From: Sabellastarte sp. h YS-2021
Lineage: Eukaryota > Annelida > Polychaeta > Sabellida > Sabellidae
Assembly: GCA_964017235.1 (NCBI GenBank)
Contig: OZ024930.1
Coordinates: 152,210,221 to 152,274,220 of the forward strand
DNA: 64,000 bases
Reading direction: 5' to 3'
Shown here: in pieces, positions 1 to 64,000 of the stretch
How positions within the stretch are numbered: the first letter of the stretch is position 1
Layout: every line of letters begins with the position of its first letter
Position numbers and translations under genes: made by a program
The notes under the pieces: generated by a model
The model's input: the letters and a program-made list of their open reading frames with translations, nothing else
Database searches by the model: none
What the model was told of the DNA's origin: nothing

Positions 1-64
1 GTGTAGTGGTTATCACATCTGCTTAACACGCAGAAGGTCATGAGTTTGATCCTCATCAAGATCT
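1..64 (+). tRNA. tRNA-Val (AAC), 5' part cut by window edge
   Basis: Bases 10-73 of a tRNA-Val are present; the first nine bases lie outside the window. The anticodon loop TTAACAC sits between TCTGC and GCAGA. The acceptor 3' strand reads CAAGATC, so it would form a G-U wobble at position 2-71 if the missing 5' strand matches the other copies. Confidence 0.85.
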
Positions 65-631
65 GTTGAGAATGTTTTTCTTGATAATTTTCTCTTGCAC
101 CTACTTTGAACTCATACTTAATGTACATTTAAGTGACATGTTTTGTTTATAATTTAGGTGAATCTTAATTGTTTCTGCATTCCCCACATTGATTAGATCT
201 GAGGCATGCATTTATTGTGTTAACATTTATGAAACAAAGGTCTTGGTAAAGCTGTTGTATATTAATGGCATGTCAGAATCTGTGTGATTGTTGAAGGAAA
301 CAATCAAATAATCTATAGATCTTGTTTGTCACAACATTGCAAATTACATCTCAAGAATACTTTGACAAATATTAAATCCTTACTGCTGCATTGTGAGAAT
401 GTTGATGGATAAATGATTACACATTATTTGCATGGTAAGGCTTTCTTATTGATTGTTTCATCTAAATACGTAAAAGTATCCAAAGAGAAATATTTTTGCC
501 ATGTCATTATGTTATATAGTTTTACAAAGGAAACAACCATGGGCAAATATTTGTTATATGTAATGATTTCCTTCAACATAATCAGATAAATGACATACAT
601 CAGGCAATAGTAATGTGTAAGGTTATGTGTG

Positions 632-704
632 GGTCTTGTGGTGTAGTGGTTATCACATCTGCTTTACACGCAGAAGGTCATGAGTTCAATCCTCATCAAG
701 ACCT
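632..704 (+). tRNA. tRNA-Val (TAC)
   Basis: The 73-nt cloverleaf is complete. Acceptor GGTCTTG pairs with CAAGACC, the D-arm has GTGTAGTGGTTATCAC, anticodon stem TCTGC/GCAGA holds loop TTTACAC (anticodon TAC), and T-stem ATGAG/CTCAT holds loop TTCAATC. There is no intron. A TTTT run about 15 bases downstream can serve as the pol III terminator. A and B box positions match the eukaryotic internal promoter. Confidence 0.93.
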
Positions 705-1667
705 GCTTAGAATCTGTATTTTGATAGTTATGTGTTAAATTATCAAAAACCTACTCAAAACACATCACTTAATTGACAGTTAAGTGGTATGGTTTGTTAG
801 CATGCTATATAGTTCATTCTTCTTTGACTCTGTTCACAACAGATCTTAGTTCCCAGACATGCCTATGTTGTGTTGACTTTTATCAGAGTTTTTTTAAAGC
901 CATTGAATGTTAATTCCATGTCTTAAGCTGGGTTTTTGTGGAAGGTAACAAGCAAAGAATCTATAGATCTTGTTAGAAAATTGCATATTATTTTCCAACA
1001 ATACTTAGATCAATAATAACTCAGTGTTGTTGCAATATGCAAAGGATGATGGCTAAAGTATTACAAATTATTTGCATAGTAAAGTTTATTGTGTGTTTCA
1101 ACAACATATGAAAGTGTATCCAAAGATTCAGCAGACTAGAAAAAAAGACAAATATGTTTTCTAGATCAGTATGTTGTGTATTTTTTCCAAAGGAAATGGA
1201 TCTATGTTAATAGTTTCAGTTAATTTTAATGATTTCATTTACAAAATAAGATAAATGAAGCACCGGCAAACATAATAGGAAACAAAGAATTGCACATGAA
1301 AAATTTCCTGAGGCAAAAGTAAATAGACAGCAACCACCAGAAGGACTACAACCTGACATCCCCACTTAAGGAGGTCAATGGCTTATCTGTTGCACCATGG
1401 TGGCTTTAATTTTTCCGTCAGCCATAATTTTATGTAAAATTTACTTTACTTGTTGCTTTCTTCTTCATCTGTTTGAATTAAAAATTTTCAGATAACCAGT
1501 TTACTTTAATTACTGCTGTTACAGCTGCCTTTCCTTAATCTTAAAGGTAATTGTAGAAAAGCAACTGGAAGAGGCAAGCCTTTGTGGGAAATTGTTAAGA
1601 TCATTTCATGTCAGTAGCATTATGCCAACAAGTGGCAAACTATTGAGGATATTTCAGTGTATATGCA

Positions 1668-1740
1668 GGTCTTGTGGTGTAGTGGTTATCACATCTGCTT
1701 AACACGCAGAAGGTCATGAGTTTGATCCTCATCAAGATCT
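1668..1740 (+). tRNA. tRNA-Val (AAC)
   Basis: The 73-nt cloverleaf has anticodon loop TTAACAC and T-loop TTTGATC, so position 56 is T instead of the nearly universal C. The acceptor 3' strand is CAAGATC (one G-U pair), a variant shared only with the copy at the window start. A TTTTT run at 1751-1755 is a good terminator. Confidence 0.9.
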
Positions 1741-2307
1741 GTTGAGAATGTTTTTCTTGATAATTTTCTCTTGCACCTACTTTGAACTCATACTTAATGT
1801 ACATTTAAGTGACATGTTTTGTTTATAATTTAGGTGAATCTTAATTGTTTCTGCATTCCCCACATTGATTAGATCTGAGGCATGCATTTATTGTGTTAAC
1901 ATTTATGAAACAAAGGTCTTGGTAAAGCTGTTGTATATTAATGGCATGTCAGAATCTGTGTGATTGTTGAAGGAAACAATCAAATAATCTATAGATCTTG
2001 TTTGTCACAACATTGCAAATTACATCTCAAGAATACTTTGACAAATATTAAATCCTTACTGCTGCATTGTGAGAATGTTGATGGATAAATGATTACACAT
2101 TATTTGCATGGTAAGGCTTTCTTATTGATTGTTTCATCTAAATACGTAAAAGTATCCAAAGAGAAATATTTTTGCCATGTCATTATGTTATATAGTTTTA
2201 CAAAGGAAACAACCATGGGCAAATATTTGTTATATGTAATGATTTCCTTCAACATAATCAGATAAATGACATACATCAGGCAATAGTAATGTGTAAGGTT
2301 ATGTGTG

Positions 2308-2380
2308 GGTCTTGTGGTGTAGTGGTTATCACATCTGCTTTACACGCAGAAGGTCATGAGTTCAATCCTCATCAAGACCT
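2308..2380 (+). tRNA. tRNA-Val (TAC)
   Basis: Complete cloverleaf identical to the copy at 632: loop TTTACAC, T-loop TTCAATC, acceptor fully paired. A TTTT run lies at 2395-2398. Confidence 0.93.
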
Positions 2381-3344
2381 GCTTAGAATCTGTATTTTGA
2401 TAGTTATGTGTTAAATTATCAAAAACCTACTCAAAACACATCACTTAATTGACAGTTAAGTGGTATGGTTTGTTAGCATGCTATATAGTTCATTCTTCTT
2501 TGACTCTGTTCACAACAGATCTTAGTTCCCAGACATGCCTATGTTGTGTTGACTTTTATCAGAGTTTTTTTAAAGCCATTGAATGTTAATTCCATGTCTT
2601 AAGCTGGGTTTTTGTGGAAGGTAACAAGCAAAGAATCTATAGATCTTGTTAGAAAATTGCATATTATTTTCCAACAATACTTAGATCAATAATAACTCAG
2701 TGTTGTTGCAATATGCAAAGGATGATGGCTAAAGTATTACAAATTATTTGCATAGTAAAGTTTATTGTGTGTTTCAACAACATATGAAAGTGTATCCAAA
2801 GATTCAGCAGACTAGAAAAAAAGACAAATATGTTTTCTAGATCAGTATGTTGTGTATTTTTTCCAAAGGAAATGGATCTATGTTAATAGTTTCAGTTAAT
2901 TTTAATGATTTCATTTACAAAATAAGATAAATGAAGCACCGGCAAACATAATAGGAAACAAAGAATTGCACATGAAAAATTTCCTGAGGCAAAAGTAAAT
3001 AGACAGCAACCACCAGAAGGACTACAACCTGACATCCCCACTTAAGGAGGTCAATGGCTTATCTGTTGCACCATGGTGGCTTTAATTTTTCCGTCAGCCA
3101 TAATTTTATGTAAAATTTACTTTACTTGTTGCCTTCTTCTTCATCTGTTTGAATTAAAAATTTTCAGATAACCAGTTTACTTTAATTACTGCTGTTACAG
3201 CTGCCTTTCCTTAATCTTAAAGGTAATTGTAGAAAAGCAACTGGAAGAGGCAAGTCTTTGTGGGAAATTGTTTAAGATCATTTCATGTCAGTAGCATTAT
3301 GCCAACAAGTGGCAAACTATTGAGGATATTTCAGTGTATATGCA

Positions 3345-3417
3345 GGTCTTGTGGTGTAGTGGTTATCACATCTGCTTAACACGCAGAAGGTCATGAGTTT
3401 GATCCTCATCAAGACCT
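3345..3417 (+). tRNA. tRNA-Val (AAC)
   Basis: Complete cloverleaf with loop TTAACAC and acceptor GGTCTTG/CAAGACC fully paired, unlike the two AAC copies to its left. T-loop TTTGATC (C56 to T). A TTTTT terminator follows 11 bases downstream. Confidence 0.92.
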
Positions 3418-3984
3418 GTTGAGAATGTTTTTCTTGATAATTTTCTCTTGCACCTACTTTGAACTCATACTTAATGTACATTTAAGTGACATGTTTTGTT
3501 TATAATTTAGGTGAATCTTAATTGTTTCTGCATTCCCCACATTGATTAGATCTGAGGCATGCATTTATTGTGTTAACATTTATGGAACAAAGGTCTTGGT
3601 AAAGCTGTTGTAGATTAATGGCATGTCAGAATCTGTGTGATTGTTGAAGGAAACAATCAAATAATCTATAGATCTTGTTTGTCACAACATTGCAAATTAC
3701 ATCTCAAGAATACTTTGACAAATATTAAATCCTTACTGCTGCATTGTGAGAATGTTGATGGATAAATGATTACACATTATTTGCATGGTAAGGCTTTCTT
3801 ATTGATTGTTTCATCTAAATACGTAAAAGTATCCAAAGAGAAATATTTTTGCCATGTCATTATGTTATATAGTTTTACAAAGGAAACAACCATGGGCAAA
3901 TATTTGTTATATGTAATGATTTCCTTCAACATAATCAGATAAATGACATACATCAGGCAATAGTAATGTGTAAGGTTATGTGTG

Positions 3985-4057
3985 GGTCTTGTGGTGTAGT
4001 GGTTATCACATCTGCTTTACACGCAGAAGGTCATGAGTTCAATCCTCATCAAGACCT
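3985..4057 (+). tRNA. tRNA-Val (TAC)
   Basis: Complete cloverleaf, loop TTTACAC, T-loop TTCAATC, acceptor fully paired; same downstream TTTT as its sister copies. Confidence 0.93.
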
Positions 4058-5020
4058 GCTTAGAATCTGTATTTTGATAGTTATGTGTTAAATTATCAAA
4101 AACCTACTCAAAACACATCACTTAATTGACAGTTAAGTGGTATGGTTTGTTAGCATGCTATATAGTTCATTCTTCTTTGACTCTGTTCACAACAGATCTT
4201 AGTTCCCAGACATGCCTATGTTGTGTTGACTTTAATCAGAGTTTTTTAAAGCCATTGAATGTTAATTCCATGTCTTAAGCTGGGTTTTTGTGGAAGGTAA
4301 CAAGCAAAGAATCTATAGATCTTGTTAGAAAATTGCATATTATTTTCCAACAATACTTAGATCAATAATAACTCAGTGTTGTTGCAATATGCAAAGGATG
4401 ATGGCTAAAGTATTACAAATTATTTGCATAGTAAAGTTTATTGTGTGTTTCAACAACATATGAAAGTGTATCCAAAGATTCAGCAGACTAGAAAAAAAGA
4501 CAAATATGTTTTCTAGATCAGTATGTTGTGTATTTTTTCCAAAGGAAATGGATCTATGTTAATAGTTTCAGTTAATTTTAATGATTTCATTTACAAAATA
4601 AGATAAATGAAGCACCGGCAAACATAATAGGAAACAAAGAATTGCACATGAAAAATTTCCTGAGGCAAAAGTAAATAGACAGCAACCACCAGAAGGACTA
4701 CAACCTGACATCCCCACTTAAGGAGGTCAATGGCTTATCTGTTGCACCATGGTGGCTTTAATTTTTCCGTCAGCCATAATTTTATGTAAAATGTACTTTA
4801 CTTGTTGCTTTCTTCTTCATCTGTTTGAATTAAAAATTTTCAGATAACCAGTTTACTTTAATTACTGCTGTTACAGCTGCCTTTCCTTAATCTTAAAGGT
4901 AATTGTAGAAAAGCAACTGGAAGAGGCAAGTCTTTGTGGGAAATTGTTTAAGATCATTTCATGTCAGTAGCATTATGCCAACAAGTGGCAAACTATTGAG
5001 GATATTTCAGTGTATATGCA

Positions 5021-5093
5021 GGTCTTGTGGTGTAGTGGTTATCACATCTGCTTAACACGCAGAAGGTCATGAGTTTGATCCTCATCAAGACCT
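5021..5093 (+). tRNA. tRNA-Val (AAC)
   Basis: Complete cloverleaf, loop TTAACAC, acceptor fully paired, T-loop TTTGATC (C56 to T), TTTTT terminator downstream. Confidence 0.92.
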
Positions 5094-5660
5094 GTTGAGA
5101 ATGTTTTTCTTGATAATTTTCTCTTGCACCTACTTTGAACTCATACTTAATGTACATTTAAGTGACATGTTTTGTTTATAATTTAGGTGAATCTTAATTG
5201 TTTCTGCATTCCCCACATTGATTAGATCTGAGGCATGCATTTATTGTGTTAACATTTATGAAACAAAGGTCTTGGTAAAGCTGTTGTAGATTAATGGCAT
5301 GTCAGAATCTGTGTGATTGTTGAAGGAAACAATCAAATAATCTATAGATCTTGTTTGTCACAACATTGCAAATTACATCTCAAGAATACTTTGACAAATA
5401 TTAAATCCTTACTGCTGCATTGTGAGAATGTTGATGGATAAATGATTACACATTATTTACATGGTAAGGCTTTCTTATTGATTGTTTCATCTAAATACGT
5501 AAAAGTATCCAAAGAGAAATATTTTTGCCATGTCATTATGTTATATAGTTTTACAAAGGAAACAACCATGGGCAAATATTTGTTATATGTAATGATTTCC
5601 TTCAACATAATCAGATAAATGACATACATCAGGCAATAGTAATGTGTAAGGTTATGTGTG

Positions 5661-5733
5661 GGTCTTGTGGTGTAGTGGTTATCACATCTGCTTTACACGC
5701 AGAAGGTCATGAGTTCAATCCTCATCAAGACCT
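5661..5733 (+). tRNA. tRNA-Val (TAC)
   Basis: Complete cloverleaf, loop TTTACAC, T-loop TTCAATC, acceptor fully paired. Confidence 0.93.
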
Positions 5734-6696
5734 GCTTAGAATCTGTATTTTGATAGTTATGTGTTAAATTATCAAAAACCTACTCAAAACACATCACTTA
5801 ATTGACAGTTAAGTGGTATGGTTTGTTAGCATGCTATATAGTTCATTCTTCTTTGACTCTGTTCACAACAGATCTTAGTTCCCAGACATGCCTATGTTGT
5901 GTTGACTTTAATCAGAGTTTTTTAAAGCCATTGAATGTTAATTCCATGTCTTAAGCTGGGTTTTTGTGGAAGGTAACAAGCAAAGAATCTATAGATCTTG
6001 TTAGAAAATTGCATATTATTTTCCAACAATACTTAGATCAATAATAACTCAGTGTTGTTGCAATATGCAAAGGATGATGGCTAAAGTATTACAAATTATT
6101 TGCATAGTAAAGTTTATTGTGTGTTTCAACAACATATGAAAGTGTATCCAAAGATTCAGCAGACTAGAAAAAAAGACAAATATGTTTTCTAGATCAGTAT
6201 GTTGTGTATTTTTTCCAAAGGAAATGGATCTATGTTAATAGTTTCAGTTAATTTTAATGATTTCATTTACAAAATAAGATAAATGAAGCACCGGCAAACA
6301 TAATAGGAAACAAAGAATTGCACATGAAAAATTTCCTGAGGCAAAAGTAAATAGACAGCAACCACCAGAAGGACTACAACCTGACATCCCCACTTAAGGA
6401 GGTCAATGGCTTATCTGTTGCACCATGGTGGCTTTAATTTTTCCGTCAGCCATAATTTTATGTAAAATGTACTTTACTTGTTGCTTTCTTCTTCATCTGT
6501 TTGAATTAAAAATTTTCAGATAACCAGTTTACTTTAATTACTGCTGTTACAGCTGCCTTTCCTTAATCTTAAAGGTAATTGTAGAAAAGCAACTGGAAGA
6601 GGCAAGTCTTTGTGGGAAATTGTTTAAGATCATTTCATGTCAGTAGCATTATGCCAACAAGTGGCAAACTATTGAGGATATTTCAGTGTATATGCA

Positions 6697-6769
6697 GGTC
6701 TTGTGGTGTAGTGGTTATCACATCTGCTTAACACGCAGAAGGTCATGAGTTTGATCCTCATCAAGACCT
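6697..6769 (+). tRNA. tRNA-Val (AAC)
   Basis: Complete cloverleaf, loop TTAACAC, acceptor fully paired, T-loop TTTGATC (C56 to T), TTTTT terminator downstream. Confidence 0.92.
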
Positions 6770-7335
6770 GTTGAGAATGTTTTTCTTGATAATTTTCTCT
6801 TGCACCTACTTTGAACTCATACTTAATGTACATTTAAGTGACATGTTTTGTTTATAATTTAGGTGAATCTTAATTGTTTCTGCATTCCCCACATTGATTA
6901 GATCTGAGGCATGCACTTATTGTGTTAACATTTATGAAACAAAGGTCTTGGTAAAGCTGTTGTAGATTAATGGCATGTCAGAATCTGTGTGATTGTTGAA
7001 GGAAACAATCAAATAATCTATAGATCTTGTTTGTCACAACATTGCAAATTACATCTCAAGAATACTTTGACAAATATTAAATCCTTACTGCTGCATTGTG
7101 AGAATGTTGATGGATAAATGATTACACATTATTTGCATGGTAAGGCTTTCTTATTGATTGTTTCATCTAAATACGTAAAGTATCCAAAGAGAAATATTTT
7201 TGCCATGTCATTATGTTATATAGTTTTACAAAGGAAACAACCATGGGCAAATATTTGTTATATGTAATGATTTCCTTCAACATAATCAGATAAATGACAT
7301 ACATCAGGCAATAGTAATGTGTAAGGTTATGTGTG

Positions 7336-7408
7336 GGTCTTGTGGTGTAGTGGTTATCACATCTGCTTTACACGCAGAAGGTCATGAGTTCAATCCTCAT
7401 CAAGACCT
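7336..7408 (+). tRNA. tRNA-Val (TAC)
   Basis: Complete cloverleaf, loop TTTACAC, T-loop TTCAATC, acceptor fully paired. Confidence 0.93.
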
Positions 7409-8371
7409 GCTTAGAATCTGTATTTTGATAGTTATGTGTTAAATTATCAAAAACCTACTCAAAACACATCACTTAATTGACAGTTAAGTGGTATGGTTTG
7501 TTAGCATGCTATATAGTTCATTCTTCTTTGACTCTGTTCACAACAGATCTTAGTTCCCAGACATGCCTATGTTGTGTTGACTTTAATCAGAGTTTTTTAA
7601 AGCCATTGAATGTTAATTCCATGTCTTAAGCTGGGTTTTTGTGGAAGGTAACAAGCAAAGAATCTATAGATCTTGTTAGAAAATTGCATATTATTTTCCA
7701 ACAATACTTAGATCAATAATAACTCAGTGTTGTTGCAATATGCAAAGGATGATGGCTAAAGTATTACAAATTATTTGCATAGTAAAGTTTATTGTGTGTT
7801 TCAACAACATATGAAAGTGTATCCAAAGATTCAGCAGACTAGAAAAAAAGACAAATATGTTTTCTAGATCAGTATGTTGTGTATTTTTTCCAAAGGAAAT
7901 GGATCTATGTTAATAGTTTCAGTTAATTTTAATGATTTCATTTACAAAATAAGATAAATGAAGCACCGGCAAACATAATAGGAAACAAAGAATTGCACAT
8001 GAAAAATTTCCTGAGGCAAAAGTAAATAGACAGCAACCACCAGAAGGACTACAACCTGACATCCCCACTTAAGGAGGTCAATGGCTTATCTGTTGCACCA
8101 TGGTGGCTTTAATTTTTCCGTCAGCCATAATTTTATGTAAAATGTACTTTACTTGTTGCTTTCTTCTTCATCTGTTTGAATTAAAAATTTTCAGATAACC
8201 AGTTTACTTTAATTACTGCTGTTACAGCTGCCTTTCCTTAATCTTAAAGGTAATTGTAGAAAAGCAACTGGAAGAGGCAAGTCTTTGTGGGAAATTGTTT
8301 AAGATCATTTCATGTCAGTAGCATTATGCCAACAAGTGGCAAACTATTGAGGATATTTCAGTGTATATGCA

Positions 8372-8444
8372 GGTCTTGTGGTGTAGTGGTTATCACATCT
8401 GCTTAACACGCAGAAGGTCATGAGTTTGATCCTCATCAAGACCT
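8372..8444 (+). tRNA. tRNA-Val (AAC)
   Basis: Complete cloverleaf, loop TTAACAC, acceptor fully paired, T-loop TTTGATC (C56 to T), TTTTT terminator downstream. Confidence 0.92.
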
Positions 8445-9010
8445 GTTGAGAATGTTTTTCTTGATAATTTTCTCTTGCACCTACTTTGAACTCATACTTA
8501 ATGTACATTTAAGTGACATGTTTTGTTTATAATTTAGGTGAATCTTAATTGTTTCTGCATTCCCCACATTGATTAGATCTGAGGCATGCACTTATTGTGT
8601 TAACATTTATGAAACAAAGGTCTTGGTAAAGCTGTTGTAGATTAATGGCATGTCAGAATCTGTGTGATTGTTGAAGGAAACAATCAAATAATCTATAGAT
8701 CTTGTTTGTCACAACATTGCAAATTACATCTCAAGAATACTTTGACAAATATTAAATCCTTACTGCTGCATTGTGAGAATGTTGATGGATAAATGATTAC
8801 ACATTATTTGCATGGTAAGGCTTTCTTATTGATTGTTTCATCTAAATACGTAAAGTATCCAAAGAGAAATATTTTTGCCATGTCATTATGTTATATAGTT
8901 TTACAAAGGAAACAACCATGGGCAAATATTTGTTATATGTAATGATTTCCTTCAACATAATCAGATAAATGACATACATCAGGCAATAGTAATGTGTAAG
9001 GTTATGTGTG

Positions 9011-9083
9011 GGTCTTGTGGTGTAGTGGTTATCACATCTGCTTTACACGCAGAAGGTCATGAGTTCGATCCTCATCAAGACCT
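9011..9083 (+). tRNA. tRNA-Val (TAC)
   Basis: Complete cloverleaf with loop TTTACAC. The T-loop here is TTCGATC, the textbook B-box core, instead of TTCAATC. Only this copy and the next TAC copy (10686) have it. Confidence 0.94.
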
Positions 9084-10046
9084 GCTTAGAATCTGTATTT
9101 TGATAGTTATGTGTTAAATTATCAAAAACCTACTCAAAACACATCACTTAATTGACAGTTAAGTGGTATGGTTTGTTAGCATGCTATATAGTTCATTCTT
9201 CTTTGACTCTGTTCACAACAGATCTTAGTTCCCAGACATGCCTATGTTGTGTTGACTTTTATCAGAGTTTTTTAAAGCCATTGAATGTTAATTCCATGTC
9301 TTAAGCTGGGTTTTTGTGGAAGGTAACAAGCAAAGAATCTATAGATCTTGTTAGAAAATTGCATATTATTTTCCAACAATACTTAGATCAATAATAACTC
9401 AGTGTTGTTGCAATATGCAAAGGATGATGGCTAAAGTATTACAAATTATTTGCATAGTAAAGTTTATTGTGTGTTTCAACAACATATGAAAGTGTATCCA
9501 AAGATTCAGCAGACTAGAAAAAAAGACAAATATGTTTTCTAGATCAGTATGTTGTGTATTTTTTCCAAAGGAAATGGATCTATGTTAATAGTTTCAGTTA
9601 ATTTTAATGATTTCATTTACAAAATAAGATAAATGAAGCACCAGCAAACATAATAGGAAACAAAGAATTGCACATGAAAAATTTCCTGAGGCAAAAGTAA
9701 ATAGACAGCAATCACCAGAAGGACTACAACCTGACATCCCCACTTAAGGAGGTCAATGGCTTATCTGTTGCACCATGGTGGCTTTAATTTTTCCGTCAGC
9801 CATAATTTTATGTAAAATTTACTTTACTTGTTGCTTTCTTCTTCATCTGTTTGAATTAAAAATTTTCAGATAACCAGTTTACTTTAATTACTGCTGTTAC
9901 AGCTGCCTTTCCTTAATCTTAAAGGTAATTGTAGAAAAGCAACTGGAAGAGGCAAGTCTTTGTGGGAAATTGTTTAAGATCATTTCATGTCAGTAGCATT
10001 ATGCCAACAAGTGGCAAACTATTGAGGATATTTCAGTGTATATGCA

Positions 10047-10119
10047 GGTCTTGTGGTGTAGTGGTTATCACATCTGCTTAACACGCAGAAGGTCATGAGT
10101 TTGATCCTCATCAAGACCT
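10047..10119 (+). tRNA. tRNA-Val (AAC)
   Basis: Complete cloverleaf, loop TTAACAC, acceptor fully paired, T-loop TTTGATC (C56 to T), TTTTT terminator downstream. Confidence 0.92.
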
Positions 10120-10685
10120 GTTGAGAATGTTTTTCTTGATAATTTTCTCTTGCACCTACTTTGAACTCATACTTAATGTACATTTAAGTGACATGTTTTG
10201 TTTATAATTTAGGTGAATCTTAATTGTTTCTGCATTCCCCACATTGATTAGATCTGAGGCATGCACTTATTGTGTTAACATTTATGAAACAAAGGTCTTG
10301 GTAAAGCTGTTGTAGATTAATGGCATGTCAGAATCTGTGTGATTGTTGAAGGAAACAATCAAATAATCTATAGATCTTGTTTGTCACAACATTGCAAATT
10401 ACATCTCAAGAATACTTTGACAAATATTAAATCCTTACTGCTGCATTGTGAGAATGTTGATGGATAAATGATTACACATTATTTGCATGGTAAGGCTTTC
10501 TTATTGATTGTTTCATCTAAATACGTAAAGTATCCAAAGAGAAATATTTTTGCCATGTCATTATGTTATATAGTTTTACAAAGGAAACAACCATGGGCAA
10601 ATATTTGTTATATGTAATGATTTCCTTCAACATAATCAGATAAATGACATACATCAGGCAATAGTAATGTGTAAGGTTATGTGTG

Positions 10686-10758
10686 GGTCTTGTGGTGTAG
10701 TGGTTATCACATCTGCTTTACACGCAGAAGGTCATGAGTTCGATCCTCATCAAGACCT
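10686..10758 (+). tRNA. tRNA-Val (TAC)
   Basis: Complete cloverleaf, loop TTTACAC, T-loop TTCGATC (canonical B box, shared with the copy at 9011). Confidence 0.94.
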
Positions 10759-11721
10759 GCTTAGAATCTGTATTTTGATAGTTATGTGTTAAATTATCAA
10801 AAACCTACTCAAAACACATCACTTAATTGACAGTTAAGTGGTATGGTTTGTTAGCATGCTATATAGTTCATTCTTCTTTGACTCTGTTCACAACAGATCT
10901 TAGTTCCCAGACATGCCTATGTTGTGTTGACTTTTATCAGAGTTTTTTAAAGCCATTGAATGTTAATTCCATGTCTTAAGCTGGGTTTTTGTGGAAGGTA
11001 ACAAGCAAAGAATCTATAGATCTTGTTAGAAAATTGCATATTATTTTCCAACAATACTTAGATCAATAATAACTCAGTGTTGTTGCAATATGCAAAGGAT
11101 GATGGCTAAAGTATTACAAATTATTTGCATAGTAAAGTTTATTGTGTGTTTCAACAACATATGAAAGTGTATCCAAAGATTCAGCAGACTAGAAAAAAAG
11201 ACAAATATGTTTTCTAGATCAGTATGTTGTGTATTTTTTCCAAAGGAAATGGATCTATGTTAATAGTTTCAGTTAATTTTAATGATTTCATTTACAAAAT
11301 AAGATAAATGAAGCACCAGCAAACATAATAGGAAACAAAGAATTGCACATGAAAAATTTCCTGAGGCAAAAGTAAATAGACAGCAATCACCAGAAGGACT
11401 ACAACCTGACATCCCCACTTAAGGAGGTCAATGGCTTATCTGTTGCACCATGGTGGCTTTAATTTTTCCGTCAGCCATAATTTTATGTAAAATTTACTTT
11501 ACTTGTTGCTTTCTTCTTCATCTGTTTGAATTAAAAATTTTCAGATAACCAGTTTACTTTAATTACTGCTGTTACAGCTGCCTTTCCTTAATCTTAAAGG
11601 TAATTGTAGAAAAGCAACTGGAAGAGGCAAGTCTTTGTGGGAAATTGTTTAAGATCATTTCATGTCAGTAGCATTATGCCAACAAGTGGCAAACTATTGA
11701 GGATATTTCAGTGTATATGCA

Positions 11722-11794
11722 GGTCTTGTGGTGTAGTGGTTATCACATCTGCTTAACACGCAGAAGGTCATGAGTTTGATCCTCATCAAGACCT
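11722..11794 (+). tRNA. tRNA-Val (AAC), last well-preserved copy
   Basis: Complete cloverleaf, loop TTAACAC, acceptor fully paired, T-loop TTTGATC (C56 to T), TTTTT terminator downstream. The unit that begins here is broken 390 bp later by the insertion at 12186. Confidence 0.92.
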
Positions 11795-12185
11795 GTTGAG
11801 AATGTTTTTCTTGATAATTTTCTCTTGCACCTACTTTGAACTCATACTTAATGTACATTTAAGTGACATGTTTTGTTTATAATTTAGGTGAATCTTAATT
11901 GTTTCTGCATTCCCCACATTGATTAGATCTGAGGCATGCATTTATTGTGTTAACATTTATGAAACAAAGGTCTTGGTAAAGCTGTTGTAGATTAATGGCA
12001 TGTCAGAATCTGTGTGATTGTTGAAGGAAACAATCAAATAATCTATAGATCTTGTTTGTCACAACATTGCAAATTACATCTCAAGAATACTTTGACAAAT
12101 ATTAAATCATTATTGCTGCATTGTGAGAATGTTGATGGATAAATGATTACACATTATTTGCAAGGTAAGGCTTTCTTATTGATTG

Positions 12186-12923
12186 GACATTAGTGGTATG
12201 TTAATTTTAAGCACTTGCAATCTTTAATGAGTTTGTTATCATTGTCTGTAACTATTTGATATGTCATTTATTTATCATTATGTTTTCATGTCATGTTATA
12301 ATTGTTTAGCATAATGTTCTCACTTGTGATTCTGTCTTACTTATATCTTTGCACAATGTTTATTCAGTATAAACTTAGTCAAGGTAGTGCACTCTTATAT
12401 GATTCTTCATACTTGCTAACATATTTTTACATTCAACAGTTACATTTACATGATATTATTTCATCTGATTGGATTTTATTTCTCTCACTGTCATTTAACT
12501 TTCTTGAGGTGGGTTGGGCTTGCTTTATGTCTAAATTCATAGTCTTGTGGAACCTTTACATTCTTCTCAAATTATATGGTTTCCCGTTACTAAATTTATT
12601 ACCTTTCTATGTAGTGTTTTGATATTTGACCTTGTGTGACTTTTTACCTGTTATAATTTCTTGGGTCATTTATCCCTCCCTTTTTGGGGTAGGGTTTGCT
12701 TTGTTATGTCACAACAGTGGTCCTTTATTTGCTAGTGGTTGGGTTGACCTTTTATCTGACCTTTTATGTAATGCATTTCAAAGTCAAAGTTAAATGCCAT
12801 GATATATACTGGTGTGAATTATTCAGGTCTGTAGATTTTGTTTTAGTAATCCCATTTATTTACTTGTTGTTGGAAATAAATAATCCCATGTTGCATTTTT
12901 CTTGTTGGGGGACTGGGGGAATG
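12186..12923. mobile_element. 738-bp insertion in the array, flanked by an 11-bp direct repeat
   Basis: The repeat unit stops after CTTATTGATTG at 12175-12185 and resumes with the same 11 bases at 12924-12934, so the intervening 738 bp look inserted with a target duplication. The insert is T-rich on the + strand, has no inverted ends, no poly(A) tail and no recognisable protein. Two T-rich open frames overlapping it (12302-12622 and 12696-13028) look like chance hydrophobic translations. The class of element is unknown. Confidence 0.6.
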
Positions 12924-13307
12924 CTTATTGATTGTTTCATCTCAATATCAAAGTGTATCCAAAGGGTCACCTTACTGACAAAGGGAAATACCATGTCATT
13001 AAGTTATATAGTTTTACAAAGGAAATAATAATGGATAAATATTTATTATATCTAATGATTTATTTTGACATAATCAATGTAAGGATTTGCATGGTAAGGC
13101 TTTCTTACTGATTGTTTAATCTAAATATTAAAGTGTATCCAAAGGGCCACCTTATGGACAAAGACATGTATTTTTGCAATGTCGTTATGTTGTTTCATTC
13201 ACAAAGGAAATAACCATGGGTAAATATTTGTTGTATCTAATGATTTTCTTCAACATAATCATATAAATGACAAAAATCAGGAAATAGTAATGCATGGGGT
13301 TGTGTGT

Positions 13308-13382
13308 GGTTCTTGATGGTGTAGTGGTTATCACATCTGCTTTACACTCAGAAGATCATGAGTTTGATCCTCGTCAAGACTT
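13308..13382 (+). pseudogene. degenerate tRNA-Val (TAC)
   Basis: The copy occupies the TAC position of the decayed unit. It has two extra bases near the acceptor/D-arm junction, a C-T mismatch in the anticodon stem (TCTGC against TCAGA), changes in the variable region and a broken acceptor end (CAAGACT). The loop still reads TTTACAC. Folding into a functional tRNA is doubtful. Confidence 0.7.
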
Positions 13383-14306
13383 GCTTGCTTGTTTTGATAA
13401 TTATATCTTAAATTATCAAAAACATGCTTAAAACCATAACTTAATTGACAGTTGAGTCTCATGGTTTGGTAGCATGCTATTTAGTTCATTCTTCTTTGAC
13501 TCTGTTCACAACAGATCTTAGTTCTTAGACATGCGTATCTTGTGTTGACTTATGTCAGTGATATTAAAAGCCATTGAATGTTACTTCCATGTTAGAACTG
13601 TGTTTTTGTTGAAGGTAATGAGTAAATAATCTATAGATCTTGTTTGTTGGAAAATTGCAAATTATTTTCCAACAATACTTAGATCAACAATACCTCTTGC
13701 AACATGCAAAGGGTGATGGGTAAAGTATTCAACAAAAATTGTAAGTGTATCCAAAGATTCAGCTGACTAGAAAAAATACAAATACTCTCTTTCTACATCA
13801 GTATGTTATGTAGTTTTCCAAAGGAAACAGATCGATGTTAATAGTTCTAGTTAATTGTAATGATTTCATTCACAAAATCATACAAATGAAGCAGAGGCAA
13901 ATACAAAGTGAGAAGTAAAGAATTGCACAACATGAAATATTTCCCGAGGCAAAAGTAAATATACAGTAACCACCAGCAGGAGTACAAATTAAAATCAGTG
14001 CTTAAGAAGGTGGATGGTTTATCCATTGCACCATGGTGCCTTTGTTTTTGTTGAGTTAGCCATAATTTTATGTAAAATTTATTTTACTTGATGCTTTCTT
14101 TTTAATATGTATGAATTCAGTATTTTCAGATAACCAGTTTACTTTAATTATTGTTGTTACAGCTACCATTCCTTAATCTTAAAGGTAATTGCAGAAAAGC
14201 AAATGTAAGAGACAAGTCTTTGTGGGAAATTTTTTAAGATCATTTCATGTCAGAAGCATTATGCTAACAAGTAGCAAAGTATTGAGGGTATTTAATTGTA
14301 TATGTG

Positions 14307-14379
14307 GGTCTTGTGGTGTAGTGGTTATCATATATGCTTCACATGCAGAAGGTCATGAGGTTAATCCTCATCAAGACCT
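14307..14379 (+). pseudogene. tRNA-Val-like copy with CAC anticodon
   Basis: It lies at the AAC position of the decayed unit. The acceptor GGTCTTG/CAAGACC is fully paired and the T-stem is intact. The anticodon loop reads TTCACAT, which gives CAC, still a valine anticodon. There is one A-G mismatch in the anticodon stem (TATGC/GCAGA) and the T-loop is GTTAATC, so T54 of the B box is lost. Probably a pseudogene, but a working tRNA-Val(CAC) cannot be excluded. Confidence 0.6.
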
Positions 14380-14743
14380 CTTTGGAATGTTTTTCTTGAT
14401 AATTTTCTCTTGCACCTACTTTGAACTCATTACTTAATTTACATTTAAGTGACATGTTTTGGTTACAATTTAGGAAAAAATCAAATAATTTGTAGATCTT
14501 GTTTATTACAACATTGTAAGTTACATCTCAAGATTGGTTTGACAAATATTAAAACATTATTGCTGTATTGTGAAAATGTTGATGGATGAATGAGTACACA
14601 CTATTTGTATAGTAACGCCTTCTTATTGAATGGTAAGGGAAATATTTTGCCATGTCATTATGTTACAAAGTTTTACAAAGGAAATAACAATGGGTAAATA
14701 TTTGATTAGATAAATGACAAACATTAGGAAATAGTGATGTGTG

Positions 14744-14761
14744 GGTCTAGTGGTGTACTGG
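14744..14761 (+). pseudogene. tRNA-Val 5' fragment at the array end
   Basis: Eighteen bases corresponding to the acceptor strand and D-arm start (GGTCTAG then TGGTGTACTG) lie at the expected TAC position. The rest is missing and the MITE-like sequence GGGCCGATTTCAC follows at once. No second half is found beyond that element, so the array appears truncated here. Confidence 0.6.
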
Positions 14762-15236
14762 GGCCGATTTCACTAAAGGACTTAAACTAAGTTCCTTTAT
14801 TGGCTAAGTCAGGGATTTTAATCTAAGACTTTGGTCTTAGCTAGGTCTGGGACTTAAATAGATTTCACAAGGGTGACTAAGCTAAGTCCGAGCTTATAAC
14901 CACAGTGGTTTTCTGTGTCATGTGACCTTTTATATCCATTCAAAATATAATATTGGTGCCATATATCCTTCATTTGATGTATTTTATCTAAGGATATGGG
15001 CTGTTTTGAAATGGAAACCTTGTTGCCACACATAAACTTCCAGCAGACTACTTTAGTGGGGTGTTCTGTGTAATTATACTTTATTTACAGCCTTTTCAAA
15101 TTTTGAAGTGGAGAAAAGTTTATGGCAGCCATATTTAAGTCCTCTTTACAAAATTTAAGCCTACTACCTCCCGACTTAAAGTTAAGTCCACTGACATAGC
15201 AATTTCATGGACTTAGCTGCTTTGTGATCTCTTGTA
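14762..15236. mobile_element. MITE-like element, family of GGGCCCGTATTCACG (copy 1)
   Basis: Starts GGGCCGATTTCAC and is rich in short palindromic ACTTAAG/CTAAGTC motifs at both ends. Its core (ACCACAGTGGTTTTCTGTG, then a shared stretch through TTTATTTACAGCC) matches the copy at 22,758-23,343 closely and in the same order. The right terminal repeat has decayed, so the end is approximate. No coding capacity: a non-autonomous DNA transposon. Confidence 0.75.
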
Positions 15237-16397
15237 CATTTCTCTGTCTTTTCTTGAGCAGTTGTTCACAGGCAGCTTGAAGGAAATGGGTAAACTGCAT
15301 CATCCCTCAAATGATCTATCAGCCTCCAGGTTGAAGCTTGTTCATGCCTAAGTGTTTGACGAAAAGAATTGTTCCATCCTTCACACTAATTATTGGTGCA
15401 GTCATCTCCACCAAATCGAATCTTGTGAACCTTCCACATTTTCACAGGGTACTTGAAAGGAACTATTCAATGCAAAACTTATTTGCATGTATGACTATGC
15501 AAATAAGTAGATATAAAGTAACTTTATTATCAAAATATGTCATTTTTAGATTGAAATATTTTTAAAATATTGGGATTTGTTTGGGATTTGTTTATGTGAC
15601 AATGTCTATGCTATGTATAATTTGTTGTGAGTTTCTCAAGTTATTATATTGATTTGTCCTTATATTAAGACAGCAAGTGATTTTTTTTTTGTGTTTCGTG
15701 CATTGAAAGTACTTACATCCATAAAATACTTTATCAGAATTAACAGTTAGTCTTTACAAAAATTACAGAATCATCACATCATACAAAATTTTCAATGTGG
15801 CACTCCATAACATCAATGAAATAATTCAAGACGAACCCAACTATAAGGTTGCAAATCTTAAAATGGCAATATACTAAACAAACTAGTCCAGAACTTTCAG
15901 ATAAATGCTTAATAAGGTAATACTTTTTATAATTGATAATTTCAATAAACCATGTTTAAAATCATCATCATTGTCAAGCAATACACCTTAACTACAAAAC
16001 ATTATTCAACAATTTAAGAACATTTTAATTTAAAATGAAAAAAATGTAATATTTATAAGGGAAAAATACACAAGCTAAAATGTGTCATTTTTATTGATCA
16101 CTTATAAAAATACATTGCTAATGTTAGATTTTAATAAATTATAGAAAAAATATTTCCCCAAATAACCATCAATATTAAGTATAAAACGTTTTCAATTTTA
16201 AATGTTTCAAATGATTTACCCAAATTTAACAGTAACTTGGAACTTTCTAGTCATCATAAATTATATTACAATATCAAAATATTCATATATCAAATACTTT
16301 ACCAGAATCAACAGGTTTTACATAATTACAAAATGATCATATCATTCAAAATTGGCACCAGAAAACTTGACTGAAGTAATTAAAGAAAAATCCAACT
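15237..16397. other. AT-rich stretch without recognisable gene
   Basis: Only short open frames, none with domain-like composition. No tRNA, inverted ends or long repeats seen. Confidence 0.6.
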
Positions 16398-16400
16398 TAA

Positions 16401-16430
16401 TGCAGTTTTTCTACTGGAACTGACCCTGTA
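16401..16430. repeat. left terminal inverted repeat of Harbinger element
   Basis: Begins TGCAGTTTTTCTACTGGAAC and pairs imperfectly with the right end at 20765-20794. Immediately preceded by TAA. Confidence 0.8.
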
Positions 16431-16787
16431 ACAAAAGTTGCAAAAAGCAAAAAGTTGCAAAAGTTGTAGGGTCGTAGAAAAAAAGGTATGAAAATGATGA
16501 GTTGGTTATGAAATCCCTGACAGGACGGTAAAGCTACAGACAGGTCGTAATGGCCATCCCGACAAGTCGTAGGGTCGGGAACCTTTTTAGCATGGCCAGT
16601 CGCAGAACTTCTACGACAAGCCCTAAACCCCTAACAGACAAGCCGGATCACAAACAGACCAGCTGTAAAGACAAACAGACAAGCCGGGAACATGTTCCCG
16701 ACCCTTCACGGCAGGACTGATTGTTTTTGTGGGTCGGTATCTAGAGTCGGGATCCAGAATTGGGATCTATATCACACTATATCACAG

Positions 16788-16795
16788 TATATAAA
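16788..16795 (+). promoter_or_regulatory. TATA box of the Harbinger transposase gene
   Basis: TATATAAA lies 43 bp before the ATG at 16838, followed by a C-rich stretch. It sits just inside the left subterminal repeats, where this family keeps its transposase promoter. Inference from motif and spacing only. Confidence 0.5.
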
Positions 16796-16837
16796 TCCCC
16801 CTCCCCTGTGATGTGCCATTCATTTTACACTTCAAAG

Positions 16838-17530
16838 ATGACAGGAACACATCAAGAGCAACTGATAGATTCCTTGAGGGCCCTTCTGTTTTTTATTGAG
16901 TTAAAGTTATTTTTATATGTTGTGATTACAACACACAGAAGACAGCCAAACCCAGCATCTGCCCAACCAGCATCACCATCACCCCCACCACCCAGAAGGA
17001 GAAGGAAGCCACAGAATCCATGGGTCCTGCCCTGGATACTGCAGAGAGAGGAGAGAGGTTGCTACAGAACCCTCTTGAATGAACTGATCACTAGTGACAC
17101 ACCAGGCTACAGAAATTTCACCAGGATGGAGCCAGCATTTTTTTATTTGATTGAAGAAAGAATCGCCCCCCACCTCAGGAAGTCAATCACCAACTTCAGG
17201 TAGTCACTGAAAGTCGGCTTAAAACTGGCAGTTACTTTGAGACACTTATCCACAGGGGAAAGCTACACCTCACTGCAATACCACTGGAGGGTTGGAAGAT
17301 CGACCATCTGCAAGTTTATCCCCCAGGTCTGCAAAGCCATTTTGAAAGAATTTCAACAAGAATATCTGGTGTGCCCCACTGATCCTGAAGACTAGAAGAA
17401 AATTGAACAAAGATTTAGAAACAGATGGAATGTCCCCCATGCAGTTGGTGCATTAGATGGAAAACACATTGCTATCAAGAAGCCCAAGAAGTCAGGCAGT
17501 GAATATTTCAACTACAAGGGCTATTTCCAT
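16838..17530 (+). pseudogene. Harbinger transposase (HARBI1-like nuclease), truncated and with stops
   Basis: The reading frame from ATG 16838 (after the TATA box) runs through a proline-rich segment, a basic RRRRKP stretch, a conserved segment with RMEPAFFYLIEE and ends with KSITNFR before a stop at 17203. After a frame change, conserved family segments continue: TLRHLSTGESYTSLQYHW, VGRSTICKFIPQVCKAI, an in-frame TAG after CPTDPED, then [17 protein letters not shown], which holds the first catalytic Asp, and YFNYKGYF. Homology ends at about 17530; the segment with the second Asp and the Glu is deleted, and only the 3' flank resumes near 17,600 (compare 55,970 in the other copy). Known members of the family are DDE nucleases that work with a Myb/SANT-like partner. 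This copy cannot be active. Confidence 0.88.
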
Positions 17531-18120
17531 CACATGGGGGCGCTGGCTGGGCAGGAGGACAGAGTTTAAGAAGACAGAGGGGAGAAGACTGAGGGGAGAA
17601 CATGCTGTCATATATCCCAAGTAATCCAAGAACTTTTATTTAGCAAAGTGTCACCTCCCAAAAATAACCCCAAGTTTCCAACAATTTAATTCAAATTCAA
17701 TTTCACCAAAAATATTCCCCATCACAAATACCAATCCATCCCACACTCAGTTGAAAAAAGTAAATTATATCACTTACAGATTCAAACCTAAGTCCTCACT
17801 TAACAAAGTTGCCATCCCACCCCAACAAGACTTGGCTTTATTCTCTGAAAAAATAATTTACAAAGTGGTATTAAAAAAAAGTTTCCAAATAAATACCTGG
17901 AAATATTTCCTGCAAAGAATTCACAAGAATTTAAAAAAAATGCTAGAAAATTTGCAAAACAAAATTATACAAGCTTTGCAGTCCCAGTTAAATAAATTTT
18001 TTTTCGGGTTATCAATCCATTGCCACTCACATTTCTGTAAATTTTGTTAGGCCTCACATTTGTTGGTGTGTCAGTGTGGATATGGCTGTTTATTTAAAGT
18101 GGGGTTTTGGGAGACAGGGG

Positions 18121-18225
18121 CGTGGGTTTGAGTCTGAATCTTGGTTTTTGAGGGACGTGGGTTTGAGTCCACATCTTGGTTTATGAGGGACGTGGGTTTG
18201 AGTCCACATCTTTGTTTTTGGGGGT
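18121..18225. repeat. three tandem copies of a 35-bp repeat
   Basis: Units begin at 18121, 18156 and 18191 with CGTGGGTTTGAGTC. They lie between the 3' ends of the two convergent Harbinger genes, in a T- and G-rich stretch. Confidence 0.8.
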
Positions 18226-18342
18226 GGGGGAGTTTTTTTAAAATTTTGTTTGGGTGGTGGTGGTGGTTTTACTTTGCTTTCTTAGGGGATTATTTTTTTA
18301 AGGGGAATATTTTTATTTTTTTGTTTTGTGGTGGAAATTTAT

Positions 18343-19990
18343 TTATATTTGTTTAACATTCACACATTCAATCACATAATTTTTTTTGTACTGTGGGGAG
18401 GTGTAAGTGTTGGATGGTGTGCTTTTTTGTTTTTGGGCACAAACGTGTAGGTTGTTAATTGTTTTTGGATTCGGGTGGCCCTTAAAAGGGCTGGGTTTGG
18501 TGCGACTTGTGCAGGCTAATCCGCTGATTTGGGCTGACTGACTCTGCTGGCTGGACTGGCTGGGAGGTCTTGAATGTTTATGATGAGTGGAAGATGGCAC
18601 TGGTTGACTGGTGACGGTGCTGGTTGAAGGTGAAAGGGTGAAAATGTCTGTGGTGTGTCCATCTGTTGATACATGAGACACTGGGAATAGCTGCAAAGAG
18701 ACTGGATAATCCAGAAGTGTTGTGCTGACTCTCCTCCTGTTGTGATGGTGCAACTGAAGGTGGGTTGAAAATCATCTGTCTGGAAGTCCCAGGCTGTTCG
18801 TCATCCACAACTACATAAGAAGTAGGTTGTGCTGACGATGATGAAGGCCCCGATGGTTGCTGTGCTTTCGCAATCACTGTAACAGGCTGTCCTGTGGTAG
18901 TCTGTTGAGGCTGCACAACTGGAATGGAGACTGGCTGAGTTTCCCGGATGGTGAGTATGTATTCCCGTCCTGCTGTGGACTGTGATGTTTCTGGAAGTTG
19001 ATATGTGGTGACCTTTTGACTTGTGGTGACCTGTCTCTTGCGTTCTTCGGCCTTGTACTGTATTTCACTGAGAAGCTTCACTGTCTCGTTCCTGAAGGTT
19101 AAAAAGTCCCTTTCTTCAAGATGTTCAATCTCACAGTGGAGATAGTTGCAGAACGACTGTCGAGGACTTGGAGTGGGATCCTGACATGCACCCAGAAATG
19201 TGAAAATCATCGACGTCATCTGCTGGAACTGATCTAAGATTGGATCTGCAGACGTGGTGGTAGTCGCAACTTGAGGCTGTCGTCAATTGGGACTGGTGCT
19301 CAAAGGCTGATGAGTAACATCTGATGCAATGCTGATTTCCATCTCAGATTCTGTGTTCCTGGATGTATCTGGAACTGAAGCTGAAGCTGCGGCTGCAGAG
19401 GGCCTCTGGGGTGACTTGAATGCAGAAGACTTGGAAACTCCCTTCCTTCTGATGTGACCTCGTAGAAAACTGAAACTGTCCTTCAGCCAGATTTGACGTT
19501 CTGTGCTCTTCTCAGCTCCTTGTCCTGACTTCGTCTGAGTGAGTTTGCCATTTCTGGTACGTTGAGTATCGAACCACTTCTTCACAGTCTTGACAGGCAA
19601 GTTTCTGCTAGCTGCTAGCTGCTCCCAAAGTCTTTCTTTCTTCTGCTTGTCTTTGAAACTGTCATTGGTTTTGTCATAAAGTTCCTCGTGCTGTTTAACG
19701 AATCACTTAGGAAAATGGACTTCCTCTGGCCCTTCTTCTGTCTGGATTGAGTTGATTCTACATCAGTATCCATGTCAGTTCACATTCTCTTCTCTTTGCT
19801 GGCTCTCTTCCCTCCTCTCTCTCTCCCTCCTCTGTCTGTCCCTCTCCTCCAATTCAATCCTCTCTCTCTCATCCCTCTCCTCTCTCTCCCCCCTCCTTCT
19901 CTCTATATCCTCAGCTGTATCTCCTAACTCAAACTGTGGTTGAGTGTCTCCAGTTGGTACTTCAATCTTTCTCCTTCTGCCCCTTGGCAT
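18343..19990 (-). pseudogene. Harbinger accessory DNA-binding protein, MADF (Myb/SANT-like) domain
   Basis: Second gene of the element, convergent with the transposase. I chose the ATG at 19990 (MPRGRRRKIEVPT) because the second copy at 55,456 starts in the same way. It has a basic N-terminus, then a long Arg/Glu-rich stretch that would form a charged helix, then a frame break near 19,775 and another near 19,700. A MADF-like domain follows, with VKQHEELYDKTNDSF, RLWEQLA and LPVKTVKKWFDTQR. After a single in-frame TGA (after STSPN, 19,283) the same frame continues with a C-terminal segment around FLGACQDPTPSPRQSFCNYL, then a Gln/Ser/Thr-rich tail with one more frame change near 18,700. Family members bring transposase to DNA and the nucleus. 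Non-functional here because of the breaks. Confidence 0.8.
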
Positions 19991-20200
19991 GCTGATCAAT
20001 CAATCAATTGTACAGCTTGTTTTAAAAACAAAAACTTAAAATAAAAGTGAAACCTCACAGGACAGATTTCACTCCCAACCAGTCCAGCCTAGCTCAGTAG
20101 CTAATTTCCAAAAAATAAAAAACCTAAAGAAAAGCTGCACACCAAGTTGTCTCTCGACATGTCAAAGCCCAAATATACGCAGATTGTCTACCGACTCGCC

Positions 20201-20208
20201 TTTTTATA
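20201..20208 (-). promoter_or_regulatory. TATA box of the Harbinger MADF gene
   Basis: TATAAAAA on the minus strand, about 210 bp before the ATG at 19990, just inside the right subterminal repeats. It mirrors the arrangement on the left side. Motif-based inference. Confidence 0.45.
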
Positions 20209-20764
20209 CCCACAGATTTTGATACCGACAGGCCGTAAGAAGCAAAAATATTGCCTGCCTGTCGGTTACAGTTCCCGGCTTGTCTGTTAGTGTTGCAGGC
20301 CTGTCGGTTTTCATTTACGGCTTGTCTGTTTCAGTTTACGGCCTGTTGGTTACAATTTTTCCCGACTCTAGGACCCAGTCTGTAAAAGTTACCGACTGGC
20401 CTGTAAACTTTACAGGCCTGTCGGGAACAGTTACAGACAGGCCGGCTAAAGTTACCGACTGTACTGTAACACTTCCGGCACCGTTGGTGAGTCATCACAT
20501 ACAGTCTGGAAGTCCATATTTAGGACAAGCCGGATACTTGTTACAGACAGGCCTGTTTGATTAACCGACAAGCCGGGAAGTGTAACCGACAGGCCTGTTG
20601 CTAGGGGGCTGAAATTAGGGTCAGATACAAGTGTCGGCAACGGTCGTACAAATATCAAACATGTTTAAAATTTCACCAACTCTCCCCAACAGGCCAGGAA
20701 CTTGAAACCGACTCTAACTGACCATGTAAACATTGGTCCCGACTCTCAAAAAATGCATAGTTAC

Positions 20765-20794
20765 TGGCCTGTCGGTTCCAGTGGAAACACTGCA
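20765..20794. repeat. right terminal inverted repeat of Harbinger element
   Basis: Its reverse complement begins TGCAGTGTTTCCACTGGAAC and matches the left end at 16401. It is followed at once by TAA. Confidence 0.8.
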
Positions 20795-21002
20795 TAAAGC
20801 TTGCAGCTCTAAATATTGTAACACTATTTGACAAGAAATATCATATGAATACTAATAAATAAACTATAAGATAAATATACAAGACAATACTTCTGATAAT
20901 TAATAAAGTATACTTCATAGGATTATCCAACTAAAACAATAAATAATTTAACACTTTTAAAGCATATTATTATGGAAAAATAGCACTCACCCAGTAAACA
21001 TT

Positions 21003-21522
21003 TTTAGGTTTTGCAAACGTTTGATAGGAAACGTTTGGCAAAGGTTAAAAAATGATGGGTACGAAAACCATTTATAATAGAATGTTTTTAAAACGTTTTA
21101 TGTATACCATTTATAAAATGTTTAATGACAAATGTTAGAAAAACGTTACAAATGAACATAATAATGTCTGAATAATAGTGGGGTCAGAGGTCAAATTCAA
21201 TATCTTTTTAAGGTTGCTCACTAATGAAAATATTATTTTTATGTCTAAAATTGTAAGATAGTGGCTTAGAAATTGTGCCCCCATTCAATTCTTACTTTTA
21301 GGGATTGCACGTGGGGCAATTTTTTGACAAAGTCCTCTAAAACCCCTATTACTGCTCACCGCTATCGTTGTTTGGACATGTTTGAAGGTTTAAAAATATG
21401 GGTTTAAAAAACATTTTTGATAGAATGTTTTTAAAACATTTGACAAGCAATGTTGTTTAAACATTTTATGTGTACTATTTGTCAAACATTTTATGATAAA
21501 TGTTTGAAAAATGTTTTACCAG
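21003..21522. repeat. two diverged copies of an AACGTTT-rich repeat
   Basis: Two stretches, about 21,003-21,146 and 21,374-21,522, share AATGTTTTTAAAAC and ATTTTATG motifs in the same order, with many short AACGTTT/AAACATT words. The flanking 20,798-21,002 and 21,147-21,373 show nothing recognisable. Class unknown. Confidence 0.5.
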
Positions 21523-21904
21523 AATAATTTACAACCTTTAACTTGTCCATTCCTCGTAATTTTCAACTTTCATGTAAATCAAGCAAATTTAAAAAGTAGA
21601 AATTTTGTGAATATAATACTGAACTAAAACAATCACACAGAAAGCCAACATAAATCAGAATTCTTTTGATCCACATAGTAGAGATGCAAAGCCACCAGAG
21701 ACATGAGTAGCCCACTAGAGTTGATGAAATGAGAATCCTGCTGGGGCCTCTATAAGTAAAATGCAGGTGTACCACTGGCTCTAGATGCTTCCACAAGTAG
21801 TGCCAAAACACCCGTTCCAAAAAATAACCCCCCACACTGTACATTTGTGGGGGCCAAGGTCCAGGGACCACAGATTATTGGGCAGCTTGAAATGATCAAA
21901 ATCC

Positions 21905-22135
21905 TGGTTGATGTATGTTTTGGCAGAGGAAGTGCATTCTAGTAATGTCTGTTAACCATGCTGTAGTTCAAGTTTTAACCTCAGGTAAAACCAAAGATCC
22001 CTTCCTTGTGACTTGTGCTAGAGATATCTGGTTTGTTGCAGCACTAGCTGACATTGAACTTGTATATAAACACATGTCATATGTAGAAACAATGGAGTGA
22101 ATGGCTTGCCTTCCAGGTGGAAAGATACTAAGAAT
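21905..22135 (+). pseudogene. DIRS-type RNase H fragment
   Basis: The short frame contains NHAVVQVLTSGKTKD followed by a CARDIWFVAALADIEL segment. This aligns with the RNase H end of the element at 28743-30428 (NEAVVHVLNSGKTRD and following). Only about 70 codons remain, with the active-site Asp of the CDN motif changed. A relic of a related retroelement. Confidence 0.65.
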
Positions 22136-22379
22136 CAATTACAAGAATTGAATTCCTACATTCATGCCTCTATTTGGTTGGTTGTTTCACCACTGCTGTC
22201 AGAATTAGATAATGAATTATAATGCTGAGGTCACAGAGTTCATTTTTAGTATGTTTTTGCCTTGGAACAAACTTATTGAATATAACCTCAAAAGGGAATA
22301 CCAATTCAATACTTTAAAAAAAATATGTTGAATGCAGCTAAATTCACCCAGGATAAATTATTAGTTGTCAAGGATAAAC

Positions 22380-22757
22380 ACCCATTAACAGACCAGTCAT
22401 GATAACCACCTACAACCCAACCTACCCTGATATCAAATAAATAATGCACAAACATCATTGAACACATCAATGACTGCTTTAACTGTCAACAATAAGCCCC
22501 TAATTGGTTTTAAAAGACTACTAAACCTCAAAACCTTCGAACTAGGGCATCCGTCTCATACACGCCATCCTAAGTGGTACCAAGCAAAATAAAACATACC
22601 ATGTGTACTAGACTTGGTAAATGCGCCTACTGTCCCTTGATAAAATGAATCAATGAAGTACAGTGCAAAATCACGCACATTACTAAACTCAATGTACTGG
22701 CCACACATCACTGGTGAACATAATAATATAATTGACCTAATTACATGCAAAAAGTCT
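22380..22757 (+). pseudogene. Penelope-like element relic, pre-GIY-YIG region
   Basis: Across several frames and stops one can read ITTYNPTYPDIK, then KTTKPQNLRTRAS, then TRLGKCAYCPLI, then NNIIDLITCKKSG, in this order. This series resembles the region just before and at the start of the GIY-YIG endonuclease of Penelope-like elements. The MITE at 22758 interrupts it exactly where the nuclease core should follow. Recognised from memory of the family pattern, so moderate confidence. Confidence 0.45.
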
Positions 22758-23343
22758 GGGCCCGTATTCACGAAAGGTCTTAGACTTAGCCAGGTCTTAG
22801 GCTTAAATCCAGTCTTAAAGTTAAGACCATTTTCTCAGCTAAGATTTATCTTAAAACCGTATTTACAAAGGGTGACTTAGCTAAGTCCAAGATTATCAAA
22901 TAACCACAGTGGTTTTCTGTGTCATGTTACCTTTTGTTTATATTCAAACTATACTATTGGTGACATATATCCTTCATTTAATGCATTTTTTCTAAGGAAA
23001 AGTGCTGTTTTGAAATGGAAAACCTTGTTAACACATATAAACTTTGCAAAGTCTGCTTTAGTGAGGTGTTCTGTATAATTATACTTTATTTACAGCCACT
23101 TCAAATTTTGAAGTGGAGAAAAGTTTATGGTGGCCATATTTAAGTCCTCTTTACAAACTTTAAGCCCACTACCAACCAGTCTTAAAGTTGAGCCCTTGGC
23201 TAAGCCTACGACCAGTCTTAAATTCTTTGTGAATACCACTAAGCCTAAGACAAAAGTCTTAGCAGTTTTTGGGCAGAAACTTGAGACAAAAGTCTCAACT
23301 TTAAGCTTTAGCCCTGGCTAAGACCTTTCGTGAATACGGGCCC
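22758..23343. mobile_element. MITE with 26-bp perfect terminal inverted repeats (copy 2)
   Basis: Starts GGGCCCGTATTCACGAAAGG and ends with its exact reverse complement; the perfect inverted repeat spans 22758-22783 and 23318-23343. Internal ACTTAG/CTAAGTC repeats give long fold-back arms. The core matches the copy at 14,762. GGGCCC is itself a palindrome, so it is unclear whether it is terminal or a target duplication. No coding capacity. This is the best-preserved copy of the family in the window. Confidence 0.9.
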
Positions 23344-24209
23344 TGGTGTCTGAATCAGGGGTTGCTAGATCACCTACACATCAGATATTTGACTAAATTC
23401 TTAAAAATGAACAGGCCTCAGCCAGTGGTAACATGTAACATAATGTCTCTCAAAATTTTGTCAGCATTGGTGTCTCTGGCTTTGACTCTGTCTTCAGGCC
23501 TGGTTCACAAAGCTGTCTTCTTAATAATCTTTGTGTTTGTTAAAGAATTTCAAATGTAGCCCCTCACTGTGCAGCAAGTTTCTAGAAACCTTACTCCATG
23601 TGATATTGTAACAACCAGCAAAGTCATGCACATGACTATTAAGTGATTAAAAAACCTTATAAACTAGGGATAGAGTGCATACGAACCATACTTTCTTAGT
23701 TAAAATCATCAAATTTGTGTCCTATCAGAGCTCTCCAGCAAGCTTAGGCTTATATAATCCTGATATAGATGATCCACTCTTTAAAGTCTTTACCCCAAGA
23801 GGTTGGCAAATGTTAATTGGCTCTAAAATTAGAAAAAAAATTGATGGAATAAGATGATGTGTTTACCTTCAAATTTCTATACTTTTCACATGGTCAGATG
23901 CTAAGGTGCTTCCTTGGCTTACAGCTTGCATGTCCCTTTGCAGACTATTAAACAACATGGCTCCTGGGTGTCTGTGTGTGGACGCACATTCAGTTTGACA
24001 AGAAATGTGCACATCAAATGCACAATGCCAAGAAAAATGAAAAAAAACCCACTACTGCCTCCAGTTGGGCTGTGAGGAGGTCTCCAATTGTGTATATATA
24101 TCCTTGGTTAACTGTAGATCAACATTGGGTTCCTCCATCTTTACCTCCTCCTTTGTTGGTCAGGGCACTAATAGGTAGGAGTGTCCGACTCGTACACAGT
24201 GTTACAGTG
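23344..24209. other. stretch without recognisable gene
   Basis: Only short frames without family features. The 14-mer TGCCTCCAGTTGGG at 24056-24069 recurs at 27153-27166. Confidence 0.5.
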
Positions 24210-24532
24210 GGGTGGGGGTCCTACATTCTTGAAGTAAGGTTAACTTGAGTAAATAATGCAGGTGTAAATAATTTTTGATTGGTTCAAATTATCTCATAAT
24301 TTGATTAATGGTAATTTTAGATTTAGTCATGTCGGAGTTAACCTATTGTATTCACATTTACTTAATATGTTGTATATCATTGGAAGTCGAATTTATGTGT
24401 GTACACATATGTTTATTTGTAATCATTTACAGTATATATACAATAGTTGTGCACTGTATATATTAGTAGAATTAGAATGTTATTAATAATGTATGGAATA
24501 AAATCTATGCTCCATACATGGCATTTTTCCTG
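24210..24532. repeat. direct repeat, copy 1 (about 320 bp)
   Basis: Runs from GGGTGGGGGTCCTACATT to CATTTTTCCTG. It is matched by copy 2, which consists of 24,606-24,654 plus 26,831-27,123, with only scattered differences. Confidence 0.85.
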
Positions 24533-24605
24533 TGGTGGGGTTGGACTGTTCAGAGTGATGTTAAAGCATCACGGGTGGCAGTCCCTTACCCTGGGTTACG
24601 CATAA

Positions 24606-27123
24606 GGGTGGGGGTCCTACATTCCTGAAGTATGGTTAACTTAAAGGGTTACTACACCCCAAAAATAAAAAGCCTTTAAAACATTTATTACAATATGGTA
24701 AATCATTTCCCCAAACAGAATTTTGAAACAGCTTAATTACTGAGTAATCAGCAATTAAAGAAAATACACCTTTGCCATATATGGCAAAACTGAGCCAAAG
24801 CCACGAAAATTGCCGAGTGCACTGCTGTAGTAGTGTGTGTGGGCACTGACATCATGGTGGCCCATGTATTTTCTCTGTTTTATGCACCGGTAAGTCATTC
24901 ACATATAGAAGTGTAGATATACTTGAAATGGCCTCATTTTAAAACTGAGAAAGAGAACCAAGATACTATACATATTGTGCTTTATCATGGCCTTATGTTT
25001 TAGATTGTAAAAAGATTAAATAACCTCACAAAGTGATGAGAAAAGTAATAAAACTGACCCATTAATTGTGATGATTTTACTACCACAGAGAGAATTGTAA
25101 AAAGGATGTGGGATGTATGATCTAATCATGTTTCCTATACTATACTTAATTATGATAAAATACATTAAGGGTGACCTAACAAGAAAGTAAATTTTGCAGT
25201 TTATAAACATTCTGTTATCAGATTTGTGTGTGCTTCAAGGTATCAAAGACTCCAATTATAGTTCAGTACAGTACTGGCAAGTGTATTTTTTCCATGTTTA
25301 TCACATTTACACACTGTGTGATCAGCTGGAAAAAATATCATTTTGTTCCTGGATATCATGTTTGATGTGGAATATTGAAAATATATTTGCATTTTGGTCA
25401 GGTTATAAGCATGATAAGGATATTTGAGGAGTCTTATAATTTCTACTGTTTTGTGTATTTCATAGGTAGGACCAATAGTATGGGTAATTCTAAATTGAAA
25501 TGAGAATTAGTATGTCTAAGTTATATAAAAGTTCGTATCAGTATACATGAATTTAAGTACATTTCAGTAACACCTCAAATAATCATTTTCATCCAAATGA
25601 AATTTGCCCAATTTTGTTTGTAGGGTCAGTATCTATCGAAAATATTTCCACCTAAGTGAATTTTTACTGAAATATGAAAATTAGACATTTTATCCTGAAG
25701 AAATTTTTCTTGAAAATTAGAGTTTAAAAATGAATGCTCAGTATGTATAATTATCTAGTTTAGTTATAAACTTCCAACATACAGGTGATGATACAAATAT
25801 GAGACAATGTTTAGTAATAATTTATTTAGTAATAAATACTAGGCTCCACCACATAGGACATGATTTGAAAACAGTCAAAAAAATTGTAGTATTGAACTGT
25901 TCATTTCTTAAAACTTAGCAATGTCATATGACCATCACTAATTCAACCCAGATAAACTTATTTTTATCTGAAGAAATACTGAGGAAAATTCAGATGTCTG
26001 AATCTACTTTGTAAATTTTTTAAATGGGGCCAAAACTGGACAAAATAACTACTTGTCATATGCAAATCCTTTTCACATATTTATTTCAATGGCCATTGAG
26101 TTGATTATTCATATATTTTATTATTTCAATGGAAATAACAAAAATATAATCAAATTCACTGCATAAATCTTTTTTTACAATGCTCTTCCCATTGCACAAC
26201 ACTTATAAAACCTTACAAATTTATATATTTGCTGAAACTTTCTCCCTGTACTCATATCTAAATTTTTCTCTTTTTTCGCATCTGGTAGTTTTGAAGTAAG
26301 TAAATCATCTAATTTTCATCTTCCCTAAACATTTGTTCAATTATGTTAATAACATAACTTTGTTATATCACCAGTTCTGAAGTATATGCCTTGCTGTAAC
26401 TTTCTACTTGTTATCCTTCAGTACTCTATGTAAAGTTATCCTGGTTTTTAAATACTTAAAAAGGGCCAGTTTTTTATTTCCTTCCTTCTGACACATGTCT
26501 TATACATTCTTTATGATAAAAAATACTTTTAAATTCAATGATCCTGAAAGTAAGACATGTATACTGTACTAAACACAGACATGTATTGAGATATTCTAAA
26601 GCCAGATTCTCTAGTGGGGCACTGCTGATGTAAGAGCACCTGCTTACTGGTGAATTTGCCGAAGTGAGAAGTGTGTACTGTTACCTTGGCAGGCCTATAA
26701 TAAAAGTCATTTTATAAAGTGTGTGGTTTGTTTTGAGAGTTCTAACTATGGGCAATGTATATAAATACATTTGTTGAGTTGATTACAGAGAAAAAATGAT
26801 ATATAGTAAATTTTGGAGGATAGTAACCCTTTAAGTAAATGATAGAGGTGTGCATAATGTGTGAATGGTTCTAATTATCTCGTAATTCGATTAATGGTAA
26901 TTTTAGATTTATTCATGTCTGAGTAAACCAGATGTATTCACATTTACTTAATATGTTGTATATCATTGGAAGTTAAATTTATGTGTGTACACATTATATA
27001 TTTACATGTAATCAATTACAGTATAATATACAATAGTTGTGGACTGTATATATTGGTAGAATTAGAATGTTATTGATAATGTATGTAATAAAATCTATGC
27101 TTCTCTTTATGGTATTTTTCCTG
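24606..27123. repeat. direct repeat, copy 2, split by a TTAA element
   Basis: The left part, 24,606-24,654, reads GGGTGGGGGTCCTACATTCC up to GGTTAACTTAA. The right part resumes at 26,835 with GTAAATGATAGAGG and ends at CTG 27123. Copy 1 reads GGTTAACTTGAGTAAATAAT across the same point, so the empty site is directly visible. Confidence 0.85.
24651..26834. mobile_element. non-autonomous TTAA-flanked DNA transposon (2.18 kb)
   Basis: TTAA is present on both sides (24651-24654 and 26831-26834). The ends are inverted: AGGGTTACTA at 24655 and TAGTAACCCT ending at 26830, with further partial pairing inward. The uninterrupted copy 1 of the host repeat confirms the insertion point. TTAA target sites suggest mobilisation by a piggyBac-type transposase, but the interior is AT-rich and has no credible coding frame. 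Confidence 0.8.
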
Positions 27124-27167
27124 ACCCAGGATGTGGGGACTAAAAACAACATTGCCTCCAGTTGGGT

Positions 27168-27747
27168 CAACACATGAATAAAACCCCAGTGTGGGGAATA
27201 CTATTTTTATTCATTATCACTTACTACTCTAACATTTATTTACAATCATAACAGTATCTACTAATATTACATTGACATTTACATCTAGCCATTGACCATA
27301 TATTTACATTTTTGACACATATCATGTCAATGGCTGTTAAAGTGTATCAGGTATGATAAATTATTATTACAGTAGCCTAGCTAGACAGCAGTTTGAGGTG
27401 ACCCTAAGCCAAGTTTAAGTTTAACTTTTTTGAATCCACAAGTTATGAATAAGTTAGGGTGGCCTTAGCTCCAGGCTTGAAAAGAGTTAAGGTCAACCTA
27501 AAGTTTAGGTATAAATAGTATAATTTGAGGTAATGACAGAGGTACTGAAGTTTAGGGTGACCTCAAATTTGAGAATATATATATAACCTGTGAGTTTAAG
27601 TTAACATTAAAGTTAAAGGTTGATGTTTTGAATTTGGTCACAGGTGAATTACTTATGTATAGAGTTTGGTTAGTAATTTGAATTTAATTTTGGAATATAA
27701 AGAAAAGGGGAGTAGTAGAGGTTTGAGTTGAAAGCCCCAAGCCCCAA
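27168..27747 (-). other. 3' untranslated part of the DIRS-like element
   Basis: No coding frame. Contains the fold-back repeat at 27392-27567. Whether all of it belongs to the retroelement cannot be told without other copies. Confidence 0.4.
27392..27567. repeat. fold-back repeat with 16-bp perfect arms
   Basis: TTTGAGGTGACCCTAA at 27392-27407 and its exact reverse complement at 27552-27567. Further partial copies of the motif lie between (near 27,452 and 27,490). It sits 3' of the recombinase gene of the DIRS-like element. Confidence 0.8.
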
Positions 27748-28755
27748 CTAGTGAGTAGGGGAAAGGTAGAGATGCTTCTGAAAATTTTTGGCCACCTCAT
27801 GAGAGGAACTATGATCAAGGGTGATGTATCTCCAGACGCATTCCGACGTCCAGGTGCCATGGCTCTGGATATGTTGAAGTGGAACATTGGAATTAAAGGC
27901 GAAAGAGGCACCTGAACGACGGAATGCGTGGAATGTGAGATTGGAATTTTGGAGATTTAGTTTTGACAATAGATTTTTAAAATGTCGCCTAACCTGGTTG
28001 TCTGTGAGGGGAAGCCACTTAGTGGAAGTCTTATATTGAAACAGGGGTGAGTTGTTTGATCCAGGGGTGATTTGAAGCAAATTTTTTATGGCCCTAACTG
28101 GACAAATGGGGTTAGAACCCAGATCCGGAATTTTTAAAATTTTGACAGATTTCCTATCCTGTATAGTTTTACTCCATTTGACAATTATGTGAAGGCCTGG
28201 GTTTGCAAACAAGATGTCACCTCTGGCTAGGTGGTAGAGGGGGGAAAAAGTTTTTATTGAATGAGGGACTAAGTTAGATAACCTTAAAAATGAGAAAAAA
28301 GCCAGAGTATAAACAGCTTTAAACACTTGTCCCATGTAAGTAGCGTCACAGGCTCTAACCATTAGTTGGAGGGTATCAATATCAATGACACTTTTAAGTG
28401 CGGGTTTGAAAGATGATCTAAGTGTGACAGCTCGTTGAAAATATTTAATTCTGGGGTCTTGAAAGATGAGGGTGGGGATTCCATACAATGACAGATTTGC
28501 TTTAATAGCCGCCAAGTGGTTTGCCAGGGTGGGGCTTGACAAGCCATTGGAAGCTAGAAATTGAAGATAGGCTACTATTGTCATAGGTTGCAGTGCAAGA
28601 AGCGAGACTTGCATAAATACTGTGACGGCTATGAATAGCCTAAACATACTTTGATAACTGCTTGTAGTACCAGGTCTAAATGCCAATTTGGTCTTCTTGG
28701 CTGCTTCTTTGGCCAAGGGAGCCAATCTAGGCGGCAAGCCTGTCAAATACACCAA
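27748..28755 (-). CDS. tyrosine recombinase of DIRS-like retrotransposon
   Basis: A 335-residue recombinase that would join the circular cDNA of the element to the genome in place of an integrase. The N-terminal half is a helical core-binding-like domain. The C-terminal catalytic domain shows the first Arg in FLRLSNL, a Lys-containing strand around VKWSKT, the HxxR motif in HAFRRSGA, the second His in IQSHGTW and the nucleophile Tyr in WRYI, so the catalytic set is complete. The first ATG overlaps the end of the RT-RNase H frame by 13 bp, a usual arrangement in DIRS elements; the real start may lie upstream if translation reinitiates or shifts frame. No internal stop. Probably functional. Confidence 0.9.
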   Translation of the reverse strand: MVYLTGLPPRLAPLAKEAAKKTKLAFRPGTTSSYQSMFRLFIAVTVFMQVSLLALQPMTIVAYLQFLASNGLSSPTLANHLAAIKANLSLYGIPTLIFQDPRIKYFQRAVTLRSSFKPALKSVIDIDTLQLMVRACDATYMGQVFKAVYTLAFFSFLRLSNLVPHSIKTFSPLYHLARGDILFANPGLHIIVKWSKTIQDRKSVKILKIPDLGSNPICPVRAIKNLLQITPGSNNSPLFQYKTSTKWLPLTDNQVRRHFKNLLSKLNLQNSNLTFHAFRRSGASFAFNSNVPLQHIQSHGTWTSECVWRYITLDHSSSHEVAKNFQKHLYLSPTH

Positions 28756-30428
28756 TCTAGATGTAAGTGAGTTTCACAGATCTCCACCCATTGGTGCTGG
28801 GGAAGTAACCTGTTCAGGTTTACCTGGGGATCTCCCATAAGAGACCACCGTGAGAGCAAGTCAGCAATATGGTTATCCTTACCTGCTATGTGGTTAACTT
28901 GAAGGTTGATATCCCAGGTAGCAACCTGGAGTTGTATGTTTCTGGCAATTGCAGCTAAGGTCAAGTCCCTGGTTTTTCCTGAGTTTAGTACATGTACTAC
29001 AGCCTCATTATCACATGCAATATGTACTATAGATTTAGCCCAAGTGCTGTTCCAAACCCTGAGAGCCACCAGAATGTTGAGCATTTCCAGGTGGACGATA
29101 TTCAGGTCCATATAGCCCAAAGGTATGGGGAGAGTATAAACTTGGTTGCCACATCTGGCCCCAAGACCCTGTAAACATGCATCCAGCTCAATGTGGAAAG
29201 CAATGGGCCTATGGTCAAAAATGGTTATACCATTAAAGGTGGTGAGGAACTTTGAAAACCAGTTTATATCTTTCTGAGCTTCAGGTGACAATTGTACTTG
29301 ATCCTTATCATGCATACTGCGCAAAACGTCCAGGAGACGATTGAGGAAAAACCTCGACGAACGCACGCACTTGCTAACATACAGTAGACTACTAAGCAGG
29401 GATTGTAACTCACGTTTCGTACAGCGAGTCCTGCCATGCCATGAGGTGCATTTGTTGTGTATTTCATGCAATTTGTCATCTGGGATGGACAATGTAAAGT
29501 TCTCAGTATTTACTAGTATTCCCAGACAGTTGACGCAAGTAGCTGGCTTGACCAGCTTGTTATATGAAATTTCAAAGCCTAGATGGTTAAGAAGGGCACT
29601 TAGGGCGTCAAATGAGGCGTCAACGCGACTTGGAAGTTCAATTCCAAGGATATCATCAATATAATTTATGACCTGAAAGTCGCGTTGACGCATCATGTGA
29701 CGCACAGCGTCGCTTAAACGCTGGAACAGCGCGCTCCCGTGCCTAAATCCGAAGGGCAGGCAGGTGTCCAGAAACCAGGCATTATGACGCAAGCCCAAGA
29801 GGTCATACTCCAAAGGGTCTAATTTTACATGCCTGAAGGCGCGTTTGATGTCTATCTTGTAGATTTTGCAGCCCTTACCCAACAGCCTGACACGTTTCAC
29901 TACATGATCAATTGTGGGTAGTTTAAGCAGGAAGGGGGTGTTAAGATAAACATTTTGGGCACTACCAGCATTTACAGACCTACCCTGGGGAAAGCTCAAG
30001 TCCACTATGACCCTCCTGTTTTTTGAGTGGGGCTTATCCCGAGTCATGAAGGGGGAGGTATGTAAGTTAGGCAATGGTGGGGCATCAAAAGGTTCTAGTA
30101 TGGCGTCATAAGTTCTTTCCTCCTCCAGATAGGCCCTTACATCCTGAGGGAAATCTTTGGCCGACTTATGATTTTCCATGTGACTTTCCAGGGGTGTTTT
30201 TCTGTCAAAATCCAGGGGGAAACCGAACCTGATTAAGAGAGGAAGTTGGGTATCCCAATAACCTTTTAACAGTTCATCCCAAGCATCTGGATTAAGTTGA
30301 GATTTGATAGGAATCTGACACTGTTTGAAATTATATTCCCCAGAGGCCTTGATTATTTGGTGAAGGGTCAAGGGATCTGCCTTGGATACTGATTGGACTA
30401 CTGCAGTCGGCACCTGTAGTTCACCCAT
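28743..30428 (-). CDS. reverse transcriptase-RNase H of DIRS-like retrotransposon
   Basis: 561 residues. The first ~120 resemble a spacer. RT motifs follow: KIDIKRAF with the first Asp, LPFGFRHGSALFQR, and the YIDD box with the two catalytic Asp residues in INYIDDILG. The RNase H domain lies in the last ~150 residues with ELDACLQGLG, HLEMLN, ACDNEAVVHVL and KDNHIADLLSRW, which hold its acidic residues. The protein copies element RNA into DNA and removes the RNA strand. It lies downstream of the gag frames and overlaps the recombinase frame. Frame open throughout. Confidence 0.92.
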   Translation of the reverse strand: MGELQVPTAVVQSVSKADPLTLHQIIKASGEYNFKQCQIPIKSQLNPDAWDELLKGYWDTQLPLLIRFGFPLDFDRKTPLESHMENHKSAKDFPQDVRAYLEEERTYDAILEPFDAPPLPNLHTSPFMTRDKPHSKNRRVIVDLSFPQGRSVNAGSAQNVYLNTPFLLKLPTIDHVVKRVRLLGKGCKIYKIDIKRAFRHVKLDPLEYDLLGLRHNAWFLDTCLPFGFRHGSALFQRLSDAVRHMMRQRDFQVINYIDDILGIELPSRVDASFDALSALLNHLGFEISYNKLVKPATCVNCLGILVNTENFTLSIPDDKLHEIHNKCTSWHGRTRCTKRELQSLLSSLLYVSKCVRSSRFFLNRLLDVLRSMHDKDQVQLSPEAQKDINWFSKFLTTFNGITIFDHRPIAFHIELDACLQGLGARCGNQVYTLPIPLGYMDLNIVHLEMLNILVALRVWNSTWAKSIVHIACDNEAVVHVLNSGKTRDLTLAAIARNIQLQVATWDINLQVNHIAGKDNHIADLLSRWSLMGDPQVNLNRLLPQHQWVEICETHLHLDWCI

Positions 30429-30464
30429 TGGTATAAATCCTACCTTGAGGGAATTTTGTTTATC

Positions 30465-31223
30465 TCACAACTGGAGAGTAGTGCATGAGGCCATGACTTG
30501 ATTATAATCGACTTTTTGATTTTTCAATCGAAGTGGGAGTTCGTATTTGCTAGTACTACTGGTATCTGCCTCAGTGTGAAGTATCTCCCCCTGTGTATTA
30601 GGGGATTGAACTATGACACAGGACTTCTGTTTAAGATCGTGATTGGCGTCATTTTCTGACGCATGTGTAGAAGTACTGTGGGGGACAACCATATGGTTGC
30701 CTTTTTCTGTCTCATTTTTGGAATCATTTTCAACATTTGGAGGCAATTTGTCAGAATCATGATTTTTCGACACGACGCCGTCGCTTTTGTGAAACACAGC
30801 ATATCTGTTATAGCATGTCACTGGGTCTGTACTACAGTACTTACTTGGCTTCCTGCTTATGCTGCTGCCTCCCTTGACGTCATTGTTACTTTTTGGCTGA
30901 CTTGTTGCCTTACCTTTACCAGGATCCACCAGAAAAGTGTGTACCTTAGTAAGATTCATGCCTTGGTTCGAACCCGGATGTTTTTTGGCAATAACAGTTT
31001 TAGTACCTCTTTGAAGCACTTGTGCATATGTGAAACCTTTATACCTTTGATAATCTGATTTCCAATTTACACTTTCCCCATTGCCCCATACATTACTACT
31101 CACAACATGTGTTCTGAAATGGTTACCACTGGCAATGGTGATTTTCGGTCGATTCGAAGTTTTGGATTCTTGCACTGCAGTTATGCAGTGCCTGATTTGT
31201 TTTTTGAATCCGTATTGACACAT
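30465..31223 (-). CDS. second gag-region frame of DIRS-like element
   Basis: 252 residues, hydrophilic, rich in Lys, Ser, Asn and Thr, with no enzyme motif. It overlaps the end of the preceding frame by 43 bp in another frame, so the two may be joined by ribosomal frameshifting or by a lost base. A short segment, YAQVLQRGTK, has a counterpart in the decayed copy (TYAEALKSE near 40,440), so it belongs to the family rather than being chance. Function unknown; nucleic acid binding or particle structure is a guess. Confidence 0.6.
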   Translation of the reverse strand: MCQYGFKKQIRHCITAVQESKTSNRPKITIASGNHFRTHVVSSNVWGNGESVNWKSDYQRYKGFTYAQVLQRGTKTVIAKKHPGSNQGMNLTKVHTFLVDPGKGKATSQPKSNNDVKGGSSISRKPSKYCSTDPVTCYNRYAVFHKSDGVVSKNHDSDKLPPNVENDSKNETEKGNHMVVPHSTSTHASENDANHDLKQKSCVIVQSPNTQGEILHTEADTSSTSKYELPLRLKNQKVDYNQVMASCTTLQL

Positions 31224-32203
31224 TTTGAATTTCTACATTCTTTGACAGGATGTGGCAAGCGTTTTCCCAGTGTATTGCAAAAGCTACATATGTGCCTGTA
31301 AAATTGTCCCCCCATGTGGTGATCAGTCTTATGGGGACATTTCTGTGACTGAAAAAATTTACAGGGGACACCCTGGGATTCAGTATTGACCTTTTTGGGG
31401 GCTATATTGATCACTTTTTGGGCGTGTGCCCTCCTAATCCTGTCAATCTTATCTGTCACACCCCAGTTAACTTTGCCCTCCTCCATCCGACACAGGAGGA
31501 CTGCATGGGCACCTTTGGCCGAAGTCCACCCAAAATCCTGGGCATCGTCCATCAACTCGGACATATAGTCCAACATTTGATTTTTGGTGTTTACATTTTT
31601 TTCGTCTTTAATAATTGCACAAAATCCCGAGACCCACTGGAAGGTACTTAAACTATCATAAGTAACTCTACTCTTGGAGGTACCTGCGAGAATGTGATTT
31701 TGGGGCCAAGGTATTTTATTTGTTACTGTTACTTGTTCATTACCTCCACGTTGGGATTTGAACATACCTCTTTCATTAAGAGAAGCAAGTTCTTGCAGTC
31801 GCCTGTCCACAGCATCTTGGATGCCTCTGGAACTTTTGAGGAAAGCAGGGGTGGGGGTTACTGCCTCCTCATCCACATCACTGTCAACCAGTGAGGGTCT
31901 GTGTGAACTCAGACTTGTGGGAGAGTTGACGCCGTCAAACGGTGACGCAGCCCCTTGTTGCAGTTGTTCCTCTGTTTTTTGTATACGCTGCTCAATTGCA
32001 GACAACCTGGAACTGACACTGGTTAACACAGATAAAATATCATGATTTACATTGGCAGCAGTGTTTGTATCAGTATTGATGTTCGAATTCATACTATTCG
32101 AACTACTACTTTCAACATTTATATCATCTTTAAACTGGCATTTCACACCTACTGGTCTTTTGTGTTGGCCACCACAGCCAGAACAATGAAAGTTCTTGGG
32201 CAT
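31181..32203 (-). CDS. gag-like protein of DIRS-like retrotransposon with Cys/His cluster
   Basis: 340 residues. The N-terminus has a short Cys/His motif (CSGCGGQHKRPVGVKC). A predicted coiled-coil stretch around residues 45-85 (LSAIEQRIQKTEEQLQQ) follows. A conserved central block includes LQELASLNERG, the basic QRGGNEQV, WPQNHILAGTSKSRVTYDSL and FQWVSGFC, with close counterparts in the decayed copy (38,0xx and 39,9xx). The C-terminus carries a Cys/His cluster, CKFFQSQKCPHK with later RHICSFC and HPVKEC, likely a zinc-binding knuckle for RNA. The start ATG at 32203 follows the 16-bp motif at 32219 by 15 bp. Confidence 0.75.
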   Translation of the reverse strand: MPKNFHCSGCGGQHKRPVGVKCQFKDDINVESSSSNSMNSNINTDTNTAANVNHDILSVLTSVSSRLSAIEQRIQKTEEQLQQGAASPFDGVNSPTSLSSHRPSLVDSDVDEEAVTPTPAFLKSSRGIQDAVDRRLQELASLNERGMFKSQRGGNEQVTVTNKIPWPQNHILAGTSKSRVTYDSLSTFQWVSGFCAIIKDEKNVNTKNQMLDYMSELMDDAQDFGWTSAKGAHAVLLCRMEEGKVNWGVTDKIDRIRRAHAQKVINIAPKKVNTESQGVPCKFFQSQKCPHKTDHHMGGQFYRHICSFCNTLGKRLPHPVKECRNSKCVNTDSKNKSGTA

Positions 32204-32240
32204 TGCTACGTTATTGACTGGGGACTAAAAACAAAACACG

Positions 32241-33252
32241 TGCTGACCCAAATGTAAACCTATTCTTGACTGGTTGCCATCTCGTCCAATTTAGAGAAAT
32301 GTTAATTTAAATGAAAAAATAACTGTGAAATCATACTACAAATAAATACAATGTCATCATTTGACACAACTTTACTTGGAGTTATATTATTTAATCATAT
32401 GCACGTCTATGTTAAACATTTAACACATATTTTTATAACAGAAAACCACCAATGTTCCGAATTCGTGAGCTATCAAAAGACCTAGTTGTGTTAAAATCAA
32501 GGCCCTGCTAGGACTGATTCATTGAAAAGGATGGTAAAATATGAGTTACCAACCACACTCTTATTACATCAGTATGACTCAAAAGTGTCCTACGTGACAA
32601 AACAAGAAGTGTTATGTTCTTGTCATGACTGATGGTATTCAGGAAGAGAAGTTTTAACATCAAGTCCAAATTACTTTTGTGTTCAAAAGAAGCTGCAAAA
32701 GCTGGAGAGATAAACCTTTTAACTTGCCTAAGACCGCGTTGGTTTGAGATACTCTCAACAACAAGTCATCTTCGCTCACAGAAAGTGGAGAACATTAATT
32801 AGGAGACTCATAAGACTTATATTTTCATGAGACAAGATCACGCACCTTCAGTTTTCTGTATAAAGATCAGTTCTGTCACTAAAAGAGTGGAAAATGTAGG
32901 TTGCATTATCTAATGTGAATAGTGGAAATACAAATGATCACGTGCAAAGATTACGATAATGCCTTGGACCTTTACAAATCAAACGATGACAAATGATGGG
33001 CAGTTGGGAGGCAACCTCCCACACATATACAAAGGGGTATCATGAATATCAAAATACAATGTACAGGTCCAATAATCAAAAGGGGTCAGGGGAAAAGGTA
33101 TAACTTGCGTCCAAAACATTATACATCTCTTAAGTGGAATATTGTAGGGTTGGGGAAAAACAGTAAATACAAATTGTATACAGTAAAGCCTCAGAGAGTT
33201 ACCATCATCAAGCTTCCAAACCCCACAATTTCTTCTGAAGCAGGATTACTTG
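32241..33252. other. spacer between DIRS-like element and MFS pseudogene
   Basis: No gene or repeat recognised. The left part may include the 5' terminal repeat of the retroelement; the right part is the 3' flank of the transporter copy. Confidence 0.4.
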
Positions 33253-35939
33253 TTATTCTTCTTGTTGATGATTGGCGATAGATTGGCTAGATTCTGTTGT
33301 TCTATTATTGTTCTCTATATTTCTTGTTACTAAATACCTGAAGGGTTTCCCCCAAGCCACATAGGATAAAACATATGCGAAAAAACACATCCCGCAAGAA
33401 CTCACCAAAAGTGAGTAAAATATAACCCGTATACTGACATCCTTGCAATCTTAAGCTTAAACTATAACATACATCTCTGATCAATCTGACCAAAGCTAGC
33501 ATGGTACACAATGGAGTTATATAATGATCAATCCACGAAAATATAGTGGAATATGACGGACCCTTAAACAATTGATAGAAACAGACGAAAAAATACAATG
33601 CAATTTTGTACTTTACTCCAAATACCAAAAACCCAATAGATGCCAAAATCAACCCATGTACTTCAAGCATCAGCATGACCTTGACCGAGAAAAACTGAGT
33701 CAAACATAATGCAGAAAACAAGATAGACACGCAGACAGCAATATTCGAAACACCGGTTAATGTTGCTGCTTTCAGGTGGATTGAAATTCAAGTCACTATC
33801 AACAGCGTATACAGCTAAAAAAGGACCCATTGATGCATGTGAATCTACAAGAAACACTTCATAGAATATAAAAAGCACTAATATCTTTATGCCAAAGGCA
33901 CTCCCATGATCACTCCATTTGGAAGGTGTAAAAATGTCCTTCCAAGTTGACACAGTTCTGCTATGTGCTTCTGAATACCTCTTGTAGACACACTGCATGA
34001 TAAGAAAGAACATACCCACAATAAATATATATGATCCTGCAATAATGAAACCTCTCTGAATATAAGAATTTTGCCCAGAATAATGAGTCTCGTCACTTAT
34101 GAGACTGTTTGAGCTGAAATTGTAAGGAGTCATGGTTTGAGTTGAGACGGTCCCGTTGGAATGCACCAGGTTTGACGTTCGGGAAACAAAGAAGCTGGCT
34201 ACTTGTGCCCCCACCAGTTGCTCCTATTGGATACCCAAGATGCACAGCCAGCAAGTGGGACTGGCCTCTGTCTTTCCACATCGTTGGAATAGCAGTGTTT
34301 GCAACTAAAATGATAGAACTCATTATAATATAATCTGAAATGCCAAGGTCATTCCACATGTCATAAACTGGATTCCTGTTTAACCCTCGGCTACTAAGTC
34401 CTCACTAGATGTATATCAAGTAACAGAATATAATAAATTCATTTAAAAAGAATAATCCATATTAATAAATGTGCAAGTGTGTTCGTTCATCTGTTTGAAA
34501 CCCCTAGCCATCAAAATCCTTGCAAGTGTTAGCTTATAGTCGTTTTATTTTTGTACGTGAGTTTACAACAAGGGTCAGTTTTTACTTTTTATACTGTTAT
34601 TCTCAGATGCTTCTAAGAAAAAAACACCAAGAAGAAGTATAAGATTAGTGTAGTTTCAACATATTTTCTTCAGAAGACACTGCCTTCATACTAATCAGCA
34701 ACTAAGATACTGCTTGTTTTCTGATCAGATGTTGCAGTAATTTGGATGTTGTTATCTTTATGAAACAAACAATTTAATTAATTTTTTTCTTACTGTTACA
34801 GTATTTTGTTTCTAGAAAAGGTTTAATATCTAACATTTTAGAGATTAGAAAAATCATAAAACTAAGAATATGCTGCCCTAATTCCAATTTTGGGATGAAT
34901 TGTGTGACTTGGGCGATTACAATTTTAGGGACTGAGCAGGCTTCTATGATTAACCTTGTTATATAAAAGGACGGAAAACAGGTGGTGTTAATGATCACTA
35001 CAATTGTACTTCTGACCTATATAAGGCTAATGAATGTTCTTACAACCGACAAGATTATATTCCCAACCACATAACCAAGGCAGTCTAGAGGTAAATTTTC
35101 ATCAGTGGAACAAGGGTATTAGTGTATACATGCCCAGTACATTTGCAATGATATTTAAGGCAAACAGAAAAGGTATCTTTTGCATCTCTCCATGCACTTA
35201 CCACTTGCAATGACGGCCCATGAAATTTCATCAAACACTTCACATATTGCAAATATAATGATAGTTTTTCCATAAGGTCTGATCGTATTTGATGCTCCAG
35301 CAATAAAGAGGCTCACTGCGATATAGGTATCTGCATATTGACTGTATGTACAATTATTTAATTAGATCAGTACATTCAATAAACCAGTAAAAGCTAATTT
35401 CTGGAGGCCAGGAAAATGCAGTAAATTAAGCTTCATAACAACTTTAAATGTAATTATAGAGGAAGGCTATAATCCATAGACTATACATCTTTCACTACCA
35501 TTTGTTAGAGTTGAACTGATACAGATGGGATAGTTTGTGATTACAAGCCAAACTTGCTGACCACTGAACCACTGGTGACATTTCATAATCTCCTTGCTTA
35601 TGCAAAAAGATAAAAAATAATGAAAACATACTTATCTGTTACCATGGTACAAGGAATAGCAGCCAATATCCCAAGTGTTCCAAATGATAAGGCAGTGGAC
35701 AGATCATTCATTGTACAGTTGAGGCGTTGTCTGAAATCTGGAAGTGTGCTGAAGACCATGGTATTTGCTATGCCCTGATAATGTTATGGAAAATATTAGT
35801 TTCACAAATCACTGTACTGTGAGCAATTATTGAACCAGTATTTTAGAGATCTGTGCATTTTAGTCCTGGTAAGCTTTAATACACAATATACTTCAACTAT
35901 ATCATTTAGGTTTGATATGAATTATCAAACTGAAAACCA

Positions 35940-36224
35940 ATTTGAAACAAGAGCACTCAGAGAGCGCATACCTCCCCCAAGCATGTATCAGTTTTGTAAA
36001 ACAGCACAATCGTAAGTAAATTGGAAAATCTTCTTCTTTTTTTTGCATCATGGTGGTGATCCAAATCACTCTGTAATTTTAATGGGATCTAAATCTGACC
36101 AAGTTCCATCTGCTCACTTGTTTTCATGCAGATCTGACCAGTAGTAGTTGCATAATCATGGTAACAAGCAAGCAGACAAACAGATAAATAAATAATCATG
36201 AATTTAATACCTCCTTGGTGGTAA
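35940..36224. repeat. dispersed repeat with GCACTCAGAGAGCGCA end
   Basis: Begins ACAAGAGCACTCAGAGAGCG and ends near CAAACAGATAAATAAATAAT...CCTCCTTGG. The left end is shared with the repeat at 49,350; the right end, reversed, is shared with the repeat at 45,117 (AAGGAGGTAAT then GTTTGTTTGTTTG). Lies in intron 1 of the transporter pseudogene, just 5' of exon 2. No coding capacity. Confidence 0.6.
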
Positions 36225-37324
36225 TAATAGTTCAGTTGTAAAAACACAATTTATTTTACTTGTTAATATCTATCAATGTTCCTGAGGTCCTTCAGCCTGC
36301 CGCTTTGGATAAGACTCAGTGACACAGGACCACCAATATAAGTGGTCATTGGAATCATTATGTATTTGCCTCAAAATTGGATGGAACCCAAATTCTCGGT
36401 GAATCTAGGTTTGTCTGAAAGGCCACAGTTGCAGACATCATGGAGTCACTAAATTAGCTGAGGTTTTTATCCCCGAGGATATTATAAATTGCAAAGAAAT
36501 ATTTTGCGATATCCATTCATTGAAAACTGCTAGCTGTTTTGATAAACTTATTGATCTGTTATTTAGGAGTTGTAATTAATGTCACAATACATTTCAGCGT
36601 AGCTCAAATATAACTGTTCTAGAATGGTCTAAATTTGCAAGTGAAAGGAAACAACAAGCCACTTTTGGTAAAATATTATTAAAGGAAATGGCTGTCCCAA
36701 GCAGGGTATTATTTCTGACACCAGAAAATGGTCTAGTGGTAAGTATCACTATGGGGTTGGCTATAAGACATTAAGATAAGATTTAAGGTAAGACATGAAA
36801 AAAGAAAAGGGTAAAGAGCTATAAACTGCCAAACGATATTGATGGTGATGTTGATCAAAATGATATATGTAATGCTTTCCTTGGAAAATGTACAGACCTT
36901 GGATGAAATGTTGTGCAACATTAAGTTATTTACAACCCAAAAAGTGACAGTAGTTTCAAAATCATATCAAATCAATCATAGCAAATCAATATTATTTCTC
37001 ATATATTTGTAACATTTATTTGCTTTTCACTAGCTTTCTTGCTCATGGTCTTATAGCTAGTGATATGTCTGGTTTTTTTCGGTCCGGCATTAGGGTGATG
37101 GGCAGATCAGTCCTGGGGGAGTTTTTATATTCGATCGGTGTTAAAATTAGTGTTGACCAGCTGGGGTATTGTTTCCTGGTTTATGATTGGTCAGGGTTTG
37201 GTCACCTTAAATTGGAAGCCATGCTTCTGCCATTTCAGATATGGAGGGCAACGAGCTGACATTGTAATTTCTGAAGAGTTTTTTATCATCAAATCTTTTA
37301 GGATTTTTAGTTTTTATTGTTTTA
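36225..37324. other. intron 1 sequence without recognisable gene
   Basis: AT-rich. The left end of the decayed DIRS-like copy may lie within its last 300 bp, but I see no terminal repeat. Confidence 0.4.
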
Positions 37325-38052
37325 TTGTTTTTTTATCGACAATATAATCTAGGATCTGGAAGACAGGAGACCATTCATCTACCTGTGCAGATACAACTGA
37401 GTGATGACACCAAGTTTATAATAGATCTTCTTGGACAGCAAATAGGGCAAGTGTCAGATTCTGAATCATCTATTAGTGAGGCAGATTGTGAGGCCCTTAT
37501 TAATAGTTTTGAACAAGATTCTTTCAATGACAGTACCACTTGTAGTACTACTAAACAGAAAAAGTCTGTGTATAAGATTAGAGTGTCTGACGCTGGTCAA
37601 CAGGTGATTAATGTACAAATTCTGGCCCAGTTATAGAAGCTGGGAAAGCGTTTAGATAATATTAAACAAAATGTTGCTAAACACAATGACGATGACAAAG
37701 GTCAAAAGGTTAAAAGAAAGGTTGTGTCTTCCCTGATCACATCAACACCCAGTCATCAGGTCCCTCAGATTCCAGATTTGAACACTTTGAGACAAGATGC
37801 GACAGTGAAAGCACTGGTCGATCAGCACCTTAAGCAGTTGGCAGATAATAAGGAGAAAGGTACAAAAAGTAAGTCATTGAGAGGGGGTTCTGTAGAAGTA
37901 TTGGTGTCAAATCGTGTCAAATGGCCCCATGAATATGTGTTGTCAGGTATGAGTAAAGAACGTACCACATATGATCAAATGTCTGTATGTCAGTGGGTGG
38001 CTGGCTTTTGTCGCATCATGAAAGAGGAGAAAAAATTAATTCTTAGGGAACA

Positions 38053-39880
38053 TATTCTAATTCTAATTGGACTTTTATAGCGCTTAATCTCCCCAAACAA
38101 GAGGACTCTAAGGCGCAACAAAACAAAAAGCAGTCAACAAAATTCTGTGTCCAGGGACATAACAGGGGTCGAACACCACGGAGAACGCCAGGAGGATGAT
38201 TCAGGCTAGGGTGGATATGCTTTGGTATACAGGTAGGTTTTAAGCTGTTTTCTGAAGGAGGCCAGGGATGGAGAGGCACGAATCACATCAGGGAGAGTAT
38301 TCCACACAGTAGGAGCATCAAACGCAAAACTATTACCAAACTGTTTGACAGATTTATGAACAGAGGGGCAGAACTTTGGAATAACTAGGAAATTACCACC
38401 ACTTTCACTGCGCCTGGTACTATAAGAACTGCTGTAGGAAGAAAGATGTGGTGAAAAATACCTGGGAAAACCTGTGTGAAGATACTTATAAACAAGTGTG
38501 ACTGTCTTGAACACAATGCGCTGTTCAACAGGAAGCCAATGCAGTTTCTTTAGCACAGGAGTTATGCTGGTGTATCGACTGGTGTTTGATACAATTCTAG
38601 CTGCACTATTTTGGATGCACTGTAATTTGCGTAGATTGAACTTGGACAGGCTCCTGAAAAGTGAGTTGCAGTAATCCAACCGACTACTAACAAGAGCGTT
38701 GGCTACAAGCACAGAAACATCATGAGTAAGAAACCGCCTGACATGTCTGAAGTCACGGAGTTTAACAAAACAACTTTTGCAGACATTCTGAACATGCTTG
38801 GACAAAGAGAAATCTGAATCAAGCCACACACCCAGATTTTTTACTGAATCTGCAGGGCAGAGTGAGTTGCCCAGGATATCAATTGGAAAACATGCTTTCA
38901 ACTTATCCCTTTGTCTCTTCGAACCAAAGATGATAAACTCAGTCTTATCAGGATTCAGTTTGAGCTTACTAGTTGTCATCCACTCTTTAACATCATTTAG
39001 GCACTTATTTAGCTTTTCAAAGGCAGCAGATGCATTCTTCTGGGATAAATGTATATAAAGTTGGCTATCATCTGCATAGAAATGAAACTTTATTCCATTA
39101 TGTTTACTGATAATGGAACTGAGGGGGGTAGTGTACAATGAGAACAACAAAGGACCCAGGACAGAACCTTGGGGAACACCAAATAGGAGTTTACAAACAT
39201 CTGACAAAGTAGAACCAATTTTTACTGATTGGTAACGGTCCATTAGGTAGGATGTGAACCATTTCAGAACGGAGCCACTGACCCCAAACCAGTTTTGGAG
39301 GCAACCTAGAAGAGTAGAGTGATCAATGGTGTCGAAGGCAGCAGACAAGTCAAGCAATACCAAGGCCGTGGATTCACCTCTTGACAATGATAAGTGAACC
39401 TCATTTTTTATGTAGAGAAGAGCAGTCTCAGTTGAATGGCCCGCCTTATATGCCGACTGGTACGGGTTGTCTAAGTTATTGGCATTAATATGTTCTAACA
39501 GCTGCTTAGCAACCACACGTTCTACCAATTTAGATATAAAACTGAGACCTGATACAGGGCGATAATTCTTAAGGTCATTTGAGGGAAAATTTGGCTTTTT
39601 AATAACTGGAGTGACCACAGCAGATTTGAAGGCATCAGGAACGCATCCCTCCATGAGTGAGCAGTTGACCAGCTTTGTAAGGGATGGTAGCAATATATCA
39701 ATGCATTCCTTAATCAGGAATGTCGGCAGAGGGTCCAACAGGCAGGATTTTGTTGGTGATGCTTTAATTATTTTATCAACAGCATCTTCAGAAACTTGCC
39801 TAAAGACAGTAATTTGGGGAGGATCTGAAGGAGGGTTAACATCATATTCAGTGCCAGAAGAAGCAAATATATAATAATAT
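38053..39880 (-). mobile_element. 5'-truncated CR1-type LINE inserted in the DIRS-like gag
   Basis: The minus-strand element begins inside the RT region near 39,880 and ends at 38,053 with ATTAGAATTAGAAT, a short tandem tail typical of CR1-like 3' ends. The 3' untranslated part carries GCGCCTTAGAGTCC and GAGATTAAGCGCTATAAAAG. The target duplication is short (about ATAT). The DIRS-like gag frame resumes cleanly on the other side. The endonuclease half is missing, as expected from incomplete reverse transcription. Confidence 0.88.
38206..39880 (-). CDS. reverse transcriptase (C-terminal part) of CR1-type LINE
   Basis: Open for about 555 codons with no internal stop, which marks a recent insertion; the upstream 25 codons of the open frame (to 39,954) come from the host element and are not part of it. 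RT motifs are present: KNYRPVSGLSFISKLVERV, VLLDLSAAFDTIDH with the first Asp, GVPQGSVLGPLLF, and FHFYADDSQLY with the catalytic pair. The C-terminal region has RLDYCNSLF, LQCIQNSAARIV, LHWLPVEQRI and ends FRKQLKTYLYTKAYPP. These blocks are typical of CR1 and relatives. No start codon or endonuclease, so it cannot move by itself. Confidence 0.9.
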
Positions 39881-40663
39881 ATATGTTGGATTATATCATA
39901 TCGTTGTTTGATGTTGGTATTGATTTCTCCTGGGATGTGGCAAAAGCCAGCCAAGCAGTGCCCCTATGCAGAATGAAGCAAGGAGAGCTGTCAGACTATA
40001 GCCAGGTAGACAAGAGAGATAGGATTAGAAGAGCCAATACTCAGCGTCACTATCATCCAGGTGTTGCAAATCATTCTTCCAAGAAATTTTCACAAAAGTC
40101 CTAGAAATGCATGACTTGCAACTACTTTAATCTAGGCACCTACTCCGATACCAAAACTCACGAGACAAGGGGGGTCTTGTATGGACATGTATGTTCACAC
40201 TGTTTGGCACAGGTCAAGTATTTCAATCACCCAGGGATTGAATGTAGAGAAAAAATAAGAAGCATCCAAAAATGAATAAAGGTGGGTGGGCATGGTCTCA
40301 TGTCCACCAATGGTAAAAAAACTAGAACATATTTTTCAACAGTTTACTCTAGGGCTAAAGAAGATTCAAATCTTGACAAACATAGCTTTATGTCATTTTG
40401 CCCGTTTGAATTCCTATCAAAAGGTTACAAAACATAAGACTTATGCTGAGGCACTAAAGTCAGAAATTTTTTTGTAACAGTCATGTTCATTCTGGCAAAG
40501 AAAAATCAGTAATTGATGATACTCACAAAGGTACACACAGATGTGATGTCACGCAGACGAATCAGACAAAGGTCAATGTGACCAAGTGCCTTAACAAAAT
40601 CCCCAACACAAACAACCTGAATCTAATGTCTTGTGTAATAGGTTTCACGTATTGCAACAACAT

Positions 40664-40993
40664 GTTGATTCAGACATGGTGTTTTATAATATGCACTATG
40701 ATACTGACACTGTTGACAAACATCTGGAATTAAATCAGAATTATCCCAGTACTGTGGTGCCTCAATAAGTAAGTAACGTTGTTTCTAAGTTATGTGGTGC
40801 TGAAATTGATCCTGTTTTGGACACGTTTGTGGATTCAGACAAGGTGTTTGATAATATGCACGATGATACTGACATTGTTGACAAACATGCGGAATTAAAT
40901 CAGAATTATTCCAGTACTGTGGTGCCTCAACAAATAAGTAACGTTGTTTCTACATTATTTGGTGTTTAAATTGATCCTGTTTTGGACAGTAGT
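40664..40993 (+). repeat. 165-bp in-frame tandem duplication within the DIRS-like gag region
   Basis: Units start at 40664 and 40829. Each encodes about 55 residues with DNMHDDTDIVDKH and ELNQNY..STVVPQ-like text, and the period is a multiple of three. A few substitutions and one stop separate the units. Confidence 0.8.
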
Positions 40994-41510
40994 TCGAAAA
41001 TTACATTGGAGGGCAATAAAAACGAAACTGGGCTTTTGATGGGGTACACTGGTAACACAAAAAATGTAGGACACACACAACGATTACTTCAGCACTCACA
41101 CGTGTGAATCGTGCAAACCATCCCATTAGTTCCTGACTCCAAATATCAGTTTACATTGGCTAAAATAGGCAAAACTTCATTGGAAGGCAATAAAAACGGA
41201 AATTGGCTTTCTTTGGCTAATTCTATGGCAGTCAGGAACGACAGCCAGTTTGATGCTCATGTAACACAAGATGTGTCATCTGGTGAAATTGTAGATACAC
41301 AGTTTGTTGATTCAAGCAAAATATTAGACAGAAACTTAATCCTTCATAATTATGAAAACTCAGGTTATCACAACAAACGTGAGGCAGTTGATCACTCTAT
41401 ATCCGGTACTAACATGAACAGGAATGACAATAAGTTTGGCTTCTGTCCCTTGACCACTCAAATCGTACACAGGGGATCCTATTTACTATGAAACCATACC
41501 AGATATCATA

Positions 41511-43300
41511 ACTGCACATTGCATGATTAGGGACGGTGGACTTCCCAATTTCTTGAAATGTCGGATTCCCGAGATTTCAAACCTAAACATAGATAGATGG
41601 CGGTTCCACTTGTCCAATTACTTGGACCAGCATGTCTTGGATCACCTGCAATATGGATTTCCATTAGATTTTCGTAGAGAATGTCCTTTAATGTCAACAT
41701 TAACTAACCACACTTCTGCTTTGCAAAATTCAGAGCATGTTACAAAGTATCTGTTGGAGGAAATACAACATAAGGCTATTATGGGTCATTTTTCTAGACC
41801 TACATGTATCCCCTTTAATGACCAGGGACAAACAAGATTCAAATCAAAAGAGGACCATAATGGACTTGAGTTAGCCTAGAGGTTGTTCCATGAATGATGG
41901 AGTCGATAAAAACATATATTTAGAGACAGCTTACACTCTACATTATCCATCTATGGATAACATTACAACAGTTTTAGTCAAATTAGGCCCTGCGGCACAA
42001 CTTTATAAGATTGATATAAGTTGCACTTTTCTACAAATAAAAATTGACCATTCAGATATTGACTTATTAGGTATGTACTTTCAAAATCAGTACTATCTCA
42101 ATCTGTTGATCGCGTTTGGTTACAGGCATTGCTCAAAAATTTTCAGAGATGTACAGATGCAATTAAGCATATCATGAACCAGGGTTGTTTAACTATATAG
42201 ATGATCTGAATTTTTAATGGTTTGCCGTCAAAAATTCATGATTCATTGTCAAAAATTCATGATTCATTTCATTTCTGAAGGACTTGCTCGCAGATCTCGG
42301 CCTACAAATTAGTCACAAAAAATTGGAACCCCCTAGCACCTATGTTGTCTGCCTGGATATATTAACACTGTAGACAGGACCAAAAATTGCATCAGATAAT
42401 AAATATGTGCCAAAATTGGGCCAATAAGAGATATTGTAATAAAACAGACCTACAATCGCTTCTTGTCAGTCTTTTACATATTACCAAGTGTTTGAAGCCT
42501 GCTAAGGTCTTTCTTAACAGAATACTTCACCTTCTCAGGTCCAACACCAACATGACCAAAATTCTACTCGCTTCTGAATTTCTCAAAGACCTTGCATGGT
42601 TTAACAACATCTTGTTCATTTTGATGGTGTTATATACTATGACCAAAAATTTGTTTGTACACCTGTGCACTTAGATGCATCCCTTATACTGGTCTGGGAG
42701 GTCGATTTGGATCAATGGTTATACTCTACCCATACCATTGGGATTCCAGGATTACACAATAGTACATCTTTAGATCTTGAATATAGTGGTGGCAGCCAAA
42801 ATTTGGGATAGTCACTGGGCTACCCTAACAGCAAAATTCTATGGCTGTTGTCGAAGTCCTTACCACAGGCAGGACAGGGGATATTGTCTAGGCCACATGT
42901 TCCTGAAACATGTGGGTCCTTGCAGCCACTTGTAACATTGACTTTATATTTTCACATATCCCAGGTTTTGATAACACTGTCGCAGACCTCCTGTCATGCT
43001 GGAAAGAAGAGGGAACTGGACAATTCGGCCCTTTGCCAAATCGGCCCTCGGCAAATCGACCCCATAAAAACTCGGCCCTGGGCAAGTCGGCCCCCAGGTT
43101 AAAAAAATAACATGTACTGCAATAAGAGTACTTTTATAGCACTAAATCTCCATCATATGACAGACTCTAAGACTGACAGATATTTAGTATGCATTAAAGA
43201 AGATCAGGCACATAGAGACAGACTTACAAGTCTAATGCCCGATCCTGTGTGGATTGACACACACATTGACTTGACTCTTCTTAATCACTCCATATAGGCA
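41511..43300 (+). pseudogene. RT-RNase H of decayed DIRS-like copy
   Basis: Fragments in different frames match the intact RT-RNase H in order: YGFPLDFRRECPL, YKIDISCTFLQIKIDH, a YIDD box in FNYIDDLNF near 42,200 followed by a stop, KTDLQSLLVSLLHITKC, and the RNase H end ATCNIDFIFSHIPGFDNTVADLLSCW. The short repeat at 43,011 is inserted after that, then PDPVWIDTHIDLTLLNHSI ends the frame. At least six stops or shifts. Confidence 0.8.
43011..43212. repeat. short dispersed repeat with CGGCCC motifs and CR1-like tail (copy 1)
   Basis: Starts GGGAACTGGACAATTCGGCC. About five CGGCCC/CGACCC motifs at 14-20 bp spacing are followed by GTACTTTTATAGCACTAAATC and GACTCTAAGAC. The second part resembles, in reverse, the 3' untranslated end of the CR1 copy at 38,053. 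A second copy lies at 50,442. The insertion separates the RNase H core from its C-terminal tail in the decayed DIRS-like copy. Confidence 0.7.
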
Positions 43301-43324
43301 CTCTGATTATGTTTTTCAAGCATT

Positions 43325-44297
43325 CAATGGCAGGCGGCCCAGCTGGCCAACTTTGCAGCAGATAGACTTCTGAGAGGTTTCAGGCCTGCCACACTCAGGC
43401 AGTATAGATGCCTGGGGTTCTGATTTTCAGGCTTTCCAGATGGCACCTGGGCTGTCCCCTTTTCAGGTGAATATACCTATTTTGCTTTCTTTTATGGAGT
43501 ATTTATGTCGCAATGGTCAGTCTAGGCCTAACATTGCCAATTACATGGCTTCTAGAAGGGCATTCCACAGAGTGTATGGACTTGAGACATAAGCTTTTAG
43601 GGATGAATGTATACCTTTATTTTTGAAATCTTTACAGATTTCTGTTCCTCTCACACCCACAGTGCAACCATTAATTGACACTGAGATGCTAAATGCAATC
43701 GTTCAGTATTGTGATCTGTTACATGATCCAGTAGTTTTCAAAGCGTTGTACCTTACTTATTTTTTCACCTTCCTTAGATTATCCAATCTGTTGCCACATT
43801 CAGTTAAAAGTTTTATCATACTCGGCATCTGGCCAGAGGAGACCTAATTTTTGGTACAGAGGGAGCACTAGTGATTGTTAAGTGGTTTAAGACTATTTAA
43901 AATAGAAAAGATGTGTTCACACTTCCTCTTCCTTTCCTTGGATCCTCACCATTGTGCCCAATTAATGCGTTGAAAACCATGATTCAAACTATTCCTCCTG
44001 AGCCTAATGATCCACTTTTCATTCTCCCTAGGGAGTCACACTTGGCCCTTCTTACTGATTCAGTAGCCAGGAAACACCTCAAGCTCATTTCTCATTTCCT
44101 CAAACTTCCGGTTTCCCTTACATTTCACGCATTTAGTAGAGCTGGGGGGCTCTTGGGCTTTTCACCAAGGGGTGCCCATCGAATTTATAAAAAAGCATGG
44201 TACATGGAAATCTGATGCGATCCACACTTATCTTATGTCCACTACTTCACTTTCCTCCCCTGTATCTCGTGCCTTTGCTGCTTCCCTCTACTCCTAG
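43325..44297 (+). pseudogene. tyrosine recombinase of decayed DIRS-like copy
   Basis: The frame is broken but readable: LANFAADRLLRGFRPATLRQY, then VVFKALYLTYFFTFLRLSNL with the first catalytic Arg, PLCPINALKTMI, and LTFHAFSRAGG, where the HxxR motif has lost its Arg (HAFS). A frame change then leads to IKKHGTWKSD with the second His and a Tyr in IHTYLM, ending at the TAG at 44295. Inactive because of shifts and the lost Arg. Confidence 0.82.
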
Positions 44298-46357
44298 TTC
44301 CTACATGGCCCTTGAGTGTCACAATTTCTTTCACTGGTAACTTATATAAAGCTTTATTCAGTTTAAATAACAGTTTATCTTGCTATGCCCCTTCAATGGG
44401 ACATTTATTAAATAGGTTTACAGCCCTGTGGCTTGGCTCTCCTCCATCTTCCAAATTCTAGATACACTGAGTAGCCACTGATTGGATGGTCTTACTTTCA
44501 CCATGGCTTTGAGTCCATTGGTGTTTCAGGGGCTTATCCCTTTCATTGGGTTTGACCTTTTACTTTCAAGGTCATCCAAGATCGTTAGACCTTGAACCAA
44601 ATTAATTTGACCTTTGTTTTCATGTTTGGCTTGTTTGCTTCTTAGCAAGTTCCTCCAACCAGTGGTTTCAGCAAGTCAGCTTAAATAATTTTAAAAACAT
44701 TATCACTAGTTTGTAAATTACAATCATGTTGAATGTGCATAAAAAGTTTCTAGTAGATTGAAAAATAGAATTTTTACTGGTGTTTATTGTCTTGGTGGGG
44801 CTCCACGGGGACTGATAATTATAGCTATAGTTAAAAGCAAATCCAAGATGCCAAATGACTCTAGCAATTATGGAACAACTAGGTTAAGAAGTTTGGGAAA
44901 AATATATTGTAAGATATTGTTAAAAATGATTATACAATATTTTTAACATCAAACGAACAGCTTTGATTTAAAACTAAACAATCAAGAAATTAAAGCAATT
45001 AATAAATCATTATGTCTACTTTTGGCATGTTTTGCATGCAATGTCAAATATTAATCAAGATACTGAATATCATTGTGTGTGATGTTTTATACCATTTAGT
45101 GAAATTATATTCACAGGTTAATTAACTTCCAACAAGGAGGTAATTGCAATTGGTAGTGTGCATTTGTTTGTTTGTTTGCAAAATAACTCAAAACGTTCAG
45201 AACAAATTTTGATGCAATTTTCATGAAATGTCGATGTGGTGTAACAAATACTTTTTCTTTTTATTTTATCAAGTTTAAGACATTGTAACTGTTTCCATTT
45301 TTCGATTATGTGTAATTTATAAACAAATGTTTGGTATAAAGATATTTGTGAAATTTCAAACAGTATCTTAAATAGCTTGAGCCCCCAAATTATATTGTTC
45401 TTATTGGCCTTAGGGGACCAGTCTAAGCAAGTAAAGTAATGTGATATCACTCCAGTAACTAAGTGGTTTTTCACATACAAGTCTTCTAATTGGTCATTGC
45501 TACATCCTGGAAGTTAGAACTATTGCTTGGCTTCATTTTGAATTTAGAACTGAATGGAAGACAACCAAAAACTTAGAATTTCTCTTTTTTCCTTCCCCTG
45601 AGACTCATGGGCCTCACATGGGGGTAGGTAGGGTTAAAGTGATGAGGATCATATCTATGTTGTAAAATTAATATAGAGGGCTCCAGTGTCAAGTATGTGT
45701 TTTTTAAAAGTTTAAGGTGAACTTAAATTGCAGCAGGCTTTCCTTCTACAAATGAAACTGAAGATAGCAGAAAATCTGGCCATTTTGCTTTGGGGTCCTG
45801 TATATTAAATGGGGAGAGGACTTCAAAATTAACTCACATTTTCATCTTTATTCCTGGCTGCTGAGGTTTAAGCTCAAGTTTCGGTTTTTATATAATAACT
45901 TGTTTTACATAAATAATGTCCAGACTGTAGAGTGTCAATATTGGATTATAATCTTGTCTATAAAATAAATGTAAATATCCTGATGAATATCTTTCCCTGA
46001 TTTGGGGAATAAGTGCTTTGATACTGAGATACTGGTACGTATAACAGTAATAGTTTCAATAGTTACTGTAACCTTGACTAATTTTTTAAACATTTCAAAT
46101 GGAAAAGATCTGATGTCAATGAGTAGAGAGTTCTGTTGTTTTTGCACTAGAAATGAAAGTGTAGATCAGTTTCCATAGAGTGACAATTGATTAGATGCAA
46201 TACAACAGCATGGGCTAGGTAGTGAAGTGTTATGTACTATATGTGGCTCTTGTTTTACCAGAGTCTTTTGCTCTTCTGAATGTGACATGTGACATTTTTG
46301 TGACATGCTTTAAGCATGAGATTAATTAATAAATAAGTAAATAAATCAGCAACTCAC
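44298..46357. other. intron 1 of the transporter pseudogene, rest
   Basis: AT-rich without genes. Contains the repeat at 45,117-45,260. The right end of the DIRS-like copy may extend a few hundred bases past 44,297. Confidence 0.5.
45117..45260. repeat. dispersed repeat with AAGGAGGTAAT and GTTTGTTTGTTTG
   Basis: The sequence CAAGGAGGTAATTGCAATTG, then GTTTGTTTGTTTGCAAAATA, is the reverse of the right end of the repeat at 35,940-36,224. No coding capacity. Its far end is not clear. Confidence 0.55.
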
Positions 46358-46504
46358 CATACAGGTAAATGACAACACTAAGACAAAAGTTCGTACATAT
46401 TTGAGGACTTTTACATTCAAGCATTTGCCCTCATTGCTGTTAGGTACCAAAATATTTTTGTTTTCACCATTTTGGATGGCACTCTCTGTTTTATTTGCCT
46501 CCAT

Positions 46505-47460
46505 AGTCTCTCAGTTCTGGTACTTTTCTGAAATAAATACATTAATATTCAGCCCTTGTTAGAATCTGTACTTGTTTCGACTTATCCAATTCTTCAAAAT
46601 GGATTAACGTGGCCCTTTAGATTTGGAAATTTGTCAAAGTATTTTTCAAGTCAGAGAACCGAATTTCTGGTTTAAATTTTAGACTGTGTCAGTGTCATGT
46701 ATAAACAGTTTTGCGTACAAAACTAAATCCTGACTTAAACTGACAAGAGTTCCAGTGATATGTTTGGTTAATAATTATCTATTCTATTTGGTTATCTTTT
46801 AGATAAATGATTAATATCATTCATATTCCCCTTTGCAACATTAAAAATTTTATAAATATAACATGTTTATACTTTTAGTCAGGTTTACAAACCTCCCTTA
46901 AAATAGCAAAATAGAAAAAAATATATATATAAATTGTGGTAAACATGTTGAATGTGCACTGATTTGTCTTTTTCGTTAATATGAAATACAATGAAGCTGT
47001 TTCTGATGAAGATTAAAAATCCTTTGTTTTTATTTATGAAGATTGTGTTTTCGTGGGAGTTTACTAATGTAGAGCTCTTTCGACTAATGTTGTATATCTG
47101 TTTGTTGTTAATGACATGTGATTCACCGATCTCTTATTTAGGTATTTCTGTATGATTTTTTAAATCAATGTTATTTTGTTACTACTGGTATTTACTTTGA
47201 CCTTGAAATCGTAGGTGCTTTTCTGTGGTGATTTCCACTATATTTTCACTTCCAATGGTCCGAATATTTTATCTAAATATCTGATCACCTCAATCATGAC
47301 AAATCCTTTTCTTCCTGATGTTTCAATGGCTGGTGACCTTTTTCATGTCCCTGGTATCTGATCTTTGAACTCTGGCTTATGGATATGTTGCACCTTAGAA
47401 TCTACAGTTTGCAGAGATTAAGCATTATAAAGGTTTAAGTGAATTTCCCTGGCAACAGTT
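46505..47460. other. 5' flank of the transporter pseudogene
   Basis: AT-rich, no gene seen. Any promoter or 5' non-coding exon for the transporter copy would be here; no clear TATA box or CpG-rich stretch is visible. Confidence 0.4.
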
Positions 47461-47835
47461 TTATGGCATGAAACAATTTTCGACAGTGATGGCAATTACC
47501 TTGTGGTTGCAAAGTTCCAGTCCATTATCCACAAATCTGTCAAGCAGTTTGGTTGTAGTTTTGCTTTTGATACCCCACTCTTTAAATGCTCTTCCTGGTG
47601 AGATTTTTGTGTCCCCCTCCCTAGTCTCTTTATGAAAGCAGCTCAAGACCTACCTGTACATCAAGGCATACCCACCTTAGCCTTACTCACCCATTGGTGT
47701 TCTCTGTGGTGCTTGGTCTTTTTTCTGTCCCTGGATACTGAAATTGGTTGACTGTTTTGGTTTTGTTGCTCATTAGAGTCCCCTTTGAATAGGGGAGATT
47801 AAGCACTATAAATGTACAATCATAATTAGAATTTC
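47461..47835 (+). mobile_element. CR1-type LINE 3' fragment
   Basis: Matches the 3' end of the CR1 copy at 38,053-39,880: GTCAAGCAGTTTGGTTGTAG, CTTTTGATACCCCACT, TCAAGACCTACCTGTACATC, then GGGGAGATTAAGCACTATAA and an ATTAGAAT-like end. Frames are broken. Only the last ~80 codons and the 3' untranslated part remain. Confidence 0.8.
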
Positions 47836-50240
47836 GAATACCTTACATTGAAACCCAAATATAATTTACTTTGGTTCTGTCAGAAATAATAGCAGTAAAA
47901 GTGTGCATATAAATCCCCTCTTCTCATGTGGGTTGGCTTCCAAACCACACAATCGGAGCTCTTTCTATGTGTAGTTGTGGAGTGTCATCATGGTGATTCT
48001 AGGTTTATGTCTTATTCTTTAACTTACTTAAAACCAGGTGAACCTTTTCCGACTATTTGTATTCAAACTTTCAGTTGTAAGTACCTTAGAATTTAAGTTT
48101 TTGGTGATATACCTTAACTTTTCATTGAAAATATGTGTACCATTTCCATTCTTCCCATGACATAGTTATTCTTCCTGTAAATGAGGTGAGCTGCAAGTGA
48201 GCTTTTCCCATGAAAAGATGAGCTATAAAAGTCTGCTTATGATTCTTCCCTGCCTTTCAAAGTCGTGTCGTGACTTTGTGTTAAGACTTCCCCTTTTAGA
48301 ATCATACATGTTTGGGGACAGGTGACAAGACTCATCTTTTCGGTTGCATGATTTATCTTTTCAGTTGTAATACAATTTTATTTTTATATTTTTCTGCCTT
48401 TTCCTCTGGTTAGTCATGGTGGGACACCCATTTCAATACTGGTTAGGTCTAATGATAATTCACGTAAAAGGGTTTGACACGAAATACACAAAGAAGGAAC
48501 AACATGAGTGAAATAATTCCATAACACTTTTATGAAAGAAAGTGCTGGTCAAACCAGCATCAGGTTCTGTCAATTAGTTGAGGGACTACATCTTGGTATG
48601 GTATAAACAGTTAATATTCCAAGGCCCCATGATCATTAATAGTTTTACTCTCAAACACTGTTCAAAAGGTTATCCCACAAAATACCCTCTAAATAAATTT
48701 GAGGTTATTTTTGTGATTGAATCGCCAATAAAGTCCGCGCATACGTAGGTTATTTCTACATGAAAAGGATATTTCAGACAGAAATATTGTAAGCAAAGTC
48801 AAAGTTGGTATTTTACGTTCATTTCAAAAGCTAAGTGCATATGAGGACAATATATAATATATACTTGTAGCTATGGTATTATTATACGGAACAGCACATA
48901 TGTCAAGTAATTTTATAAAACTTTGTCAACCACTTGACATGGAAATTAAACTATTTTAAACAAGCAATAACTCTGGTACATTTCTTGAATTTGCTTTGCT
49001 TTTCTAACATACTATTTTAAATATTGTTAAAGTATAGTTAAAGTTAATACTCTTACCTTATAAACAGTATTCTTGCTCTTACTTTTAAATAACTTTAGCA
49101 TATATGAATATTTGCATTTGCACAATTGCAGCCAAACTTCTTTATGTGTACATTGGTTAATTCTACTGCTTGTGAATTAAAACAATGAGTTTACTACATG
49201 ATGGCTTTCATGTAAATGCACTGATCCCTTATGGGATTAATATAATGTTAAATATGTTTTGTAGAAATCATAATTGAATACATTAACACAATGTACTTTC
49301 TTTAATTTTGTTTACTTGATTTTTAGTCAAGCCAGTTGAAAATTTCAAAAAACAACTAGAAAGCACTCATAGAGTGCAGAACTCCACCAGGGCACATTTT
49401 GGAAAATCCGGGATTCTGCTATCCAGAGTATCACATGTAACTTGCTCTAAATGCCACGACTTCTTCATTTAGTTAGGCCTTACACCCATAAAAACTTTCA
49501 TGAAACTCTGCTTATTACTTTTGGAGTAATGGCAAAAACTCATTGAAAAAATGGACCTTTAAAAATTCGTGATTTTTTTTGTATCCAGAATTTCGAATCC
49601 GGATCTTTATCAAAATTTAATCTCCTCATCCCTTTGGCGAGGCCCTTTTTTATTTTTTTTTTATTTTTGAGTTATATTGAACATAAAAAAAAACAGATGG
49701 CCAATCAAACACGATTAAAACATAACCTTGAGGTAATTATGTTAAACATGATGTATTCATAGTAATATTTGCAGAGGTTCCATATGACCAGCAATACCTT
49801 GTTATTATTTAACAAAAGTTATTTTCACGGTAAAAAAAGAAAACACTACATGGCAGTTGAAAAAGTCATCACTAAGCTCTAGTTTAAAGTTCAAGAGGTC
49901 TGTCCATAGAGTTCTTTACCACTGAGACTCCATTTACATTTTACAGTAAAATATTTTACACAATATCACAAAACAATAAGTAATATAAGACCAAGCATCA
50001 CAACAGCAAAGATTGGACACATACTCCAGGTCTTGCATGTTCATCACTGGCTTCGTTATTTAATATCAAAACAATTCCCTTTACACCCAGCCTTTGTAAT
50101 ATTACCCTAAATTATAATAATGTTTATAGTTCATCACATATATCAGTACAAATAAATTTAAAAACAATTAAGAGTGTCCTAAGACTTTATTACAGTTATT
50201 ATAATGCTGCAGTTATTACAATGGCCACCTGACTAAACTG
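47836..50240. other. AT-rich stretch, no gene
   Basis: Nothing coding recognised. Contains the dispersed repeat at 49,350-49,650. Confidence 0.5.
49350..49650. repeat. dispersed repeat with AGCACTCATAGAGTGCAG
   Basis: Starts AACTAGAAAGCACTCATAGA and contains CCAGGGCACATTTTGG and GAATTTCGAATCCGGATC. The first 40 bases resemble the left end of the repeat at 35,940. The end point is a guess. Confidence 0.5.
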
Positions 50241-50312
50241 TCTCAATTATCAACTTAGTATCTAGATAAATCAACTCAGCTGTCTCGATTTATCAACTTA
50301 CCAACTCAAAAA
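50241..50312. repeat. left arm of a 1.6-kb spaced inverted repeat
   Basis: Reads TCTCAATTATCAACTTAGTA and onward. Its reverse complement aligns with 51,771-51,848 over about 75 bp with small differences (CTTAGTATCT, GATAA, AGCT, ATTTAT, ACTTA, AACTC in order). Confidence 0.7.
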
Positions 50313-50441
50313 ATAACAAAAGAAACAAGGGCATTAGTGTATCAATGTCACATTAAACTTTGAAGGTAGGGTTTAATGTCAAACGTGACCCCACCAACTA
50401 ATAATAAAGGGACCACAGGGGATTCTAAGTACTAATAAACT

Positions 50442-50662
50442 GGGAACTGGACAAATTGACCCGTTGCCAATTGAGCCATCAGCAAATTGGGCCACTTAAA
50501 ACTTGACCACTGCAAACTCGGCCCCACAGTGAAAACAAACAAACAAACAAACAAACAAACAATAAAATGTAATGCAATAAGAGTATTTTATAGCAATTAA
50601 TCTACATCAGATGACAGACTCTAGGACTGACATTTATTTATGAATAGTACATCAGGCAAGCA
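50442..50662. repeat. short dispersed repeat with CR1-like tail (copy 2)
   Basis: Same order of parts as 43,011-43,212: GGGAACTGGACAAATTGACC, further GGCCC-like motifs, an (AAAC)7 microsatellite, then GTATTTTATAGCAATTAATC and GACTCTAGGACTGAC. More diverged. Confidence 0.7.
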
Positions 50663-50672
50663 CTTATTAATT

Positions 50673-51136
50673 GGGGAGGGTTTTACAAAATGACTTAAGC
50701 CCAACTTAGACTTAAAGTTAAGACTTTTGTCTTAAACTAAAGCTAAGTCCGTGATCTTAGACTTAGAGTGTTTAAAAAACATTTAAGACAAAGTTTGGCT
50801 AAGTCTATCTGCGAGTGGGCTTAACGTTTGTAAACAAAGACTTAGATATGGGTACCATAAATTATTTGTACTTCAAATTTAAAATGCCTAAAATAAAGAC
50901 CAGGCTTATAGAACACTTCCAAAAATTAGTCTTTGGACATTTTATGTATTGCTGAATTTTTCATTAAAAACAGCATTTTGCCAAAGATAAAATGAGTTAA
51001 ACAAATGACATATGTCACCAGTAAAATATTTTGATCAGAAATAAAAGGTTCATTTAAGTCCCAGGCGTAGTTAAAGTAAAAGGCTCAGATTTAAGCCCCT
51101 GACTTAGCCTAAGTCCAGGCCTGTGAGACCAATCCC
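50673..51136. mobile_element. MITE-like element (copy 3, reverse orientation)
   Basis: Has the same end structure of ACTTAAG/CTAAGTC-rich inverted arms (left GGGAGGGTTTTACAAAATGA, right ending CCAATCCC). Core pieces such as CATTTTATG and TATGTCACCAGTA correspond in reverse to the core of the copies at 14,762 and 22,758. More diverged than those two. Confidence 0.65.
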
Positions 51137-51649
51137 AGGTTCTTATGATTGGCAAATAATGTGGGATGACTCTTCATGATGATGCATGTTTGTTTTTTCA
51201 GGGCCCAAAATTTGCAAAGTGTGATTAACAGATATCAAAGAGATGTGGATGCTGTAATAAAGACTTTTAACCTATGTTATACACTTTTTTGGAAACTTGT
51301 TTTTGTTAGCTTACTTCTTCAGTGATATTTAGCAAAAGTGCAGTTAACACATATCAAAAATTTTGGAGGCTGCAATTAATACCTTTTATCGTCCGTCCTT
51401 TAACCATTTGTTTATGTCAGAATTATTATTATCAAGTACATTTACCTTGATGGAGATTGGATGCTATAAAGGTTTTATTAAATCACAAACTCATGGTTAG
51501 CTCAAACTCATGGCATCTGTCCACTAACACATAACTTTTTGGTCTGTCATTATAGCACAATATTTTTCACTGAAGTATTTTTTCCTCGGGGTCAATTTGA
51601 CTAAGGTATTTTATACTGTACCAGGTATGATGGGGCTGATTTGGTAATT

Positions 51650-52159
51650 GGCCAATTTGTCTACGATTCCATAAGAGGTTTAAACGGCCTCCAGAAGTGA
51701 CTTTAGCATGGACGAATATGAGTGATGGAATTCAAGGTGAACCATCTAAGTAACATTGAGATATCTAAGTCGATTTATCGAGTTATTAAGTCAATAAATG
51801 TAGAGAGCTAAGTGAAATTATCAAGATACTAAGTCAAAAAAATTGAGATAAAAACTTTCATGTTGACATTACTACTCTTTCACATAAATAACAACATGCT
51901 GAAATCCCTTGAAGACAATGGCCAATTTGTCTACGATTCCATAAGAGGTTTAAACGACCTCTAGAAGTGACTTTAGCATGGACGAATATGAGTGATGGAA
52001 TTCAAGGTGAACCATCTAAGTAACATTGAGATATCTAAGTCGATTTATCGAGTTATTAAGTCAATAAATGAAGAGAGCAAAATTGAGATAAAAACTTTCA
52101 TGTTGACATTACTACTCTTTCACATAAATAACAACATGCTGAAATCCCTTGAAGACAAT
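51650..52159. repeat. tandem duplication of a 270-bp segment
   Basis: Unit 1 is 51650-51919 and unit 2 is 51920-52159. They differ at three or four bases and by a 30-bp deletion in unit 2 (after AGAGAGC). The near identity points to a recent duplication. The right arm of the spaced inverted repeat (51,771-51,848) lies in unit 1. Confidence 0.92.
51771..51848. repeat. right arm of the 1.6-kb spaced inverted repeat
   Basis: Pairs with 50,241-50,312. The enclosed segment contains the short dispersed repeat (50,442) and the third MITE-like copy (50,673). Confidence 0.7.
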
Positions 52160-52338
52160 GCAGTGTAGTAACAGATGACAGTAATAAATTTGTTTATGAC
52201 TACTGGTCATATTGCTGACAAAGCTATTACATAATTTAATTACTTAACATGTTAAAGTTATTCCATATATCTGCAATAACCAACACATATAGCATATGCA
52301 ATAACAAAGACTCTGATAAAATTGGGTGAAATGAAAAT

Positions 52339-54801
52339 TTATTTAGTATCTGTTCTATTTTGAGCTGATGTATTGACCAATTCTGTTTGTTCATTGTCAT
52401 TCACCATCCTACTATCTAAACTATATCTATATGGTATGCGGTAAGTTACATAGTATATCATGTATGCTGACAAACACAAAGCCACAGTACATCCTACAGA
52501 TGTATAAAATATAATTTCAATACTCACATAGTCATACAGGTAACCCTGTAATCTGACAAAAAGTATATAACATCCATTTCTTATAATTCTGACAACTCCA
52601 AGGAGTGTACATAATGGAAGAACATAATGATCAACCCATGAAAAAATTGATGCATATGAAGGACCCTTACACATTTGAAACAAACAAACAAAAAAGTACA
52701 AAGCAATTTTATATTTAGTTCCAAGTATCAAAGCACCAACAGAAGCCAAAAGAAGACCATGTATTTCAATCATCAGCATAATCTTCACTGATAAAAACCT
52801 GGTCAGACAAACTGCACAGAAAAATGTGGAAATTGCATCGGTAATCTTTGATACTGCTACCAATGTAGCTGCTTCTGGTGGGTCAAAATTCAAATGACTG
52901 TCCACAGCATAAAGAGTTACAAATGAACCCATGCTTGCTGAACAACCACAGAGGAAGATGGCATAGAAAATAAAGAACAGCAATATCTTTATACCAAAAG
53001 AGCTGCCATTCTCACTCCATTTGGAAGGCATGAAAATTTCTTTCCAATTTGATCCTCTTTGTATGTCAGTCCCAGCTGATATAGATTCTCTGCAGCATTG
53101 TAGTAAAACAAACACAACTGCCACAATTAAAATATAAACACCAGCAATGATGAAAGCAATTTCAATGTGTGATTTATAGTCAGGGTATTCCTTTTCATCA
53201 TTCAGTGATGTATTCAATGTTATATTCTGAAAATGGTATGAGTCTTTGCGACCATGGGTTGTTGTGATATTGAAATGAACCAGATTAGACTTCTTGGAAA
53301 CAAAAAAACTTGCAATTTGTGCTCCTACAGCTGCTCCAACTGGATACCCAAGATGCATTGCAAGCATTGGTGATTGGCCTTTCTCTTTCCACATTCGAGG
53401 AATTTCACTGTTTGCAGCTGAAATTATAAGTTTTTAAAAAGAATTGGTAGATTTAACAAAATATAATAACCTGTTTTAATGTATTGAAATTAAACTTTGA
53501 AGCATCCTGGTTTGATATTATTGACTGACTTGATGGCTGTATTAGTTTTATCATATTTCAACTTCTCGAATAATAATACTTAAGTGGGTTAAATTTAATA
53601 TATATTCTCTCAAAGATGAATGAGATCCTAGAAGAAGAATGCCTGTTAAAAATAGTTCAAATAGATTAATTAAAACCTGTAGGAACATAAAAGTAAAAAG
53701 TTGTTTAACCAATATCAGGGATAGAAAGTCCATCATGGTAACATCTTACTGTTTTCTATCGTTGCCCAGGCCATATCGTCAAAGAATTCAGACAGGGCAA
53801 ACACAAAAAGATTTCTTCCAAATGGCCGTACAGTGTTTACAACAGCAGCTAATACTAGACTGAATGCAATAAAGAGGTCTGAATATTGAAGGTATCTGGA
53901 ATGACAAAAAAACTACAACATTGTTTTCAAGGTTTTACACTAGCCTGTCATAATTAAAAGGGAATCCACATATCTCTTTAATTGTATCCCTCTTGAATAA
54001 TTGTTTTAATATTCAAAGTAATTTTAGAACCAGATGTGCCAAATATAATTGGCTTTGTAAGATTTAGATGTTAAAATCAAATATCTTCTGTGCTAAATTA
54101 TTGTCAGAAACTTATTTTTAAAAATAATATATATTCAAATCTATGCTGGTTAGATCTTCGGTGACAGAGTTGTGTGTGTAAAATTCTGATAATGACTTTT
54201 TGTTTTTGTTTGGGCTTTTTTAAATGAACATACTTATCTGCTAAAATTCCCAAAGGTATTGCAGCAAATGTTCCTGATGCTCCAAGTGATATTGCAGTGG
54301 ATAAATCATCTGTACTGCAGCTGAGTCTTTCTCTAAAATCGGGCAAACTGCTGTAAACCATACTGTTAACTAAACCCTAAACACAAATTTTACAACACCA
54401 TTACTAATGCAATACCTGAATTCTGACACAATAATGAAAACTGTATTATTAGAATTTCATTTTAACGAGGATTTGTAAAAAATACAAATAATTTTATTAA
54501 CTGTTTTAAACAAAGAATGTAGTGTTACTCATATATCCTTGTTGTGTCTCAAAATTTAAATACTCTTGGTATACAGACTAGCTGCAAGTTTAAACTCTCT
54601 AGCACACTACAGAAGTACATGTTAATTCAGACAAAACAGATATTTTTCACATTTGGAATTATACAGAATACCTACATATGCAGTAAATGAGAAAATTAAC
54701 ACAGTCGTCCTTAAAACTCTCCGGTGTTTATCCTTCAGAATGCTATTCCTGGCATTGTCATCTGAAATCTCTTTGCTGGTTTCCGATGTGAGAAAATCCA
54801 T
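52339..54801 (-). CDS. MFS transporter, MFSD4/NaGLT1-like, intact paralogue
   Basis: Spliced from four exons, 54801-54676, 54376-54234, 53895-53750 and 53417-52339, with donors GTAGGT, GTATGT and GTAAGA, acceptors ending AG, and phases 0, 2 and 1. The total is 1,494 nt, 497 residues plus stop. The start MDFLTSETSK has a short cytosolic N-terminus before TM1 (TVLIFSFTAY). GLVNSMVYSSLPDF lies between TM1 and TM2, then ASGTFAAIPLGILADKY in TM2, RPFGRNLFVF, and RMWKEKGQSPMLAMHLGYPV near TM4-5, a segment resembling the conserved loop of MFSD4A/4B. A glycosylated-looking loop follows (NITT, NITLN), then six further hydrophobic segments. Members of the group are plasma-membrane carriers; vertebrate NaGLT1 moves glucose with sodium, but the substrate here is unknown. 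Probably a tandem duplicate of the copy downstream. Confidence 0.85.
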
Positions 54802-55139
54802 ACTTGAGTCCTATTAAAATAAAGATGACTCACTTACAGATGCTTACACTGAAATCCTGTTTTACTTGGCCCTCTGACCAGAAAATGGGCTATAGTGGCA
54901 CAGTGAGACCACACTCAGCTCCCACCTCCAGTCCAAGCTGAAATGGGAAAGCTGTGAGTTGCTTGTCATTGGTCAGCAGTTTACAGTACAGAATTGTAAA
55001 TAAATAAGTAAGTAACTACAATGCTCCCAACCTCAATCTTTCAAACATTCAGAAACAAGGGTGTGAAACTTCCAAAGCAGAGCAGAGGAAAAGAGCTGTC
55101 AGTTCCAGCAACCACAGCAACAGATGCTTTCTAGGAGCT
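54802..55139. other. 5' flank of the intact MFS gene
   Basis: A plausible 3' splice site (TTTTAATAG then GACTCAAGT) lies just before the ATG, so a 5' non-coding exon may exist further right. No clear promoter motif. Confidence 0.4.
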
Positions 55140-55455
55140 CAAGTGCAACTTCAACATTTGTGCCACAGGCATTTCAATCAGCAGGATAAGCCAGGAAGCA
55201 ATAAACAGAAGCCGACAAGATGGTTACAGCAACAAGCAAGCCGGGAATTGTGTAGGACAAGTAGGCCTCACTTTACTGACCCAAGGCTTGTCTGTTATGA
55301 AATGCATTTGGAATCAGGCATCTGACAGATTACATCTGGTAGTGTTTCACGGTAGGAGTTCGTTTTTTACAAATTAACTAGGATTTAGTGTTGAGATACA
55401 AGTTGGACTGACTTGTTATACAGATTTTTTTTACAAAACGCTGCATTTACAAAAA

Positions 55456-55823
55456 ATGGGTCCTAAGAAGGACAGAGGAGTGAGGAAAATAGAAATCCCC
55501 ACAGACTTCCCTCCTGAATTTGAGTTTCGGGACATGGCAGCAGATATACAGCAGAGGAGGGAGGAGAGAAAGGGAGGAAGAGGCATAGAAACAGAGGGAG
55601 GAAGCCAGGAGGGAGGAAACTACACACTCAGAATAGGCGGGAGTGGCAGAAAAACATGGAAGGACAGACAGAAGTGACTCAGAAATGGATACAGAGGCTG
55701 GAGGAGATAAAATCGCACTCAAGACAAAAGAAGGGGCACATGACAAATATTTACCTGACGGAATCAGATGCGGAGACAATTGTAAAGGAACACGAGGCAT
55801 TGTACAATAAGACTAATGAATAA
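55456..55823 (+). pseudogene. MADF accessory protein fragment, second Harbinger copy
   Basis: Begins MGPKKDRGVRKIEIPTDFP, corresponding to MPRGRRRKIEVPT of the first copy, and continues into an Arg/Glu-rich stretch. After a frame change it reads SRQKKGHMTNIYLT then IVKEHEALYNKTNE and a stop at 55821. That is only the first part of the MADF domain; the rest of the gene is missing. Confidence 0.75.
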
Positions 55824-56066
55824 GTTTTATAAATTTTAGTGGGGACATTTTTACATAACTTGGGTTGAAATTTTTCAGCAGGGGACTTGTAATTTGGTTT
55901 GAAATAGTTTTGAGACTTGTTGGAAATGGATTGGTTTTGTTTGGAAATATTTTGGAAATTTGAGCAACAGCAGCTTAAATAAAAGTTCTTGGAATAATTG
56001 GGTAATCCTGAAAGGGACTAATAGACGTCAGCTTCTTCTGACCCCAGGGTTGTTGGTTGACACATT

Positions 56067-57217
56067 TCAGACCTTGTCCCTCTGCCCAGCCAATACCCCC
56101 CACATGAATGAAGTAGTCTTTTGTAGGGTCGATACATCATTTCCTGGGATTGATGCCCTGTCTGCTCCGCCCTGGTGTGTCCTCAGCATGTTGTACGACA
56201 CCACACATGTAAAAATAATGTGTCTGACAACCTTTGGCCTTTGCTTTATGGTGGTCAGTAGTATCCTGAATCTGCTTACTGATATCCCAAACATGTTCTC
56301 CAGCACCCTCCTTCCTCTGGACATCTTGTAGTTGGCTATTCTTTCTTTCCTTATGAGTTGTCTTTGGTAGGGTTTCACCATACATGGCATCAAGCCAAAT
56401 GTAGCGTCATCAAGGAAGAAATATTGCCCTTTCTTCCTCTAGTGGTTAAGGTGCCGGAAGACCCAAGGTGCCATCCTCGATCTTTTCCCTCAAATCACTT
56501 TTATTGAAAATCTGTGCTTCTGGTGAAGATCCATTTGATCCACAATCTATCCACAGAAATCTGTATTCTGCGTCAACCAGGACTAGCAGCACCAGGGAAA
56601 AGAAGCCCTTGTAGTTGTAATAATCACTGCCTGATTTCTTTGGCTTCTGCATAGCAATATGCTTCCTGTCTAGTGCCCCAAAAGCATGGGGACATTCTAT
56701 CTGGTTTAGAACTTCTCTAACTTTTTTGAGTCTTCAGGGTCAGTAGGGCAGCACATATATCCATCCTAGAATAGTTCAACAGACCTGGGGGACGAATTTA
56801 CAGATGGTAGTCCATCAGCCAGCCAGTGATACTGCAAGGAGGTGTAGGTCTCTCCTGTCACAAGGTGTCTCAGCATTATTGTCAGTTCCAATATCTAAGG
56901 GCTTCCTGAAGTTTGTGACTGACTTCTTGATACAGTGGTGTATGCATTTTTCGATGAGGTCAAAAAAGGCAGGTGACATTCTGACAAAATTCTCGCATCC
57001 TGGGATATCAGGGTGTGTAAAGTTAGCCAGGAGGTTGCTGTAGAATCCTTTTTCTTGCCTTTAAAGGATCCAGGTCATGACACAGAGGTTTGGTGGCTTT
57101 CTTCTTCGCCATCCTAGGGGCTTGCTGTTGCTGTGGCTGTGGTGCTGGCTGTAAGGCAGGTGCTGGTCCTGGGTTCAGATATATCCTTTTGTGTCTGCAA
57201 ATCATGATGAAAATCAA
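56067..57217 (-). pseudogene. Harbinger transposase, second copy, with frame changes
   Basis: Minus-strand order: proline/glutamine-rich start, NFVRMSPAFFDLIEKCIHH, KKSVTNFRKPL, TLRHL/TGETYTSLQYHW, a small gap, FGALDRKHIAMQKPKKSG with the first catalytic Asp, YYNYKGFFSLVLLVLVDAEY, FLWIDCGSNGSSPEAQIFN with the second Asp, then DDATFGLMPCMVKPYQ and SRGRRVLENMFGISVSRFRI with the Glu. The GK of the usual DGKH motif is RK here. The copy therefore preserves the part missing in the first element, but at least four frame changes or stops make it inactive. Confidence 0.85.
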
Positions 57218-57690
57218 ATCATAAACTCAATAATAAACAAAAGTAGCCTAAGCTTATGTAGAAAGTCTCTGATGTGTAGCTGGCATATTTGCAGTGACAA
57301 ATGATGTTTTTGGACAGCCAAACGGGATTTATATATTTTTGGTATGATCCTGACTCTTGATCCCAACTGCAGGAATTAATCAGTCCAGTAGGGGTGGATC
57401 GGGAAAATGGTTCAGTCCTGTCTCTGTGTCAGTATGCCTTGTCTGGACTTGATACGGCTTGTCTGTTAATGGTTTACAGCTTGTCCTGGTAGTTTCCCGT
57501 CTTGTGGTGGAGACTTGGGGTCAGGTGGTTGATCCAGACAAGTGGGGATGTATTTTGTCCTGTTGAGGAGATGAAACTGACCCAACATTTTTACGCAAGT
57601 TTTTCTTGATTTGTGTCCCCAACTGCTGACTTTTGCAACTGACCCTAGAGATGTTATAGGGTTACTTCTAGTGGAACTCCCCCATAACGT

Positions 57691-58288
57691 GAGTAATTAA
57701 AATTTAATATATTTAAGCAATAGACACATAAATATAGTACAGTTTACAAAAGAAACAGTAGTATCAGAATTGTTATGCTAAAAGAAAAAGAAAATTAAAA
57801 CCCAAAGTGACTTTTTATATGTGTGATCTTGGTGACCTGACCTTGTACACAGACATGCTAGACATCCATGCATATTCATGAACTATTCAATATAAGATCT
57901 AAAAATTTTGAATATTCTTGTATACCTTAAACTTTGGGTACAGTGTTAGAAAAAGGCAAATATATTTGAGTACCCTGTGATCACCTTGTAGTTGTACAAC
58001 TCCTAGTAAACAGCAAAGCCTCAAATTAAAAAGTGGCCACTTATGATTTACCATTGGGTAATCATCCTCTTTTACATAAATTTACATCATTAGATTTTTC
58101 CAGTGTGTTATAAAGAAACAGTTTACCATATCCCACTGACAAAACATCTTTTGTGTAAACTATAATGCTTACATAATATCTAACCATATATACACTGAAA
58201 AAAGATCACATTTCACCAGCCCAAAATGTACCAGTTTCACTGCATCTCCTCAATAACTTTTACCATAAACTTTTACCATACCTTTTAC
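57691..58288. other. AT-rich stretch, no gene
   Basis: No coding frame, RNA gene or repeat recognised. Confidence 0.5.
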
Positions 58289-58620
58289 CATGGTTTAGGA
58301 CCACCTTTCATCAGTGAGCTTATTTCACTATCACAGTCTAGTAGATACACTAGATCATCCAACAGTCTCAATTTGGCTTACCCTGTAAAAGTGCCTAGAA
58401 ATAACTATGGTAAGCAGGCCTTTTGTTTATGCTGCTTCTGCTTTGTCGAACAAGTTACCTGTGAACATTGGTCCCTCAAAATCACTGTGAGACTTTAGAA
58501 AACAGCTCAAAACATACTTATTCAAACATGCTTATGACATGTAATTTTTATATAGCAGCGCTTAGAGACAGTAAGTTATAAGCACTATGTAAATATCATG
58601 TGTGTTATGTTATAAACCTT
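58289..58620 (+). mobile_element. LINE 3' fragment (CR1/L2-like RT tail)
   Basis: A frame contains PPFISELISLSQSSRYTRSSN and, after a shift, a stretch resembling FRKQLKTYLFKHAYDM, the usual C-terminal end of RT proteins of CR1/L2-like LINEs. It is followed by AGCGCTTAGAGACAGTAAGT and TATAAGCACTATGTAAATAT, a typical 3' untranslated end. This is a different family from the CR1 at 38,053. Confidence 0.7.
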
Positions 58621-60049
58621 TTTAATGTACTAATTTCTGATATCTGGGAAAAAATCTTGTTTGAAATGTTGAAATGATTTCAGCTTTCAGAGATTAGTTG
58701 CAGGTGTTGGCTAAGGTTGTTAAGATTACAAAGCTGGTACTGGTTGGTGTGGTGTGTGATGGTAGTCTGAATAGCTTAACTCTATAACAATGTTGTTAAT
58801 TATTAATGCACTGATCACACTCTAGACAGTATTACCTTGGCTTATAGAAGTTTGATTTATGCCACATTCCAACCCCCACTCCCGTTTTCTATAACTGCTT
58901 GAAATATCTCCTTTATCGTGGTCAGCGTGATGCATTAACCGTTTGGTTTATTACTACAGTAGAGTGGTGATTTTGTATTAAAAGTTAATGTCCTGAATAG
59001 TAATAAACATTGTGGCCTGGGTTGTAGCATAAAAGTAATTATTTTCTGATGAAATACATATCTACTCTGAATATTGGTTAAACTGTGCAATTATCCACAA
59101 GATGTTTAATTCAAGAAGTATAGCTAGTAGTAGAAGGAATGGGATATTGTAAATATTTTGTAGATATTTGTAAATTTATGTGTACTTGAATTATACTTCG
59201 ATCACTTTGAATTTTTACATTTTATTATTTTTTGACACCAATTCTGTGGTAGTTATGGCTATGTCCTATTATTTTTATCATGACTGGTGACAACCAATCC
59301 TACCTTCATTTCATTTGCCCATTATATATTGTTTACAGTAGATAACAAAATAGGGGTTCTGGAGAACCCCTATTTTGTTATCTACTGTTTACTTACTGTC
59401 ACAGCAAATGTTTCAAACCTTTTGGAAAAATTCTGGTCAGTCATAATTTTTTTCAGGATATCTTCCCTAATCCTACTATTGTCTTCACCCTCCCGTGGAT
59501 ATCAAGTCCATTCTCCCTCCTGTACTAGCTTTCTCTCCCACCCTTCGTGTCAATTGTAAATAGATCATAATCCCTATGAAGTTCTGCCATGTGTTTATTT
59601 GGTCTATTGAAGGATGTCCTGCGGTATCCTACCACAAAGGAAGAGGTGGCTACAAGATAGCTATAGGTGACTGCCTGTGATTAGATACCAAACTTGAATA
59701 CACTTAATGATCCAATAATATCACCCTTATACTGAACAAAATGGTAAAAACATTTAATAATCGAACCAGAAGAGTGGAAATTCTGGTCCTTTTAACAGGG
59801 TCTCTATGGTATATGATAATATACCCACCAATCTTGATACACAAGGTAAGTAACCTTTTAACTATGTTACTACTGTTGGATAATGATTAATGGGGAACAA
59901 TGAATACTGACGGTCAATGGAGATGGATCACCAGCTATTCTATTCTATTCTGTCAAATTTAGTGCCCAGGCATCCATGTTGTACACGAAGACACATTGTC
60001 ACAAATCTAGATCACTATATATTTATCTGGATCTTTCTTTCCAGCTCAA
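58621..60049. other. stretch without recognisable gene
   Basis: AT-rich, only short frames. Contains the perfect palindrome at 59335-59388. Confidence 0.5.
59335..59388. repeat. 26-bp perfect inverted repeat with 2-nt spacer
   Basis: The left arm 59335-59360 (from ACAGTAGATAACAAAATAGG) and the right arm 59363-59388 are exact reverse complements around GG at 59361-59362. A 54-nt hairpin or cruciform is possible. Neighbouring bases outside the arms do not continue the pairing beyond a mismatch. Confidence 0.9.
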
Positions 60050-60720
60050 ATGCATTCAACATGGTATAACTACAAAGGAGCTATATCAAGTGACTACATG
60101 CTGTAGAAGCACAGCAGATGCAGAGGGACATCATTCCACTGGGTTATCTTGTTTGAGGTATGACTTTTGTGTAGGCCGCAGCACCATATCCAAAGTCATG
60201 TGTAAGGAGGTTTCTGCCCAATTTATATTCCACTAGAACTTTTATCATACTTCGGGGACCCTTGACAGGAAGCTTGTCAGAATAAGATTTCCACAGTTTG
60301 GAGGGTCCATTTACCACAACTACATGATTTTGTTTCTACCACATCATCTTCTTTGCCTTGGTTGATACCTACTACAAGTTCCTATGGGTTGAGGTGAGCA
60401 TCAACGACTACTGCTCTGATACATAGATCCTTAATTACTGTAACTTGAAATAATGGCCATTTTGGATGGTTCAATATGTTTTCCAGAAAGTGAGTCGGGG
60501 ATAACATGGACACTCATTGCTACTTGATTGGAGATAACGCCTTTACCACAAGAATCATACCAGGGTGTGGCTAGAAATGCCTTTGGGATAATACCCAGAA
60601 GGATTTGGATGTCTTGTAATAGCTATGCAACAAGACTCTAAGAATGTTACCTGTGCAGTGATGGCCTGTTGCACCTTACACAACCTTGAGAACCAGGTTT
60701 CCAGGTATAAACTAGGGGTT
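60050..60720 (+). pseudogene. third, diverged Harbinger-type transposase relic
   Basis: In changing frames one reads CLRYDFCVGRSTISKVMCKE, then IYHNY, then ALVDTYYKFLWVEVSINDY with the second catalytic Asp region, SGITWTLIAT, VARNAFGI around the Glu region, and VMACCTLHNLEN near 60,690. Order and motifs match HARBI1-like nucleases, but the first Asp segment is missing and stops are frequent. It differs from the other two copies in sequence, so it is a separate family. No ends were found. Confidence 0.7.
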
Positions 60721-62439
60721 GCTGGATGTAGAAGATAACCAACGCAGGCTAGTACCAGGGCACTGGAGCATGGATTGAACCTTTAAGATATAGGTGTTGT
60801 AAGAGCCAACAACCGAGATCACTGTCAAGAAGCATTACCATAACTTATCAGTGGCAGCAGTACCATGAAAATAACAGATAATATAACTGAGTAGAGTAGG
60901 TATAACTGTTTTGGATTTATTTTTGATTGATCAGCTATTAAAAGATTTAAATCCCTCATTAAAGTCAGACCAGAATCACCAGAAGTAAAAGTATCAGTAT
61001 CAATTACTGGGAAAATACTTCTATTTCAACCTGCTACACACAACTACTGGAAAATTACTTTCGATAAAGTGTACTTTACTTGTAGTTTTTCATTTGTATT
61101 CTAATATATTTCAGGATGATTCATCCATAGCAGGACGTATATTTACAGAGCAGGATTGGTAATAAGGCACCCTGGCGATGTGCTAATCCAGAAAAAAACA
61201 AACATGTACCGAAGTGGCCTAGCATCTTCCTCGTAAGTCACATTTGGTTTTAGTTTATTTGAAAGCCAAATGCAGAAAGGCACAAAGGTGTGGTTTTCTT
61301 GTCAATATTTTGTTAGAAATGAAAGTCTTCCCCATAGCATGGCAGTCTTTTTATACACAGCCAGTAGTCAATATTTGTGGCAGCATCACTAATCACCATT
61401 GTAATTGGTAAAGTGCTGTAGTATAATCTCGTCCAACCCACAGTCCTTGTATTTCATCACCATTTCACAGTCAGTGGTATTAAGCCCGTAGCTACCGTAT
61501 AGCCCCCCTCTCTTGTATTAGGAAGCTGCAGGCCAGTCAATAGCCAAAATGACATAAGATTTATCTTGAAAGTGATCATAACTATTTACTTTGACAAAAA
61601 GACCAGGTGTGAGGTCATTACGGGTGCACTACAGGCTTGTCAGGTTAAGTACGGTAAAATTCACCACAATATTTAAATGGTGAATTATGTAGAAAATAGG
61701 GCCTGGGTATTAGTTTTATACACTACCTTATGTTTCGTTTATAATCCAGAACAGTGAAAACTTAATGTAAAGTCAAAAATAAAATCCAACATAAATTACA
61801 ACGGAAGGCAGAATCTTATACCGTGATTGCAGAGCTGTTTTTTTTTTTTAAAAACCCCAACAGTTTATATCCTAATACACCATAACTTTAGCTTTGCTAA
61901 GTTTAGTGTTACTATATGTCAAGTTGTTTAAATACTGAATGGGTGATACTGTTTTATGTAATGAATCTATACATGACTGAAATAGAGGTTACCAATACAA
62001 ATCAGATTTAATGTATTCCCCTTATGGTGTAATAAAACTTCTCAAAATACACGTGAAGAAACAAACCCAGTACAGAGTGTCCTGTGTGTTTGATGTGTGT
62101 TGTGTCACACACAAAATATATGGTATATTCTATATAAAATTAAACGTGTAGAAGCGTTAATCACTTTACGGGTCTAATTTTGATGAATTTTTGACTTTGA
62201 ACCCCAATAACACAGAGAGTATTTCGTATATTTTTAATGTTAATACCTCAAATAATAGGTGTGTTATACCTTCATCACTGTACCAAATACTATACCCCTA
62301 GTATTTATGCAAATATTAAAAATATTACTTTATCTGTCTCTAATTGATGAAAACACATATATATGTCAAATATATCATAAAATAATGTAAAAAGGGAGTT
62401 AAAATACTGAATGGAACCCCATGTTATTAAAACAACTTT
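60721..62439. other. AT-rich stretch, no gene
   Basis: No gene, RNA or clear repeat recognised. Confidence 0.5.
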
Positions 62440-63570
62440 TAATCGATTTACAACTGATTTACTTAACAGTGAGAATCTGAAAGTAGCTACGGAATGAATT
62501 AAAGAGCTATAATTTTACTATGGTATAGCTAACCAAAACGTCGGTGAATAACATTTTAAAATAAATCACTGTTAATGCAATAGTTTTCGAGTTACAACTG
62601 ATTTACTCAACAGTGAGAACCTGAATGTAGCTATTGCTCTGCTATGCAATGAGCTATAGGTCTGCAATGTTACTATGTTATAGCTAACTGAAGAATAGGT
62701 GAATAACATGTTTAAAGAAAATACTCTAAATGTTTTGCAGCTACAACTAATTTACTCAACAGTGAAAACCTGAAAGTAGCAATTGCTCAGCTATGCTTTG
62801 AGCTACAGGTCTACAATTTTACTATGTTATAGCTGACCCATAAGTAGGTGAATAATACATTTAAATAAAATTCTCTAAATGCAATAGTTTTTGAGGTACA
62901 ACCAATTTACTCATTAGTGAAAATCTCAAAGTAGCTATTTCTCTGCTATGCAATGAGCTACAGGTTTGTAATTTACTATGTTACAGCTGATCCAAAGTAG
63001 GTGAATAACATATTTAAATAAAATACTGTAAATTCAATAGTTTTTAAGTTACAACTGATTTACTCACCAGAGATAACCTGAAAGTAGATATTGCTCAACT
63101 ATGCAGTGAGCTACAGATCTACAATTTTACTATGCAATAGCTGACCCAAAAGTTGGTGAACAACATATTTAAAAAAACTGTAAATAAAATAGTTTTCAAG
63201 TTGCAACTAATTTATTCAACATTGAGAACCTGAAAATAGCTATTGCTCAGCTATGCCATCAGCTACATCTCTGAAATTTACTACATTATAGCTGATTCAA
63301 AAGTAGACGAAAAACATATTTTAAAAAAATTATCTAAATGAAAAAAGTTTTTAAGATACAACTCATTCACTCAACAGTGAAAACCTCAAAGTAGCTACTG
63401 CTCAGTTATGCACTGAGCTACATGTCTGCAATTTTACTATGTTATAGCTGACCCAAAAGTAGATGAATAACATAGCTAAACAAAATTCTCTAAATGCAAT
63501 AGTTTTCAAGTTACAAGTGATTTTACTCATTATGGAAGGTACTGGAAAGTCAGAAAGTAAATATTACTCA
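62440..63570. repeat. minisatellite, about eight units of 143-156 bp
   Basis: The phrase ACTCAACAGTGAGAACCTGA, with variants, recurs at about 62461, 62604, 62754, 62908, 63062, 63214, 63369 and 63525. Units differ by 10-20 percent. Each carries a near-palindrome of the form GTAGCTATTGC ... GCAATGAGCTAC. No open frame. Confidence 0.88.
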
Positions 63571-64000
63571 CATAGCTATTGGGAGAAACACCCAAGTTAG
63601 TCACTATGTTGTAGCTATGGAAAAGTAGCTGCATACCATTTATTAACAAAATGATCTGAGTCCACCATATCAGTTTAATTAAGACCTATGACTTTAAGTA
63701 CATATTATAAGGTTAGATCTTGAAGCTGGCAATCCATCAACTATTATGTGCTGGGTAAATATTTCTTTGACCTCCTTGTTATCTGACTAAAAAGCCCTCT
63801 ACTAATCTTGACAGACATAATACTTAATTAATTAACAATCCATGTAACGTTTCTAGTTAGGAATTATCAAATAAAACCCTCCTCTTAACAATCAAATGCC
63901 AAGTTACAATTTTAAGCTGGACTCCTAGCTTTTATACCATTATAAATGTCAGATGTTTTAGTATGCACCACGGAGACGTCTTTTTTTGTAAATAAACCTA
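63571..64000. other. AT-rich window end, no gene
   Basis: Nothing recognised. Confidence 0.5.

Follow-up and report, generated by a model that had tools for sequence, protein, structure and literature searches.

Tandem arrays of U73-type valine tRNA genes in Sabellastarte sp.: an apparent amplified second valine tRNA gene set

Why does an animal genome hold valine tRNA genes by the dozen in a single tandem array, and are such genes a selected part of the tRNA supply or an inert repeat? The question is raised by a 64,000-nucleotide stretch of Sabellastarte sp. h YS-2021 (assembly GCA_964017235.1, contig OZ024930.1, positions 152,210,221 to 152,274,220), hereafter the window, in which 7.27 head-to-tail units of 1675–1677 bp fill positions 1–12185, each with one TAC and one AAC tRNA-Val gene (Table 1).

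Structure and extent of the arrays

With at least one tRNA gene in every head-to-tail unit, the locus is a tandem tRNA gene array, here called array A. ARAGORN called 15 genes in the window, namely seven TAC and seven AAC tRNA-Val genes in strict alternation and a diverged TAC copy at 13308. The Rfam tRNA model scored the 14 whole array copies at 60–68 bits, the AAC copy cut by the window edge (1–64) at 41.1 bits and two degenerate copies at 34.0 (at 13310) and 47.7 bits (at 14307). Gene ends were taken from Rfam (632–704, 1668–1740, etc.), one base inside the ARAGORN start. Measured spacings are 1675–1677 bp for the unit, 1036–1037 from TAC to AAC and 639–640 from AAC to TAC, and together with both gene callers they confirm the original prediction of at least seven 1.68-kb units carrying two valine isoacceptors at fixed spacing. 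Each of the 14 complete window copies is paired at 20/20 stem positions, with one G-U in a single copy. These cloverleaf calls rest on the covariance model in place of single-strand folding, in which the cloverleaf was never the minimum-energy structure for the six copies tried (z-scores -1.0 to -2.0).

Pairwise, the window units differ by 0–9 substitutions. Their similarity declines with distance, an equally good correlation being found in 4 of 5040 orders, with the observed order and its mirror among the four. Therefore, neither chance nor simple copying by the assembler explains the array. It had been expected to continue past the left edge of the window, as is borne out by the cut AAC copy and by further units in the assembly. 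Its size, previously left open, is now settled for one assembly: 92.5 kb and 54 segments, of which 48 are full units, with 51 TAC and 52 AAC genes, and its right-hand end is the part that falls in the window. Full units are 99–100% like the reference unit, compared with ~70% identity between half-units and 86% to an older unit at the array edge, and array A is in this sense homogenised. Within that older unit, conservation of the tRNAs (67/73) does not significantly exceed that of the flanking sequence (p 0.08 and 0.34). Two different inserts interrupt array A. A 173-bp insert inside it terminates in a tail like those of mollusc SINEs, which serves as a lead only.

A sister array, array B, of ~157 kb, lies 5.8 Mb from array A on the same chromosome and the opposite strand, and alternates tRNA-Val(CAC) (70 exact matches) with tRNA-Arg(CCT) (79 matches). 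Two of the 11 array Arg(CCT) copies read agree at 73/73 with the dispersed genes, which lie on C11 and C19. A scan of the tRNA core against viral_contigs gave 0 matches.

Table 1. Features at the right-hand end of array A, in window coordinates
Feature	Position	Strand	Basis
Right end of array A, 7.27 units of 1675–1677 bp	1..12185	+	unit comparison
tRNA-Val(AAC), cut by window edge; array runs on leftward	1..64	+	Rfam
tRNA-Val(TAC), T-loop TTCAA, U73	632..704	+	Rfam
tRNA-Val(AAC), B box C56T, G2-U71 pair, U73	1668..1740	+	Rfam
tRNA-Val(TAC), T-loop TTCAA	2308..2380	+	Rfam
tRNA-Val(AAC), B box C56T	3345..3417	+	Rfam
tRNA-Val(TAC), T-loop TTCAA	3985..4057	+	Rfam
tRNA-Val(AAC), B box C56T	5021..5093	+	Rfam
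tRNA-Val(TAC), T-loop TTCAA	5661..5733	+	Rfam
tRNA-Val(AAC), B box C56T	6697..6769	+	Rfam
tRNA-Val(TAC), T-loop TTCAA	7336..7408	+	Rfam
tRNA-Val(AAC), B box C56T	8372..8444	+	Rfam
tRNA-Val(TAC), intact T-loop TTCGA	9011..9083	+	Rfam
tRNA-Val(AAC), B box C56T	10047..10119	+	Rfam
tRNA-Val(TAC), intact T-loop TTCGA	10686..10758	+	Rfam
tRNA-Val(AAC), B box C56T, inside last, truncated unit	11722..11794	+	Rfam
Insert of ~738 bp, at which the homogenised zone of array A stops; 11-bp direct repeat CTTATTGATTG at 12175–12185 and 12924–12934	12186..12923	.	junction letters
Older, unhomogenised unit, ~86% like array; small internal duplications and deletions	12924..14633	+	alignment
Degenerate TAC copy with two broken pairs and one extra base following the acceptor arm	13310..13381	+	Rfam
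Degenerate copy, anticodon CAC, one broken pair	14307..14379	+	Rfam
5' stub of further tRNA copy, truncated by unrelated sequence	14744..14761	+	–

One tRNA body with three anticodons

The commonest TAC, AAC and CAC array tRNAs differ from one another at a single site, wobble base 34, and all carry the A35 and C36 of a valine anticodon. Between the TAC and AAC consensus sequences this is 1 difference in 73, whereas the spacers agree at 70.5% of 471 aligned columns (Fisher 3.9e-9). The commonest CAC form accounts for 7 of the 13 copies read in three stretches of array B; its flanks are 65–67% (downstream 200 bp) and 46–50% (upstream 100 bp) like those of array A in a global comparison. Moreover, the CAC unit contains an internal control in the form of two Val-tRNA relics, which match at 58/73 and 51/73 (Fisher 2.6e-4 and 1.0e-6, respectively, against 1 difference in 73).

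When the CAC unit is aligned locally to that of array A, tRNA included, identity reaches 83% over 202 columns on the TAC side and 78% over 208 on the AAC side, slightly above the figures of the global downstream comparison.

It had been proposed that the spacers are as conserved as the genes. Among units of array A this stands, with 10/146 tRNA sites and 87/1530 spacer sites variable (p 0.58), and per-copy constraint therefore now looks weak. Between half-units it does not, as the tRNAs agree at 70–71/73 and the downstream spacer at ~70%. Since cloverleaf and valine anticodons were kept while the spacers diverged, these appear to have been working tRNA genes through that time. Ectopic gene conversion restricted to the tRNA bodies could mimic selection, yet it ought to wipe out the anticodon differences.

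Discriminator base and dispersed valine genes

Comparison of the array body with the two dispersed TAC genes shows pairing preserved at every stem difference. Against the gene on C2 there are 9 differing sites, made up of 4 base pairs altered at both partners and 1 unpaired site; against that on C1 there are 12, made up of 5 base pairs altered at both partners, 1 altered at one partner and 1 unpaired site. No pair is broken in either comparison. T73 is present in 100/100 motif-found copies (99 from array A, 1 degenerate) and in 13/13 CAC copies read, and position 73 is invariant across an alignment of the 51 TAC and 52 AAC copies of array A. The array copies thus lack the canonical discriminator A73, described as a universal valine determinant (PMC9976931, in part). 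Both dispersed TAC genes are likewise U73, and six dispersed AAC/CAC genes are A73. Of the further valine features given in PMC9023262 (in part), the U13-U22 mismatch and D-arm GUGU are found in the array tRNAs. The acceptor stem GUUUCCG is not, the arrays having GGUCUUG; however, the dispersed A73 genes deviate too (GGUUCAG), and therefore the acceptor stem does not separate the arrays from the rest. A pattern search for TAC genes returned only the two known dispersed U73 genes, and patterns with A9 or with a human-type anticodon stem gave 0 matches each. The TAC search would miss genes that differ in the start of the T stem, in the T-loop or in the anticodon loop, so that an A73 TAC gene may still exist beyond its reach.

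Promoters and coupling of the isoacceptors

The internal promoters change along array A. Of its AAC copies, 39/52 keep C56 of the B box and 13/52 have C56T, the latter confined to the 13 right-hand segments; B boxes are intact in segments 1–41 of 54. All TAC copies retain C56 (51/51), with A57 in 10/51 and an A-box T11A in 3/51, and the B-box CpG is retained in 39/52 AAC and 41/51 TAC copies. That the AAC copies are dead, as C56T in every AAC copy of the window might imply, was rejected on the array-wide count. T4/T5 runs occur 11–15 nt downstream of the window array copies, a weak signal given that ~20% of unit positions have T4 or longer within 25 nt.

The original prediction read the alternation as a built-in stoichiometry, which the data support only in part. 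The alternation is real, and a change in the number of whole units must shift AAC and TAC jointly. However, the CAC isoacceptor sits in array B, coupled to tRNA-Arg(CCT), and therefore unit number does not tie all three valine isoacceptors together. Moreover, with C56 lost from right-end AAC copies, including those in the window, gene number and expressible number probably diverge there. The AAC/TAC pairing probably has a simple historical cause: a shorter one-tRNA unit was duplicated, the wobble base changed in one copy and the dimer was amplified.

Alternative explanations

Array A is poor in CpG (o/e 0.146, against 0.361 in the left and 0.311 in the right flank; 0.08 in consensus spacers), which suggests germline methylation, possibly silencing. 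Formerly working tRNA genes that are now an inert, methylated tandem repeat resized by unequal exchange would account for this scarcity, for tRNA sites that vary like spacers, for the decay of B-box CpGs throughout the right-hand 13 segments and for U73 in the array tRNAs. We nevertheless regard such a silent satellite as unlikely. B boxes are intact over three quarters of the segments, and three isoacceptors sit on an unchanged body while the relics decayed. CpGs survive in the tRNAs and were lost from the spacers (4 consensus CpGs over 146 tRNA sites versus 3 over 1530 spacer sites; Fisher 0.0015), and the array B unit (CpG o/e 0.35) is not depleted compared with the flanks.

A structural role, in which the tRNA genes are barriers or insulators bound by Pol III and TFIIIC and their transcripts are by-products, has a precedent in the human 1q23.3 tRNA repeat (PMC4041453, in part) and would fit promoters retained while spacers change. 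It is improbable here, as the whole cloverleaf, acceptor and T stems included, has been kept with compensatory changes, which exceeds the needs of the A and B boxes, and the anticodons remain valine. A mobile origin, with a tRNA-bearing element (a Helenus-type TRIM or a tRNA-derived SINE) copied in tandem, is brought to mind by fish Helenus LTRs that aligned with human tRNA-Val, by one zebrafish Helenus family found in tandem arrays and by Helenus in bivalves (PMC10886601, in part). We consider this very unlikely: the two tRNAs have unrelated upstream sequences (no match better than E 0.6), without the sharing on both sides typical of LTRs, whilst head-to-tail repetition of the one-tRNA unit reaches ~40 bp short of the next tRNA (116 columns, 70.7%, E 8.7e-10). 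As to a polypurine tract, the unit has no purine or pyrimidine run of at least 12 bases, although it does contain TGG sites such as might begin a primer-binding site. The T-arm and acceptor end of the array tRNA occurs in 167 places, of which all 100 matches listed fall in the two arrays. Finally, long near-identical units assemble poorly, and the size in one assembly may not be the true number; but a falsely expanded or mis-joined repeat is scarcely credible given unit-specific variants in blocks, similarity that declines with distance, two different inserts, degenerate edges and the examined 324 kb of assembly being free of N.

Origin and possible role

The arrays look like a selected, hugely amplified second valine tRNA gene set in an animal genome. 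Their history was probably one in which a U73 tRNA-Val(TAC) gave rise to AAC and CAC forms by wobble shifts, selection kept the copies, and amplification and homogenisation followed. A ~0.64-kb one-tRNA unit with a U73-type tRNA-Val(TAC) would have been duplicated, as the spacer homology supports. Copies would then have altered wobble base 34 alone, so that AAC and CAC came to share that body; that the bodies are identical is observed, and the direction of change we infer. Amplification of the AAC/TAC dimer and of the related CAC/Arg(CCT) unit would have produced the two arrays, 5.8 Mb apart, that are seen in the assembly. Unequal exchange or gene conversion would homogenise the units, mostly between neighbours, with edges escaping and decaying, in keeping with the pattern described above. 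Through the long divergence of the spacers, selection very probably held the whole cloverleaf and the valine anticodons.

At present, Pol III initiating from the internal A and B boxes and stopping at T4/T5 runs may yield a large extra valine tRNA supply, which would differ in body type from that of the dispersed A73 genes. By analogy with zebrafish, the likeliest use of the arrays is in tRNA supply to the egg or early embryo, a possibility that we put forward tentatively. More speculatively, there may be two valine sets, with a few dispersed A73 genes (AAC, CAC) for ordinary cells and amplified U73 arrays (AAC, TAC and CAC, with Arg(CCT)) that are activated in the egg or under some other special condition, TAC existing solely in the U73 form. 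If so, the valyl-tRNA synthetase must tolerate U73. The arrays also make two ideas testable, namely that tRNA gene sets can be stage-specific and that valine tRNAs can lack the discriminator base described as universal. Moreover, wobble-only differences amid far-drifted spacers offer a clean natural experiment on whether selection, gene conversion or both keep amplified tRNA genes intact.

Comparison with known tRNA gene arrays

Tandem tRNA genes occur in other animals, such as the 3.18-kb tRNA repeat of Xenopus; a literature search over titles and the beginnings of abstracts found no valine tRNA array of comparable kind. The parallels that follow are with the cited parts of the respective papers. 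On the long arm of zebrafish chromosome 4, clustered repetitive tRNA genes encode maternally deposited tRNAs (PMC11417395), and as in Sabellastarte there are many repeated copies whilst other isodecoders are single dispersed genes. Here, however, one U73 body serves three valine isoacceptors that differ solely at base 34. Moreover, zebrafish Val-AAC isodecoders rise in share late, at 10 and 24 hpf, and isodecoders found at every stage are represented in both settings (PMC11417395); therefore the analogy is not one-to-one.

The human 1q23.3 tandem repeat (7.3-kb unit, 9–43 copies), for which a barrier or insulator role was proposed, likewise has head-to-tail units with several tRNA genes each, and its tRNA genes outlast their spacers (PMC4041453). 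Our unit, in contrast, measures 1.68 kb, has an AT-rich, CpG-poor composition where the human one is GC-rich, and carries Val or Val and Arg only. Entamoeba arrays share long, homogenised runs of units with 1–5 tRNA types under concerted evolution, but there most tRNA genes are arrayed, whereas dispersed genes coexist with arrays here (PMC2652664). The tDNA clusters of Nematostella and teleosts have at least fifty members, which in several species run mostly in parallel; that survey counted clusters within 1000 nt, and its cited part does not describe a wobble-only isoacceptor set (PMC2888827). Lastly, an anticodon change in a redundant tRNA copy is known to create another isoacceptor (PMC3923123). 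The arrays of Sabellastarte extend this to three valine anticodons that appear to have arisen on one body inside amplified arrays.

Extent and layout of the valine array

The window opens with the right end of a head-to-tail array (array A) with a period of 1675–1677 bp, in which ARAGORN and the Rfam tRNA model place a tRNA-Val(TAC) gene followed 1036–1037 bp further on by a tRNA-Val(AAC) gene. The left window edge truncates an AAC gene. We also examined 260 kb leftward of the window (324 kb in all, containing no N bases) in the same assembly (1.786 Gb, 647 contigs), where the window occupies C4:152210221-152274220. As the original prediction held, the array continues past this edge; it spans 92.5 kb with every match on one strand. 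It comprises 54 segments (>97% identity, >600 bp), 48 of them full units with 99–100% identity to the reference unit, and 51 TAC and 52 AAC genes were taken into its alignment. The left border lies at unit position 75, just beyond the expected 3′ end of a TAC gene, and that TAC gene is absent. Further left ARAGORN found no tRNA in 18 stretches, the other two of the 20 scanned being array. Two inserts lie inside the array, one of ~173 bp and one of 5,423 bp; the latter has inverted ends (181 columns at 97.8%), contains no ORF of at least 150 aa and, by its looks, may be a non-autonomous DNA transposon. The last unit in the window ends at a ~738-bp insert flanked by an 11-bp direct repeat, right of which lies an older unit, ~86% similar to array A, that contains a degenerate TAC tRNA, a second degenerate tRNA whose anticodon is CAC, and the stub of a third.

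Positions of the arrays, single genes and further features (C4, contig OZ024930.1; C1 and C2, other contigs of the assembly)
Feature	Position	Strand	Remarks
Array A, entire	C4:152129884-152222405		
Array A, part in window	window 1-12185		
5,423-bp insert in array A	C4:152192797-152198219		~2577-7999 of stretch L002
CAC fragment	C4:158064658		
CAC genes of array B	C4:158066859-158223913	opposite to array A	
Dispersed tRNA-Val(TAC)	C1:83732908		
Dispersed tRNA-Val(TAC)	C2:138082148		
35-bp repeat, x3	window 18116-18224		unit resembles the T-arm of a tRNA with its B box
Reverse transcriptase (RVT_1) match	window 27751-30464	minus	beside a tyrosine-recombinase match just below its Pfam cut-off; the arrangement of DIRS-type elements
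Stretch partly 73-78% like that at 52339	window 33305-34223	minus	with the latter, perhaps a duplicated transporter gene
Long open frame	window 38209-39963	minus	strong reverse transcriptase match; non-LTR element by its looks
Stretch partly 73-78% like that at 33305	window 52339-53433	minus	MFS_1 transporter match below Pfam cut-off
Tandem repeat	window 62507-63529		155-bp unit, 6.7 copies, 78% matches

A sister array and dispersed genes

Searching the whole genome for exact matches to a pattern of the D-arm and anticodon arm gave 170 places, which divide 100 to 70 between the two strands. Among the 100 matches listed, 97 fell in array A, two were single TAC genes (stretches L027 and L028) and one was a CAC fragment. 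When base 34 had to be C or G, the pattern matched 71 places, all CAC: this fragment and, on the opposite strand, 70 in a second array on the same contig (array B), 5.8 Mb away and opposite in strand to array A. Its CAC genes are mostly spaced at 1659–1660 bp or multiples. Within three 10-kb stretches (L030, L037, L038) they are accompanied by tRNA-Arg(CCT), alternating regularly in L030 and L037. A pattern for Arg(CCT) matched 82 places in the genome: array B accounts for 79, and contigs C7, C11 and C19 carry one apiece. Two of the 11 array copies read are identical to the C11 and C19 genes at 73/73 positions. Long parts of the CAC unit are homologous to the array A unit, one of them in inverted orientation, and the unit further contains the decayed relics of two Val tRNAs, one of which is inverted. 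The two single genes are the sole dispersed tRNA-Val(TAC) genes found; a pattern allowing other T-stems returned these and nothing more, and a stricter one, too strict, gave 0 matches.

One tRNA body with three anticodons

The commonest TAC, AAC and CAC sequences (36/48 and 32/51 motif-found copies, and 7/13 copies in the three stretches, respectively) are alike at 72/73 positions, base 34 being the sole difference. The TAC and AAC half-unit spacers share 70.5% identity over 471 columns, and pairwise comparison of the three types gives 65–67% identity over the 200 bp downstream and 46–50% over the 100 bp upstream. At the spacer rate, 73 positions would show no more than one difference with a probability of 2.6e-10. 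The relics in the CAC unit (58/73 and 51/73 matches) show what becomes of tRNA copies without selection.

Compared with the array body, the dispersed TAC gene on C1 shows 12 differences and that on C2 shows 9. Four pairs of the C2 gene are changed doubly with pairing kept, alongside one unpaired change; the C1 gene has five double changes, one single change involving G-U and one unpaired, and neither has a broken pair. These pair-keeping differences indicate that the body evolved as a tRNA. Array TAC differs from the dispersed AAC gene at 25 sites, base 34 among them, and array AAC lies one base from array TAC. Therefore, the array AAC gene is the product of a wobble shift and does not descend from the dispersed AAC genes. 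With the dispersed TAC genes as the nearest relatives found, we infer that the shift ran from TAC to AAC and CAC.

T occupies the discriminator position in every one of the 100 motif-found copies, of which 99 belong to array A and one is the degenerate copy at window 14307. The base is invariant in the array A alignment, and T is shared by 13/13 CAC copies read and both dispersed TAC genes; six other dispersed genes (three AAC, three CAC) carry A73. The Arg(CCT) genes, both the 11 array copies read and the three dispersed ones, likewise have T as N73. According to PMC9976931, canonical tRNA-Val conserves A73, which serves as a universal determinant. Thus, despite their valine anticodons and U13-U22, described as a valine tRNA feature (PMC9023262), the array genes are not classed as canonical tRNA-Val. 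The presence of U73 in the dispersed TAC genes suggests a trait of the lineage's TAC type rather than decay.

State of the array copies

Variable sites in array A number 10/146 in the tRNAs versus 87/1530 in the spacers, so that there is no sign of stronger present-day constraint on single copies. The B-box CpG is intact in segments 1–41; segments 42–54 have lost it in their AAC copy (13/52), and TTCAA occurs in 10/51 TAC copies (segments 43–52). With the losses confined to right-hand segments, the window displays the array at its worst. Loss of a methylated CpG would produce either change. In yeast, C56G is reported to cut TFIIIC binding 370-fold (PMC11811891), and by extension C56T would probably weaken it as well.

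CpG observed/expected is 0.146 in array A versus 0.361 and 0.311 in its flanks, where single 10-kb stretches spread over 0.19–0.51. Along the window, the first two 8-kb stretches (1–16000) have 0.115 and 0.125 and the other six 0.246–0.355; the array B unit, at 0.35, shows no such shortage. Four of the seven consensus CpGs of array A lie within the 146 tRNA bases. Similarity is highest between neighbouring units: 4/5040 orders of the seven window units, including the observed order and its mirror, correlate as strongly. Averaged over the 48 full units, neighbours have 6.2 differences and units at a distance of 40 have 13.1; the only pair separated by 47 units has 10.0.

Interpretation

We propose that selection acted on working tRNA genes over a long time and that amplification with concerted evolution followed, upkeep of single copies being relaxed and the edges decaying. 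A U73 body common to three anticodons in two arrays argues for a function of the set. The main rival is a silent satellite; it keeps this place because array A has lost CpGs and its copies show no constraint today, and we consider it rather unlikely. The original prediction also saw a built-in stoichiometry in the pairing of two valine isoacceptors. This idea stands to the extent that both genes are present in each unit, and no further: CAC lies outside it, Arg(CCT) is coupled to CAC, and at the right end decay of the B box probably breaks the link between the number of genes and their output.

Comparison with known systems

Tandem tRNA arrays are known from Entamoeba (PMC2652664), human 1q23.3 (PMC4041453) and zebrafish, large tRNA gene clusters are reported for Nematostella and teleosts (PMC2888827), and isoacceptor shifts have been described (PMC3923123). 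Our search of titles and abstract openings did not bring up a set of isoacceptors that share a single body, sit in sister arrays and differ in discriminator from the dispersed genes; the combination is apparently new. In zebrafish, isodecoders already in eggs are reported to come from repetitive regions and later-rising ones from scattered genes (PMC11417395). The layout here is similar, the A73 genes being isolated and the U73 genes repetitive; by analogy, the arrays may supply the egg. The analogy is not one-to-one, as the Val-AAC share in zebrafish rises late (PMC11417395).
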